A stretch of DNA of 42,346 nt. Source: a virus. The notes under the pieces are model-generated. The model ran no database searches, was not told the DNA's origin, and worked only from the letters and a program-made list of their open reading frames with translations. Position 1 is the first letter of the stretch. Every line of letters begins with the position of its first letter. This document shows positions 1-42,346 of the stretch, piece by piece. The stretch is taken from IMG/VR virus record IMGVR_UViG_3300032309_000420, positions 1 to 42,346 of that record; one strand, written 5' to 3'. The translations under genes were made by a program, and so were the position numbers.

Positions 1-299
1 TCATACAAGTTATCTTCTACAGCTTCTTCAGTTAAGCTGAAGCCAAGAGCGATAGTTTGATGATTGTATCGAGCAGTCCAAGCTTCTTGAGCATTGTCAT
101 AAGCGATTGCTGTGCCTTCGTTTTTGACTGGTGCTGCTGAGAAACCTGAAAGTTTTGTTTCTTCTTCGAATGAACGCTCTGAAGTTTCTGTTTCGTAAAC
201 TTCTTTATGTTCTTCGCCATAACGTTTGTATTCTAAACCGAATAGCGCGTTAAGTCCTGGTAATAGCTCTTTTAGGAGCTGTGCACGTGAAATAGCCAT
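1..299 (-). CDS. Major capsid protein, N-terminal part (cut by window edge)
   Basis: The first 99 residues of a phage major head protein are readable from an ATG at 299-297 running off the left edge. The start is well placed, with AAGGAG a few bases upstream. The N-terminus (AISRAQLLKELLPGLNALFG, then a YDNAQEAWTARY stretch and a SLTEEAVEDNLY stretch) has the pattern I know from Mu/HMO-2011-type major capsid proteins, which build the icosahedral shell. It is the last gene visible in the minus-strand head cluster, after the scaffold-like and decoration-like genes, which is the expected position. The C-terminal part is outside the window. The assignment rests on recalled family resemblance plus gene order. 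Confidence 0.85.
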   Translation of the reverse strand, partial: MAISRAQLLKELLPGLNALFGLEYKRYGEEHKEVYETETSERSFEEETKLSGFSAAPVKNEGTAIAYDNAQEAWTARYNHQTIALGFSLTEEAVEDNLY

Positions 300-315
300 G
301 TTTTATTCTCCTTAG

Positions 316-939
316 TTAAGCTACGTAATTAACGCCAGTAAGGGCAGTTAACTGTGGGTTGTTGATTTTAACAAGTACTTCTGGATAAAGCACTGTAGAA
401 CCTGACAAATAAGCTGTGTCTGGAACTACTGCAACTACTCTCCATGGTAATGTTGTTGCTGATCCAGCGCCGTTAGCAGGAATAACGCATGATGATTGTG
501 CATTACCTGTTGTTGCTGAGCCAGTACCGTTTTGAATTTCAGCTAAGTTTGTACCAACAATAGTTGCATTAGCACCAACTACTACTGTAGGAGCGCCTGA
601 AACTGTTAATGTTACTTTGAATTCAGCTGATGCATCAACAACTACGTAAGCAATAGCGTTAGTAACGCTAGTACCTGGGTAGTATTGAGCTTGAACTGTT
701 TGACCTGATGAATTGGTGTATTGAAAACCAGTTGCAACACCGATAATAGTACCAGTAGTTGTAGAGCCTGATAATTCAAGCGTGCCGTTCTGTACGATTT
801 TAACTGAAGAACCGTTATAGATTGCGGTATTGTACGAAGCGCCGATTGGGATCTGTAAAGTTGCCCCGGCGTACGGAATACCGTCATAACGATTAACTGG
901 TTGAAAACCGTAAGGTCTGTCAATGGTTGGATATGCCAT
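316..939 (-). CDS. Head-associated structural protein (decoration-like)
   Basis: A 207-residue protein rich in Gly, Ser, Thr, Val and Ala, with few charged residues and no catalytic motif. It opens with a MAYPTIDRPYGFQPVNRYDG segment, a pattern I recall from small beta-rich capsid-associated proteins encoded just upstream of phage major capsid genes. The composition fits a beta-sandwich surface or decoration protein, but no fold can be proven by eye. It lies 16 bp upstream of the capsid gene and has its own SD (AAGGAGAATAAA before ATG 939), so it is probably cotranscribed with it. It could instead be a minor head or fibre protein. Confidence 0.7.
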   Translation of the reverse strand: MAYPTIDRPYGFQPVNRYDGIPYAGATLQIPIGASYNTAIYNGSSVKIVQNGTLELSGSTTTGTIIGVATGFQYTNSSGQTVQAQYYPGTSVTNAIAYVVVDASAEFKVTLTVSGAPTVVVGANATIVGTNLAEIQNGTGSATTGNAQSSCVIPANGAGSATTLPWRVVAVVPDTAYLSGSTVLYPEVLVKINNPQLTALTGVNYVA

Positions 940-962
940 TTTATTCTCCTTATAAGTTTATA

Positions 963-1409
963 TTATTTACCTTTACCGAATGAAGTCGTAGATTTTGACT
1001 CTGCAAAGAGAGGCATACGAGGATCATTCTGTTTCATAAAGCTGTTGTCAACTGCATCGGCTTGCTGTTTTGATTTATTTTCATAGTAAGCCTTACGTTG
1101 TGCAACAAACTCTTCTGGGATCTTGCATAATAATAAGCCGCCAATTTCAATACCGTCTTTAAAACGAGAATTTTGGTCGACCATTATTTTCATTTCAGGG
1201 TGGTCCGCTATTTTAACGGGTTCCCATCCTTCACGCATTTTGGAGGATACGTTTAGATTATCAGCATCGTTTAATAAGCTTGTTCGAATCCATCTATATG
1301 CCCAGCCTGGTACCTTTTTAAATTCAGGTAGGAGTGAGGCGGGTTTCCAACTTTCTCCACGAGTAAATTCATCTCTTACTTCTAATTCACGATCTTTTCT
1401 ATTATCCAT
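963..1409 (-). CDS. Conserved phage head-cluster protein, function unknown
   Basis: A 148-residue, charged, mostly hydrophilic protein with a central Trp-rich segment (PGWAYRWIRTSLLNDADNLN, then MREGWEPV) and a Lys/Gln-rich tail. I recognise the pattern as a small protein recurring between scaffold and capsid genes in podophages, but know no function. The start at 1409 follows a GGAG site, and the ORF overlaps the end of the upstream scaffold-like gene by 8 bp, so translation is probably coupled. It has no signal peptide or membrane segment. A role in head assembly is inferred from position only. Confidence 0.65.
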   Translation of the reverse strand: MDNRKDRELEVRDEFTRGESWKPASLLPEFKKVPGWAYRWIRTSLLNDADNLNVSSKMREGWEPVKIADHPEMKIMVDQNSRFKDGIEIGGLLLCKIPEEFVAQRKAYYENKSKQQADAVDNSFMKQNDPRMPLFAESKSTTSFGKGK

Positions 1410-2442
1410 TTCTATTCTCCAATTTTAAAGTTTCTCTTGCATATTGTTCCGGTGTTAGACCAAATTTTTTGGCTAACGCTACTTGTGTTTTAGTCAATTT
1501 GACTTTTTTGGGCGCGGTAGAACGCGTGGCCGGGGCAACTACATTCGAAGGTTTTGTGCGCTCGGCGGGTTTTTCCTCGTCTAGCGTTGCATCCCCAAAG
1601 TATTCTGGGAATCGTTTTTGCATCGTACTATCAATACGACGGTAATAATCGTCAGATGTAGGACTTACCCCACTTCTAACTAATTTTTCATGAAGACCTA
1701 GCGCTAAGCTGGTCATTTCCTCATCTTTACCAAACCAATCGTTCTTTTCTTGCCAAGCTACGGCTTTAGAATCAGGTTTTGGTACTGATGGGCTGTTTTG
1801 TGATATATATACATCGTTTCTGTCGTCCTGTAAAGGCTTATTAAAACGACGCTCATAGTTTTCAGTCTGAGATAAACGCATTTGAGCATCATTCATCTTA
1901 GCCTGAGCTTCAATAATTCTATCTGTTTCGCCCGCATTATAAGCTTCACGATAATCACGCTTGGCTATATCTAGCTGATTTTCTAAAGAAGATTTGAGTG
2001 CTTTTATATACTCTTCTTCACCAGAACTTAAAGTTGTTTTAAGTTTTTTATTTTCTTCAGCAATTTGCTGAGCAAACTTAATCGCTTCTTCTTTTTCTCG
2101 TTCTGCTGCTTCTTTAGCACGTCTTTCGTCATGCCAACCTTTTTTCATTTGAGATAGACGAGTTTTAACTCTATCAGAATAGTCATCAAGAGTATCTTTT
2201 TCAATCTCTTCAACAACTTCTTTAGGTAAAGGCTCTTTATTTCTATCTTCAGGAGGAGTGTCATCCTCTATTTCAATATCTACGTCATTTGATTTTGTAT
2301 CAATATTGACTTCGTTATTATTTTTTTCTTTTTGCTTGACTTTTACTTCCAGATCATTATTATCAGTGGTAACCTGGGACTCAGTATTATCTAAATCATC
2401 AGGATATTCAAAAATAATATCACCGTCTTTTACTTCAGCCAT
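1402..2442 (-). CDS. Scaffolding-like head assembly protein
   Basis: A 346-residue, strongly charged protein. Residues about 1-85 are very acidic (Asp/Glu/Asn-rich). Residues about 95-200 are a long Glu/Lys/Ala-rich segment expected to form a coiled coil. The C-terminal third is basic and proline-containing, ending in KLTKTQVALAKKFGLTPEQY. Low complexity, helical content and a position between portal and capsid genes are typical of scaffolding proteins, which bind the capsid protein through a basic C-terminal helix during prohead assembly. The start at 2442 has AGGAG upstream. The function is inferred from architecture and gene order, since scaffolds are poorly conserved in sequence. Confidence 0.7.
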   Translation of the reverse strand: MAEVKDGDIIFEYPDDLDNTESQVTTDNNDLEVKVKQKEKNNNEVNIDTKSNDVDIEIEDDTPPEDRNKEPLPKEVVEEIEKDTLDDYSDRVKTRLSQMKKGWHDERRAKEAAEREKEEAIKFAQQIAEENKKLKTTLSSGEEEYIKALKSSLENQLDIAKRDYREAYNAGETDRIIEAQAKMNDAQMRLSQTENYERRFNKPLQDDRNDVYISQNSPSVPKPDSKAVAWQEKNDWFGKDEEMTSLALGLHEKLVRSGVSPTSDDYYRRIDSTMQKRFPEYFGDATLDEEKPAERTKPSNVVAPATRSTAPKKVKLTKTQVALAKKFGLTPEQYARETLKLENRNG

Positions 2443-2451
2443 ATATTTCTC

Positions 2452-2895
2452 CTATGCGCGTGTATATCCGCGTGGGTCTTGAACTACACCCTCAACGGTA
2501 TCGTCGTTAATAATGCGGAATTCTCTTCCGTGGATTTTAAATCTTGTACCTGCGTATGCACGTGTCAAAACAAAATCACCCTCTTTACACCATGGACCAG
2601 TAGGAAATCTTGATTCATCTTTATAAGCTAAATCACCTACTTTTACTACAAATAAAACTACAGTTGAATGTTCTTCTATAGATCTAACAGAACCTGCTTT
2701 AACTAAACCACTTTCATATGTTTCAGCTGCTTCAGGAATTGCACATAAAATTCTATAGCCTTTTGGGTCTGGAAGCTGTAAGCCTCTTTCTTCAATTGGT
2801 ATATCTTCCGCACCTACTTCATCTACTGTTGGAATCACAATCGGTCGACCATTAGCATCAACCAAACTTTGATTCATTGTGAGTATGTCACTCAT
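2452..2895 (-). CDS. GroES-like co-chaperonin-fold protein
   Basis: A 147-residue protein. Residues about 44-145 follow the Cpn10/GroES pattern: a GYRILCAIP strand, a mobile-loop-like stretch around residues 55-75, then VVLFVVKVGDLAYKD, a WCKEGDFVL segment, a YAGTRFKIHGREFRIIN turn and a final VEGVV strand. The ATG at 2895 is chosen because GGAG lies about 10 bp upstream and the gene then overlaps the preceding one by 8 bp; an upstream in-frame start would add nine residues without an SD. Phage GroES homologues can replace host GroES in folding capsid protein, and a place among head genes fits that. A purely structural use of the fold is also possible. Confidence 0.7.
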   Translation of the reverse strand: MSDILTMNQSLVDANGRPIVIPTVDEVGAEDIPIEERGLQLPDPKGYRILCAIPEAAETYESGLVKAGSVRSIEEHSTVVLFVVKVGDLAYKDESRFPTGPWCKEGDFVLTRAYAGTRFKIHGREFRIINDDTVEGVVQDPRGYTRA

Positions 2896-3082
2896 CGTCA
2901 AATGTCTCCATTGTTTTTGCAAAGTCTTTTATAATTGATTCAGCAGTAGCAAGACCTTGTATTAACCCTACTGAATGTTGATATTGTGAGAAATCTTTCG
3001 ATGCCCCATCAATAATTCCTAGTTCTACTGTTTTGCGTCTATCAGCTATTCGAGACAGTAATAGCTCTAGCGTTAAGTCCAT
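2888..3082 (-). CDS. Small conserved protein between portal and GroES-like genes
   Basis: A 64-residue, probably all-helical protein with an acidic C-terminus (ending TMETFDDE). Its pattern, an Arg-Arg helix followed by a GLATAESII helix, recurs in small proteins next to portal genes in short-tailed phages, but I know no function. Its start is 3 bp downstream of the portal stop, and its stop overlaps the GroES-like start by 8 bp, so it sits in a tight translational series. No zinc, nucleotide-binding or membrane motif is visible. Confidence 0.65.
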   Translation of the reverse strand: MDLTLELLLSRIADRRKTVELGIIDGASKDFSQYQHSVGLIQGLATAESIIKDFAKTMETFDDE

Positions 3083-3085
3083 GTG

Positions 3086-5545
3086 TTACTCCTTAGGTTG
3101 TTCTGTATTCCTTTTAGTTTGTTGATTCTTAATTTCTAAATCTTTATTTCTATATATGTTTTCCATACCTAAACGCGTACCTTCTGCTAATTGATCTGCT
3201 TGTAGTTTTTCTTTATCAAATACTGTCTTAGCTCCGATACGGGCACCTTCAATTCTTTCTTGTGACTCAAGTTTAGCTTTTTCTAATTCAAGTTTTGCTT
3301 GATCAAGTTGAATATCTGCTTGAGTTTTTTCAGCTTTAATTTGAACTTCTTGTGCTTTAAGTTGTAGTTCTTGTTGTTGCATTTGAACTATTGGATCTTG
3401 TTGTTGAGCTTGAGCTTGTTGCTGCTGAACTTCTGCTTGATTTTTCTGTAATAATTGATCTGCAGCTTTAGCAGCTAATCTAGAAATTTCAACTTCCATT
3501 TCTTTTGGTAATTCTTCATCTGGAGCAGGTAAGTCAACACCAGCTTGTTCTTCTATTTGTTTTCTATATTCAAAAGCAATATGTTCATTAATATGAGCTA
3601 ATGCAGCAGCTTGAATTAATTGTGCTTGAGGATTTTGAGCCATAAGTTGTGCAATCTTAGGATCATTCATAGCACCCATATGGACTTTAATATGAGCTTC
3701 ATGGTCTTGGTAAATAAATGCTTTTACAGGTTTACCGTTCATAATAGCCATATTTTCAGCTACAGGATCTTTTGGTTTTTGATCTTCTGCAGTTGGAATA
3801 AGCTTACCAATATTCTTAACGCCTAATACTTCTAACATCTGACGATTAAGTTCCGGTAAATCATAGATTTGTGGATTAGCTTGTGCCATTTGCATTACAG
3901 CTTGATACTGTACAACTTTTTGAGACATTGTTGCTGCGTTTGGATCTGATACAGGAATAACTTCACAGCAATCGTAATCAGATTGTTTAGCTTTTCTATC
4001 ACCTACTTCAGGATCATATGAATAATCTTTAGGTGTATAGTCACGAATAATACCAGCTAATAATTTAAATTCTTGTTTCATTGCATAATGAATACGAGCT
4101 TGAACTGCACTCATTACTTTAAGAGTTCTTTCTAAAATTGCTAGTGTAGTACCCACTGGAGAGTTAGCAGACATATCAGATACTTTCATATCAGCTGCTG
4201 AAGCAAAACGTCTACCTTCTTCTACAATTTGGTTCATCAATTGATTAAGAACTTGAGATGGTTCTTTATAAGGTAGAGGTAAAATGTTATCACGTACTGC
4301 GCCTGATGGTACATCTACATCACGCCATTCACCTGGAGCAATAGGAGTATCATCCCCTTTAATACGAAGACCTCTAGATTTTAATCCGCCTGGTAAATTT
4401 GCTAGTGTGCCTGCATCAACTAGCTGACGTAAAATCATTGTACCTGATTTAGCGAAAGCACCAATTAAATGGATTAAACCAAAGCAATAGAATCCAAAAC
4501 CAGGGATATAACCATAATGTACAAAGTGTTGACGTTTAGCTTTTAGGTCATCATCAGGATTCCAATTACGACGAATTGATAAAATTGTACCGGACCCTTT
4601 TTCAATTGTTACTACATAAGGTAATGCAATCCCATCTTCAGAATCACCATTTTCTAAATCTAAATTAACATGCATTTCTAAGATTTTAAATCTGTCATCT
4701 TCTGATGGATTAAATCCTAACTTTTCTGCAATCTTTTTCTCTGCTTCATCTATATCAATAAAGGGCTCACCTAAATCTACATCACGATAGAATCCTGCTA
4801 CTTGTAATTTACGTAATTCATTTTTTGTTTTACGCATCACATGAGTTACACGTTCAGCTGTTTGTAAACTAGATGCGCCATATGGAATTACCATATCTTC
4901 TGCAGGAACATACATTGAAACTTGTCTATCTAAAGATGGGTCAAAATAAACTTTCTTAAATGCATTACCAGCTAATCCAAGACCCCATAACATTCTTTCA
5001 TGTTCAGGTCTATATTCAGGCATCATATCCGTGAGTTGATAATTCATATCATCTTTTACACGTTCAGCTGCATCTTCTTTTTCTTTTGTTTGTTTACCAA
5101 TAATTTGAGTTTTAACTGGACCTGCTGCTGGAAATGTTTCCATCATAGTTTCAGCTTGGAATTTGACAAGTGCTTCTGTCATTAGAGGATGGTACACATT
5201 ACATGCACCTGGCCACGGTTCTGTTCTATCTTCTACTTTTAAACCTAATAGTTCTAAACCATCTACATAAGTAGTAAGCCAATCTTTTCTTGAATTAATA
5301 TCAGCATCATACTCACCAATTAAATCACCAGATAATTCAGTAAGTGCGCCTTCGTCTAAGTCTTCTGCTAAGTTAGCATTAAATTCATCATTAGCTTCTT
5401 TACCTGGTTCAATAGTAATTTCCATACTACCATCATCAAGTGTTACTGAGTCTGGGTTTTCAATCTCAATACTTAAATCAGGTTGAGCATTTGCTAAATC
5501 TTCTAAACCTTGAGGGGCTTGACTTAAACTTTTTTCTATTGCCAT
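3086..5545 (-). CDS. Portal protein
   Basis: An 819-residue protein encoded directly after the large terminase and before the scaffold and capsid genes. It matches the long podophage-type portal: an acidic N-terminal segment of about 75 residues, a folded core with a TEPWPGACNVYHPLM stretch near residue 110 and a YVPAEDMVIPYGA stretch near residue 215, and a C-terminal 150 residues made of Gln/Ala/Lys/Glu coiled coil (QQQQAQAQQQDP followed by alternating Lys/Glu helices). Portals form the dodecameric ring at one capsid vertex through which DNA is packaged and ejected. It is longer than siphophage portals; the extra length is mostly the coiled coil, expected to form the barrel. Confidence comes from order and recalled family pattern. 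Confidence 0.85.
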   Translation of the reverse strand: MAIEKSLSQAPQGLEDLANAQPDLSIEIENPDSVTLDDGSMEITIEPGKEANDEFNANLAEDLDEGALTELSGDLIGEYDADINSRKDWLTTYVDGLELLGLKVEDRTEPWPGACNVYHPLMTEALVKFQAETMMETFPAAGPVKTQIIGKQTKEKEDAAERVKDDMNYQLTDMMPEYRPEHERMLWGLGLAGNAFKKVYFDPSLDRQVSMYVPAEDMVIPYGASSLQTAERVTHVMRKTKNELRKLQVAGFYRDVDLGEPFIDIDEAEKKIAEKLGFNPSEDDRFKILEMHVNLDLENGDSEDGIALPYVVTIEKGSGTILSIRRNWNPDDDLKAKRQHFVHYGYIPGFGFYCFGLIHLIGAFAKSGTMILRQLVDAGTLANLPGGLKSRGLRIKGDDTPIAPGEWRDVDVPSGAVRDNILPLPYKEPSQVLNQLMNQIVEEGRRFASAADMKVSDMSANSPVGTTLAILERTLKVMSAVQARIHYAMKQEFKLLAGIIRDYTPKDYSYDPEVGDRKAKQSDYDCCEVIPVSDPNAATMSQKVVQYQAVMQMAQANPQIYDLPELNRQMLEVLGVKNIGKLIPTAEDQKPKDPVAENMAIMNGKPVKAFIYQDHEAHIKVHMGAMNDPKIAQLMAQNPQAQLIQAAALAHINEHIAFEYRKQIEEQAGVDLPAPDEELPKEMEVEISRLAAKAADQLLQKNQAEVQQQQAQAQQQDPIVQMQQQELQLKAQEVQIKAEKTQADIQLDQAKLELEKAKLESQERIEGARIGAKTVFDKEKLQADQLAEGTRLGMENIYRNKDLEIKNQQTKRNTEQPKE

Positions 5546-5555
5546 AATTTATTCC

Positions 5556-7097
5556 TTATACTAAGTACAGCTTATTCTTATTTGATCTAAACCCAACTAT
5601 ATCTTCAGGTTCATCATTAGGTAATCTTACAAATCCGCCTTGTCTATAGCGCATAAGTGCCATAGTGGTTGCATCAACTAAGTCGTCATTAGCACCACTT
5701 GGAAAGTCATTACATTCTTCTATAACTTCTTTTGCCCAGCGTCGGTCTGGAGCCCATACTATACCACTTCTAAAGAGGTCTGACACTGCATTTACGCGCG
5801 ATATCTTGTCTTGACCCTTTCCAGGCGTGAATTCACTAACAGGTACACCCATCCTTCTAAACTCTTGGTATAGAGCTGCGCCGTTAGATTTCTTTTCTAC
5901 AATAAACGAATCAGGTTCCCATTCTTTATACTCTTCTAAAACAAGTTCTTTTAACTCTGGAAACTCTAAACGTTTTTTAATTGCATTTAATAGTATTATA
6001 TTATAGTTGTTGACTTCTTCATTAAAGAATACGCCCCAAGTTAATAGTGCATTATAGTCAGCACGTGTATTAGCTTCTTGAGCCGCGTCTAACGTCATAA
6101 TCGTAAATTCACATTGTGGTGGATCTTCAGCTTCCCATATCTTCCACCACTCTCTTTTAATCAGCGCTCCTTCTTCTGATACAGGATTTTGCATGTATTG
6201 TGAATTCCAATACCTAACATCTAACGCTGCTTTCTTAGAGAGCAATTCATTTAAAGGCCAGAACTCAGGCCATAGTGATGCTAATTCACCTTGTTTATCT
6301 TCAATGATTGCTGGAAACTCTACTACTTCCCAATCATCTACTTCTTCATTCTTTACCATTTGATTAATGATCTCACCTGTTAAATCAAGTTTAGACCATC
6401 TTGTCATCACTACAATTATCGCACCGCCTGGCATAAGACGTTGAAGAGGGCCAGACTGAAACCACTCCCAAGCAGGCTTAAATACATCAGCTCTCCCCAG
6501 TTTTGCATCTTGCTCGGAGTGTGGGTCATCAATGATAAACAAATCAGCCCCGCGACCAGCGAGGGCACCACCAACACCAATTGCAAAATATTCACCATTA
6601 AAATTTGTCCCCCATCGTGATGCCGACTTACTATCTGCTTGTAGTTCTACTTGTGGAAATATGTCTTTATAAGCGTCACTACCTACGAGGTTACGCACAC
6701 GACGCCCAAAGTTAACTGCCAAATCAGCTGTGTGAGATGCCATAATAACTTTCTTATGTGGGTACTTACCAAGGAACCATGCCGGCGCAAGATATGAAAT
6801 AAGCTCCGATTTACCGTGCCGAGGAGCAATATTAACGATAACTCTTTTCTTTTCGCCTTTAGCGATTGCCTCAAATATGTTAGCAAGTTTCTGATGATGC
6901 GCTCCTATCATGTACCCTGGGTACACATGTTGTATAAAATCTAAAAACGTATCCTTACCATGCTCTTGAACCCAATTCTTTTTATAGATACGTAACTTCT
7001 GTAGAGCTCTTACCTTATCTGCATCTGATAAATGTGGGAGTGCTTGTTCTAAAGACGCAATATCTTGAGGGGTTAGTTTATCCTCACTCATTATCAT
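5556..7097 (-). CDS. terL: Terminase large subunit (packaging ATPase-nuclease)
   Basis: A 513-residue DNA packaging motor. The ATPase half has a Walker A-like APRHGKSE at residues 91-98 and Walker B LFIIDDPH at about 186-193, with a coupling-type VVMTRWS near 229. The C-terminal RNase H-like nuclease carries LDAAQ at about 336-340, the second acidic site VEKKSNGA at about 400, and GANDDLVDA at about 468-476. Length and motif spacing are normal and no key residue is missing. ATG 7097 overlaps the small-subunit gene by 14 bp; a second in-frame ATG lies 6 bp downstream. It acts with TerS on concatemeric DNA at the portal. Confidence 0.95.
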   Translation of the reverse strand: MIMSEDKLTPQDIASLEQALPHLSDADKVRALQKLRIYKKNWVQEHGKDTFLDFIQHVYPGYMIGAHHQKLANIFEAIAKGEKKRVIVNIAPRHGKSELISYLAPAWFLGKYPHKKVIMASHTADLAVNFGRRVRNLVGSDAYKDIFPQVELQADSKSASRWGTNFNGEYFAIGVGGALAGRGADLFIIDDPHSEQDAKLGRADVFKPAWEWFQSGPLQRLMPGGAIIVVMTRWSKLDLTGEIINQMVKNEEVDDWEVVEFPAIIEDKQGELASLWPEFWPLNELLSKKAALDVRYWNSQYMQNPVSEEGALIKREWWKIWEAEDPPQCEFTIMTLDAAQEANTRADYNALLTWGVFFNEEVNNYNIILLNAIKKRLEFPELKELVLEEYKEWEPDSFIVEKKSNGAALYQEFRRMGVPVSEFTPGKGQDKISRVNAVSDLFRSGIVWAPDRRWAKEVIEECNDFPSGANDDLVDATTMALMRYRQGGFVRLPNDEPEDIVGFRSNKNKLYLV

Positions 7098-7707
7098 CTA
7101 TCATTTCTGCATCTATGGTCTGAGGAGGTTCTTTAATTAACCCTTTTGATTTAAATTCTTTGAGCATAGACATTAATTCTTTCTCAACTTCCTCCATCGT
7201 CTCCAATTTGTGCGTAACTTCTGTCTTCTTTTTAAATGCATCAACCCCGTCAATGTCGCCTATACTTTTTAAAGCTGCGATTTTATCTTTGTCTGACTTT
7301 GCAGTTTCCGCCATCTTAACTAAGCTATTCACCACGTATAACTTGAAATCAGCTAGGTCTTTCACGATCATATGGTTGCTCTGTGCAACGAGTCCGGCAA
7401 GAAAAGCTAAGGTCTCATTAGGATAGTTACCAAACTCAGGTCGTAAATCAGGGTTAGTCATCATTTCACTTGCTAACTTCTTAGCTTCCGCCACGTTTTC
7501 TTCGGTGGGTTCTATGTTCTCACCTTTTAAGTCTGATACTAACTTAATTGTCTTGGCTCTCATGTTGATTTCTTCAGCTACACTTAGATTTGGCATAGCT
7601 TCTGACGCTGAACTAGGTAAAATGACGTCCTCTTCGATGTGAGGAACGATGATAACGTGGTTGGAACCACTATCTGATTGATTTTGTTGGGTATTTTGGT
7701 CTTGCAT
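7084..7707 (-). CDS. terS: Terminase small subunit-like protein
   Basis: A 207-residue acidic protein, first gene of the minus-strand head operon and overlapping terL by 14 bp. It has a low-complexity N-terminus (Gln/Asn/Ser), a helical core (about 45-165) and a charged helical C-terminus ending DAEMIDDNE. No clear helix-turn-helix is visible. The call rests mainly on position immediately upstream of terL, size and helical composition, all typical of small terminases that recognise pac/cos DNA and regulate TerL. A sigma70-like promoter at 7753-7781 points into this gene. Confidence 0.75.
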   Translation of the reverse strand: MQDQNTQQNQSDSGSNHVIIVPHIEEDVILPSSASEAMPNLSVAEEINMRAKTIKLVSDLKGENIEPTEENVAEAKKLASEMMTNPDLRPEFGNYPNETLAFLAGLVAQSNHMIVKDLADFKLYVVNSLVKMAETAKSDKDKIAALKSIGDIDGVDAFKKKTEVTHKLETMEEVEKELMSMLKEFKSKGLIKEPPQTIDAEMIDDNE

Positions 7708-7752
7708 GTGTCGCTGATTACACCTTTTGATTAAATTTGCAGCAATTCTTGT

Positions 7753-7781
7753 AATATATACGTTATTAATGGGTCAGACAA
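7753..7781 (-). promoter_or_regulatory. Sigma70-like promoter for the head/packaging operon
   Basis: Read on the minus strand there is TTGTCT (7781-7776), a 17-bp spacer and TATATT (7758-7753). Both boxes are close to consensus with ideal spacing. The predicted start point is about 35-40 bp upstream of the terminase small subunit ATG, so the promoter would drive TerS through the capsid gene. It lies back to back with the plus-strand early region. Confidence 0.6.
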
Positions 7782-7820
7782 TACTAATTTTGTTAGAATT
7801 ATATAAAAGGAGATAAGAAT

Positions 7821-7883
7821 ATGGAATTAATTGGATTTACTGACCCCGGTGTGATCTATTTTTTATTAGCAATATTTATTTAG
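7821..7883 (+). CDS. 20-residue hydrophobic leader ORF coupled to the SprT-like gene
   Basis: A 20-codon ORF starts at ATG 7821 behind a very good SD (AAAGGAGATAAG, 7806-7817) and ends in TAG immediately followed by the ATG of the next gene at 7884. The product has a short polar N-terminus and a hydrophobic C-terminal half (GVIYFLLAIFI), like a tiny membrane-inserting peptide. The downstream protease gene has no SD of its own, so ribosomes finishing this ORF probably restart there. It may be a real micropeptide or simply a translation-entry device; both readings need the ORF to be translated. Confidence 0.55.
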   Translation: MELIGFTDPGVIYFLLAIFI

Positions 7884-8231
7884 ATGACTCACACAACGCT
7901 AACTAAGAAGAACTTAGAGATTCTTTATAACATGGCATGTCAAATGGCGCCATTTAATACCCTTTCAATGCCTAAATCTTCTAAAGTTAGATTTAAAGTT
8001 ATTAAAGATCCTACCATCTACGGATGTTTTGATGAGCATGAGATGGAAATTCAAATAAGTTCTGGTTCTTGTGGTTACTTTACTACTATATTTCAAACCC
8101 TTCTCCATGAAATGGTCCATTTAGCCTTATATGTAAGAGGTGATGATGATTTCCATGAGCATGGTCCTAAGTTCCTCCGCATCAAAGACGTCTACTCCGA
8201 GTTATACAACTTCGATCCCAAAGCAATCTAG
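7884..8231 (+). CDS. SprT-like zinc metalloprotease-fold protein
   Basis: A 115-residue protein with the zincin signature LLHEMVHLALY (HEMVH at residues 75-79) and a following histidine pair (HEHGPKF, about 91-97). This matches the SprT/Spartan pattern HExxH...H with an aromatic residue after the third ligand. Residues 35-60 form the expected strands before the active-site helix. SprT-like proteins in cells and phages are linked to processing of DNA-bound proteins; the phage substrate is unknown. The usual C-terminal zinc ribbon is absent, so this is a minimal version. It is the first full gene of the plus-strand region, and translation probably depends on the 20-codon ORF ending just before it. 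Confidence 0.75.
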   Translation: MTHTTLTKKNLEILYNMACQMAPFNTLSMPKSSKVRFKVIKDPTIYGCFDEHEMEIQISSGSCGYFTTIFQTLLHEMVHLALYVRGDDDFHEHGPKFLRIKDVYSELYNFDPKAI

Positions 8232-8260
8232 CTTTACTTTAAGAAAGTTTTAGAAATTTT

Positions 8261-8279
8261 TGCAAAATATTTTTTTGCA
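8261..8279 (+). terminator. AT-rich hairpin after the SprT-like gene
   Basis: TGCAAAA (8261-8267) and TTTTGCA (8273-8279) form a perfect 7-bp stem with a 5-base loop, followed by a T-rich stretch to about 8294. Position 30 bp after the stop suggests a weak intrinsic terminator or attenuator. The stem is A/T-dominated, so efficiency is doubtful. Confidence 0.4.
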
Positions 8280-8307
8280 TGGCCTTTTATTTTTGATAGG
8301 GGGTGGG

Positions 8308-8383
8308 TTTCTATATAGAAAACAAGGACTTACCAGGCGAGAGAGAAGTATTACTGAGAGGAGAGACCCAATAAGCCCTTGTT
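8308..8383 (+). promoter_or_regulatory. Palindrome and long leader hairpin
   Basis: Two structures lie between the SprT-like gene and the next ORF. TTTCTATATAGAAA (8308-8321) is a perfect 14-bp palindrome, operator-like. AACAAGGACTTA (8321-8332) can pair with TAAGCCCTTGTT (8372-8383) with one mismatch. The 39-base loop holds the GGAG (8360-8363), and the TTG start at 8379 sits in the stem. If transcribed, the fold could gate translation of the small ORF at 8379. The function is inference; the complementarity is read directly. Confidence 0.4.
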
Positions 8384-8588
8384 AGCTCTTATTATATACA
8401 AAAGTTTTGAATTTTTGCCAGCTATTTGTGCAAGTCTTAGTGTAGGTTTGTTTTTTGGGACTCCAAAACCACGTTGGGCTATGCCCTATGGGGTGGGTTC
8501 GACATTTGCCGAATTGACAAATCCGAGCCATGTGTCATTATTTGGTTACGGGGTCACAACGATAGATGACATTATTAGGAGTTTATGA
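8379..8588 (+). CDS. Possible small protein, TTG start
   Basis: A 69-codon ORF with TTG at 8379; an SD-like GGAGAG lies about 14 bp upstream. The first 25 residues are hydrophobic (ALIIYK, then FLPAICASLSVGLFFG), resembling a membrane segment; the rest is polar and ends TIDDIIRSL. Its TGA overlaps the ATG of the next gene (8585), which favours coupling. One variant of the TTCGAC palindrome (8498-8513) is in frame, coding STFAE, as in three other genes here. Against it: non-ATG start and imperfect SD. If the real start is ATG 8478, the protein is much shorter. Function unknown. Confidence 0.4.
   Translation: MLALIIYKSFEFLPAICASLSVGLFFGTPKPRWAMPYGVGSTFAELTNPSHVSLFGYGVTTIDDIIRSL
8498..8513 (+). 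repeat. TTCGAC palindrome, degenerate copy (centre ATTT)
   Basis: TTCGAC-ATTT-GCCGAA: one arm has a T-to-C change. It is in frame inside the ORF at 8379 and directly abuts a TTGACA box at 8514. Confidence 0.6.
8514..8542 (+). promoter_or_regulatory. Candidate promoter upstream of the 221-residue gene
   Basis: A perfect TTGACA (8514-8519) is followed after 17 bp by ATTATT, a poor -10 box. The 3' end of a degenerate TTCGAC palindrome touches the -35 box. The predicted start would be 35-40 bp upstream of ATG 8585. The weak -10 makes this tentative. Confidence 0.3.
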
Positions 8589-9250
8589 TGACTACATCAA
8601 AATCAGTAGTAAATGTTTTAACAAGTAAGTTTGACGCTAACGTGGTTCGTAATATTGGCTCTAAAGCAAGTGAGGCTCTACTCGGTATCGATACCATTAA
8701 GGGTTTGGCTTTATCACTTGGCGAGATGTTAATAGAACCAAGCCAATATAAGACGCCGAAAGCGTTACCTGTGGTTATGTATCAACCCTTGGCAGAAGGC
8801 ATTGCCTTTCAATATTCATATAAAAAAGGTGATGTGGAAAAGTATTTCACCAAGCAAGGCGAGAATTGGCTCATTTCGACTTTTGTCGAATTCGAAAAGT
8901 TTAAGGGCGAAAAGCATCATGCGAGTGTGGCTTGGCTTATGGCTACTGACCTTGGCAAGTATGAAAAGGCGAACCCAGCTAAAGCTCAAATTACGGCTAT
9001 CATGAAACCCGTTAAAACGGCTTTAATTAAAAATAGTGTAAATAAAACAATTACACGAATGTTAGCTGTCTTTAAGCCCGAAACCGAACCAAAAGCACCT
9101 GTTTTGGATTTGGCGAAAGTAGCTAAAAACGCAATCGATAAAGCCGAACTTATCGACAATGAAAACCCTGTCTTACTTACCAAGCTATTCGAAAAATTAA
9201 TAGCCGAGTATAACTTAAGACGTGATAATGGTAAGATGGCTACCGAATAA
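8585..9250 (+). CDS. Unknown 221-residue early protein
   Basis: I do not recognise this protein. It is soluble-looking and Lys-rich, with a compact segment around residues 60-110 (LPVVMYQPLAEGIAFQYSY, then the palindrome-encoded STFVE at 98-102) and a helical Lys/Ala-rich C-terminal half. There is no membrane segment or classical enzyme motif. The start at 8585 has AGGAG 5-9 bp upstream and overlaps the previous stop. It is followed by a strong terminator (9273-9306), so it ends the first plus-strand unit. Because the candidate origin lies directly downstream, a replication or regulatory role is possible, but only from position. Confidence 0.75.
   Translation: MMTTSKSVVNVLTSKFDANVVRNIGSKASEALLGIDTIKGLALSLGEMLIEPSQYKTPKALPVVMYQPLAEGIAFQYSYKKGDVEKYFTKQGENWLISTFVEFEKFKGEKHHASVAWLMATDLGKYEKANPAKAQITAIMKPVKTALIKNSVNKTITRMLAVFKPETEPKAPVLDLAKVAKNAIDKAELIDNENPVLLTKLFEKLIAEYNLRRDNGKMATE
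8875..8890 (+). repeat. TTCGAC palindrome (centre TTTT), inside a gene
   Basis: TTCGAC-TTTT-GTCGAA with perfect arms, in frame as STFVE at residues 98-102 of the 221-residue protein. Confidence 0.75.
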
Positions 9251-9272
9251 AGCCACCACGTAATTATCTCAT

Positions 9273-9306
9273 AAGCCACGTTATAACCTAGCGTGGCTTT
9301 TTTTTT
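9273..9306 (+). terminator. Strong intrinsic terminator
   Basis: AAGCCACG (9273-9280) and CGTGGCTT (9292-9299) make a perfect 8-bp, GC-containing stem with an 11-base loop, running straight into a T tract ending at 9306. It closes the transcription unit ending with the 221-residue gene and separates it from the origin block. Confidence 0.85.
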
Positions 9307-9320
9307 GCCCTGTGAAAACG

Positions 9321-9377
9321 TGGTTTCAACTTTTTTTGAAACCAGTTATAGAAACCAGTTCCTTATAGAGACCAGTT
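9321..9377 (+). repeat. Hairpin and GAAACCAGTT direct repeats
   Basis: TGGTTTCAA (9321-9329) pairs with TTGAAACCA (9336-9344). The second arm belongs to a series of near-identical decamers: GAAACCAGTT at 9338 and 9351, and GAGACCAGTT at 9368. A fourth copy, GAAACCAGTTCT, occurs far away at 18679, just before the endolysin SD. Purpose unknown. Confidence 0.5.
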
Positions 9378-9706
9378 CCCAAAAGTCTAAGCATAAGCCT
9401 AGGTTCATGTTTTGTATTGCGTGGTTCATAAATCGGTTCATGTTTTAAAAGTATAAGTCTTTGATTATTAAGGAAGGTTCATAAGTTCATGCTTTCGTAG
9501 CATAGGGGGCGAAGGTGGAAGTTTTAGACGTCGTTTGACTGAGAACATGCCATGCAATATTCAAAAGTCAAAACCCCCCTCACTATTCGAAAATGGCATG
9601 AACCATGAACTTGCCTATTTTTTAATCAATAATAATAATATAATATAATATATAATATATAATAAATACAATAACTTACGCACTTTCTAATTTTTTCAAA
9701 AAGCTC

Positions 9707-9753
9707 GGTTCATGGTTCAATATGTAAAGTAGAGGGTTTTTGAACCATGAACC
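9707..9753. repeat. 14-bp perfect inverted repeat in the origin block
   Basis: GGTTCATGGTTCAA (9707-9720) and TTGAACCATGAACC (9740-9753) are exact reverse complements separated by 19 bp. They could extrude a cruciform or bind a dimeric initiator; each arm is two overlapping iteron units. Confidence 0.8.
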
Positions 9754-9784
9754 ACGTTCCACTCCATTTTTACCACGTTATCAC

Positions 9785-9800
9785 TTCGACAAAAGTCGAA
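9785..9800 (+). repeat. TTCGAC palindrome (centre AAAA), in the origin block
   Basis: TTCGAC-AAAA-GTCGAA with perfect arms. It is the only intergenic copy without an ATAT centre and the only one not placed before an SD; it lies 74 bp upstream of the 9874 promoter. Confidence 0.75.
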
Positions 9801-9873
9801 TTATGTCACCCAAAACCACGTTCTAATTCCATGAACCAAGAACTATCACGTAAGACTATTTTATACGAGGGTA

Positions 9874-9902
9874 TTGACTTTATTGTAAAGTAGTGGTATA
9901 AT
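9874..9902 (+). promoter_or_regulatory. Strong sigma70-type early promoter
   Basis: TTGACT (9874-9879), 17-bp spacer, TATAAT (9897-9902). The spacer ends in GTGG, and AGTAT follows the -10 box, close to what is seen at the 12097 promoter. The leader of about 115 bases contains one ATAT palindrome (9976) before the SD of the 10027 gene. It probably drives the small-gene cluster from 10027 onward. Confidence 0.85.
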
Positions 9903-9975
9903 AGTATTTGAATGGGGCAGTCTAGCTATATGTTTGGTTATGTATTTAGTGTGTAGCTTGTATTACCTTGTTCGG

Positions 9976-9991
9976 TTCGACATATGTCGAA
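9976..9991 (+). repeat. TTCGAC palindrome (centre ATAT)
   Basis: Perfect TTCGACATATGTCGAA in the leader between the 9874 promoter and the SD of the 10027 gene. Confidence 0.85.
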
Positions 9992-10026
9992 TTAAACTAA
10001 TAGCAGGCATACAAAGGAGAAAAGAA

Positions 10027-10209
10027 ATGGCAATTCAAAACCATAGCAATAATAAAAAGCTTAAAGACTATATCTTTAATTACAACAGAGAGGTCATGTT
10101 AAGTCAGCACGTAACAATTCACAAGTCCCGACTCAGACGTCTAATCATTACCGAAGTTATAGCGTGGGGTATTGCGGGGTTTATCTTAATTGTTTCAGTT
10201 CTTCGTTAA
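10027..10209 (+). CDS. Small membrane protein, unknown function
   Basis: A 60-residue protein with a polar, basic N-terminal part (LKDYIFNYNREVM, then HKSRLRRL) and one C-terminal transmembrane segment (about residues 38-58, IITEVIAWGIAGFILIVSVL). ATG 10027 is chosen because AAAGGAG lies 7 bp upstream; a longer in-frame start at 9934 has no SD and would run through the palindrome at 9976. Positive charge before the helix predicts a cytoplasmic N-terminus. It is the first gene after the 9874 promoter, hence probably expressed very early. Function unknown. Confidence 0.7.
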   Translation: MAIQNHSNNKKLKDYIFNYNREVMLSQHVTIHKSRLRRLIITEVIAWGIAGFILIVSVLR

Positions 10210-10225
10210 TTCGACATATGTCGAA
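10210..10225 (+). repeat. TTCGAC palindrome (centre ATAT)
   Basis: It begins on the base after the TAA of the 10027 gene, and its last A joins the AGGAG SD of the 10237 gene. Confidence 0.85.
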
Positions 10226-10236
10226 AGGAGTCAAAC

Positions 10237-10446
10237 ATGGAGTATAAGAACCTATGTGTTAAATGTGGTGACCACGTATTACATGGTCGGTGGAGTTTAG
10301 GCTACACAACCTGTTTAAGGTGTGGTGAAGATATCGCAAGACAGGTTAAGCACACAATCGCACCCATGCACAAGAGTAATTACATGGTCATCACCAACCA
10401 CGCTGACTTAAAAGGACTCAATAACAAAGGGGGACTCGTGAAATGA
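10237..10446 (+). CDS. Small four-cysteine zinc-finger phage protein
   Basis: A 69-residue protein with two zinc-knuckle pairs, CVKC (residues 7-10) and CLRC (26-29), then a conserved-looking ARQVKHTIAPMHKSNYMVIT segment. I recall this protein as a frequent, uncharacterised small gene in T7-like and other podophages. Zinc binding by the four cysteines is likely, and a nucleic-acid or protein-interaction role is plausible but unproven. AGGAG follows directly on the palindrome at 10210, and the stop overlaps the next start by 4 bp. Confidence 0.75.
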   Translation: MEYKNLCVKCGDHVLHGRWSLGYTTCLRCGEDIARQVKHTIAPMHKSNYMVITNHADLKGLNNKGGLVK

Positions 10447-10778
10447 AAGTAAGTAACAAAAACGCTAGGGATTGCGTAAACGCTTTAGCAGAGTTTGAAG
10501 GCAGTAATACGTTTAGCAAATGGTATAGTTTTGACGAGTATGCAAGGAAACTATATGTAGTGTATAGTTATGGACGACATTTTCCTATGTATGTGTATGA
10601 TGACGAACAGGATAAATGGATAGGCAATAAGGATAAGTTTTCACAAAGCACGTCAAGGCATCAATCATTACTCAGACCAAGTGACGGAGTAGAGATGTGG
10701 TTAAATACCGAAGGCTTGCGTGAGTTAATAAACAATCATGGCTTAGTGGGTTATACAATTCACAAGGCACAAACCTAA
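10443..10778 (+). CDS. Conserved phage protein, unknown function
   Basis: A 111-residue protein with many aromatic residues, including YVVYSYGRHFPMYVYDDEQD near the middle and a TSRHQSLLRP segment. This pattern recurs in small phage proteins that I recall but cannot assign. It looks like a compact alpha/beta protein with no membrane part. The start overlaps the zinc-finger gene (ATGA), and the stop is followed at once by the palindrome at 10779. No catalytic residues can be named. Confidence 0.7.
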   Translation: MKVSNKNARDCVNALAEFEGSNTFSKWYSFDEYARKLYVVYSYGRHFPMYVYDDEQDKWIGNKDKFSQSTSRHQSLLRPSDGVEMWLNTEGLRELINNHGLVGYTIHKAQT

Positions 10779-10794
10779 TTCGACATATGTCGAA
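10779..10794 (+). repeat. TTCGAC palindrome (centre ATAT)
   Basis: It begins on the base after the TAA stop (10776-10778); the SD (AAAGGAG) of the 10818 gene follows 11 bp later. Confidence 0.85.
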
Positions 10795-10817
10795 CTTAAA
10801 CTTAAAGGAGAAACAAA

Positions 10818-11105
10818 ATGCAAACAAGAGAATATACGGCAGTAGTCAAGATTAAAGTTGATGAAAGCATGATAAGAGAAATTAAAAACTGGGACGACTG
10901 GATTAGCGTTGAAGGTCATCTTGCTACCCTTCTTACAGAAAATCTAAAAGACAAAGGTCTTATGTTAAAGGCAGAAGTATTTCCTATCCAAGCATATGAC
11001 GAGTTATGTCAAACATCTTTGCGTTTCATGGAAAACAATGCACTCGCTGACATCGAGGACGAAATCTTAAATAAGTCTTGTATTGGGGGTAATTGTGAAG
11101 ATTAG
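10818..11105 (+). CDS. Small acidic protein, unknown function
   Basis: A 95-residue acidic protein, probably alpha/beta: a strand (YTAVVKIKV), an amphipathic helix with IKNWDDWISVEGHLATLL, a second strand (LMLKAEVFPI) and a C-terminal acidic helix ending in two cysteines (CIGGNC). The SD AAAGGAG is well placed. The stop overlaps the next gene. I do not recognise a family; the N-terminal strand-helix-strand resembles small ferredoxin-like folds, without proof. Confidence 0.65.
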   Translation: MQTREYTAVVKIKVDESMIREIKNWDDWISVEGHLATLLTENLKDKGLMLKAEVFPIQAYDELCQTSLRFMENNALADIEDEILNKSCIGGNCED

Positions 11106-11304
11106 AAACTTGAGAGCAAGATGTTTAGAACCTAGTAGCGATATCCCATATGTATTACATGAAGTGGAGTATCAAGTAGAGAGTCCGTTAAAAGATAATC
11201 TATGGTTAAACACAACCCATACCATGTATGCAACCGACCCGATAGATGCTATTAACAAAGCTAAAAGTTATTTAAAAAAGGAAGAAAATAATGAAATCCA
11301 ATAA
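11095..11304 (+). CDS. Small protein, GTG start, unknown function
   Basis: A 69-residue protein if GTG 11095 is used; an in-frame TTG at 11083 would add four residues. The GGGGGT before the GTG is only a rough SD, so coupling to the overlapping upstream gene is likely. The sequence has a strand-rich first half (YVLHEVEYQVES) and a helical Lys/Glu tail (DAINKAKSYLKKEE). It overlaps the next start by 14 bp. No function is apparent. Confidence 0.6.
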   Translation: MKIRNLRARCLEPSSDIPYVLHEVEYQVESPLKDNLWLNTTHTMYATDPIDAINKAKSYLKKEENNEIQ

Positions 11305-11602
11305 ACATAAAGAAGTCGTAGAAAACATTGTGCGTTTCTTACAAAAGGAATTAAAGCATGATGCCGAAGAAGTAAACTCGGTGACTGGTATCTCGCATGA
11401 CGACATTGATGGCATAACTTTAGGTCGTTATGAATTGGCACGTGACACGTTAAGACTTATCCGCAGTCTGACGGGTGATACACAATCTAACCACGTCAAT
11501 CCCGTTTCGACAAATGTCGAACCGCAACTATACTTTGAAGAACAAGCAATACTCGATGCACAAGCGTATGTCGAGAAACTCACCACGAAAGGTAGGTTAT
11601 AA
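11291..11602 (+). CDS. Small helical protein with an in-frame palindrome
   Basis: A 103-residue, mostly helical, charged protein. Residues 73-77 (STNVE) are coded by a copy of the TTCGAC repeat (11506-11521), and this short linker-like part (about 65-80) separates two helical regions. SD-like AAAAGGAAG precedes ATG 11291. The next gene starts directly after its TAA. No motif gives a function. Confidence 0.65.
   Translation: MKSNKHKEVVENIVRFLQKELKHDAEEVNSVTGISHDDIDGITLGRYELARDTLRLIRSLTGDTQSNHVNPVSTNVEPQLYFEEQAILDAQAYVEKLTTKGRL
11506..11521 (+). repeat. TTCGAC palindrome (centre AAAT), inside a gene
   Basis: TTCGAC-AAAT-GTCGAA, in frame as STNVE (residues 73-77) of the 11291 gene; identical to the copy at 14861. 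Confidence 0.75.
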
Positions 11603-12055
11603 ATGGGCTATCAAAGTCAAGTAGGTTATGCCATATCGTTTAACAAAGAAATACAATGGACTGACCATGCCACAGATGAGGATAAGAAACTCAAAGGCGA
11701 GGACATATTTAATACATTCATAACTGAAGCCAAGTCTAACGAGGATACTAAACTTTGTTTCGATGAAGATGAAAGTCCGTTGGAAATTGACCATGAAAAC
11801 TTGTTACTTAAATTCTATGTCGATGATTGGAAATGGTATGAGGATTATGCAGGAGTCGGTTGCCATGAAGCTTTGCTTAAACTAGCAGAGGAATACATTG
11901 ACTCACAGGAAAACAATCAAGCAATAAAACATTTAACCATAAGCTATGGATTTGTGCGTATTGGTGAAGAAACAGAAGATATTGAAACAAGATATGGTGG
12001 TGATGATGGCTATAGTTTGCTATATCCCACAAGAGGTATTGAGTTTGAAGTTTAA
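11603..12055 (+). CDS. Conserved phage protein (MGYQSQV family), unknown function
   Basis: A 150-residue acidic protein starting MGYQSQVGYAI, an N-terminus I recall from a widespread group of small phage proteins. It has strands at each end (LTISYGFVRIGEE, then RYGGDDGYSLLYP) and a central DDWKWYEDYAGVGCHEALL stretch. The start lies directly after the previous TAA, behind AAAGGTAGG. It closes the first small-gene cluster; a new promoter follows at 12097. Function unknown. Confidence 0.7.
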   Translation: MGYQSQVGYAISFNKEIQWTDHATDEDKKLKGEDIFNTFITEAKSNEDTKLCFDEDESPLEIDHENLLLKFYVDDWKWYEDYAGVGCHEALLKLAEEYIDSQENNQAIKHLTISYGFVRIGEETEDIETRYGGDDGYSLLYPTRGIEFEV

Positions 12056-12096
12056 TTTTTATATGGTGTATCAGTTAAGATACTCATAGGCGAGGC

Positions 12097-12125
12097 TTGA
12101 CTTTTGTTATAATGTATGGTATAAT
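12097..12125 (+). promoter_or_regulatory. Strong sigma70-type promoter before the MoxR/VWA cluster
   Basis: TTGACT (12097-12102), 17-bp spacer, TATAAT (12120-12125), followed by AGTAT and soon AATGGG. It closely resembles the promoter at 9874. A palindrome copy (12172) sits in the leader before the SD of the 12209 gene. Confidence 0.85.
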
Positions 12126-12171
12126 AGTATATTAAACAATGGGAAAGGTCTATTCAGTAGTAAAACCACGT

Positions 12172-12187
12172 TTCGACATATGTCGAA
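12172..12187 (+). repeat. TTCGAC palindrome (centre ATAT)
   Basis: Perfect copy in the leader of the 12097 promoter, 15 bp before the GAGGAG of the 12209 gene. Confidence 0.85.
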
Positions 12188-12208
12188 CTAAACAAAGAGG
12201 AGAGCAAC

Positions 12209-13123
12209 ATGGAATATCAAATGCAACAACCCAACCACATCATATCGTTGGCAACGTCAGCAGTATTAGTATCAGTTGATGTCAATGTATGGTCAGCAAC
12301 AAAGCAAGACAGAACTATATCAGACGAAGTTACTCATGCTAAAAAAGCAGACTCAAGTGCAGGCAGATTTGTGAAGAACCTTTTAGCTGATGACTTATTT
12401 CACAAACGTGTAAGCAATTACAGACAGACAATTTATAATTGGTTAAAGCGTTCAACGTATCGTTGGAACAATAGCCAAGACTTACTTCCTGTTATCAATC
12501 TAGAAAAGTTTAAGAATGAGTTTAATGACCACGAACTAACGTTTAATAAATATCTAGATGACTTCATAAACAATTACCAATCTATCGTAAGTAACATGGC
12601 TTTCAAAGCAGGTGATATGTTTAACAAAGATGATTACCCCGATGCTATGGAAGTTAGAAACAAATTCGGTATCAAGTTGTATGTCGCAGAAGTGCCGAGC
12701 CATGACTGGCGATGTAACATATCAAATGATATCGCTAGTGATTTAAAAGACCAATACACCAAACAAGCAGAGGAGATTATCAATCATGTCGTATCGGAAC
12801 AAGTGGACAGGCTTACTGATGTCATGGAAAGTATCAGCCATTGTTGTGGAGTGTCGGAAACTACCGATGCAAACACAGGCGAAGTTAAGACGAAGAAACG
12901 CAAAATATATGATACCACAATCGAAAAAGCTAAAGAGTTATGTGCAACATTTAAAGCATTTAAACCAGTAAACAATGAGGTAACCAATCGCTTGACTGAC
13001 GCAGTAACCAAGCTAGAGTATGCCTTGAATGGTGTAGATATAGATACAATCAGAGATAGCGATGCAGTCAGAGAAAAGGTTAAGAACAACGTTGATGACA
13101 TCTTATCTAAATTTAAACTTTAA
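12209..13123 (+). CDS. Conserved phage protein linked to the MoxR/VWA pair
   Basis: A 304-residue soluble protein. The N-terminus (AVLVSVDVNVWSATKQDR) and middle (NMAFKAGDMFNKDDYPDAME, then VRNKFGIKLYVAEVPSHDWR) match a protein I recall from many phages, usually encoded just before an AAA+ ATPase and a VWA protein. The C-terminal half is helical. It has a two-cysteine pair at SHCCGV but no clear zinc site. The SD GAGGAG is strong. The neighbourhood suggests it is the substrate adaptor or third member of the MoxR/VWA module; no biochemical function is known to me. Confidence 0.75.
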   Translation: MEYQMQQPNHIISLATSAVLVSVDVNVWSATKQDRTISDEVTHAKKADSSAGRFVKNLLADDLFHKRVSNYRQTIYNWLKRSTYRWNNSQDLLPVINLEKFKNEFNDHELTFNKYLDDFINNYQSIVSNMAFKAGDMFNKDDYPDAMEVRNKFGIKLYVAEVPSHDWRCNISNDIASDLKDQYTKQAEEIINHVVSEQVDRLTDVMESISHCCGVSETTDANTGEVKTKKRKIYDTTIEKAKELCATFKAFKPVNNEVTNRLTDAVTKLEYALNGVDIDTIRDSDAVREKVKNNVDDILSKFKL

Positions 13124-13139
13124 TTCGACATATGTCGAA
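13124..13139 (+). repeat. TTCGAC palindrome (centre ATAT)
   Basis: It begins on the base after the TAA of the 12209 gene, and its 3' arm runs into the AGGAG of the 13151 gene. Confidence 0.85.
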
Positions 13140-13150
13140 AGGAGAGCAGT

Positions 13151-13339
13151 ATGGAATGGGTTACTTTTGCAGTATGGTTTGGGTGTGGATACTTTTGTAA
13201 GTCCACCAAAGATTATATCTATGAAAGACAAATGAGAATGATATTTGAGAGAATGTCAGACGCAGAGAAAAAAGTAATAGCAACAAAATTTATTAATGAC
13301 AAACTAAAGAGAGAGGATAGTAATCATGGCAACAATTAA
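13151..13339 (+). CDS. Small membrane-anchored protein in the MoxR/VWA operon
   Basis: A 62-residue protein: a hydrophobic N-terminal segment (residues about 2-17, VTFAVWFGCGYFC) likely spans or touches the membrane, followed by a basic and charged helix (YERQMRMIFERMSDAEKK). AGGAG lies directly before the start, and the ORF overlaps the ATPase gene by 14 bp, so it is translated with it. It may tether something at the membrane; nothing more can be said from sequence. Confidence 0.6.
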   Translation: MEWVTFAVWFGCGYFCKSTKDYIYERQMRMIFERMSDAEKKVIATKFINDKLKREDSNHGNN

Positions 13340-14399
13340 TAACATAGCAAGTGTAACAATCGATGAGTTAAGAAAGTTAATTCCTGCGATAGGTAAAAGT
13401 TTAACACCTGTCATTCAATCAGAACCAGGTTGTGGTAAGACATCTTTACTTAACATGATTAGGGAAGATTTAGGTGATACATATGATTACATATATGTTG
13501 ATTGCCCTGTCAAAGATATGTCGGACATAGCGATGACTATTCCTAACCACGCTAGTAAATCGTTAGAAACATATGTCGGTAGTTTGTTTAAACTAGATAA
13601 CCCTAAGCCTAAGGTTATCTTACTTGATGAGTTTATGAAGTCGCCTAAGTTATTACAAGTTATCTTTACTAGGCTCATGCTAGAGAGATGTGTAGGTGAC
13701 ATACCCTTACCCGAAGGTAGCATAGTGTTTGCAACATCTAACAATGCAAGCGATGGTGTAGGCGATAGTATGTTGGCTCATGCAGGTAATCGTGTATGTA
13801 TATTGAAAATGCAGAAACCCGATGTAGATACATGGCTTAAATGGGCGAATGATAATGCAATCAATCCGTTGATTAGGGCATGGGTTTATATGTTTCCACG
13901 TTGCTTGAATAGTTATACCGATGGTGGTCAAGAGGATAACCCATATATCTTTCAACCAAGTAAAACTAATCTATCGTTCTGTTCACCACGTTCACTTGCC
14001 AAGTCATCGGTCATCGTTGATATGCAACATATACTAGGTGATAATGCAACCATGTGTGCATTGGCAGGGACTATCGGTGCTAGTGCGTCAGCCGATATGA
14101 GTGCGTTCTTACGACTAGAGAAAAAGCTACCTAAGTTTAAGGACATACTAGAGAAACCAACAACTATAGATATTCCCGATGACACGGCTGCCAAGCTTAT
14201 GCTTATGTTTCAAGCAGTAGATAATCTAACCACGCAAGATGAATTGTCATCGTTCATGCAGTTTGTCAAGCGTATCGAGAGTAGCGAACTTCAAGCAGTA
14301 TTCTTTACCATGATGGTGCGTAGTAAGAATGGTGTCAAACTTGCACGTTCAAATGTAGAGATTGCTAAATGGGCTACTGATAACCACGAATTATTTTAA
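13326..14399 (+). CDS. MoxR-type AAA+ ATPase
   Basis: A 357-residue ATPase with Walker A EPGCGKTS (residues 33-40), Walker B VILLDE (97-102) and a sensor-1-like FATSNNASDGVGDSM segment near residue 135. The C-terminal half holds the helical lid. MoxR-family ATPases act as chaperones that remodel or insert cofactors into partner proteins, usually with a VWA protein encoded next door; here that partner is the 14412 gene. All nucleotide-binding residues look intact. In phages such pairs are common but their target is unknown. The start is behind GAGAGGATAG within the end of the preceding small gene. Confidence 0.85.
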   Translation: MATINNIASVTIDELRKLIPAIGKSLTPVIQSEPGCGKTSLLNMIREDLGDTYDYIYVDCPVKDMSDIAMTIPNHASKSLETYVGSLFKLDNPKPKVILLDEFMKSPKLLQVIFTRLMLERCVGDIPLPEGSIVFATSNNASDGVGDSMLAHAGNRVCILKMQKPDVDTWLKWANDNAINPLIRAWVYMFPRCLNSYTDGGQEDNPYIFQPSKTNLSFCSPRSLAKSSVIVDMQHILGDNATMCALAGTIGASASADMSAFLRLEKKLPKFKDILEKPTTIDIPDDTAAKLMLMFQAVDNLTTQDELSSFMQFVKRIESSELQAVFFTMMVRSKNGVKLARSNVEIAKWATDNHELF

Positions 14400-14411
14400 T
14401 AGGAGATAGAT

Positions 14412-15593
14412 ATGGCAACGAGTCAAGAAACAAGACTTAAGAAAGCCCACGTTGCACTACTCAAGCACCCCGAAACAGCGTTATATTCGGGGGTTATACT
14501 TATGGGTAAGAGTAGTGTCGATGATGAGAAGTTTACGGCATACACCGATGGCTTTAACAAACGATATAGTCGAGAGTTTATATCCAAGTTAAGTGATGAG
14601 GAGTTACGAGGTATTGTTATGCACGAGAACTTACACGTCGCATTGAAACACATGCAACGATTTACTAATGAGTTTAAGGCTAACCCACACTTAACCAATG
14701 TGTCAGCAGATTATGTTGTGAATGATATCATCAACAACTTTACGGATAAGAATATATGTAAGTTACCCGAAGGTGCGTTGTATGATGCCAAGTTTCATAA
14801 TTGGTCTGTGCGTGAAGTGTATGAACATCTTAAGAAAGAAAGCAAAAAGAATGATGATGGTTCGACAAATGTCGAATCGGGTATTGATAAACTTAAACCA
14901 TTAGATGAGCATGACTTTGAAAATGCAAAACAGATGACACCCGAACAGATTGCTGACCAAGCAGGCAAGATTGACAGAGCATTACGAGAAGGTGGCATAC
15001 TTGCAGGTCGTATGGGTGCTAAGATACCACGTCAGATATCGGACTTACTTGAGCCTAAAGTTAATTGGCGAGAGGTCTTACGTGATTTTGTAACATCGGC
15101 ATCACGAGGTTCAGAGGAATATACATGGCGAAGGTTTAACAAACGACTCATGGCGAATGATATTTATATGCCAAGCCTTGAAAACGAAACCGTTGGCGAA
15201 CTCATAATAGCCATTGATACATCGGGTTCAATCGGTGGTGCAGAACTTACAGAGTTTGCATCAGAACTGGCTTCGATTTGTGAATCAGTTAGTCCCGCAC
15301 GTGTGCGTGTTTTGTGGTGGGATACAGAGGTTCATGCTATGCAGACATTCGATGACGGATACAATAACATCGCTAGTTTGCTAAAGCCAGAAGGTGGGGG
15401 TGGAACAATGGTTTCGTGTGTAGCAGAATATATCAACGAGCATAAACTAAAAGCTGAGGGTGTCATTGTGTTTACCGATGGTTACCTTGAGAGTGATATC
15501 AAGTGGGATATATCTACACCAACTCTATGGCTTATCACTCAAGCTAAAGACTTTCAAGCACCAAGTGGTAAGGTAATCAAAAAAGATGATTAG
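14412..15593 (+). CDS. VWA domain protein with N-terminal metallopeptidase-like domain (DUF2201)
   Basis: A 393-residue partner of the MoxR ATPase. The N-terminal domain has HENLH (residues 71-75) and DYVVND about 25 residues later, as in the putative metallopeptidase domain DUF2201_N. The C-terminal VWA domain carries the MIDAS motif DTSGS (269-273), GGGGTM (328-333) and FTDG (354-357), all intact for metal binding. A linker around 140-165 is charged and contains the palindrome-encoded STNVE (151-155). In RavA/ViaA- and MoxR/VWA-type systems the VWA protein presents targets to the ATPase. Here it is 12 bp downstream with its own AGGAG. The target in the infected cell is unknown. Confidence 0.85.
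   Translation: MATSQETRLKKAHVALLKHPETALYSGVILMGKSSVDDEKFTAYTDGFNKRYSREFISKLSDEELRGIVMHENLHVALKHMQRFTNEFKANPHLTNVSADYVVNDIINNFTDKNICKLPEGALYDAKFHNWSVREVYEHLKKESKKNDDGSTNVESGIDKLKPLDEHDFENAKQMTPEQIADQAGKIDRALREGGILAGRMGAKIPRQISDLLEPKVNWREVLRDFVTSASRGSEEYTWRRFNKRLMANDIYMPSLENETVGELIIAIDTSGSIGGAELTEFASELASICESVSPARVRVLWWDTEVHAMQTFDDGYNNIASLLKPEGGGGTMVSCVAEYINEHKLKAEGVIVFTDGYLESDIKWDISTPTLWLITQAKDFQAPSGKVIKKDD
14861..14876 (+). repeat. TTCGAC palindrome (centre AAAT), inside a gene
   Basis: TTCGAC-AAAT-GTCGAA, in frame as STNVE (residues 151-155) of the VWA protein, in its interdomain linker. Confidence 0.75.
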
Positions 15594-15759
15594 ACACGAA
15601 ATATTATATGAAATAAATAAAATTATTAGTCGCTACCCTGTTAATAAAAATAGTAGATTATGTAGGCTATGGATAAAATCACATAGGTTAAATGATAGGA
15701 AATTAAATAATCTATTAAAAGGATATAGATTACATAAAATGATTAACTCAGTAAAATAA
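15586..15759 (+). CDS. Possible 57-residue basic protein
   Basis: An ORF from ATG 15586 overlaps the end of the VWA gene by 8 bp and reads to TAA 15757-15759. The product is basic, rich in Lys, Arg, Asn, Ile and Leu, and predicted helical (MIRHEILYEINKI, then LNNLLKGYRLHKMI). The SD is weak (AAGG 13 bp upstream), so translation would rely on coupling. The overlap and the lack of any alternative content in this gap support it. Function unknown; a small nucleic-acid-binding protein is possible. Confidence 0.45.
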   Translation: MIRHEILYEINKIISRYPVNKNSRLCRLWIKSHRLNDRKLNNLLKGYRLHKMINSVK

Positions 15760-15950
15760 GTCAATGGGGAACTGTGCGACTAGTGGTCGCTTTGAGGTGA
15801 GAGGTAATAAACACTATTAAAATATATTTTGAACACACTTGCGTGACTAAAGATATTGCCGAAAGGTTAGTAATTAGTATGGCTCTTAAAAGTTTAAAGT
15901 AGCTTGAATATCGAAACCTAAGCTACACCCCACCAATTAAGGAGAACTAG
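15760..15950 (+). promoter_or_regulatory. Structured leader region without a gene
   Basis: About 190 bp with no convincing ORF. Near its start is CAATGGGG, resembling the sequence downstream of the 9874 and 12097 promoters; a TAAAAT (15752-15757) could be a -10 box but no -35 box is evident. Two hairpins are readable: GCGAC/GTCGC (15776-15780 with 15786-15790) and GTAGCTT/AAGCTAC (15899-15905 with 15920-15926). The second ends about 13 bp before AAGGAG, so it could affect translation of the 15951 gene. A structured 5' leader or small RNA is possible. Confidence 0.35.
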
Positions 15951-16247
15951 ATGTCAACGATTTATAATGAAGACGATGATATAGATTTTGATATTGACGA
16001 TATCGACCATGAACGTATTGAAGAAAAGATTAAACAGGCGAGTAGTGCTATGTTTAAACAACTTATGGAGATGGCTATGATAGAGGAATTCATAGATGAT
16101 GAGTTAATGAAAAAGAGGATATGGTGTTTAAGAAAACAACCTTACACTATCACTCACTATGATATTGACCATTACATGAACAAAGCAACGGTAGAAGAAA
16201 TAGATGCAAGAGTAATAGAACTTACTATTCAATTAGCAGAGAAATAA
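15951..16247 (+). CDS. Small acidic protein, unknown function
   Basis: A 98-residue protein with a strikingly acidic N-terminus (residues 6-20, mostly Asp/Glu with Ile) followed by helices (HERIEEKIKQASSAMFKQLM). AAGGAG lies 7 bp before ATG 15951. Highly acidic small early proteins of phages often mimic DNA or bind host proteins, but there is no specific evidence here. It ends one base before the next ATG. Confidence 0.65.
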   Translation: MSTIYNEDDDIDFDIDDIDHERIEEKIKQASSAMFKQLMEMAMIEEFIDDELMKKRIWCLRKQPYTITHYDIDHYMNKATVEEIDARVIELTIQLAEK

Positions 16248-16248
16248 T

Positions 16249-16560
16249 ATGCCATTCAGACACATGACTAAATCACAAATGCTTGCATGCGGATATTCAA
16301 TGGGTAAGGCAGACTCACAGAACACGAGAGTAGAGGTATATAGAATGTCTAAAACAATAGAAGAAGTTAAAGAACGAAATGAAATTTTGCAAGAACTAAA
16401 TAAGTTAGCATGGCAATTAAGAATTAGGAGTAAAGAGTCACAACGTATTAATTGGCATTATGCTAGACGAAACAAAGAAACTAATGCTCAGTTAAAGAAA
16501 CTATTAGCTGACATGAAAATAGAGTATGTATATCAACAAGCAGGAGGGGTAGATGAGTAA
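16249..16560 (+). CDS. Small basic helical protein, unknown function
   Basis: A 103-residue protein. The first 20 residues (FRHMTKSQMLACGYSMGKAD) resemble a short conserved phage N-terminal motif; residues 30-95 form a Lys/Arg/Glu-rich helix likely to be a coiled coil. The SD is weak (AGAGAAATA), so coupling to the preceding gene one base upstream is likely. A later in-frame ATG at 16345 is possible but has no SD. Function not recognised. Confidence 0.6.
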   Translation: MPFRHMTKSQMLACGYSMGKADSQNTRVEVYRMSKTIEEVKERNEILQELNKLAWQLRIRSKESQRINWHYARRNKETNAQLKKLLADMKIEYVYQQAGGVDE

Positions 16561-16717
16561 AGAGAAACAGAAAGAAATTATAGTAAGTAATATAAGAGTA
16601 AAAGGATATGTCAAACATGCTAACGGTAAAAAAACATTGTTTGATTTTAATAAATATGACTTTGAACCTAAAGCATTGACAGGCATCTTTGAAGAGTTAG
16701 GAAATAAATATAATTAA
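16553..16717 (+). CDS. 54-residue basic protein
   Basis: An ORF with a strong SD (AGGAGGGG, 16542-16549) and ATG at 16553, overlapping the previous gene by 8 bp. The product begins MSKEKQKEIIVSNIRVKGYV and ends in an acidic helix (GIFEELGNKYN). It looks like a small beta-then-alpha protein. The SD and overlap make it likely real despite its length. Function unknown. The palindrome at 16721 starts 4 bases after its stop. Confidence 0.7.
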   Translation: MSKEKQKEIIVSNIRVKGYVKHANGKKTLFDFNKYDFEPKALTGIFEELGNKYN

Positions 16718-16720
16718 CAA

Positions 16721-16736
16721 TTCGACATATGTCGAA
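16721..16736 (+). repeat. TTCGAC palindrome (centre ATAT)
   Basis: Perfect copy in the gap between the 16553 and 16756 genes, 8 bp before GAGGAG. Confidence 0.85.
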
Positions 16737-16755
16737 ATAACTAGAGGAGAGTATC

Positions 16756-17781
16756 ATGGCAGGAAGTATTAACTACAATCAATTAATGTGGACATATAAA
16801 AATTTACCACCATATAAAAACACAAACGAATATCCCTATTCAAACAGACATCATAGATATAAATATTTTATACCTGTCGAAGTCAATGGTAAGATTGAAT
16901 TCAACGTGCATTACTATTGGGGAAGTGAACAGACAAATTATAGTATGGCAGAGTTTGAACAATTTGCATACACATTAAATAAACGTCAACGTGATAAGTT
17001 TTATTACAATGAAAGTCCAGAGGGTATACCGTATATGACAAGATATATTTCTAAACATAAACCATTTGGTATTGTAAGAGATGATAATACCGTTGAGATA
17101 TTGTGTGCATATATGGGACAAGGTGAACGTATGATTATAAGTGAACAACTAGGAGTAAGTGCATACTTTATGCAAGAAGTTTCATCTGGTGGTGTTATCT
17201 TTACTGATAGATATGCACAACATCGTAGAAGTTTAAAACGACCTGCCTTCGTAGGTATGCGATTCAACGTAGATACTGGAGAATTACATGAGTCATCTAG
17301 ATATAAGATAGATGTAAAAGTAGTGGACAGAAAAAAATCTAATCAACTTATGAAAGAACATGTAGATAAGTTATCTATGATTAAAATGTTTTATAATTCA
17401 ACTGATGCAGAAACATTAATTTCAGACATAAAAGAAGCTATCAAAACCCATGCGCCCGATGCTTTAAATGAAACCCCTTCATCTTATTTTGAAACTGCAA
17501 GACGGTTATGGGATATCGATGCTATTGCATCATCTTACTTTTATATGTTAGCATACTATATTGGTAATGCGTATTGGGCTGTAAAGTATGGTTCAAGTAT
17601 GAGTGAGCCTACAAAAATGTATAAACAATTATTACCAAAAATGAAGAAAGATTTAAAAGGTAATGCCGATGTATTTACTAGACGAACGTATTGGGATTTT
17701 GAAAAAATCTATCCATCAGCTAGATGGGGTTTAGAGCTTACCGATATGCAAGGTAATCATCTACAACAGATACATGGCTAA
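16756..17781 (+). CDS. Unknown 341-residue protein
   Basis: A 341-residue, aromatic-rich soluble protein. The N-terminal part is Tyr/Asn/Lys-rich (YKNLPPYKNTNEYPYSNR), the middle has predicted strands, and residues 255-290 include SSYFYMLAYYIGNAYWAVKY, a hydrophobic helix that may be buried rather than membrane-spanning. No nucleotide-binding or catalytic signature is visible and I do not recognise a family. GAGGAG is well placed before ATG 16756, and the stop abuts the palindrome at 17782. It is one of the longest orphan genes in the early region. Confidence 0.75.
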   Translation: MAGSINYNQLMWTYKNLPPYKNTNEYPYSNRHHRYKYFIPVEVNGKIEFNVHYYWGSEQTNYSMAEFEQFAYTLNKRQRDKFYYNESPEGIPYMTRYISKHKPFGIVRDDNTVEILCAYMGQGERMIISEQLGVSAYFMQEVSSGGVIFTDRYAQHRRSLKRPAFVGMRFNVDTGELHESSRYKIDVKVVDRKKSNQLMKEHVDKLSMIKMFYNSTDAETLISDIKEAIKTHAPDALNETPSSYFETARRLWDIDAIASSYFYMLAYYIGNAYWAVKYGSSMSEPTKMYKQLLPKMKKDLKGNADVFTRRTYWDFEKIYPSARWGLELTDMQGNHLQQIHG

Positions 17782-17797
17782 TTCGACATATGTCGAA
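17782..17797 (+). repeat. TTCGAC palindrome (centre ATAT), last copy
   Basis: It begins on the base after the TAA of the 16756 gene. The ATG inside it (17790) is in frame with the next gene but has no SD, so it is not taken as the start. Confidence 0.85.
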
Positions 17798-17813
17798 TCA
17801 ACATAGGAGAAGT

Positions 17814-18188
17814 ATGTTAGAACACACAGGGTTAAAAAATGTTACAGACTTAGGGCCACTTGAAAAAGTAAAAATGGTTCCCTATTATGTAGTGCCCATC
17901 ATAGTTAAAGATAATAGCTATGAAGTATTTTTATCAAAGGGCTTGGTAAGAATGTTTAATGATGACACCTTGCCAAGCTTTCTTAAAAGTAGATTGACAC
18001 TAGCTAAAGTATCAACCACGTATATCTTTCCCGATAACGAAATCTATACATCTGATGTATATACTTGTCGTGTAGATGATATGCACCACGTAGGTTGGCG
18101 AGCATCAGAGTCACTCTATGCAATCGCAGTATTTCAAGATGAAATGAATCAACTCGAAGGACGAAATGACACCCGAAGCAAAAGTTAA
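17814..18188 (+). CDS. Unknown 124-residue protein
   Basis: A 124-residue protein using ATG 17814, which has TAGGAGAAGT directly upstream; the in-frame ATG at 17790 lies inside the palindrome and is rejected. The sequence looks alpha/beta: VPYYVVPIIVKDNSYEVFL, then LTLAKVSTTYIFPDNEIYT and YTCRVDDMHHVGWRASESLYAIAVF near the end. No known motif. It overlaps the VRR-NUC gene by 23 bp. Confidence 0.7.
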   Translation: MLEHTGLKNVTDLGPLEKVKMVPYYVVPIIVKDNSYEVFLSKGLVRMFNDDTLPSFLKSRLTLAKVSTTYIFPDNEIYTSDVYTCRVDDMHHVGWRASESLYAIAVFQDEMNQLEGRNDTRSKS

Positions 18189-18453
18189 GAATAAAATAAA
18201 AAAGTTTTTAGATAAGTTAGGGTGTTATTATTTTTTCCCACAGACAGGAGGATATGGCAGAAGTGGAGTGCCCGACATCATCATCTGTCATCAAGGTAAG
18301 TTTATTGCCATAGAATGTAAGGCAGGTAAAGGTGTAATAACTGCGTTGCAAAAAAACAACATCGACCGTATAAATTCCAATGGTGGCTTGGCAATCGTTA
18401 TAAATGAGAGTAACATAGAGTTATTATTGACTCTAGTAAAGGAGAAAGTATGA
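18166..18453 (+). CDS. VRR-NUC domain nuclease
   Basis: A 95-residue stand-alone VRR-NUC nuclease of the PD-(D/E)XK superfamily. Key residues are visible: an N-terminal Glu (E4), GVPDIII with Asp37, ECKAGKG with Glu50 and Lys52, and Gln62 in the following helix. Phage VRR-NUC proteins cut branched DNA such as Holliday-junction-like structures, and this gene belongs to the replication/recombination set with PolA, the SNF2 helicase and the Cas4-like nuclease. Length is typical of phage versions. It overlaps both neighbours (23 bp and 4 bp). Confidence 0.9.
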   Translation: MTPEAKVKNKIKKFLDKLGCYYFFPQTGGYGRSGVPDIIICHQGKFIAIECKAGKGVITALQKNNIDRINSNGGLAIVINESNIELLLTLVKEKV

Positions 18454-18674
18454 CAGAAAGTGCATTAAATAAACAAGTAGATGGCACGCATTATAAAGAT
18501 ATGGCGATACAACCCATCATCTATATCTATGCAAATAAAATCCCATTCATCGAAGGCAACATCATTAAATATGTTTCTAGATGGAAAAACAAAAACGGCT
18601 TAAAAGATTTAGAAAAAGCCCGTCACCTAATCGATATGCTTATCGAGTTCGAAACCAATCAATCTAAAGTTTAA
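18450..18674 (+). CDS. DUF3310 family protein
   Basis: A 74-residue protein matching the DUF3310 pattern almost throughout: KQVDGTHYKDMAIQPIIYI, then EGNIIKYVSRWKNKNGLKDL and KARHLIDMLIE. It is a very common small phage protein, all-helical, sometimes annotated as a nucleotide-metabolism or kinase-associated protein without firm support. ATG 18450 overlaps the VRR-NUC stop (ATGA) and follows AAAGGAG. Confidence 0.9.
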   Translation: MTESALNKQVDGTHYKDMAIQPIIYIYANKIPFIEGNIIKYVSRWKNKNGLKDLEKARHLIDMLIEFETNQSKV

Positions 18675-18708
18675 ATAAGAAACCAGTTCTCTAGAAAAGG
18701 AGGATACT

Positions 18709-19095
18709 ATGCTAGAACAAGCATTGGTGTGTCTTGCCACAACGATTTACATGGAGTCTGCATCAGAACCACGTCAAGGCCAAATTGCCGTCGGTTATGT
18801 ATTGTTTAGACGAGCAGACTTTGATTACAAAAATGTATGCCGTGAAATGAAACGACCTGCACAATTTAGTTGGTATGGTTATGTCAAACCCCCACAGGTA
18901 ATTCGACAAGAGTATAAAGACCTAGCATATAAAGTGTTACATCGTCTAGAGGTAGACTATTCATATGGCGCAACACATTTTCACGATACCACTATCACAA
19001 AACCAAAATCATGGTATAATCTAAAACCAGTAGTCAAATGGTCAAAACTAATATTTTATAAACAAGGAGAGGGTAAATATGCAAGAAACCCTTAA
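18709..19095 (+). CDS. SleB-like cell wall hydrolase (putative endolysin)
   Basis: A 128-residue single-domain protein of the Hydrolase_2/SleB family: ATTIYMESASEPRQGQIAVG with the catalytic Glu16, QFSW (52-55) and GATHFH (87-92). These enzymes are lytic transglycosylases/hydrolases of peptidoglycan. No signal peptide is visible, so release would need a holin, or it may be an arrest-type enzyme acting otherwise. The SD (AAAAGGAGG) is very strong. The location among replication genes rather than virion genes is unusual for a lysis gene. It overlaps the 19079 gene by 17 bp. Confidence 0.8.
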   Translation: MLEQALVCLATTIYMESASEPRQGQIAVGYVLFRRADFDYKNVCREMKRPAQFSWYGYVKPPQVIRQEYKDLAYKVLHRLEVDYSYGATHFHDTTITKPKSWYNLKPVVKWSKLIFYKQGEGKYARNP

Positions 19096-19333
19096 ACAAC
19101 AACCCTACGCATGGGCAATAGAAGAATTCAATATCAATGGTGATTTAGTGTGGTCATCTATTACACAATTTAGACCAACCGAATTGTCATGGATACGCGA
19201 TTTGCCATCTAAGAAACATTACATTTCAATCACACCTTTATTTAAAGATGAGTCGCAGACAGAAAAGATTACAGGTGTTAAAAGTTATAGAGAATCAACA
19301 AAAAGATTAACAGAAGCTTATGGAGGGTTATGA
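19079..19333 (+). CDS. Unknown 84-residue protein next to the endolysin
   Basis: A soluble, alpha/beta-looking protein with PYAWAIEEFNINGDLVWSSI, then KKHYISITPLF. The first strand pair and the ITPLF sequence resemble a short phage family ending in 'YITPLY' that I recall but cannot name. GGAGAGGG precedes the start, and the stop overlaps the membrane-protein gene (ATGA). Function unknown; it is translated with the endolysin. Confidence 0.6.
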   Translation: MQETLKQQPYAWAIEEFNINGDLVWSSITQFRPTELSWIRDLPSKKHYISITPLFKDESQTEKITGVKSYRESTKRLTEAYGGL

Positions 19334-19524
19334 TGGATAAGTTAATTATAGGTATAATTATTGTTGTAGCAATATTTACAGGATATGGATTGGGTTCATA
19401 CACTCATATGCAAAAGAAATCCAAAGTCAATTTAAAATGCATACAAGGTGAACTATATGAAGAAGTAAAAACTAATATGTTTGTTAAGTCACACTTACAA
19501 TGTTTTGAACAAAGGAGTTTTTAA
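19330..19524 (+). CDS. Single-pass membrane protein (candidate lysis accessory)
   Basis: A 64-residue protein: residues about 5-24 (LIIGIIIVVAIFTGYGLGSY) form one clear transmembrane helix, followed by a hydrophilic, Lys-rich tail with two cysteines. The topology (short N-terminus, one helix, soluble tail) would suit a small holin, spanin-like or release factor, and it lies two genes after the SleB-like gene. No family is recognised, so the lysis role is inference. ATG 19330 overlaps the upstream stop; GGAGGG is upstream. Confidence 0.65.
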   Translation: MMDKLIIGIIIVVAIFTGYGLGSYTHMQKKSKVNLKCIQGELYEEVKTNMFVKSHLQCFEQRSF

Positions 19525-19706
19525 TGGCAACACAACAGATACACAAAAGTAAAAGACACGCTAACCCTTTTAAAACAAAGACGGGGAAAGATAGATTAAA
19601 AGCATTGACATTAAAAGTATTATACGAGATGCTTGATAAGGTAAAAGAAGCAGGCAAAAAGCGTGCCAAGATAGCTAAAGAAATTGCAAGACGAGAAGTA
19701 AAGTGA
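19524..19706 (+). CDS. 60-residue strongly basic protein
   Basis: A Lys/Arg/Ala-rich helical protein (KSKRHANPFKTKTGKDRLKA, then KAGKKRAKIAKEIARREVK) with no acidic cluster. Its charge suggests nucleic-acid binding, but there is no recognised motif. AAAGGAG is 5 bp before ATG 19524, which overlaps the previous stop by one base. It overlaps the next gene by 4 bp (GTGA). Confidence 0.6.
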   Translation: MATQQIHKSKRHANPFKTKTGKDRLKALTLKVLYEMLDKVKEAGKKRAKIAKEIARREVK

Positions 19707-19891
19707 TTTCGTTTAGTCATGCAGTTGTAGATGAAGATGGTGAGATTGTCCGTAAGTATAGATGGTCAGCCAAAGAAGCTAAGTGGCATAAAGAACAAGG
19801 TAAGAATGTAATTAAATTAGAAGTAGAAAAGCAATCGAGTATTAGTCCGTTTCAAGAATGTTTAAACTTAGTAGGAGAATGTTTTATATGA
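19703..19891 (+). CDS. 62-residue protein, GTG start
   Basis: It begins at GTG 19703, overlapping the previous stop, and ends at TGA 19889-19891, overlapping the next ATG. The sequence (VDEDGEIVRKYRWSAKEAKW, then EQGKNVIKLE) looks like a short strand-turn-helix protein. The chain of 4-bp overlaps supports real translation. No function is recognised. Confidence 0.6.
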   Translation: MISFSHAVVDEDGEIVRKYRWSAKEAKWHKEQGKNVIKLEVEKQSSISPFQECLNLVGECFI

Positions 19892-20136
19892 GAGCATATG
19901 CACGAATTAAAGATGACGACATCATCAAACATGTATTAGACTATATGTCTAAGTTTCCAAACGCTAGCCGAAATCAAATTATGCAACATACCATTGGTAA
20001 TCATACTAGATTGAGAGAGCTAGAAAGTAAAGGTTTAATTACTTTACCTGCACCACAAAAGAGAGGGCATGCATGGAGGAAACATTTTAAAATAGAACAA
20101 AGTAAATTTAGTGATTCCAAAGGAAGCCTTTTTTAA
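19888..20136 (+). CDS. Winged-helix-like small protein
   Basis: An 82-residue protein with ATG 19888, chosen because AGGAG is 10 bp upstream and ATGA overlaps the previous stop; a longer start at 19858 lies inside the previous gene. Residues 5-52 (DDDIIKHVLDYMSKFPNASR, then NQIMQHTIGNHTRLRELESKGLI) fit a helix-turn-helix/winged-helix pattern: helix, helix, recognition helix, then a wing. A DNA-binding role is plausible; the target is unknown. The basic C-terminal tail supports nucleic-acid binding. Confidence 0.65.
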   Translation: MRAYARIKDDDIIKHVLDYMSKFPNASRNQIMQHTIGNHTRLRELESKGLITLPAPQKRGHAWRKHFKIEQSKFSDSKGSLF

Positions 20137-20331
20137 ATGAGTGACGAAGCCGACATAGCCAATGATTATCTACAACAGATGATTAATACCGCCTTAACTA
20201 ATGCACATAATAAAGCTACTACACCCTCAAACACAACGGGTAAATGTATATGGTGTGAGGAAAGTATAGGTGATAGCCGTCGTTGGTGCTCGGTAGATTG
20301 TAGAAATGAATATCAAAAACACCACAAATAA
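20137..20331 (+). CDS. TraR/DksA-like C4 zinc-finger protein
   Basis: A 64-residue protein beginning DEADIANDYLQQMI, with a C-terminal finger CIWC (37-40) and CSVDC (51-55) separated by SIGDSRRW. This is the typical short phage TraR/DksA-like protein, where a helical arm reaches the RNA polymerase secondary channel in the longer homologues. Whether this short version binds polymerase is not known. The start directly follows the previous TAA, with AAAGGAAG upstream. Confidence 0.8.
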   Translation: MSDEADIANDYLQQMINTALTNAHNKATTPSNTTGKCIWCEESIGDSRRWCSVDCRNEYQKHHK

Positions 20332-20365
20332 TTTGCATATTAAACAAAAAAAGAGGAGACGTATT

Positions 20366-20638
20366 GTGCAAAACGCAAAATTAAATAACTTTGACCCCCA
20401 TGCAAGGATAGCTATCAGACATTTTGAAGATTGGCAACGAAGAGTTTTTGTTAAAAACGCAAAAAGAGGTTGGAGGTTCTTTCAACCTGATTCAATAAAT
20501 AAACCTACACCACGTTCAGCAAGAGAGGCTTGGGGAGGAACATATCACAAAGATGACTTCACTAAAAAAGAAGACAGAAACGAAAACATTTTACTTGCAA
20601 TATTTATAATCTCACTTATAATACTATCTGTAATATAA
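20366..20638 (+). CDS. Small protein with C-terminal membrane anchor, GTG start
   Basis: A 90-residue protein using GTG 20366, with GAGGAG about 8 bp upstream; an in-frame ATG at 20306 sits inside the preceding gene without an SD. The N-terminal part is basic and aromatic (IAIRHFEDWQRRVFVKNAKR, then WRFF), and the last 17 residues (ILLAIFIISLIILSVI) are a transmembrane tail anchor. Function unknown. Confidence 0.6.
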   Translation: MQNAKLNNFDPHARIAIRHFEDWQRRVFVKNAKRGWRFFQPDSINKPTPRSAREAWGGTYHKDDFTKKEDRNENILLAIFIISLIILSVI

Positions 20639-20731
20639 CAACGGGCGAAAGCACTTTATTTATATAAAAATTCGTGATGGTATTTTTGCTATTATAAAAC
20701 CGCGAGTAGCCCACCAATTTAGAAAGCATTC

Positions 20732-22600
20732 ATGCAATTGATAACCTTAGACTTTGAAACATTTTATGACACAGGGTTTAGTCTATCTGGACTTACCACA
20801 GAAGAATATATTAGGTCACCACAATTTCAAGTCATTGGAGTAGGAGTAAAAGTAAATGAAGAAGATACTAAATGGCATACGGGCACGAAAGACGAATTAC
20901 AGTCTATTCTTGATGGATATAATATACAAGACTCTGCTCTACTTTGCCACAATATGTTATTTGACGGTGCTATCCTTAGCTTTATTTTTAATATATCCCC
21001 GAAACTTTATATTGATACTCTGTGCATGGCTCGTGCTATACATGGTGTCAACGTTGGTGGTTCATTAGCTTTTCTAGTTGAGAAATATAAACTAGGACAG
21101 AAGGGCACAGAGGTTATTGATGCCAAGGGTAAACGATTAGAAAACTTTAGTCCTGCTGAATTAGATAGATATGGTGGCTACTGTAAGAATGACGTTGATT
21201 TAACATATAAGTTATTTAATGTATTAGCTCAAGACTTCCCACAGAATGAGATAGACCTTATTGATATTACTATCCGCATGTATACCGAGCCTACGCTTGA
21301 AGTCAATGATGCAATATTAATAGAGAGGTTAGAGATAGTAAAGAATGATAAACAAAGTCTATTAGCAGGTTTAATGAATAGATTAAATTGTCATTCAGAG
21401 GAAGAAGTAAGAGTTATATTAGCATCTAATAAACAATTTGCTGAACTTCTTACGGAACTAAATATTCCTGTGCCTACGAAAGTAAGTCCTGCAACAGGTA
21501 AGGATACATTTGCTTTAGCCAAAAATGATGTAGGATTTATAGAACTTACAGAGCACGAAGATATATTTATACAAGAGCTATGTCGTGTAAGATTAGGCAC
21601 AAAATCAACGATGGAAGAATCTCGCATTGAACGCTTTCTTGGTATTGGTAAACGTAATGCAGGCAGACTTCCTATCCCTTTAAAATATTATGGCGCACAC
21701 ACAGGTAGATGGGCGGGATTAGATAAAGTTAATTTTCAAAACCTACCATCAAGAGATAAGAAAAAGAAAGCATTAAAGAATGCTATTATGGCTCCAGTGG
21801 GGCATCAAGTTATTAATTGTGACTCATCACAAATTGAAGCTCGTGTGTTGGTATGGATTGCAGGCCAAGAAGATGTAGTCCAATGGTATAGAGAAGGACG
21901 AGATGTTTATTCAGAGTTTGCATCTAAAGTATATGATAGACCTATTACTAAAGCTGATGCGACAGAACGTTTTGTTGGCAAGACTTGCACACTTGGATTA
22001 GGTTATGGCACAGGTTGGTCAAAACTACAACATACACTAAAGACATCGCCGCCTGGTGCTGATTTAAGCGATGCTGAATGTCAAAGACTTGTAAAAGTTT
22101 ATCGAGAAGTTAATGATAAAGTAATTGAGTTATGGCGAGAATGCGATAACGCTTTAGCCGATATATCTGATTGGCCTATGAATAAAGAGCCATATTATAT
22201 TGGGCATCACAAATGCTTGTTAGTTACCCCTAAGGGTATCAAGCTACCGAATGGTTTATATATCACCTACCCTAACCTACGACTAGATACATCAGAAACA
22301 AGAAGTCGTTATGTTTACAAATCACGAGCAGGAGATGTAGGCATATGGGGTGGCTCTGTCGTTGAGAATGTAATTCAAGCACTAGCTAGGATTATTGTAG
22401 GCGAACAGATGATTAAAATTAATGAGAAATATAAACCTGTATTGACTGTTCACGATGCGGTAGTCTGCGTCGCACCAACACCCGAAGTCATGTTAGCTAA
22501 GGACTTCATCGTAGACATTATGTCAACGCCTCCTAGTTGGGCTACTGGACTACCCGTCGCATGTGAAGCTAAATATGGAGACTCCTACGGAGATTGCTAA
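20732..22600 (+). CDS. Family A DNA polymerase with 3'-5' exonuclease
   Basis: A 622-residue replicative polymerase. The exonuclease motifs are intact: LDFET (D7, E9), CHNMLFD (N74, D78) and YCKNDVD (Y150, D154). Polymerase motif A is NCDSSQIEAR (D364), motif B is RFVGKTCTLGLGYG (R413, K417, L421, Y425) and motif C is VHDAVV (H574, D575). Relative to E. coli Pol I, the 762 position is Leu (L421), a variant known in many environmental phage polymerases and proposed to affect speed and fidelity. No 5'-3' exonuclease domain is present. The start at 20732 lacks a clear SD (AGAAAG only). It works with the primase-helicase and SNF2 helicase encoded downstream. Confidence 0.93.
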   Translation: MQLITLDFETFYDTGFSLSGLTTEEYIRSPQFQVIGVGVKVNEEDTKWHTGTKDELQSILDGYNIQDSALLCHNMLFDGAILSFIFNISPKLYIDTLCMARAIHGVNVGGSLAFLVEKYKLGQKGTEVIDAKGKRLENFSPAELDRYGGYCKNDVDLTYKLFNVLAQDFPQNEIDLIDITIRMYTEPTLEVNDAILIERLEIVKNDKQSLLAGLMNRLNCHSEEEVRVILASNKQFAELLTELNIPVPTKVSPATGKDTFALAKNDVGFIELTEHEDIFIQELCRVRLGTKSTMEESRIERFLGIGKRNAGRLPIPLKYYGAHTGRWAGLDKVNFQNLPSRDKKKKALKNAIMAPVGHQVINCDSSQIEARVLVWIAGQEDVVQWYREGRDVYSEFASKVYDRPITKADATERFVGKTCTLGLGYGTGWSKLQHTLKTSPPGADLSDAECQRLVKVYREVNDKVIELWRECDNALADISDWPMNKEPYYIGHHKCLLVTPKGIKLPNGLYITYPNLRLDTSETRSRYVYKSRAGDVGIWGGSVVENVIQALARIIVGEQMIKINEKYKPVLTVHDAVVCVAPTPEVMLAKDFIVDIMSTPPSWATGLPVACEAKYGDSYGDC

Positions 22601-23118
22601 TGAAACAATTCTTTACTGCTATTGATAGTAAATCAACAATTCGAGAGAAGATTATAGAGTATTCAAAGAATGAAGAGCCTTGGTTTCCTTATTATAATTT
22701 TATTGCTAAACCCATACCTTATGATATATTAGAAGAAGACCCATTATTTAAATGGATGAAAGGTAGATACGAATATATTGCAGGCATTATTAAAGTAGAA
22801 CCTTTTACTACATACGATTGGCATATAGATACTAGACGAGGTGTAGGCATTAATATGATTTTATCTCCTCAACATCCTATGTTAAGTAAATGTTTATTTA
22901 AAGTAACTAAAGAAGAAGCAACAACAAGATTTACTCAATTAATATATGAACCTGATGTATACTATATCTTTAATACTCAAAAAGAACATATGGTAATTAA
23001 CTTTAAAAAAGCACGTTATATGTTGTCTATTGAGTTTTATAAAGATAAAAACGAATTAACGTATGAACAACTTTGTCAGGATATAAAATTAAATTATGAA
23101 AAAAACCGCACGAAATGA
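22600..23118 (+). CDS. 2OG-Fe(II) oxygenase-like (double-stranded beta-helix) protein
   Basis: A 172-residue protein overlapping the polymerase stop by one base, with CGGAG upstream. It carries WHID (H75, D77), an EHMVINF segment with H130 and an Arg (R139) followed by YMLSIEF. The HxD...H...R order is that of iron/2-oxoglutarate dioxygenases such as the aspartyl/asparaginyl hydroxylase group. The flanking strands (YEYIAGIIKVEPFTTYD, then VGINMILSP) suit the barrel. The substrate could be a nucleic-acid base or a protein; position after the polymerase hints at DNA or a replication protein. The iron-binding prediction depends on by-eye motif reading. Confidence 0.65.
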   Translation: MKQFFTAIDSKSTIREKIIEYSKNEEPWFPYYNFIAKPIPYDILEEDPLFKWMKGRYEYIAGIIKVEPFTTYDWHIDTRRGVGINMILSPQHPMLSKCLFKVTKEEATTRFTQLIYEPDVYYIFNTQKEHMVINFKKARYMLSIEFYKDKNELTYEQLCQDIKLNYEKNRTK

Positions 23119-23287
23119 TGTAACAGGCGATTGGATACAATCGAAGCCAAGTAGTGATATGTTTGAAAAGAACTTTGATGCTATTTTTAGGAAAAAGAAA
23201 GAAGAATTACCTGAATATGAACTTAATAAATCAACAGGTGAGGTGCAAAAAGTATGTAAGTGTAATGTGAAAGGTTGTGATGGCTAG
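23096..23287 (+). CDS. Conserved small phage protein (NDVTGD motif)
   Basis: A 63-residue protein starting KKTARNDVTGDWIQSKPSSD, followed by NFDAIF. This N-terminal motif is one I recall from many phages of different morphologies; no function is known to me. The C-terminal CKCNVKGC adds three close cysteines, possibly metal-binding. The start overlaps the previous gene by 23 bp. Confidence 0.75.
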   Translation: MKKTARNDVTGDWIQSKPSSDMFEKNFDAIFRKKKEELPEYELNKSTGEVQKVCKCNVKGCDG

Positions 23288-23525
23288 AAGTTTAACCCCT
23301 ACACCTGAATCTATTGCATACGCTAATAAGATATGTAGATACTTAAAAGAGTATGAAGAATATAGAAGTGGGGTAAGAATGTATCAGTCATTAGAAGTGC
23401 ATACTATGCCTACACTAGACGAACTACAAAATCATATTGACCAAATGGTAGGACACAAGGATATATATGTAACAGATATACATTCTTATTTTTATACAGA
23501 GACAGAAAAAAATGACAAACTTTAA
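23280..23525 (+). CDS. Small helical protein, unknown function
   Basis: An 81-residue protein from ATG 23280 (a GTG one codon earlier is possible), behind AAAGG. It is mostly helical, with many Tyr residues (AYANKICRYLKEYEEYR) and a basic start, and ends in an acidic/Lys tail. It overlaps the genes on both sides (8 and 14 bp). Not recognised. Confidence 0.6.
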   Translation: MARSLTPTPESIAYANKICRYLKEYEEYRSGVRMYQSLEVHTMPTLDELQNHIDQMVGHKDIYVTDIHSYFYTETEKNDKL

Positions 23526-24168
23526 TTGGTCGTATTCATCACTTAAACAATATTTAAATTGCCCAAAACAATATCAAGAGATTAGAGTATTAAAGAATTT
23601 TACTACTCAGGATACTCCTCAAACTATATATGGAAAGGAAGTGCATAAAGCACTTGAAGATTATGTCAGAGATAAAGTCGAACTTGCTAAGAATTATGAA
23701 CGCTTTAAAGAAGTTGTGGATGAGCTTATATCTATTCCTGGTGATAAGTATTGTGAACATGAAATGGCATTGGATAAAAATAAGCTCCCATGTGATTTTA
23801 ATAACGATAACCGTTGGGTTCGGGGGATTGTTGATTTACTTATTATTGATGGTGACACAGCCTACATAATTGACTACAAAACTGGAAGTAATCGTTACCC
23901 AGACCCCAAGCAATTAAGACTTATGGCCCTCATGACATTTGCTCATTTCCCACAAGTTAATAAAGTAAAGGGTGGTTTACTATTTTTAATGAAGAATAGT
24001 TTCTTAGCCGAAGAATATGAAAGAAAAAGTATAGAGGATTCATGGGATAAATTTACTCAACCTTTAGCTAGACTTAGCCAATCTTATGAAAGTAATATAT
24101 GGATGGCAAACCCTACTCCGTTATGTAAATATTGTCCAGTAAAGAGTTGTGATTTTAACAAGACTTGA
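23512..24168 (+). CDS. Cas4/RecB-like PD-(D/E)XK nuclease with iron-sulfur cysteines
   Basis: A 218-residue nuclease. The motifs are in order: CPKQY with Cys17, YGKEVHKALE with His45, RGIVDLL with Asp108, IIDYKTG with Asp121 and Lys123, and QLRLMAL with Gln134. The C-terminus holds CKYCPVKSC (C205, C208, C213), which with Cys17 can form the 4Fe-4S 'staple' of the Cas4/AddB type. Such phage exonucleases process DNA ends for recombination-dependent replication. All catalytic residues are present. It is transcribed with the polymerase and helicase genes. Confidence 0.88.
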   Translation: MTNFNWSYSSLKQYLNCPKQYQEIRVLKNFTTQDTPQTIYGKEVHKALEDYVRDKVELAKNYERFKEVVDELISIPGDKYCEHEMALDKNKLPCDFNNDNRWVRGIVDLLIIDGDTAYIIDYKTGSNRYPDPKQLRLMALMTFAHFPQVNKVKGGLLFLMKNSFLAEEYERKSIEDSWDKFTQPLARLSQSYESNIWMANPTPLCKYCPVKSCDFNKT

Positions 24169-24182
24169 GGTAAAATACTGCT

Positions 24183-24500
24183 ATGCCATATGTAAATAAA
24201 CCACGTCCTTACAAAAAGGAATACCAACAACAGAAAACTCGCGGAGAACACGAATTCCGTATGGAGCGTCAACGAGCTCGTCGTAAGGTAGACAAAACAG
24301 GAGTAGATAAAAATAATAATGGCGAAGCTGATGTAAGAGAAGGCAAAGATATAGCCCACGTTAAAGCACTGTCTAAAGGTGGTTCAAATAAAGACGGTGT
24401 AAAAATCCAATCCCCCTCAAAAAACCGTTCTTTTAAAAGAGATTCTAATAGTAATTTAGTCTCTGAAGTAAGTAAAAAAGAACGTAAAAAATCTAAATAA
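24183..24500 (+). CDS. HNH-like small basic protein
   Basis: A 105-residue Lys/Arg-rich protein with the layout of short phage HNH-type proteins: a basic N-terminus (RPYKKEYQQQ, then RQRARRKVDKTG), GKDIAHVKALSKGGSN as the first metal-finger strand, and SPSKNRSFKR as the helix. The usual DH pair is AH here (AHVKAL), so the catalytic Asp is replaced and activity is uncertain. It could be a DNA-binding or nicking protein helping packaging. It lies 14 bp after the Cas4-like gene without a clear SD. Confidence 0.6.
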   Translation: MPYVNKPRPYKKEYQQQKTRGEHEFRMERQRARRKVDKTGVDKNNNGEADVREGKDIAHVKALSKGGSNKDGVKIQSPSKNRSFKRDSNSNLVSEVSKKERKKSK

Positions 24501-24503
24501 TTC

Positions 24504-24532
24504 TTGACATATATTCTAGGCTCACTAGAATA
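24504..24532 (+). promoter_or_regulatory. Promoter with embedded inverted repeat before the SNF2 helicase
   Basis: TTGACA (24504-24509) is followed after 16 bp by TAGAAT (24526-24531). TATTCTAG (24512-24519) and CTAGAATA (24525-24532) form a perfect 8-bp inverted repeat covering spacer and -10 box. The expected start point falls at or next to the ATG at 24538, and there is no SD, so the transcript may be leaderless. The inverted repeat could be an operator. Confidence 0.6.
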
Positions 24533-24537
24533 GACCT

Positions 24538-26103
24538 ATGGAAATTATACAAAATACCGCACTAAAGTTATTAGTGCCTGACCAAATCGTTCCCCATATC
24601 ACTGACAACATAGAAAAGGCAGAGGTAGTTTCTCGTGCTAATAACCTATCTGAAGTGATGGTCTATTGGGGTGTGCAGGAAATGACAAAGCTAAATCAGT
24701 TAATAGCTTTCCGCAAAAACTTACCTTCTCCTATCGAACGAGACTATAAATACCCAGGTTTATATAAACCATTTACCCATCAAAAAACAACCGCAGAGTT
24801 TTTATCTATACAGCACAGAGCTTTTTGTTTTAATGAAGCTGGCACAGGTAAAACTTCTTCTGTCCTTTGGGCTATAGATTATCTTATGACTCAAGGTGTC
24901 ATTAAAAAAGTCCTTATTATTTGCCCTTTATCTATTATGTATTCAGCATGGCAGGCTGATGTATTTAATACTTGCATGCACAGAACTGTAGGTGTAGCAC
25001 ATGGCACGGCATCTAAACGTCAAAAAATAATCCAAGAAGGATATGAAATAGTTGTTATTAACTATGATGGTGTTGGTGTTATCCGTGAAACTATTGAACA
25101 ATCTAAATTTGATTTGATTGTAATTGACGAATGTAATGCTTACAAGAGTCCATCAACGGCTCGTTGGAAAACCTTAGCTAAAATATTGAGACCAGAGACT
25201 AGACTATGGATGATGACAGGAACTCCTGCATCGCAATCTCCAGTTGACGCATATGGATTGGCTAAATTAGTTAGCCCTCAAAGGGTGCCTAAGTTTGCTA
25301 TGGCATGGCGGGACAAGGTTATGTATCAACAATCAAGGTTTAAATGGCTACCTAAAGTAACTGCAAAAGATGATGTGTTTAAAGCACTTCAACCAGCTAT
25401 TAGGTTCTCTAAAGATGAATGTCTAGACCTACCCGAAGTTATGTATCAGACTCGTGAGATACCACTTACTCCACAAGTTGAGAAATATTATAAGGCATTA
25501 AAAGAACAGATGCTTATTGAGGCATCGGGCGAACAGATTACTGCGGTTAATGCTGCGGCGAACCTAAATAAATTATTACAGATATCAGGTGGTGCAGTTT
25601 ATACCGATACTAAAGGTGTTATTGAGTTTGATATCTCACCACGTTTAACTGCATTATCTGAAGCGATTGACGAAACTGAACATAAAGTTATTGTGTTTGT
25701 ACCCTATAAACATACTATCCAAGTTGTATCTAACTATCTTGCTAAACAAGGTATATCTAGTGAAATTATTATGGGCTCTGTAACTGCTACGGAGCGGGCA
25801 AATATTATTAATAGGTTTCAGTCTATGGATGAACCAAGAGTATTAGTCATTCAACCACAATCCGCTTCTCACGGTGTGACGCTAACTAAAGCAAACACGG
25901 TTGTGTTTTGGTCTCCTGTAATGTCTGTTGAAACATATCTACAATGTGTAGCTCGTATGGATAGAGTAGGTCAAGTAAATAAAATGACTGTGGTTCACTT
26001 ACAGGGTTCTGATGTAGAGAAACGCATGTATAAGATGTTACAAGGTAAGGTAGATTTACATACTAAACTCGTTGACTTATATAGGGAGGAACTTGATGGA
26101 TAG
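24538..26103 (+). CDS. SNF2-type DEAD-like helicase
   Basis: A 521-residue superfamily 2 ATPase. Motif I is AGTGKTSS (residues 101-108), motif II is VIDECN (195-200, an unusual DECN instead of DEAH/DEGH), motif III is MMTGTP (225-230), and the C-terminal lobe ends with TYLQCVARMDRVGQ (motif VI). This is the phage SNF2-family helicase that accompanies VRR-NUC, PolA and a Cas4-like nuclease in many phage replication modules, where it is thought to remodel or unwind recombination intermediates. It has its own promoter but no SD. The end overlaps the HNH gene by 8 bp. Confidence 0.9.
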   Translation: MEIIQNTALKLLVPDQIVPHITDNIEKAEVVSRANNLSEVMVYWGVQEMTKLNQLIAFRKNLPSPIERDYKYPGLYKPFTHQKTTAEFLSIQHRAFCFNEAGTGKTSSVLWAIDYLMTQGVIKKVLIICPLSIMYSAWQADVFNTCMHRTVGVAHGTASKRQKIIQEGYEIVVINYDGVGVIRETIEQSKFDLIVIDECNAYKSPSTARWKTLAKILRPETRLWMMTGTPASQSPVDAYGLAKLVSPQRVPKFAMAWRDKVMYQQSRFKWLPKVTAKDDVFKALQPAIRFSKDECLDLPEVMYQTREIPLTPQVEKYYKALKEQMLIEASGEQITAVNAAANLNKLLQISGGAVYTDTKGVIEFDISPRLTALSEAIDETEHKVIVFVPYKHTIQVVSNYLAKQGISSEIIMGSVTATERANIINRFQSMDEPRVLVIQPQSASHGVTLTKANTVVFWSPVMSVETYLQCVARMDRVGQVNKMTVVHLQGSDVEKRMYKMLQGKVDLHTKLVDLYREELDG

Positions 26104-26530
26104 ACGTGAGTATTATAAAGAGTGGCGTGAAAAAAATGCTGAACATGTAAAACGATACCGTGAATATAAATATCCAGATTATGCGGAACATATGGGGCAA
26201 GATAGACTTAATAACCCCGAAAGATATATGCATAGTCGAGCAAAAAGCCGTGCAAAAGAAAAAGGAATTCAATTTAATATTGAAAAGTCAGATATAGATA
26301 TACCAATTATATGCCCTATTTTAGGTATACCAATCATTAAAGAATATAAAAAAGGAAAGAAGAATGGGCCCACTCCTAACTCACCATCATTAGATAGAGT
26401 AGATAACTCAAAAGGATATGTTAAAGGTAATGTAAGAGTAATTAGTCATAAAGCTAATACAATGAAACATAGCGCAACAAAAGAAGAACTTATTCAATTT
26501 GCAATTTGGGTAATGGAAACTTATAAGTGA
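26096..26530 (+). CDS. HNH endonuclease-like protein
   Basis: A 144-residue protein using ATG 26096, with AGGGAGGA upstream. The N-terminal half is basic and helical (REYYKEWREKNAEHVKRYRE, repeated Arg/Lys/Tyr); the second half has CPILGIPI and SPSLDRVDNSKGYVKGNVRV followed by ISHKANTMK. This is the pattern of phage HNH nucleases with a shortened metal site. A free-standing homing-type or replication-associated nickase is plausible. It overlaps the helicase gene by 8 bp, and the next gene overlaps its stop (GTGA). Confidence 0.75.
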   Translation: MDRREYYKEWREKNAEHVKRYREYKYPDYAEHMGQDRLNNPERYMHSRAKSRAKEKGIQFNIEKSDIDIPIICPILGIPIIKEYKKGKKNGPTPNSPSLDRVDNSKGYVKGNVRVISHKANTMKHSATKEELIQFAIWVMETYK

Positions 26531-26970
26531 ATAAAGAAAAAACTAAAGCCGTATTAAATACTAATATATGTTGGTCTAAGTTTGCTTTTACACCAGAGGG
26601 TAAACTATTGATTAATGTATTGGCTTCAGCCATTCAAGATATTGTTAAACCAGGCGTTGATATGCAATCAAAACGTGCTGCAATGAAATGGTTATTTTAT
26701 GAAGATTCACCTATGAAACAAACTTGCCTATTGCTTTTAGATATGCATGATGATATGCTAGAAAAATTATTGATAGAACATATAGGTGAAGATAGATTTA
26801 ATGCTCTTCTTAAAGTTAGTAGAGGTGAGCTTATTAAGAAGACAAGAGGTAGAAAAAAGATAGAAGGTGTTGAAAGAACTAAATCAGGAAGAATTAAGAG
26901 GAGATCAAAAAATGGACGCACAGTTGGAAGACCTAGTAAAAACCTACTTGACAATAAGAGCAGAACGTGA
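26527..26970 (+). CDS. Protein with a basic AT-hook-like tail
   Basis: A 147-residue protein, GTG start overlapping the previous stop. Residues 1-100 are helical (KLLINVLASAIQDIVKPGVD, then KRAAMKWLFYEDSPMKQTC); the last 45 are very basic with RGRKK and a GRPSKN sequence, similar to the GRP core of AT-hooks that grip the minor groove of AT-rich DNA. That suits an AT-rich phage genome. No family is recognised; DNA binding is inferred. It overlaps the following gene by 59 bp. Confidence 0.6.
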   Translation: MNKEKTKAVLNTNICWSKFAFTPEGKLLINVLASAIQDIVKPGVDMQSKRAAMKWLFYEDSPMKQTCLLLLDMHDDMLEKLLIEHIGEDRFNALLKVSRGELIKKTRGRKKIEGVERTKSGRIKRRSKNGRTVGRPSKNLLDNKSRT

Positions 26971-27313
26971 GAAGATAGCAAGAGAGTACGAAGCACGTGA
27001 TTCTGTTTTAAAAGAAGAAATGAGTCAAATAGAAGCAGTAATGCTTAGTACGTGTAATGAAATAAATGCTGAAAGTATTAAAACTGGAAGCGGAACGGTC
27101 ATTAAATCTACTAAAGAAACTTATGTATGTAGTGATTGGACAAACTTTAAAGATTTTATTTTAGAGAACCAAGCATTAGAGTTATTATCACAACGATTAC
27201 ATCAGTCAAACTTTAGAGAGTTTATTAATAACCGCAAAGAAGAGGGTTTACCACCTGGCATTAACACCTTTAGAGAGGTTGTTATAACAGTTAAGAAACC
27301 GACAGAGAGATAA
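26912..27313 (+). CDS. Conserved phage protein near replication genes
   Basis: A 133-residue protein from ATG 26912, which has GAGGAG 8 bp upstream; the start lies inside the previous gene's basic tail. It has an N-terminal coiled-coil (KTYLTIRAEREKIAREYEAR), then GSGTVIKSTKETYVCSDW and a C-terminal PPGINTFREVVITVKKP strand. I recall this pattern from podophage proteins next to the ssDNA-binding-like gene, with unknown function. The coiled-coil plus beta domain could be a host-nuclease inhibitor type, but that is speculation. Confidence 0.7.
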   Translation: MDAQLEDLVKTYLTIRAEREKIAREYEARDSVLKEEMSQIEAVMLSTCNEINAESIKTGSGTVIKSTKETYVCSDWTNFKDFILENQALELLSQRLHQSNFREFINNRKEEGLPPGINTFREVVITVKKPTER

Positions 27314-27338
27314 TAGTTAAATTTTAGTGGAGAATATT

Positions 27339-28244
27339 ATGAGTAGTGAGTTAATTAGTATATTACAAAACAGTCCTCAAATTATCCAAACTGGGTTAGA
27401 CGATGATACTAAAGCAGTTGCGGGTAATACGAACAGTACAAAACGTATATCAATTAAAGGCGGAGTATTCCGTAAGTATGTAGCAGGTAAAGAAGTAAGT
27501 GCGATTGAAGATCGTCACATGAATATTATTATAGTGAAGATGGCTCATAATGCATCTCGTATGCTATATCCAAAAGCTTGGAAAGAGAATGAAAAAATTA
27601 GTCCTGTTTGTTGGTCTAGTGATTCTCGTACTCCAGACCCTGAAGTAAAAACACCACAATCATCATCATGCGAAACATGCCAATTCAGTGCTAAAAACTC
27701 TGGATATAACGGCGCAGGTACGGCATGTCGTCTATCATGGAGAATGGCTGTTGTATTACCTAATGACCCAGCAGGCGATATTATGCAGTTAGTATTACCA
27801 GCTAAGTCATGTTTTGGTAAAGAAGAAAGTGGTAAATGGCCTTTTAGACCTTACATCCAAATGCTTGCAAATAATAATGTAAGTGCTGGTCGTGTAGTAA
27901 CTAAAATGCAATTTGATACTAAATCAGAATCACCTAAAGTATTATTCTCTCCATCAGCTGCGGTTGATGTGAATGATATGGAAGTATTACAAAGACAGGC
28001 TAAATCAATAGCTGCGGAACAAGCAGTTAAATTAACTGTATATCAAGGTGGTAGTAATGAAGAAGGTGAAGAAGAATTTGCACCAGCTCAAGCTCCAGTA
28101 GCACAAGTACAAGAGCCAGTAGTCCAAGCTCAACCTACTTCAGATGTAGCTATAAACGAACCTGTACTAAGAGATAATGCTCAACCACAAGCTCCTAAAG
28201 CGGCTAATGTAAGTGACATTATTAATAAGTGGGCAAAGAAATAA
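27339..28244 (+). CDS. CxxC protein, candidate ssDNA-binding protein
   Basis: A 301-residue protein from ATG 27339 (AGTGGAG 6 bp upstream). The core has a GGVFRKYVAGKEVSA strand pair, a cysteine cluster SSCETCQFSAKNSGYNGAGT followed by ACR (three Cys), and a beta-rich region to about residue 220. The C-terminal 75 residues are a Pro/Gln/Ala/Glu-rich disordered linker ending in a helix (SDIINKWAKK). A folded domain plus a flexible tail next to the primase-helicase fits a phage ssDNA-binding protein. Against it, the tail tip is basic rather than acidic. Confidence 0.45.
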   Translation: MSSELISILQNSPQIIQTGLDDDTKAVAGNTNSTKRISIKGGVFRKYVAGKEVSAIEDRHMNIIIVKMAHNASRMLYPKAWKENEKISPVCWSSDSRTPDPEVKTPQSSSCETCQFSAKNSGYNGAGTACRLSWRMAVVLPNDPAGDIMQLVLPAKSCFGKEESGKWPFRPYIQMLANNNVSAGRVVTKMQFDTKSESPKVLFSPSAAVDVNDMEVLQRQAKSIAAEQAVKLTVYQGGSNEEGEEEFAPAQAPVAQVQEPVVQAQPTSDVAINEPVLRDNAQPQAPKAANVSDIINKWAKK

Positions 28245-28245
28245 T

Positions 28246-28566
28246 ATGCCTAAATCCTATAGTGAAAAGTTTGTACTAAATTTACAAAAAAATACTTCTG
28301 ATCATATAGGTATCAAGATGGCGAAGCTTTGTGTAAAAGCAAGGCTTCCTATTAAAGATGTGGCTAATGTATTTAAAGTATCACGTATGGCTATCCATAG
28401 TTGGTTTAGGGGTAGTGAGATAAAAGAAGAAAATGTTATTAAGATTCAAAGGTTTAATAACATAATTGAGACAGAGTTATTAGAGGGTCATTTACCAAAG
28501 ATAACTTCTATCTTAGCCAAGCATTATTTAGAAGAAATTGTTACACCTGAGATAATAGAGAAGTAG
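28246..28566 (+). CDS. Helix-turn-helix regulator
   Basis: A 106-residue protein (ATG 28246, 1 base after the previous stop). Residues about 25-57 (MAKLCVKARLPIKDVANVFK, then VSRMAIHSWFRG) make a clear helix-turn-helix with a typical recognition helix. The rest is helical. It probably regulates phage genes; the TTCGAC palindromes or the inverted repeat at 24512 are possible targets, without evidence of which. It is followed by a gap with a TATAAT sequence (28567). Confidence 0.7.
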   Translation: MPKSYSEKFVLNLQKNTSDHIGIKMAKLCVKARLPIKDVANVFKVSRMAIHSWFRGSEIKEENVIKIQRFNNIIETELLEGHLPKITSILAKHYLEEIVTPEIIEK

Positions 28567-28604
28567 TATAATTTAGTTTCGGATTTAAATTTAAAAAACA
28601 CACA

Positions 28605-31505
28605 ATGGTGTGGGGGGATTCTGTTGCCCTTAAAAATGAAAGACTGCAAATGATTAAACAATTTTATTCACAAGTACTTCCAAGTACTGGACTATATTGT
28701 GTATTTACTATAGACAAGGTAGATAGCAAGAAGGTCAGAGCTCATTGGGTTGAGTCTATTGATGACTTAGATACTAAGGTAGAAGAATTAAAAAAGGCAG
28801 AGCAGTTTCATATCTTTGTAGCTTTAAGTTCTTTTAATAAAGCATCACGTGTAGCTAAGGAAGCTAAGCTAACCAAATCATTCTTTGTGGATTTAGATGT
28901 AGGTGAAGGTAAAGGATACCCTACTAAAGAAGAAGCAATAGAAGCTCTCACCACGTTCGTACAAGATACACAACTTCCTCCACCTGTTAGAGTAGACTCT
29001 GGACGAGGTATCCACGCATACTGGATATTAGATACTGAGATTAAACCTGATGAGTGGAAAGCTTACGCAGATAAATTTAAAGACTTATGTATTGCTAAAG
29101 GTCTTAACATTGACTCTACAGTAACGGCTGATCTAGCCCGCGTCTTACGATGTCCTGATACATTAAACTTTAAGACTGAACCTCCATCACCTACAAATGT
29201 TATAGATGACATAGTTGTATATGACTACAATATGTTTAAAGAGTTCCTAGGCGAAGTTAAATTTGAAGAGTCATTAGAGTCTATTTTACAATCTGTTCCT
29301 AAGGGTTTAACCGATGAAGAAAAGATTATGCATAAGACTGATAACTTCGAGTCTAACTTTACAGATTTAGTATTAAAAAGTTTAGATGGTCATGGATGTA
29401 ATCAGATTAGGTACATCATAGAAAATGCCAAAACGTTGCCAGAACCTATTTGGTACTCAGGTCTATCGATTGCACAACATTGTGTAGATAGAGAAGAGGC
29501 CATCCATAAAATGTCAGAGGAGTATCCAGGGTATGATAAAGAAGCGACCATTAGAAAAGCAGATGCAACACAGGGTAAACCACATTCTTGTGAAACTTTT
29601 AACAATGTCAATCCTGGTATATGTGGTAGCTGTCCTCATCGCGGCAAAATTACTAACCCTCTTGCACTTGGAAAAGTATTTAAAATAGCTCGTGCTGTTG
29701 AGCACACCACGTCTAATGAAGTCTCAATAGGTGGTACAGTGTTACCGTCGTTAAAACGTGGTTTGACAGGATTACCTAAAGAACTTAGTCCATTTGCGTA
29801 TGGTTTGAATGGCGGGATATATTACCAGCCTCCTACAGTGTTTGATGATGATGGACAACCACTTCCAGCCAAGCCACCGGTACTAGTAACTCCATATGAT
29901 ATATGGCCTATAAAAAGAATATTTAGTACGGTTGATGGTGAATGCTTACTTATGAAGGCAATACTACCAAACGACCCAGATCGTGAATTTATTTTACCGA
30001 TGAAACATGTGTATGCATTAGAAAAATTTAAAGAAATAATAACAAGTATAGGCATCTATCCAGACCCTAATACTAAACAAGGAGCATATTTAATGAGTTA
30101 TATTATTAACTGGGGACAATATTTAGTCGCCAAACAACCAGCAGAGATAATGAGAATGCAAATGGGTTGGACTCCAGACAATGAAGCGTTTGTTATTGGA
30201 GACAGAGAGATTACTAAAGATGGTAGGATTTTATCTTCACCCACGTCAGCACTATGTAAGGGTATTGCTAAACATTTAACTGCACAAGGTAGTTACGATG
30301 AATGGAAGAAAGCCGCTAATTACTTAAATAAACCTAGTATGGAGCTTCATGCATTTACTTTACTGTCTGGGTTTGGCTCAGCACTTATGCATTTATCTTC
30401 TACATCAGGTGTCACTATATCTTTAACAGGTGAGCCAGGTGCGGCTAAGACAGGGGCACTATATGGAGCACTAAGCGTATGGGGTAACCCTAAAGACTTA
30501 TCTATATTAGAAGCTACATCAAATGGTATGACAGGACGATATCTAGGTCTACATAATATTCCATTTGGATTAGATGAAGTAGGTAATATTCAAGCTAAAG
30601 ACCTATCACAACTTATCCATAAGATATCACAAGGTAAGTCAAAGATTAGAATGCAAGCATCTGTAAATGCGGAACGAGACCATGAGATGTCAGCATCTTT
30701 GATTGCAATCTTTACTTCTAATCACTCTTTATATGATAGATTAACTACTATTAAGAAAGACCCATCTGGTGAAGTAGCAAGACTTATTGAGTTATCTATT
30801 AGAAAACCTAAAATGCTCATAGATAATCCTGAGTTAGGTAGGACTGTATTTGATGTATTTAGATATAACTATGGTTGGGCTGGTCCAGACTTTATTAAAG
30901 TATTCTTTGAATACCACCACAATGATATATCAGTTATGATGAATAACTGGATTGTTAAATTTAAAAATGATTTTGGAGAAGATACTGCATATCGATTCTA
31001 TGAAAACTTAGTAGCAGTCACAATGACAGCAGGTGAAATAGCAGTGAATGCAGGTATTCTAGAATATGATTTAGAAAGAATCTACAAACGCATTACAGGT
31101 GAAATGATTAATATTAGAGATAATGTTGTTAAGGTTAATAATATTGATTATGAGTCACTAATCGGTGAATTTATTAATAATCATCAAACAGGTATTCTTG
31201 CATTTAAAGATAACAAGATTGCTATGGAACCTAGGACATCACTTGTCATTAGAGCTGAGGCTGATAATAATATTATCTTTATTGCTAAACCTGAGTTCCG
31301 TAAGTTCTTAATTGAGAAACAAGTAAGTACTCGTGAGTTTTTATATCAAATGAAACAAGCTGGTATAGAAGTTACAGAGAAGAGAAAGAAAATGGGTTCA
31401 GGATGGAAAGATGCAACGTCAGTAGTTAACGTAGAAGCTTATGTATTCCCTAGTGATAAGTTCTCTACTGATACTATAAAGGTTATTCAAACTGAAACTG
31501 CATGA
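28605..31505 (+). CDS. Primase-polymerase/helicase fusion
   Basis: A 966-residue replication protein. Residues about 20-200 are an archaeo-eukaryotic-type primase domain: FFVDLDVG with Asp96 and Asp98, SGRGIH (132-137) and DLARVLRCPDTLNFK (176-190). A cysteine cluster (C329, C340, C343) probably binds zinc. The C-terminal half is a DUF927-like helicase with Walker A GEPGAAKT (609-616) and Walker B GLDE (655-658). It can lay primers and unwind DNA for PolA. ATG 28605 has no SD, and the next in-frame ATG (28650) has none either. A TATAAT at 28567 may mark a local promoter, but no good -35 was found. Confidence 0.88.
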   Translation: MVWGDSVALKNERLQMIKQFYSQVLPSTGLYCVFTIDKVDSKKVRAHWVESIDDLDTKVEELKKAEQFHIFVALSSFNKASRVAKEAKLTKSFFVDLDVGEGKGYPTKEEAIEALTTFVQDTQLPPPVRVDSGRGIHAYWILDTEIKPDEWKAYADKFKDLCIAKGLNIDSTVTADLARVLRCPDTLNFKTEPPSPTNVIDDIVVYDYNMFKEFLGEVKFEESLESILQSVPKGLTDEEKIMHKTDNFESNFTDLVLKSLDGHGCNQIRYIIENAKTLPEPIWYSGLSIAQHCVDREEAIHKMSEEYPGYDKEATIRKADATQGKPHSCETFNNVNPGICGSCPHRGKITNPLALGKVFKIARAVEHTTSNEVSIGGTVLPSLKRGLTGLPKELSPFAYGLNGGIYYQPPTVFDDDGQPLPAKPPVLVTPYDIWPIKRIFSTVDGECLLMKAILPNDPDREFILPMKHVYALEKFKEIITSIGIYPDPNTKQGAYLMSYIINWGQYLVAKQPAEIMRMQMGWTPDNEAFVIGDREITKDGRILSSPTSALCKGIAKHLTAQGSYDEWKKAANYLNKPSMELHAFTLLSGFGSALMHLSSTSGVTISLTGEPGAAKTGALYGALSVWGNPKDLSILEATSNGMTGRYLGLHNIPFGLDEVGNIQAKDLSQLIHKISQGKSKIRMQASVNAERDHEMSASLIAIFTSNHSLYDRLTTIKKDPSGEVARLIELSIRKPKMLIDNPELGRTVFDVFRYNYGWAGPDFIKVFFEYHHNDISVMMNNWIVKFKNDFGEDTAYRFYENLVAVTMTAGEIAVNAGILEYDLERIYKRITGEMINIRDNVVKVNNIDYESLIGEFINNHQTGILAFKDNKIAMEPRTSLVIRAEADNNIIFIAKPEFRKFLIEKQVSTREFLYQMKQAGIEVTEKRKKMGSGWKDATSVVNVEAYVFPSDKFSTDTIKVIQTETA

Positions 31506-31692
31506 AGAACCTGAATGGTTATTTCCATTCGACGCTATGGACGTTGGGGATAGTTTCTTTATCCCTACGTTAAAAACCTCACCCTTATTATATGCAATCG
31601 AGTGTGGAGCTAAACGAGCTGAGATTAAAGTTAAGGCTTATGTTACTACAAAAGATGGATATTTAGGGGTAAGGGCTTGGCGTATTAAATAG
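31492..31692 (+). CDS. Small conserved phage protein, probably non-ATG start
   Basis: Reading to TAG 31690-31692, this frame gives a 66-residue product if CTG 31492 is used (AAAGG 9 bp upstream) or 51 residues from ATG 31537, which has no SD. The sequence EEPEWLFPFDAMDVGDSFFI, then AKRAEIKVKAYVTTKDG and GVRAWRIK, matches a small one-domain protein I know from phages and bacteria (GDSFF...G.R.WRI). Because the conserved EEPEW part precedes the ATG, the longer reading is favoured. It overlaps the primase gene by 14 bp and ends base-to-base with the opposite-strand gene at 31693. Confidence 0.65.
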   Translation: MKLHEEPEWLFPFDAMDVGDSFFIPTLKTSPLLYAIECGAKRAEIKVKAYVTTKDGYLGVRAWRIK

Positions 31693-34600
31693 TTATTGAG
31701 GACCAAACTTATCTTCTAATTCTGGTAATAATTTAGGATTAAATGTCATACCACCCACACTACGTTCAATAGCTTTTTCTCTTGCGTTATATGACTTATC
31801 AAGTGTAGATTCTGAAATAGCAATAGTAGGATATTTATCATTAAATTTATCTATAAGTTTATAGGTATCATCAATTGCATCACTATCATTATTAGTACGA
31901 GCTAGATACATAGAGTCAAGTAAAGACACTCTTCTATTTAAAATAGATTGTTCCATTTGTTTCATAGCACCTGTACGTGCGTATTCTTCAGATACTTCAG
32001 ATGGCGAGAAACCAAAGATTTGCATAAATACATTGTAGGCGTTTATATTTTCTACTACTGGAGCACCACTTTTATCTTTAGCACCTTCCATACCGTATCT
32101 CCATGACTTTAAAAAGTTTCTAGCAAACGATGGGACCATCTTTTCTAAACCACGTTCATACTGACCCGCATTAAGATCTTGAACACCTTTAATAAAGTTT
32201 TGAGATGTGCTAAATGTAGGCCCAGCAAATTTCTCTAAAGCATAAGTTAGGTATCCAACTTCAGATAACCTCTTAGGATCATCTCTCCACAACGTATTTT
32301 CAAAGCCGGTACGTGATGCAATATCTAATTGAGTAATTTGATTAACTATACCATTTAATCCTACAGTACCTACAGAATCTTGTATCCATTGATCTAAATC
32401 AAATGGTTCATCGTCGTCACTTGCAAAGAAGTTTGCGAGTACATTAACTGCACCATAACCTGGCAGGCCTTTAATTCCGGCGAATAAATAAGTCATACCA
32501 ACAATACCAGCAAGTTGTTTCTTAGCTATTGACTTAGTAATAGGATCTTCGCCAGCTAATGCGTTTCTAGTTATCATACCCATGTTAAGAATTTGAGCTA
32601 AGATAAATCGTTTAAATGTCAATGCTACTTTAGGTATACCACTTTGTAACCAACGTGCACCAGCTTCAGGTACTGCTTCAGTATGTAATCTAGAAGTTAT
32701 CGTAATAGCTTTATCCATTGCTTCGCTATGAGTAAACCCGTCTTTTCTAGCTAAATCATATGCAGCTAATAATGTAACTTCTCTGTTAAAACGTTCTGTG
32801 CCTTCAAATGCAAGACCTAAAACTGTATTAGCTTTATTGTACATCATAGAATATTTATCAGATGACGTTTTAGATATATCATCTAAGTCACGACCAACAC
32901 TATATGTTAAAACACCACTAGCTAATGCTCTATTATATAGGTCTTTTAAATTACGCATTTGTTCAGTAGCACCAGCTTGTACTTGCGGGTTCATACCAAA
33001 GGTTCTAATTTTAAGTTTCTTATCTAAGTATTGTTTACTATCATCGTATCCGCCTTTAAAGAATAAATCTTTAGCTGACATCATAGCCGTATAGGCTCTA
33101 TTCATATCAAACTTACCTGTTCTTAAACTTACTGCTAATTGAGGTAATACTACCATTGGTAATACAGTTGTGTTTACAAGTGCTGATGATAGGTTACCGC
33201 CGATACTCATTACAAAGTTTGCATTACTTAACCAGTATGCCCAGTTTTCAGCTACAGGATTATCAATAAAACCTTTACGTTTTTTTAATTCATTAATAAT
33301 ATCTTGTGCCATTTTATCTTTAGATGATTTATTAAAGTCCTCATCAAGAGCAGAGTATGCTTCACCAATCTTTGGATTATATTTAAGATTAGCTAATTGT
33401 GTGGCCATTCTAGGAGCTACTTGTGCAAAGCCTTGAATTACATCTTGAATATAACCCGGATCACCACGACGTTCTCTAAATTGTTGTCTAATAGATTCTG
33501 TAGGAAATAATGAAAGGTAAGTTTGATAAACTCTATCTATGTCAGCTTCAGGTGCATTAGCTGCTTGCATAATTTTAATGATATCTGCAACAAATCCTGA
33601 TGGTGGCGCACTTGTATGACTAATTTCAGTAATCTTAGTATAAGTTCTTACATCTGAATTTTTGTCACGACTTAATATAAACTGTTTAATCTTTTCAATT
33701 TCTCTAGGGTTATCACGAGCTATAGATACAATCTCACCATTTGGGTCTGTATATTGCAACCAATAATTACCCTTACGAACAAGAGGGAAGTAGAAAGGAA
33801 GTCTATTAGATTCAAATTTTAATCTTAATTCTGCAGCTTTATCATTAGGTAATTTAGCAGTAATAGAGTCTAACATCTCCTTACTATACGCTTCATACTG
33901 TTCAACCATTTGTATGGCATAGGTTTGAAGTTCTTTTGGTAAAGATTCAAATTGTTTAACATAAGGGTTGTTACTATCATATTTAGGATTAGCTATTTCT
34001 TTAACATTACCATTAGCGTCTGTAACTTTAATAGTTTTTCTAGGGTTTATATTAAGTCTAGACATTTCTAGTATGACATTATTAAAGTTATTAACAACGT
34101 TTTGTGGATATTTTTGTAACATCGCAATACCTTTGTGTACAATATTGTCAATGTCTTTTCTCATAATAGTATGATATCTATTCTTTAATTTAACCACGTC
34201 ATCCAAGAATTTAATGTTAGGGAACACGCTCTTATATAGTTCATGTAAGTTTTCTAATGACATAGAACCTAAGAAGTATGATCTAATACTACCTGTTACT
34301 TTAGATAATAGGTTATATAACTTATCTCCAACGCCTTCGTTAAAGCTAGGGATATCTTTGTATAGAACACCGCTTGAATTTAGTAGACCTACAGCATCAG
34401 ATTGATTAGATGCACTATTTAAAGTCATAGCATAAAGAGGTACGCTTTCACCTTTTGCTACAGATTCTATCAACGGACCTTTAAACATTTGTGGTGCTAG
34501 TGTTAATACGTCTTCTAGTAATGTGCCTGCAATATCAGGTATACCAAGCATATTTTTAATTGAATCTATAAAGTCAGACCATAAAGAAGACAGTTTACCT

Positions 34601-37347
34601 TTAACAGTACCCTTAGAAATGCTTTCTACATTACGTAAAAAGTTTTGAAAGTCAGGATTAGTAAATGCCTCAGCAACAAATTCATGTGCATTTTGTAGAC
34701 CATACACCATGTTCTTTTTACCAGCAGCTGCTTTAGCTGCATCAAACATACGCATAAGTTTTTTACCTAGAGGTGTTACACCTACACCACGCATAACTCC
34801 ATTTATAGTCTCAAAGTATACATGGTTATTAATAATCTTAGCTGTGGCAGCATGGACAACTTCATGTAATAAAGTATTAACTGTACCGCTTTGGTAAATT
34901 TTAACTGTCTTAGTTTTTTCATCATACTCACCATCTATATCGCCAGTAATTTGTTCGTAGCGTGTTAAACGGCTTTTTCTTAGCCTTGCATCAGGATGTT
35001 TAAGTACAGCAAAGTCTAAATCTTTAACGCCAGGTATACGCATCAAGGCATTTATTAAAGCTTTTTGCGGAGTATTTAATTTCTTTTTAAGTAATATCTT
35101 TAATGCATCACCAACTGTTTTAGCTTCAGTAAAGTTTCTTTGAAAGTTAGATAGTACTATTTCTTTAGGTGCTTTAAATGGAACAGTTTCTTTTAATATA
35201 CGTTTTTCAGCTTCCTTACCTTTTTTTACTGATTGTTCTAAATTAATGTTTTGTTCTTTTTGACCCGCTTCAAATAAACGTTTACCTATTTGACTTTGTC
35301 TCTCAGCACGTTCACTACGTAGAATATCTTGTACAGCTTGATCATTAAGTTTGTTTTGGTTTTTTAATCTATTAACTTCTTTTTGAAGTTTAGGATTTAG
35401 AGTATTGTAAGCATAGTCAGTAAAAGAATGCATGTTATCAAACGCATCGGCGGCAGACTCATCATAGACAGCCTGTTTAGCTTTCTCAACTTCTTCAGTT
35501 TTTTGAGCTTCCATTTCTGGAGTAATAGTAGGTTGACCCTCAGTAGTAACCTCAGCTTCTGTATCTCTTACAAACCCAGATGTTGTAGTACCGTCAGGGT
35601 TAGTCTTTTCTTCCCATGTCCAACCTGCAATAGGTGATTGTTTAGCAGCTGGTTTAGCTTGGTCTTTTAGTGTAAAACCGAGTCCTTTTTCTCCAGCTCC
35701 AGTTGGTCCCATATCAGACGTATACTCATCCACTGTAGCTCCGACACCTCTTCCAGCTCCTTCGGTAACTGCATCTTCTCGTCCCATAAGAACTTCATTG
35801 CTAGTTCCAGTTGTTGTGGACTTAAGTCTTTCATCTTTTACTCCTTCTAGTTTAGCTCGTAATGCATCTATAATCTCATTTGGTGTTGATTTGCTTGATA
35901 CTTTAATACCATTTTCATTTGCAATCCTACGTAAATTATACGTCATCATGGCCGGTACTCCACCAGCATCTACGGAGTCTAATAAGTTTTCTGCATCTTT
36001 AGTAAGCACACCTGTAGGGTATGTAGCTTTAATAGGTTCTTGAACTTCTTCTGGGGCTGCTTTTGTTTTAATTTCTGTTTCTGGAGCTTCAGTAGTTTCA
36101 ACTTGAGCTGTAGGTATTGGCGCAGCTTCCTCAGGAAATAATTGCCCTTGAGCAGGTGCAGCTTCTGTAGGTGTAGGTTCTTGTGGAAATATAGGTTGAG
36201 GTACAGGAGGTCCTTGTTCTTCTGGGAATAACTGACCTTGAATTGGAGCTTGCTGTGCTTGATCAGCAATAAGTTTTTTACGTTCTTCGTCTAATCTAAT
36301 TTTTTCTTGTTCTGCAATATCTTTTTCATCTTGCTCACGTCTTTCTTGTGCACGTTCACCAAGTCTTTCAGGTATAGCAGATACAGCACTAATACCACCG
36401 CCTGCAATAGCACCACGTACACCTGACTCAATCATACGCTCAAAGTCTTCTGAGTCAAATATCTGTGGATTACCTTTTATGTACTTCTCTGCAGCAATAC
36501 TAATAGCTTCTTGAGCACTTTCTGTTAGGCCTTCAGTTGCAGCAGCACCGGGTACAGCACCTATTACTTTACGAATTAAACCAGGTTGCATACCAGATTT
36601 CTCTAGTATCTTTTCAACAATACCTAATTTTGCAGGTTTAGTAAGTCTACTTAATATAGCAGATGGTAATACAGAATCTAGGGCAGCACTAACAGAGCCT
36701 GCAAGAAGAGCAGCACCTGGTTCAAACTGACCTGTAGCTTGATAAATGTTACCAAATATTTCAGGTGCATTCATTGCATAAGAACCTAGGTAAACACCTA
36801 CATTTTGTCCTAATGCTTTTTTAGCAGCAATAGTTTCAGCGGCACCTAGTAAAGCAGCTTCTTGAGCAGCATATTCTTCTACACCAGCTAAGGCAGCACG
36901 TTTAGCTGCAGCACCACCAATTACTCTACCAACACCGCCTGGAATAAGAGCTGATCCTATATTAGGTACTTGTTCACCAATAGTTTCTAATCCATATTTT
37001 AAACCACTTAATGGACCTTTAACATCTTTACGGGATTGAAATTGAGCAGGATTGAGACGTTCTATTTCTTCTTGAGTTTGGGCATATTCACCCATTTGTC
37101 TTTGTGCATATTCGTCAGCACCTAATGCACTACCTACCATAGCAGGTATTACGTCACCAAATTCAGCACCTAATCGTTTAGCACCACGTGATACTCCGCG
37201 AGTAAATGAACCTAGTACTCCATAGTCTGGAGTAGCAAGTTCGAAGTCATACTTAGTGGCTAATTTTTTTAATTGTGATTCAAACTCATCACGGGATAGG
37301 TCGTCATCAAATTTGACCGCACCTAGCTTAGGTAAATTAATAATCAT
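31693..37347 (-). CDS. Giant polyvalent internal virion protein with zincin motif
   Basis: An 1884-residue protein, largest in the window. Residues 1-330 are Ala/Gly-rich helices with several hydrophobic stretches; 330-600 are low-complexity Pro/Glu/Gln with a twice-repeated QGQLFPEE (370-377 and 400-407). A zincin core has LLHEVVHAATAK with HEVVH at 828-832 and AHEFVAEAF with Glu889/893. The rest is helical and includes FKRFILAQ, resembling the PLxRFG/LPD regions of large polyvalent proteins. Such proteins are ejected with the DNA and act in the host. The virion location is inferred from neighbours. Confidence 0.75.
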   Translation of the reverse strand: MIINLPKLGAVKFDDDLSRDEFESQLKKLATKYDFELATPDYGVLGSFTRGVSRGAKRLGAEFGDVIPAMVGSALGADEYAQRQMGEYAQTQEEIERLNPAQFQSRKDVKGPLSGLKYGLETIGEQVPNIGSALIPGGVGRVIGGAAAKRAALAGVEEYAAQEAALLGAAETIAAKKALGQNVGVYLGSYAMNAPEIFGNIYQATGQFEPGAALLAGSVSAALDSVLPSAILSRLTKPAKLGIVEKILEKSGMQPGLIRKVIGAVPGAAATEGLTESAQEAISIAAEKYIKGNPQIFDSEDFERMIESGVRGAIAGGGISAVSAIPERLGERAQERREQDEKDIAEQEKIRLDEERKKLIADQAQQAPIQGQLFPEEQGPPVPQPIFPQEPTPTEAAPAQGQLFPEEAAPIPTAQVETTEAPETEIKTKAAPEEVQEPIKATYPTGVLTKDAENLLDSVDAGGVPAMMTYNLRRIANENGIKVSSKSTPNEIIDALRAKLEGVKDERLKSTTTGTSNEVLMGREDAVTEGAGRGVGATVDEYTSDMGPTGAGEKGLGFTLKDQAKPAAKQSPIAGWTWEEKTNPDGTTTSGFVRDTEAEVTTEGQPTITPEMEAQKTEEVEKAKQAVYDESAADAFDNMHSFTDYAYNTLNPKLQKEVNRLKNQNKLNDQAVQDILRSERAERQSQIGKRLFEAGQKEQNINLEQSVKKGKEAEKRILKETVPFKAPKEIVLSNFQRNFTEAKTVGDALKILLKKKLNTPQKALINALMRIPGVKDLDFAVLKHPDARLRKSRLTRYEQITGDIDGEYDEKTKTVKIYQSGTVNTLLHEVVHAATAKIINNHVYFETINGVMRGVGVTPLGKKLMRMFDAAKAAAGKKNMVYGLQNAHEFVAEAFTNPDFQNFLRNVESISKGTVKGKLSSLWSDFIDSIKNMLGIPDIAGTLLEDVLTLAPQMFKGPLIESVAKGESVPLYAMTLNSASNQSDAVGLLNSSGVLYKDIPSFNEGVGDKLYNLLSKVTGSIRSYFLGSMSLENLHELYKSVFPNIKFLDDVVKLKNRYHTIMRKDIDNIVHKGIAMLQKYPQNVVNNFNNVILEMSRLNINPRKTIKVTDANGNVKEIANPKYDSNNPYVKQFESLPKELQTYAIQMVEQYEAYSKEMLDSITAKLPNDKAAELRLKFESNRLPFYFPLVRKGNYWLQYTDPNGEIVSIARDNPREIEKIKQFILSRDKNSDVRTYTKITEISHTSAPPSGFVADIIKIMQAANAPEADIDRVYQTYLSLFPTESIRQQFRERRGDPGYIQDVIQGFAQVAPRMATQLANLKYNPKIGEAYSALDEDFNKSSKDKMAQDIINELKKRKGFIDNPVAENWAYWLSNANFVMSIGGNLSSALVNTTVLPMVVLPQLAVSLRTGKFDMNRAYTAMMSAKDLFFKGGYDDSKQYLDKKLKIRTFGMNPQVQAGATEQMRNLKDLYNRALASGVLTYSVGRDLDDISKTSSDKYSMMYNKANTVLGLAFEGTERFNREVTLLAAYDLARKDGFTHSEAMDKAITITSRLHTEAVPEAGARWLQSGIPKVALTFKRFILAQILNMGMITRNALAGEDPITKSIAKKQLAGIVGMTYLFAGIKGLPGYGAVNVLANFFASDDDEPFDLDQWIQDSVGTVGLNGIVNQITQLDIASRTGFENTLWRDDPKRLSEVGYLTYALEKFAGPTFSTSQNFIKGVQDLNAGQYERGLEKMVPSFARNFLKSWRYGMEGAKDKSGAPVVENINAYNVFMQIFGFSPSEVSEEYARTGAMKQMEQSILNRRVSLLDSMYLARTNNDSDAIDDTYKLIDKFNDKYPTIAISESTLDKSYNAREKAIERSVGGMTFNPKLLPELEDKFGPQ

Positions 37348-37348
37348 C

Positions 37349-39061
37349 TTAGTCTGCTAATAAATCTCTAGCTAATCTTGCATTAGTAACATCACCAGTA
37401 GACGCACCTGAATCTCTTTGTAATATATCATATGTTAAATTACCAAGCATTTGTTTTTGTAGTTGAGTGACTCTAAATTGGAATTTAGGATCAGTCAGTG
37501 GAATACCTTTAGCTACAAACTCTTCTTTAATAGCCTTATATTGATCTGCATAAGCTTTATCACCTTGTAAGTTTTTCATAGCTAATGCCTGTGCATTTAA
37601 AATTTTAGCTTTAGTTGCTTTATCAGCGTTATTATATTGAGCTTCAATAATATTAAGTTTCTTAGCACCAAGATTAAGTGTTGCATTTTTATACTCAATA
37701 TCACGACTTAAAACTACAGATTCATCACGTCTCTTTAATGCAGTATCAGCATCACCACGTTTTTCTGCGCGGATAGAATCTTGAATAGCTTCATTACGTT
37801 TACGTATATCTCTTTCTTCAGCTCTAATATCTTTAATATCTTGTGCATAACCTTCAAGCCCTGTTTTAGCACCAGCACCAAATGCACCTAAAAATGTTGG
37901 GGCAGCTTGACCAGGTTTAGGTTGAGATGCTTCTAGCATACCAAATCCACTACGTGCTAAGAACATATTAAGTGCTTCACCTCTACGTCCACCTATTTCT
38001 GCTCTTTCTTTATCAAGTTCAGCTTCTTTACGTTTTTTAAAATCTTCAGTAGACTCAACACCAGCTAATGTTCTAGACTTATTAATTTCATCCATAACTT
38101 GTTCTTGTGTTTTTTCTGCAAAAGGTTTAATACCAAAGCTACCTAGTCCAGCACCAGCGCCTTTACCAGTATCTTTACCAGCACCTTTACCATCGCCAGC
38201 GCCAGCACCCGTATCTTGATCAGCATAGTTAAGTTCTTCTTTTGTAGGACTGTAACCACCTTTAATACCAAATATATTTCTAATACCAGAAAGTTCTTTT
38301 TCTGATTGAATTTTAATGTCTTGAGCTTCTTTTTCTTTCATCTTACCATAACGACTTTTTACTTTATCAAAATAAGATAATTGATCTTCCGGTATGTCAG
38401 TTAATGCAGGATTAATATATCTATTGTCATAAGTAGACACGCTTTCAGGGGTTATTGTTGAAGTATCACCTGAACCAAATATAGATTGCATTAATCCTTT
38501 AGTTGCTGGAGTATCTTCAATTTCAAGATTAGCTAAACCTTTTTTACCTCTTGCTGCTTTTTCAGCTAATCGTTTTTCTAACATCCTTCCATACGCATCT
38601 AGTCCAGTAGCAGCATCATAGCCTCTTTGTTTTCTATATGGGTCATTTGGATCTTCTATTAAATCTCCTTTAGCAAATGCAATAATACCACCACCTGCAA
38701 AGCTATTTTCGTCATACATATCATTTGTATCTAATTCAGCTAAACCACCATAGGCCATTTCTTGTGTTGGCATATTTGAAGGCATAGGTTGATTAATACC
38801 TGTTGGAGGAGCGACACTAGCTATGTTTGTAGGAGCCACAGATGCGATACCGCCTTGAGGAGGTGTAGGACTAGCACCTAATACTTTTTCGGCAATTGTA
38901 GTTGTAGGTTTAGGAATTGAAGCTGCTTGCATTCTGTCTTGCATCATACCAGCTAATACAGCTGACTGTGCAGGTAGAGCCCCTTGTTGAGCTAATTTAG
39001 CTAACTGCTCTTTACTATAATTAAGAGCAAGGTCTTGAATCTCTTTTACTCGTGCAAACAT
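37349..39061 (-). CDS. Internal virion-like structural protein
   Basis: A 570-residue protein encoded one base upstream of the giant gene. It has a helical N-terminus (MFARVKEIQDLALNYSKEQL), a Pro/Thr/Ala linker (about 50-115), a Gly/Lys/Asp repeat-like tract (GKGAGKDTGKGAGAG near 295) and long Lys/Glu/Arg coiled-coil segments (about 345-480). The composition and place in a row of virion genes suggest a core or ejection protein. No enzyme motif is seen. Translation of the two genes is probably coupled. Confidence 0.65.
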   Translation of the reverse strand: MFARVKEIQDLALNYSKEQLAKLAQQGALPAQSAVLAGMMQDRMQAASIPKPTTTIAEKVLGASPTPPQGGIASVAPTNIASVAPPTGINQPMPSNMPTQEMAYGGLAELDTNDMYDENSFAGGGIIAFAKGDLIEDPNDPYRKQRGYDAATGLDAYGRMLEKRLAEKAARGKKGLANLEIEDTPATKGLMQSIFGSGDTSTITPESVSTYDNRYINPALTDIPEDQLSYFDKVKSRYGKMKEKEAQDIKIQSEKELSGIRNIFGIKGGYSPTKEELNYADQDTGAGAGDGKGAGKDTGKGAGAGLGSFGIKPFAEKTQEQVMDEINKSRTLAGVESTEDFKKRKEAELDKERAEIGGRRGEALNMFLARSGFGMLEASQPKPGQAAPTFLGAFGAGAKTGLEGYAQDIKDIRAEERDIRKRNEAIQDSIRAEKRGDADTALKRRDESVVLSRDIEYKNATLNLGAKKLNIIEAQYNNADKATKAKILNAQALAMKNLQGDKAYADQYKAIKEEFVAKGIPLTDPKFQFRVTQLQKQMLGNLTYDILQRDSGASTGDVTNARLARDLLAD

Positions 39062-39063
39062 AA

Positions 39064-40179
39064 TTATCCTTTATTTATCATACCATATAAACCAAGACCA
39101 GCTAGACCAAGTCCACCTAATTGTGAAGCTAATGATGGAGCCGGAGCATAAGATACTTGAGTTGAACCAAGAGCTGCTGCATTACCACGAAGAATGTTAC
39201 TGAGATAGTCAAGTTGTTGTTTTTGATAATCTCTTTGTTCCATGAATTGTTGATATTTAATGTTATCAATTTCTTGTTGTAGTGCTTGTTTTTCAGCACC
39301 ACTTGCAGCTTGAGCTTTAAGTCTTTCAAGATTAGCTGTTTGTTCTGTAGCAGCAGTAGCAGCTTGTGCTTTAGAAGCTTCAAGACCTGTAGTAAGTCCA
39401 GCTAAACCTAAATCTTTACCTATTCCTGCTTGATATTGCTTAGCTTGTTGATTCATTTGAGCTGCTTGTAATCTACGCGCTTGATCTTGTTGGAACATTT
39501 GTTGAGCATTTAGATAACCTGATTCAGCACCACGTGTTCTAATGTCTGCTATGTTTTGTGCTACGTTACGACCTTGTTCAGCTTGTAGTAAAGCTTGACG
39601 AGCGCCACCAAATGTACCACGACCGATAGACCCTAATGCACCTGCAGATTTATCCATAGCTGCTTTTCTTTCAGCTTCACGAACTGCAATATCTGTAACA
39701 GCAGATTGATAAGGAGATGAGTAATAAGAAGCCGCTGCTGGTGAAAATGTACCCCCTGTTTCTACGCCGGGTCTATACCCTAATGCTTGACCAATACCTG
39801 TCAGTCCAGTACCGTAAGCCATAGTTTGACCAAGATCTAAACCACCGGTTGCTTTAGCAAAACCACCTGGGGCTGTCATACCAGCTACTTCTGATTGAAC
39901 TTTTAATTGTTCTGGAGTAAATCCTGCAACACGCGAACCAGTATATGGAGTATATGGTTTAACGCCTGTAACTGTACCTGATGCATCTGTACTATAAACT
40001 TGTTGACCTGTTTGTTTTAAAAGCTCTTCGTAGTATGGTCGTGCATACTCAGGTAAATTAGTACTTGTAGAAGTTGTATGAGTAGGCGCACCACCACCGC
40101 CGCCTTTAGAACCACCTAAACTAAATGTAAAGAAATCTACAATGTCTTCTAACCAATTAAACAAATTTAATAATTTCAT
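39064..40179 (-). CDS. Internal virion/tail-associated structural protein
   Basis: A 371-residue Gln/Ala/Gly-rich protein. After a hydrophobic N-terminus and a GGSKGGGGGAP turn comes STSTNLPEYARPYYEELLKQ, a segment I recall from podophage internal virion proteins, then a Tyr/Gly-rich part and a long Gln/Ala/Lys helix (about 190-330), ending in a small hydrophobic Gly/Leu segment (LASQLGGLGLAGLGLYGM). It may be membrane-interacting during DNA ejection. ATG 40179 overlaps the previous stop by 4 bp. Confidence 0.7.
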   Translation of the reverse strand: MKLLNLFNWLEDIVDFFTFSLGGSKGGGGGAPTHTTSTSTNLPEYARPYYEELLKQTGQQVYSTDASGTVTGVKPYTPYTGSRVAGFTPEQLKVQSEVAGMTAPGGFAKATGGLDLGQTMAYGTGLTGIGQALGYRPGVETGGTFSPAAASYYSSPYQSAVTDIAVREAERKAAMDKSAGALGSIGRGTFGGARQALLQAEQGRNVAQNIADIRTRGAESGYLNAQQMFQQDQARRLQAAQMNQQAKQYQAGIGKDLGLAGLTTGLEASKAQAATAATEQTANLERLKAQAASGAEKQALQQEIDNIKYQQFMEQRDYQKQQLDYLSNILRGNAAALGSTQVSYAPAPSLASQLGGLGLAGLGLYGMINKG

Positions 40180-40589
40180 AAAGTTTTCTCCACAACGTGA
40201 GTTACCACATTAAGTCCTAATTTCATTTTAAAAAGTCTTGCTTGAGCATCTTTTGCATATGCCCTAATTTTTGTAATACCATTACCTTTACACCAATCTT
40301 CGTATTGTCTAACCGTGTCTTTATCAAAAACCCCTTTTCCACCCATACAAGTTGTATGAGCTACTTTATGATTAGGATGATTAATAATTTCTACAGTATA
40401 TGCACCAATAATTTTATTATCTTCTACAACTACAAATAATAACTGAAACTCTTTTATTAATAATACTTTTAAATGCTCAACATCATAATCAGCATTATCA
40501 TAATTAATAATAGCAATATTTAATAAGTCTCTTACTGCAGACCATACTACATGTATATGCCCTGGTGCTACTAACTGAATTTGTTTCAT
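40176..40589 (-). CDS. GNAT-like protein in the virion gene row
   Basis: A 137-residue protein with a GNAT-type acetyltransferase outline: an N-terminal helix pair, a strand LLFVVVEDNKIIGAYTVEII, then a helix (FDKDTVRQYEDWCKGNGITK) and a final strand-helix part with IRAYAKDAQARLFKMKLGL. Phages such as T7 carry a comparable small acetyltransferase-like internal virion protein (gp13-like). The acetyl-CoA binding loop is not clearly preserved, so it may be structural only. It overlaps both neighbours by 4 bp. Confidence 0.65.
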   Translation of the reverse strand: MKQIQLVAPGHIHVVWSAVRDLLNIAIINYDNADYDVEHLKVLLIKEFQLLFVVVEDNKIIGAYTVEIINHPNHKVAHTTCMGGKGVFDKDTVRQYEDWCKGNGITKIRAYAKDAQARLFKMKLGLNVVTHVVEKTL

Positions 40590-42073
40590 GCTAGTTTTGG
40601 TAAGTATTTATCCGGATTAATTTGTTTACCTTGTTTTTTATTACCTGTTCGAGCATGTCGTACTTTATCCATCATTGCATATAATTTTTTAGATCCAGCT
40701 TTTGATGAACCATTACCTAAATGACTTACTACATCTGCAGGCACTACGAATTCACCATCTGCTAAACGAGCTGGTTGTTTGCCCTCTATTGTAGCAGGAA
40801 TTGAATCTGACATGCCATCACCAGCACCATTTAAATAACCACCGGGTTGGCCACCGCTTTTTAATGCAGTTAATCCTCCCATAGCATAGCCTAATGTTTT
40901 AGCATTTTGTAAAGATTCCTGTGCAGCTAATGTGTTTAGTCTTCCGATGCCATAACCGTCTTGTGAAATATTATCTAATCCTTGACCTTCTGGCCTATTA
41001 TATAAATCAGATAAACCTCCACCTACAGAAGGATTGCCTACGTTGCCACCAATAGCATATGATTTAATTGCACCACCTTCTCTAGCATATGTTGGATTTA
41101 ATCTTAAATCTGTATCATATTTTAATCTTAGTCTTCCTGTTAAAGGATCTACAGCATTACTTGGTGCTTCAGCATAAGCTTGTTGTTTAGGATATAAATC
41201 AGATTCTTCTATACCGCCTGCAAGAACTCCTGCAGCTGGAAGGCCTACTTGTTTAGCTGTCTCAAAACCGCCACCCATGTAATCAATAAACTGACCAGGG
41301 TTTTGAATAGCACGACCAGCACCTGAGAGTATATTACCAGCACCTACTTCAGGACGAATAAGATTTGAAGTATTTGCTAAATTAATTTTATTAACACCTG
41401 ATGTTAGTTCAGGAACAAGTGACTGTGTAGGCATAGCAGGAGCATTAATCACTGGCTTCATAAATGACGATGTTGGGTTTAAGTTAACACCAGAAATAGG
41501 AGTATTACCTACACCTGAACCTAAAAATGAACCTTGACCACTAATTGGAGCAGCATTAAAACCTTTAGTAGCTGCACCAAAACCTCCAGCACTAGCGCCA
41601 CCAAAAGTATTAGCTGGTAAAGCTGCATTAGTTGAAGCTACTTGCTTTTGAATAACATCTCCCATAAATTCACCGGTAGGAACATTAGATGCAGCACCTT
41701 GTTTTGCAAAATTAGATAATGATTGACCTAAACTAGAACCAGCACCTGCACCAAAACCTGCCATAAGACCTTGACCAATATCACCTGATAATAAAGCTGT
41801 AGCACCACCTACTAATAAACCCGCTTGTAATCCAGTTAAACCAAATCCAGCAGGACCTAATGCAGCACCCGCAATCATAGGTAAAGCAGCTTTAAATACT
41901 CCACCTAAATTAAATGCTTCTGGCATTCCAGTATCAGGGTTAACAGTTAAAGACCCACCATGAGCCATAGCTAAACTTTGAAGCCCAGCTACTTCTGTAG
42001 GATTCATATGAACAAGCATTGTATCGCCATTGCGACCTAGAGATGCTAAACCTTGAGCTGATGAGTACGTCAT
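40586..42073 (-). CDS. Gly/Ala-rich virion protein
   Basis: A 495-residue protein with a hydrophobic Ala/Gly/Leu region near residues 55-125 (alternating GAALGPAGFGLTGLQAGLLV and GLMAGFGAGAGSS), a Asn/Pro/Ser-rich middle, and a C-terminal part with YLNGAGDGMSDSIPATIEGK, then LADGEFVVPADVVSHLGNGS. That C-terminal pattern is recurrent in podophage virion proteins, and I believe it belongs to a tail or ejection component. SD AAGGAC precedes ATG 42073. Function in the particle is inferred. Confidence 0.7.
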   Translation of the reverse strand: MTYSSAQGLASLGRNGDTMLVHMNPTEVAGLQSLAMAHGGSLTVNPDTGMPEAFNLGGVFKAALPMIAGAALGPAGFGLTGLQAGLLVGGATALLSGDIGQGLMAGFGAGAGSSLGQSLSNFAKQGAASNVPTGEFMGDVIQKQVASTNAALPANTFGGASAGGFGAATKGFNAAPISGQGSFLGSGVGNTPISGVNLNPTSSFMKPVINAPAMPTQSLVPELTSGVNKINLANTSNLIRPEVGAGNILSGAGRAIQNPGQFIDYMGGGFETAKQVGLPAAGVLAGGIEESDLYPKQQAYAEAPSNAVDPLTGRLRLKYDTDLRLNPTYAREGGAIKSYAIGGNVGNPSVGGGLSDLYNRPEGQGLDNISQDGYGIGRLNTLAAQESLQNAKTLGYAMGGLTALKSGGQPGGYLNGAGDGMSDSIPATIEGKQPARLADGEFVVPADVVSHLGNGSSKAGSKKLYAMMDKVRHARTGNKKQGKQINPDKYLPKLA

Positions 42074-42129
42074 AAAGAAAAGTCCTTAATTTTGTCTAAT
42101 AATACCATAAAATTTATCTAAAAATACCT

Positions 42130-42346
42130 CTAATACAGCGCTGATACAAACGTTGCGGTAAGAATTACAGCTGGAGAAGCTGGGCTAACTGGAGCTATGC
42201 CAGGAGGGTACGTACCAATTACCGTATCCCCAGAAACTGAACTCATCATTAACTGAATGTTATCCCCAGCATTTACAGGTATTACTATATTCCAAGCAGT
42301 TAATGTAGCGCCTAAATTAGCACTAGGGCCTGTTGGAACCGTAGAA
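42130..42346 (-). CDS. Structural protein, C-terminal part (cut by window edge)
   Basis: The last 71 residues of a protein end at TAG (42132-42130) and run off the right edge. The sequence is Ser/Thr/Pro/Val-rich with few charged residues (TVPTGPSANLGATLTAWNIV, later PPGIAPVSPASPAVILTATF), like the beta-structured end of a tail or fibre protein. It lies 56 bp upstream of the Gly/Ala-rich virion gene, in the same direction. The rest of the protein, and its identity, are outside the window. Confidence 0.6.
   Translation of the reverse strand, partial: STVPTGPSANLGATLTAWNIVIPVNAGDNIQLMMSSVSGDTVIGTYPPGIAPVSPASPAVILTATFVSALY

Follow-up and report, generated by a model that had tools for sequence, protein, structure and literature searches.

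A dispersed family of palindromic sites in the early region of a virus genome that differs between lineages together with a hypervariable neighbouring protein

The 42,346-nt stretch of DNA analysed here (the window), from an uncultured bacterial virus, carries a palindrome family, TTCGAC-N4-GTCGAA, that is confirmed as genuine: symmetric sites with fixed spacing and a free centre, in one block only. Comparison with related genomes shows the same layout kept with other arm letters, and the arms and gREP, a hypervariable protein encoded at the left edge of the early block (about 200-260 aa across relatives), differ together beyond the genome background, so that their co-evolution is well supported by sequence comparison. 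With a probability of roughly 0.6, we propose a dispersed regulon in which the palindromes serve as operators and gREP reads them; gREP would thereby regulate its own promoter and block early transcription in a stoperator-like manner.

Exact copies of TTCGAC-N4-GTCGAA occur at 11 places (8875, 9785, 9976, 10210, 10779, 11506, 12172, 13124, 14861, 16721 and 17782), and the copy at 8498 has a single mismatch, one arm reading GCCGAA. All 12 coordinates of the original prediction were therefore correct, as was its description of conserved 6-bp arms with one substitution in one copy. The centres are ATAT in seven copies, AAAT in two, and TTTT and AAAA in one each, with ATTT in the degenerate copy, which are the five variable centres first named. 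The motif does not occur at chance frequency, since 100 shuffles gave a mean of 0.00 exact copies, and at up to three mismatches 24 places were observed against 9.35 expected and 16 in the highest shuffle. When the whole window was scanned, no copies with 0-1 mismatch were found outside 8498-17797, in agreement with the predicted confinement to the early region and absence after 17.8 kb; one place with two mismatches lies beyond this block, at 18902. A host-encoded site was considered and rejected: the exact 16-mer is present in 50 genome_contigs stretches, at one place each, and about 60 are expected from 257 Gb, a chance figure of our own estimation. Megablast of window positions 1-24000 against the phage collection gave zero matches.

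Nine of the 12 copies are wholly non-coding, and the non-coding share of 8232-17813 is 17.2%, a figure that depends on our own gene list (binomial P 1.8e-5). Copy 1 (8498-8513) adjoins the -35 box of the promoter-like P1 (TTGACA-16-CATTAT, 8514-8541, plus strand), which lies ahead of the gREP gene (8585-9250, plus strand, 221 aa), and copy 2 (8875-8890) is within that gene. Copy 3 (9785-9800) is non-coding, and copy 4 (9976-9991) has its centre 81 nt past the -10 box of P2 (TTGACT-17-TATAAT, 9874-9902, plus strand), with a Shine-Dalgarno (SD) sequence downstream. A stop codon lies 0 nt before copy 5 (10210-10225), from which the next start is 11 nt on, and 0 nt before copy 6 (10779-10794); copy 7 (11506-11521) is within an ORF at 11291-11602. 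P3 (TTGACT-17-TATAAT, 12097-12125, plus strand) is followed by copy 8 (12172-12187), its centre 54 nt past the -10 box and its position upstream of the DUF3150 gene (12209-13123, plus strand) kept in relatives, and copy 9 (13124-13139) begins 0 nt past the stop codon of that gene. Copy 10 (14861-14876) is within the VWA gene, and stop codons lie 3 nt before copy 11 (16721-16736) and 0 nt before copy 12 (17782-17797). Four copies thus begin 0 nt after a stop codon, with an SD sequence directly downstream, and in six of the nine non-coding copies the next start codon is 11-23 nt past the palindrome. Each of five gaps of 27-39 nt holds one palindrome, and the 191-nt gap at 15760-15950 is without any copy. 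The three intragenic copies (8875, 11506 and 14861) all translate in frame as S-T-[F/N]-V-E. The 304-aa DUF3150 protein, our anchor for genome comparison, has a homologue in phage MinM2 (26% identical) that is annotated DUF3150, and further MinM2 counterparts are annotated MoxR and VWA-like; the labels SprT, AAA/MoxR and VWA for genes of the window and its relatives are our assumption, and in PHROGs the VWA gene goes under 'HNH endonuclease'.

Upstream of the DUF3150 gene, inverted-repeat arms of at least 6 were present in 45 of 68 relatives, against 5.6 expected. The copies of one genome share their arms, and the whole set changes from one lineage to another; the scan of relatives for arm co-variation that had been suggested revealed compensated change, the opposite of arms drifting without compensation. 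The relatives' copies lie largely inside a single early block of about 13 kb, with about 5-15 sites per operon, some of them intragenic. Among 14 records without the DUF3150 gene, 10 have no palindrome repeated at least four times, and the other four have a repeated palindrome that is scattered or clumped elsewhere. In a second locus set, the palindrome family exceeded every shuffle in 29 of 32 loci, and 29 of 32, all of the CCAC group, matched the arms of the nearest gREP within one compared position; three loci failed. The window's own family is without most of the outer flank motif found in relatives. Between two close relatives, G034 and G050, a site in the AAA gene was re-lettered by substitutions while its flanks stayed nearly unchanged, and in G050 one arm of this copy carries a mismatch; for other in-gene copies the comparison of flanks was visual only. 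Mobile palindromes were rejected on this aligned copy, which changes without insertion. Dispersed palindromes are known in replication-origin, partition, DNA-organising and mobile roles, but to assign the family to any of these, selfish mobile elements included, appears very improbable, given that the sites are associated with promoters and with stop and start codons, that the window copies are restricted to the early block and that the G034/G050 copy was altered by substitution alone.

The original prediction allowed either a dimeric DNA-binding protein or an RNA hairpin with a 4-base loop, and the former is favoured over the latter by the arm sets, the independent outer halves, the wobble counts and the positions next to -35 boxes. 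At outer positions -10 to -22 several columns are conserved and the halves vary independently (z at most 0.7; 127 sites, 20 genomes), with an exception at position -9, the edge of the arm (z 3.1); these sites, from even-centred classes, were chosen for perfect inner arms, which are consequently constant by choice and uninformative on covariation. Hairpins bound by gREP or a ribonuclease and controlling translation or stability seem to us improbable. Such a hairpin could form, at a predicted -5.8 kcal/mol or so for most copies, palindromes stand directly ahead of SD sequences and after stop codons, and an SD-like string and a start lie within 60 nt at 119 of 190 sites in 29 genomes; against this, within-genome constancy sits in the stem letters rather than the loop, the outer halves are without pairing covariation, sites preceding -35 boxes are upstream of the transcript to be regulated, and 65 of the 190 sites are covered by ORFs. 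Rfam gave 0 matches in the window at the gathering score. Among one-mismatch copies in the block (n=65), 22 G-T wobbles stand against 19 A-C mismatches (p 0.76), and although the G-T share is greater in the block than outside (22/65 versus 2/20, p 0.048), as a hairpin would have it, this is because both kinds of transition are commoner there.

The protein whose divergence best follows that of the arms is gREP. In a partial Mantel test controlling for seven background genes, gREP correlated with the arms at r 0.75 (n=23 genomes; p 0.0003, with a floor of 1/3001), and the next best was the VWA gene (r 0.36, p 0.003). The VWA gene itself contains palindrome sites. The gREP correlation was r 0.80 (n=20) without G000, G001, G014 and G048, and r 0.41 (p 0.004, n=13) with the CCAC group cut to one member. 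G034 and G050 are 94% identical in the seven background genes and 29% identical in gREP, and their palindromes differ, whereas G034 and G056 (background 94%, gREP 95%) share one palindrome; the mapping is graded, because the sites of G034 and G054 are similar (0.82) at 54% gREP identity. An HMM for gREP matched 30 of 58 records and none of the 14 that lack the DUF3150 gene, and two records (G057 and G068) have gREP and no clear palindrome family. Another element linked to gREP might set the specificity while gREP hitchhikes, for example the non-coding stretch 9251-10027 or a small gene or RNA that escaped notice, and the G034/G050 low-identity block (about -5600 to -3200) does cover more than one gene; we hold this to be highly improbable, as the gREP-arm correlation is graded over the 23 genomes and no other ORF of at least 110 aa recurs at the gREP place, besides a 114-115-aa ORF in some records that is presumably SprT-like.

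The two proteins first suggested as readers fared poorly. The winged-helix candidate (19888; ORF at 19858) has a match in only 22 of 120 loci compared. The HTH protein predicted at 28246 (ORF 28213-28566), a Cro/CI-like candidate, was found in all 26 relatives searched, its best Foldseek rows are mostly repressors of the Cro/CI/XRE kind (every E above 0.4), and its identities binned by same versus different palindrome (65/44, 66/45 and 81/44) looked decisive; this contrast was misleading because it was confounded, and it was lost with more genomes and the partial Mantel test (r 0.17, p 0.12, then r 0.11, p 0.23). Near-identical HTH proteins accompany different palindromes (95% identity between G034 and G050), and G024 and G054 both carry the CCACG-class recognition helix. 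Moreover, 13 records have the HTH and neither the DUF3150 gene nor gREP; nine of them are without a palindrome repeated four times, and the other four have palindromes scattered or clumped only. From these comparisons, the HTH protein is largely refuted as the reader, and we consider it the least probable explanation of all.

If gREP is the reader, its own gene is among the likely targets. A site with at most one arm mismatch lies within the upstream 190 nt of 26 of 39 gREP genes (5.7 expected), leaving 13 of 39 without one by this measure. Promoter scores of at least 9.5 follow 32% of 25 gREP-upstream sites and 1% of random places, and in 10 of 25 cases the site centre is 8-12 bp ahead of the -35 box of the best gREP promoter. 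A promoter scoring at least 10 lies 40-125 nt upstream of 25 of 168 exact sites (2.3% at random), and 15 of these 25 early promoters have 52-55 nt from the end of the -10 box to the site centre, a spacing from which P2 departs at 81 nt. In the window, P1, P2 and P3 are consensus matches only, and the region has no excess of promoter-like matches (40 versus 44.5 in shuffles). By eye, inverted repeats were seen between several early promoters and the palindrome site. gREP might instead bind the sites as an activator or a processivity factor, by Q-like loading and with no silencing. The position directly before its own -35 box is activator-like, as for lambda CI and CRP, and the recurrent spacings (10/25 and 15/25), together with the inverted repeats, suggest more than a random roadblock; nevertheless, loading does not need about 5-15 sites along an operon, intragenic ones included, and lambda Q reached only Z 3.3 in VIA-align, and we judge this alternative unlikely.

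The window gREP is a remote homologue of the main gREP family (HMM E 1.2e-4; hhalign E 1.8e-6, probability 90). A relative's model (L222, record G012; predicted at pLDDT 92.7) stood in for the window gREP in fold searches, and it gave no convincing fold in Foldseek against the PDB (best E 1.0), a best E of 0.78 against BFVD, and in VIA-align a best Z of 5.3 with a ribosomal chain (rmsd 3.6, 75 aligned), within that tool's uninformative range; an absent match for a predicted model does not show a new fold. The best values for gREP against PHROGs (0.014), Pfam (0.0016) and PDB sequences (0.027) are each a stray row, NCBIfam gave one row (2.9e-6, CGLAU_01105 family) in one of 38 members, and neither the Pfam, PHROGs and NCBIfam searches nor the fold comparisons gave a DNA-binding signature. 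One family member had zero tblastn matches in 50,697 phage records. It is conceivable, although we lean against it, that gREP is a new-fold DNA-binding protein with long dyad sites, a hypervariable homoimmunity switch in phages without a detected integrase. Under this tentative reading, the inner part of the site may be lineage-specific and the outer part shared, with T at -14 and A at -17. Just as tentatively, a gREP swap might force the re-lettering of about ten sites, some in conserved genes. A tyrosine integrase (PF00589) was found in 0 of 27 records, which may be fragments.

In the dispersed regulon that we prefer, a gREP dimer, or a complex containing gREP, would read both half-sites on DNA. 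The site near the -35 box of gREP suggests by its position that gREP tunes its own expression, and gREP bound at early promoters (the site often 52-55 nt past the -10 box) or at the remaining sites between and within genes may form roadblocks and so silence early transcription, as L5 stoperators do. More speculatively, an incoming phage that carries the same sites would also be silenced by a resident gREP, which may create selection for new gREP/site pairs. Lineage-specific sites that change with a neighbouring protein point to a fast-evolving, self-specific genetic switch. More than 10 natural protein/site pairs form a series for studying the joint specificity change of a regulator and all its sites, and, if gREP does bind DNA, it would belong to a family of DNA-binding proteins for which Pfam, PHROGs, NCBIfam and the fold libraries searched offer no convincing match.

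The original prediction that no phage regulon with this site had been described holds in that the open-licence PMC literature gave no description of this palindrome/gREP system; its nearest case is, however, in print. Cluster O mycobacteriophage Corndog has 34 copies of a 17-bp palindrome, TGTTCGG-N3-CCGAACA, whose function the parts of the source available to us state to be unknown, and it shares with our family many copies, invariant arms, a free AT-rich centre and a partly intergenic and partly genic placement; Corndog is given there as having no integrase, and among the 27 records searched here none had one of the tyrosine type. The Corndog sites are genome-wide and no cognate protein is named in those parts (PMC4351075). 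The window palindromes, unlike those of Corndog, occupy one early block (8498-17797), vary between lineages and co-vary with gREP, which may offer a testable candidate partner for dispersed phage palindromes of published unknown function (Corndog, PMC4351075). Other phage repeats share some of these features. The SAS/ESAS repeats of Cluster K, in the excerpt at hand, stand right before start codons of non-structural genes, with ESAS half-sites that vary among phages, a placement and variation like that of the window sites, but SAS is asymmetric, has a length of 13 bp and precedes the start codon by 3-7 bp, with no protein partner known (PMC3203893). T1 and TLS, which are lytic phages, have mainly intergenic 21-22-bp repeats, likened by their authors to stoperators and of unknown function in the passages available; they are asymmetric and oriented, and in TLS they precede start codons by about 76 bases (PMC11447400, PMC4319613). 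The stoperators of L5 and Cluster A, as far as the accessible text goes, are many non-promoter sites that are lineage-specific, with correlated repressor and site distances (PMC6550527, PMC9283540). Our family resembles them in its many copies beyond promoters along the early operon and in the divergence of gREP with its sites, as of stoperator repressors with theirs. It differs in being built of 16-bp symmetric palindromes, whereas stoperators are described as 13-bp, asymmetric and oriented. The L5 repressor carries an HTH domain and serves temperate phages (PMC6550527); for gREP the family and fold searches gave no convincing match.

All twelve palindromes of the original prediction, lying at 8498-17797 in the 42,346-base window, were recovered as TTCGAC-N4-GTCGAA (11 exact and one with one mismatch), and the reversed pattern had no occurrences in the window. 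Nine of the 12 copies are non-coding, although only 17.2% of the interval is non-coding; each of the five 27-39 nt gaps between genes holds one palindrome, four copies begin directly behind a stop codon, six of the nine non-coding ones are followed by the next start codon at 11-23 nt, and the three in-gene copies share a single reading frame. Positions 9251-10027 form a stretch of ~777 nt without a called gene, which contains repeated GGTTCATG-like strings and a hairpin resembling a terminator at 9273-9299. Separately, ACCACGT is biased to the + strand of the window (18 of 21 copies in 7801-31600, with 0.7 expected on this strand in the early part, and seven of eight elsewhere); the large ORFs outside 7801-31600 lie on the - strand, yet ACCACGT there is mostly on the + strand, and it is perhaps a strand-polar motif, Chi- or KOPS-like.

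The commonest exact core is rare, with nine stretches on eight contigs in IMG/VR, and in the genome collection it occurs at single places and at chance-level frequency. We gathered relatives via the genes neighbouring the palindromes and anchored them on the homologue at 12209-13123, labelled DUF3150 from the annotation in phage MinM2. This gene opens a conserved trio (12209-15593), followed by an ATPase (phrog_1297) and a phrog_1314 protein, which is an HNH endonuclease according to PHROGs and VWA-like in the annotation of its MinM2 counterpart. Synechococcus phage MinM2, Planktothrix Pag-Yong1 and Pra-JY27 have 65,014 bases each and gave an identical match, so the three names probably refer to a single phage. 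TTCGAC is absent from distant relatives, many of which carry other repeated palindromes, each lineage its own kind; the arms include TTCACG, TTCCAC, CCCACG, CGTGGG, AATCGGG, ACCCTAGA, GCGTGTC, CCTGACA, GTCTACA, AAGCGT, TTCCGTC and ATCTGTC. Perfect inverted repeats with arms of at least 6 stand upstream of the DUF3150 gene in 45 of 68 distinct relatives (5.6 expected), and arms of at least 5 are missing there in 10 of the 68. In whole records, copies lie mostly at about -5 to +8 kb from the DUF3150 gene; G003 is an example of a record with one stray exact copy beyond this range. With one mismatch allowed, seven of ten further records had 5-12 copies within the early block and 0-2 outside; no clear palindrome family was seen in the other three, one of which (G070) ends near the block. 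Thus, the scan of related genomes proposed with the original prediction found the layout kept, the letters differing by lineage, and the arms paired and not at chance frequency.

A candidate reader emerged from two records alike at most genes, G050 and G034, in which two adjoining early ORFs are only ~28% identical (28-30% to G034 and to a third record, G056). ORFs of 196-260 aa, one or two per record, recur at this place, and we call the family gREP (window ORF 8585-9250). An HMM recognised gREP in 30 of the 44 records with a DUF3150 gene; G001 carries a close homologue of the window gREP, in G014, G015 and G048 the ORF was assigned by position, and the remaining ten have <4 kb of upstream sequence. 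The window gREP is a distant homologue of the main family, a relationship that profile comparison supports (HMM E 1.2e-4; hhalign E 1.8e-6, probability 90, 148 columns). The predicted structure of a gREP relative, L222 (pLDDT 92.7, pTM 0.70), combines several helices, one of them long, with three short strands, and neither PDB nor BFVD offered a convincing match to it; the family likewise had no convincing match in family libraries and no match among phage records. The absence of a match to this model does not prove a new fold.

Co-evolution of gREP and the palindromes is well supported by sequence comparison. In a partial Mantel analysis of 23 of 30 genomes (near duplicates removed, with the divergence of seven other genes as background), half-site distance followed gREP distance (r 0.75, p 0.0003); r was 0.80 once the window clade and two genomes with a gREP assigned by position were dropped (n=20) and 0.41 (p 0.004, n=13) with only one member of the large CCAC group kept. 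The next-best correlate was the VWA gene (r 0.36, p 0.003), which contains sites in several genomes. G034 and G056 share 94% background identity, 95% in gREP and an identical palindrome, whereas G034 and G050, also at 94%, share 29% in gREP and have unlike palindromes (TTCCGTC and CCCAG classes, respectively). Between the latter two, a site in the AAA gene was re-lettered by substitution with its flanks nearly unchanged, although one arm of the G050 copy carries a mismatch; some sites lack a counterpart in the other record. Of 58 records, the HMM found gREP in 30; none of these belongs to the 14 that have no DUF3150 gene. Of those 14, 10 lack a palindrome repeated four times and four have scattered or clumped ones; two gREP-bearing records, G057 and G068, showed no clear palindrome family. 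In a second set, 29 of 32 loci had a palindrome family above all shuffles and 29 of 32 had arms that, over the 2-5 positions compared, differed by at most one from those that go with the nearest gREP, but because this set is all CCAC-type and at least one locus is a near-duplicate of a training record, it supports association more than specificity. Among other loci, L089 (CCTGAC) and L020 (TTCCAC) have nearest gREPs of the same class (G014, 42%, and G074, 97%, respectively), and L071-L073 (CCTAGA) have one of another class (47-49%).

The Cro/CI-like HTH protein (28213-28566), which had been put forward as a possible binder, did not hold up as the reader. It is present in 26 of 26 relatives, and its model (pLDDT 88.1) gave weak structure matches, mostly to repressors of its kind. 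Simple bins of HTH and arms fitted at first and failed once genomes were added; near-identical HTH proteins coexist with different palindromes, which argues against this role, and the partial Mantel r was 0.11-0.17, not significant. In G014 and G015 the HTH match lies inside a frame of 402 codons interrupted by a single TAG; either the HTH is joined to the upstream gene across this TAG, or the open frame is due to chance.

The arms are constant between copies and the centres variable, and the original prediction had allowed either an RNA hairpin or a dimeric DNA-binding protein; the protein is favoured. Past the arms lies an outer half-motif, approximately TTAAnTARYR (T at -14 in 81% of left and 79% of right halves at 59 ORF-covered sites), most of which is missing from the window's own family. 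Outer positions, -9 excepted, are independent between halves (127 sites, 20 genomes), as expected of protein contacts and unlike a stem. The one-mismatch copies within the block comprise 22 G-T wobbles, 19 A-C mismatches and 24 transversions (wobble versus A-C, p 0.76), and outside it two, three and 15, respectively.

If a DNA-binding protein reads the sites, their placement would suit control of gREP itself. Sites with at most one arm mismatch occur within 190 nt upstream of 26 of 39 gREP genes (5.7 expected), and in 10 of 25 such cases the best -35 starts 8-12 bp past the site centre; promoters scoring 9.5 or more accompany 32% of these 25, versus 1% at random. The window's degenerate copy (8498) abuts the -35 of TTGACA-16-CATTAT (P1), a promoter-like match before gREP. 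Of 168 exact sites, 25 are preceded, at a distance of 40-125 nt, by a promoter scoring 10 or more (random 2.3%), and in 15 of those 25, some from near-duplicate records, the -10 ends 52-55 nt before the site centre. The corresponding distance is 54 nt for P3 (12097..12125) and 81 nt for P2 (9874..9902), the top two promoter-like matches of the region by consensus match only; the total of such matches in the window region was not above shuffles. By eye, early promoters of relatives (for example, G054, G018 and G071) often resemble TTGACTNATANGTCAAGTTNTGNTATACT and contain TTGACT..AGTCAA as an internal inverted repeat; this element is not tied to a lineage and could be read by the conserved HTH. 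Several records also have, by eye, a leader inverted repeat of differing letters between promoter and palindrome, such as GAGTCGGGG...CGACTC in G054.

Most likely, a gREP dimer would read the palindromes, tune its own promoter and block early transcription at many points, by analogy with the L5 repressor at stoperators; we infer the binding, the dimerisation and the sign of regulation. That immunity drives the co-evolution is speculative. A search of 27 records turned up no tyrosine integrase; lysogeny, though possible, is therefore not evident. Of the described systems compared, the Corndog palindrome (PMC4351075) is closest in form, and closest in logic are the Cluster A stoperators, where divergence of the repressor likewise correlates with that of its sites (PMC6550527). 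The window system has an identified protein that co-varies with the sites, which sets it apart from Corndog as described there; it differs from the Cluster A stoperators in its symmetric sites and in a protein with no recognised match here.
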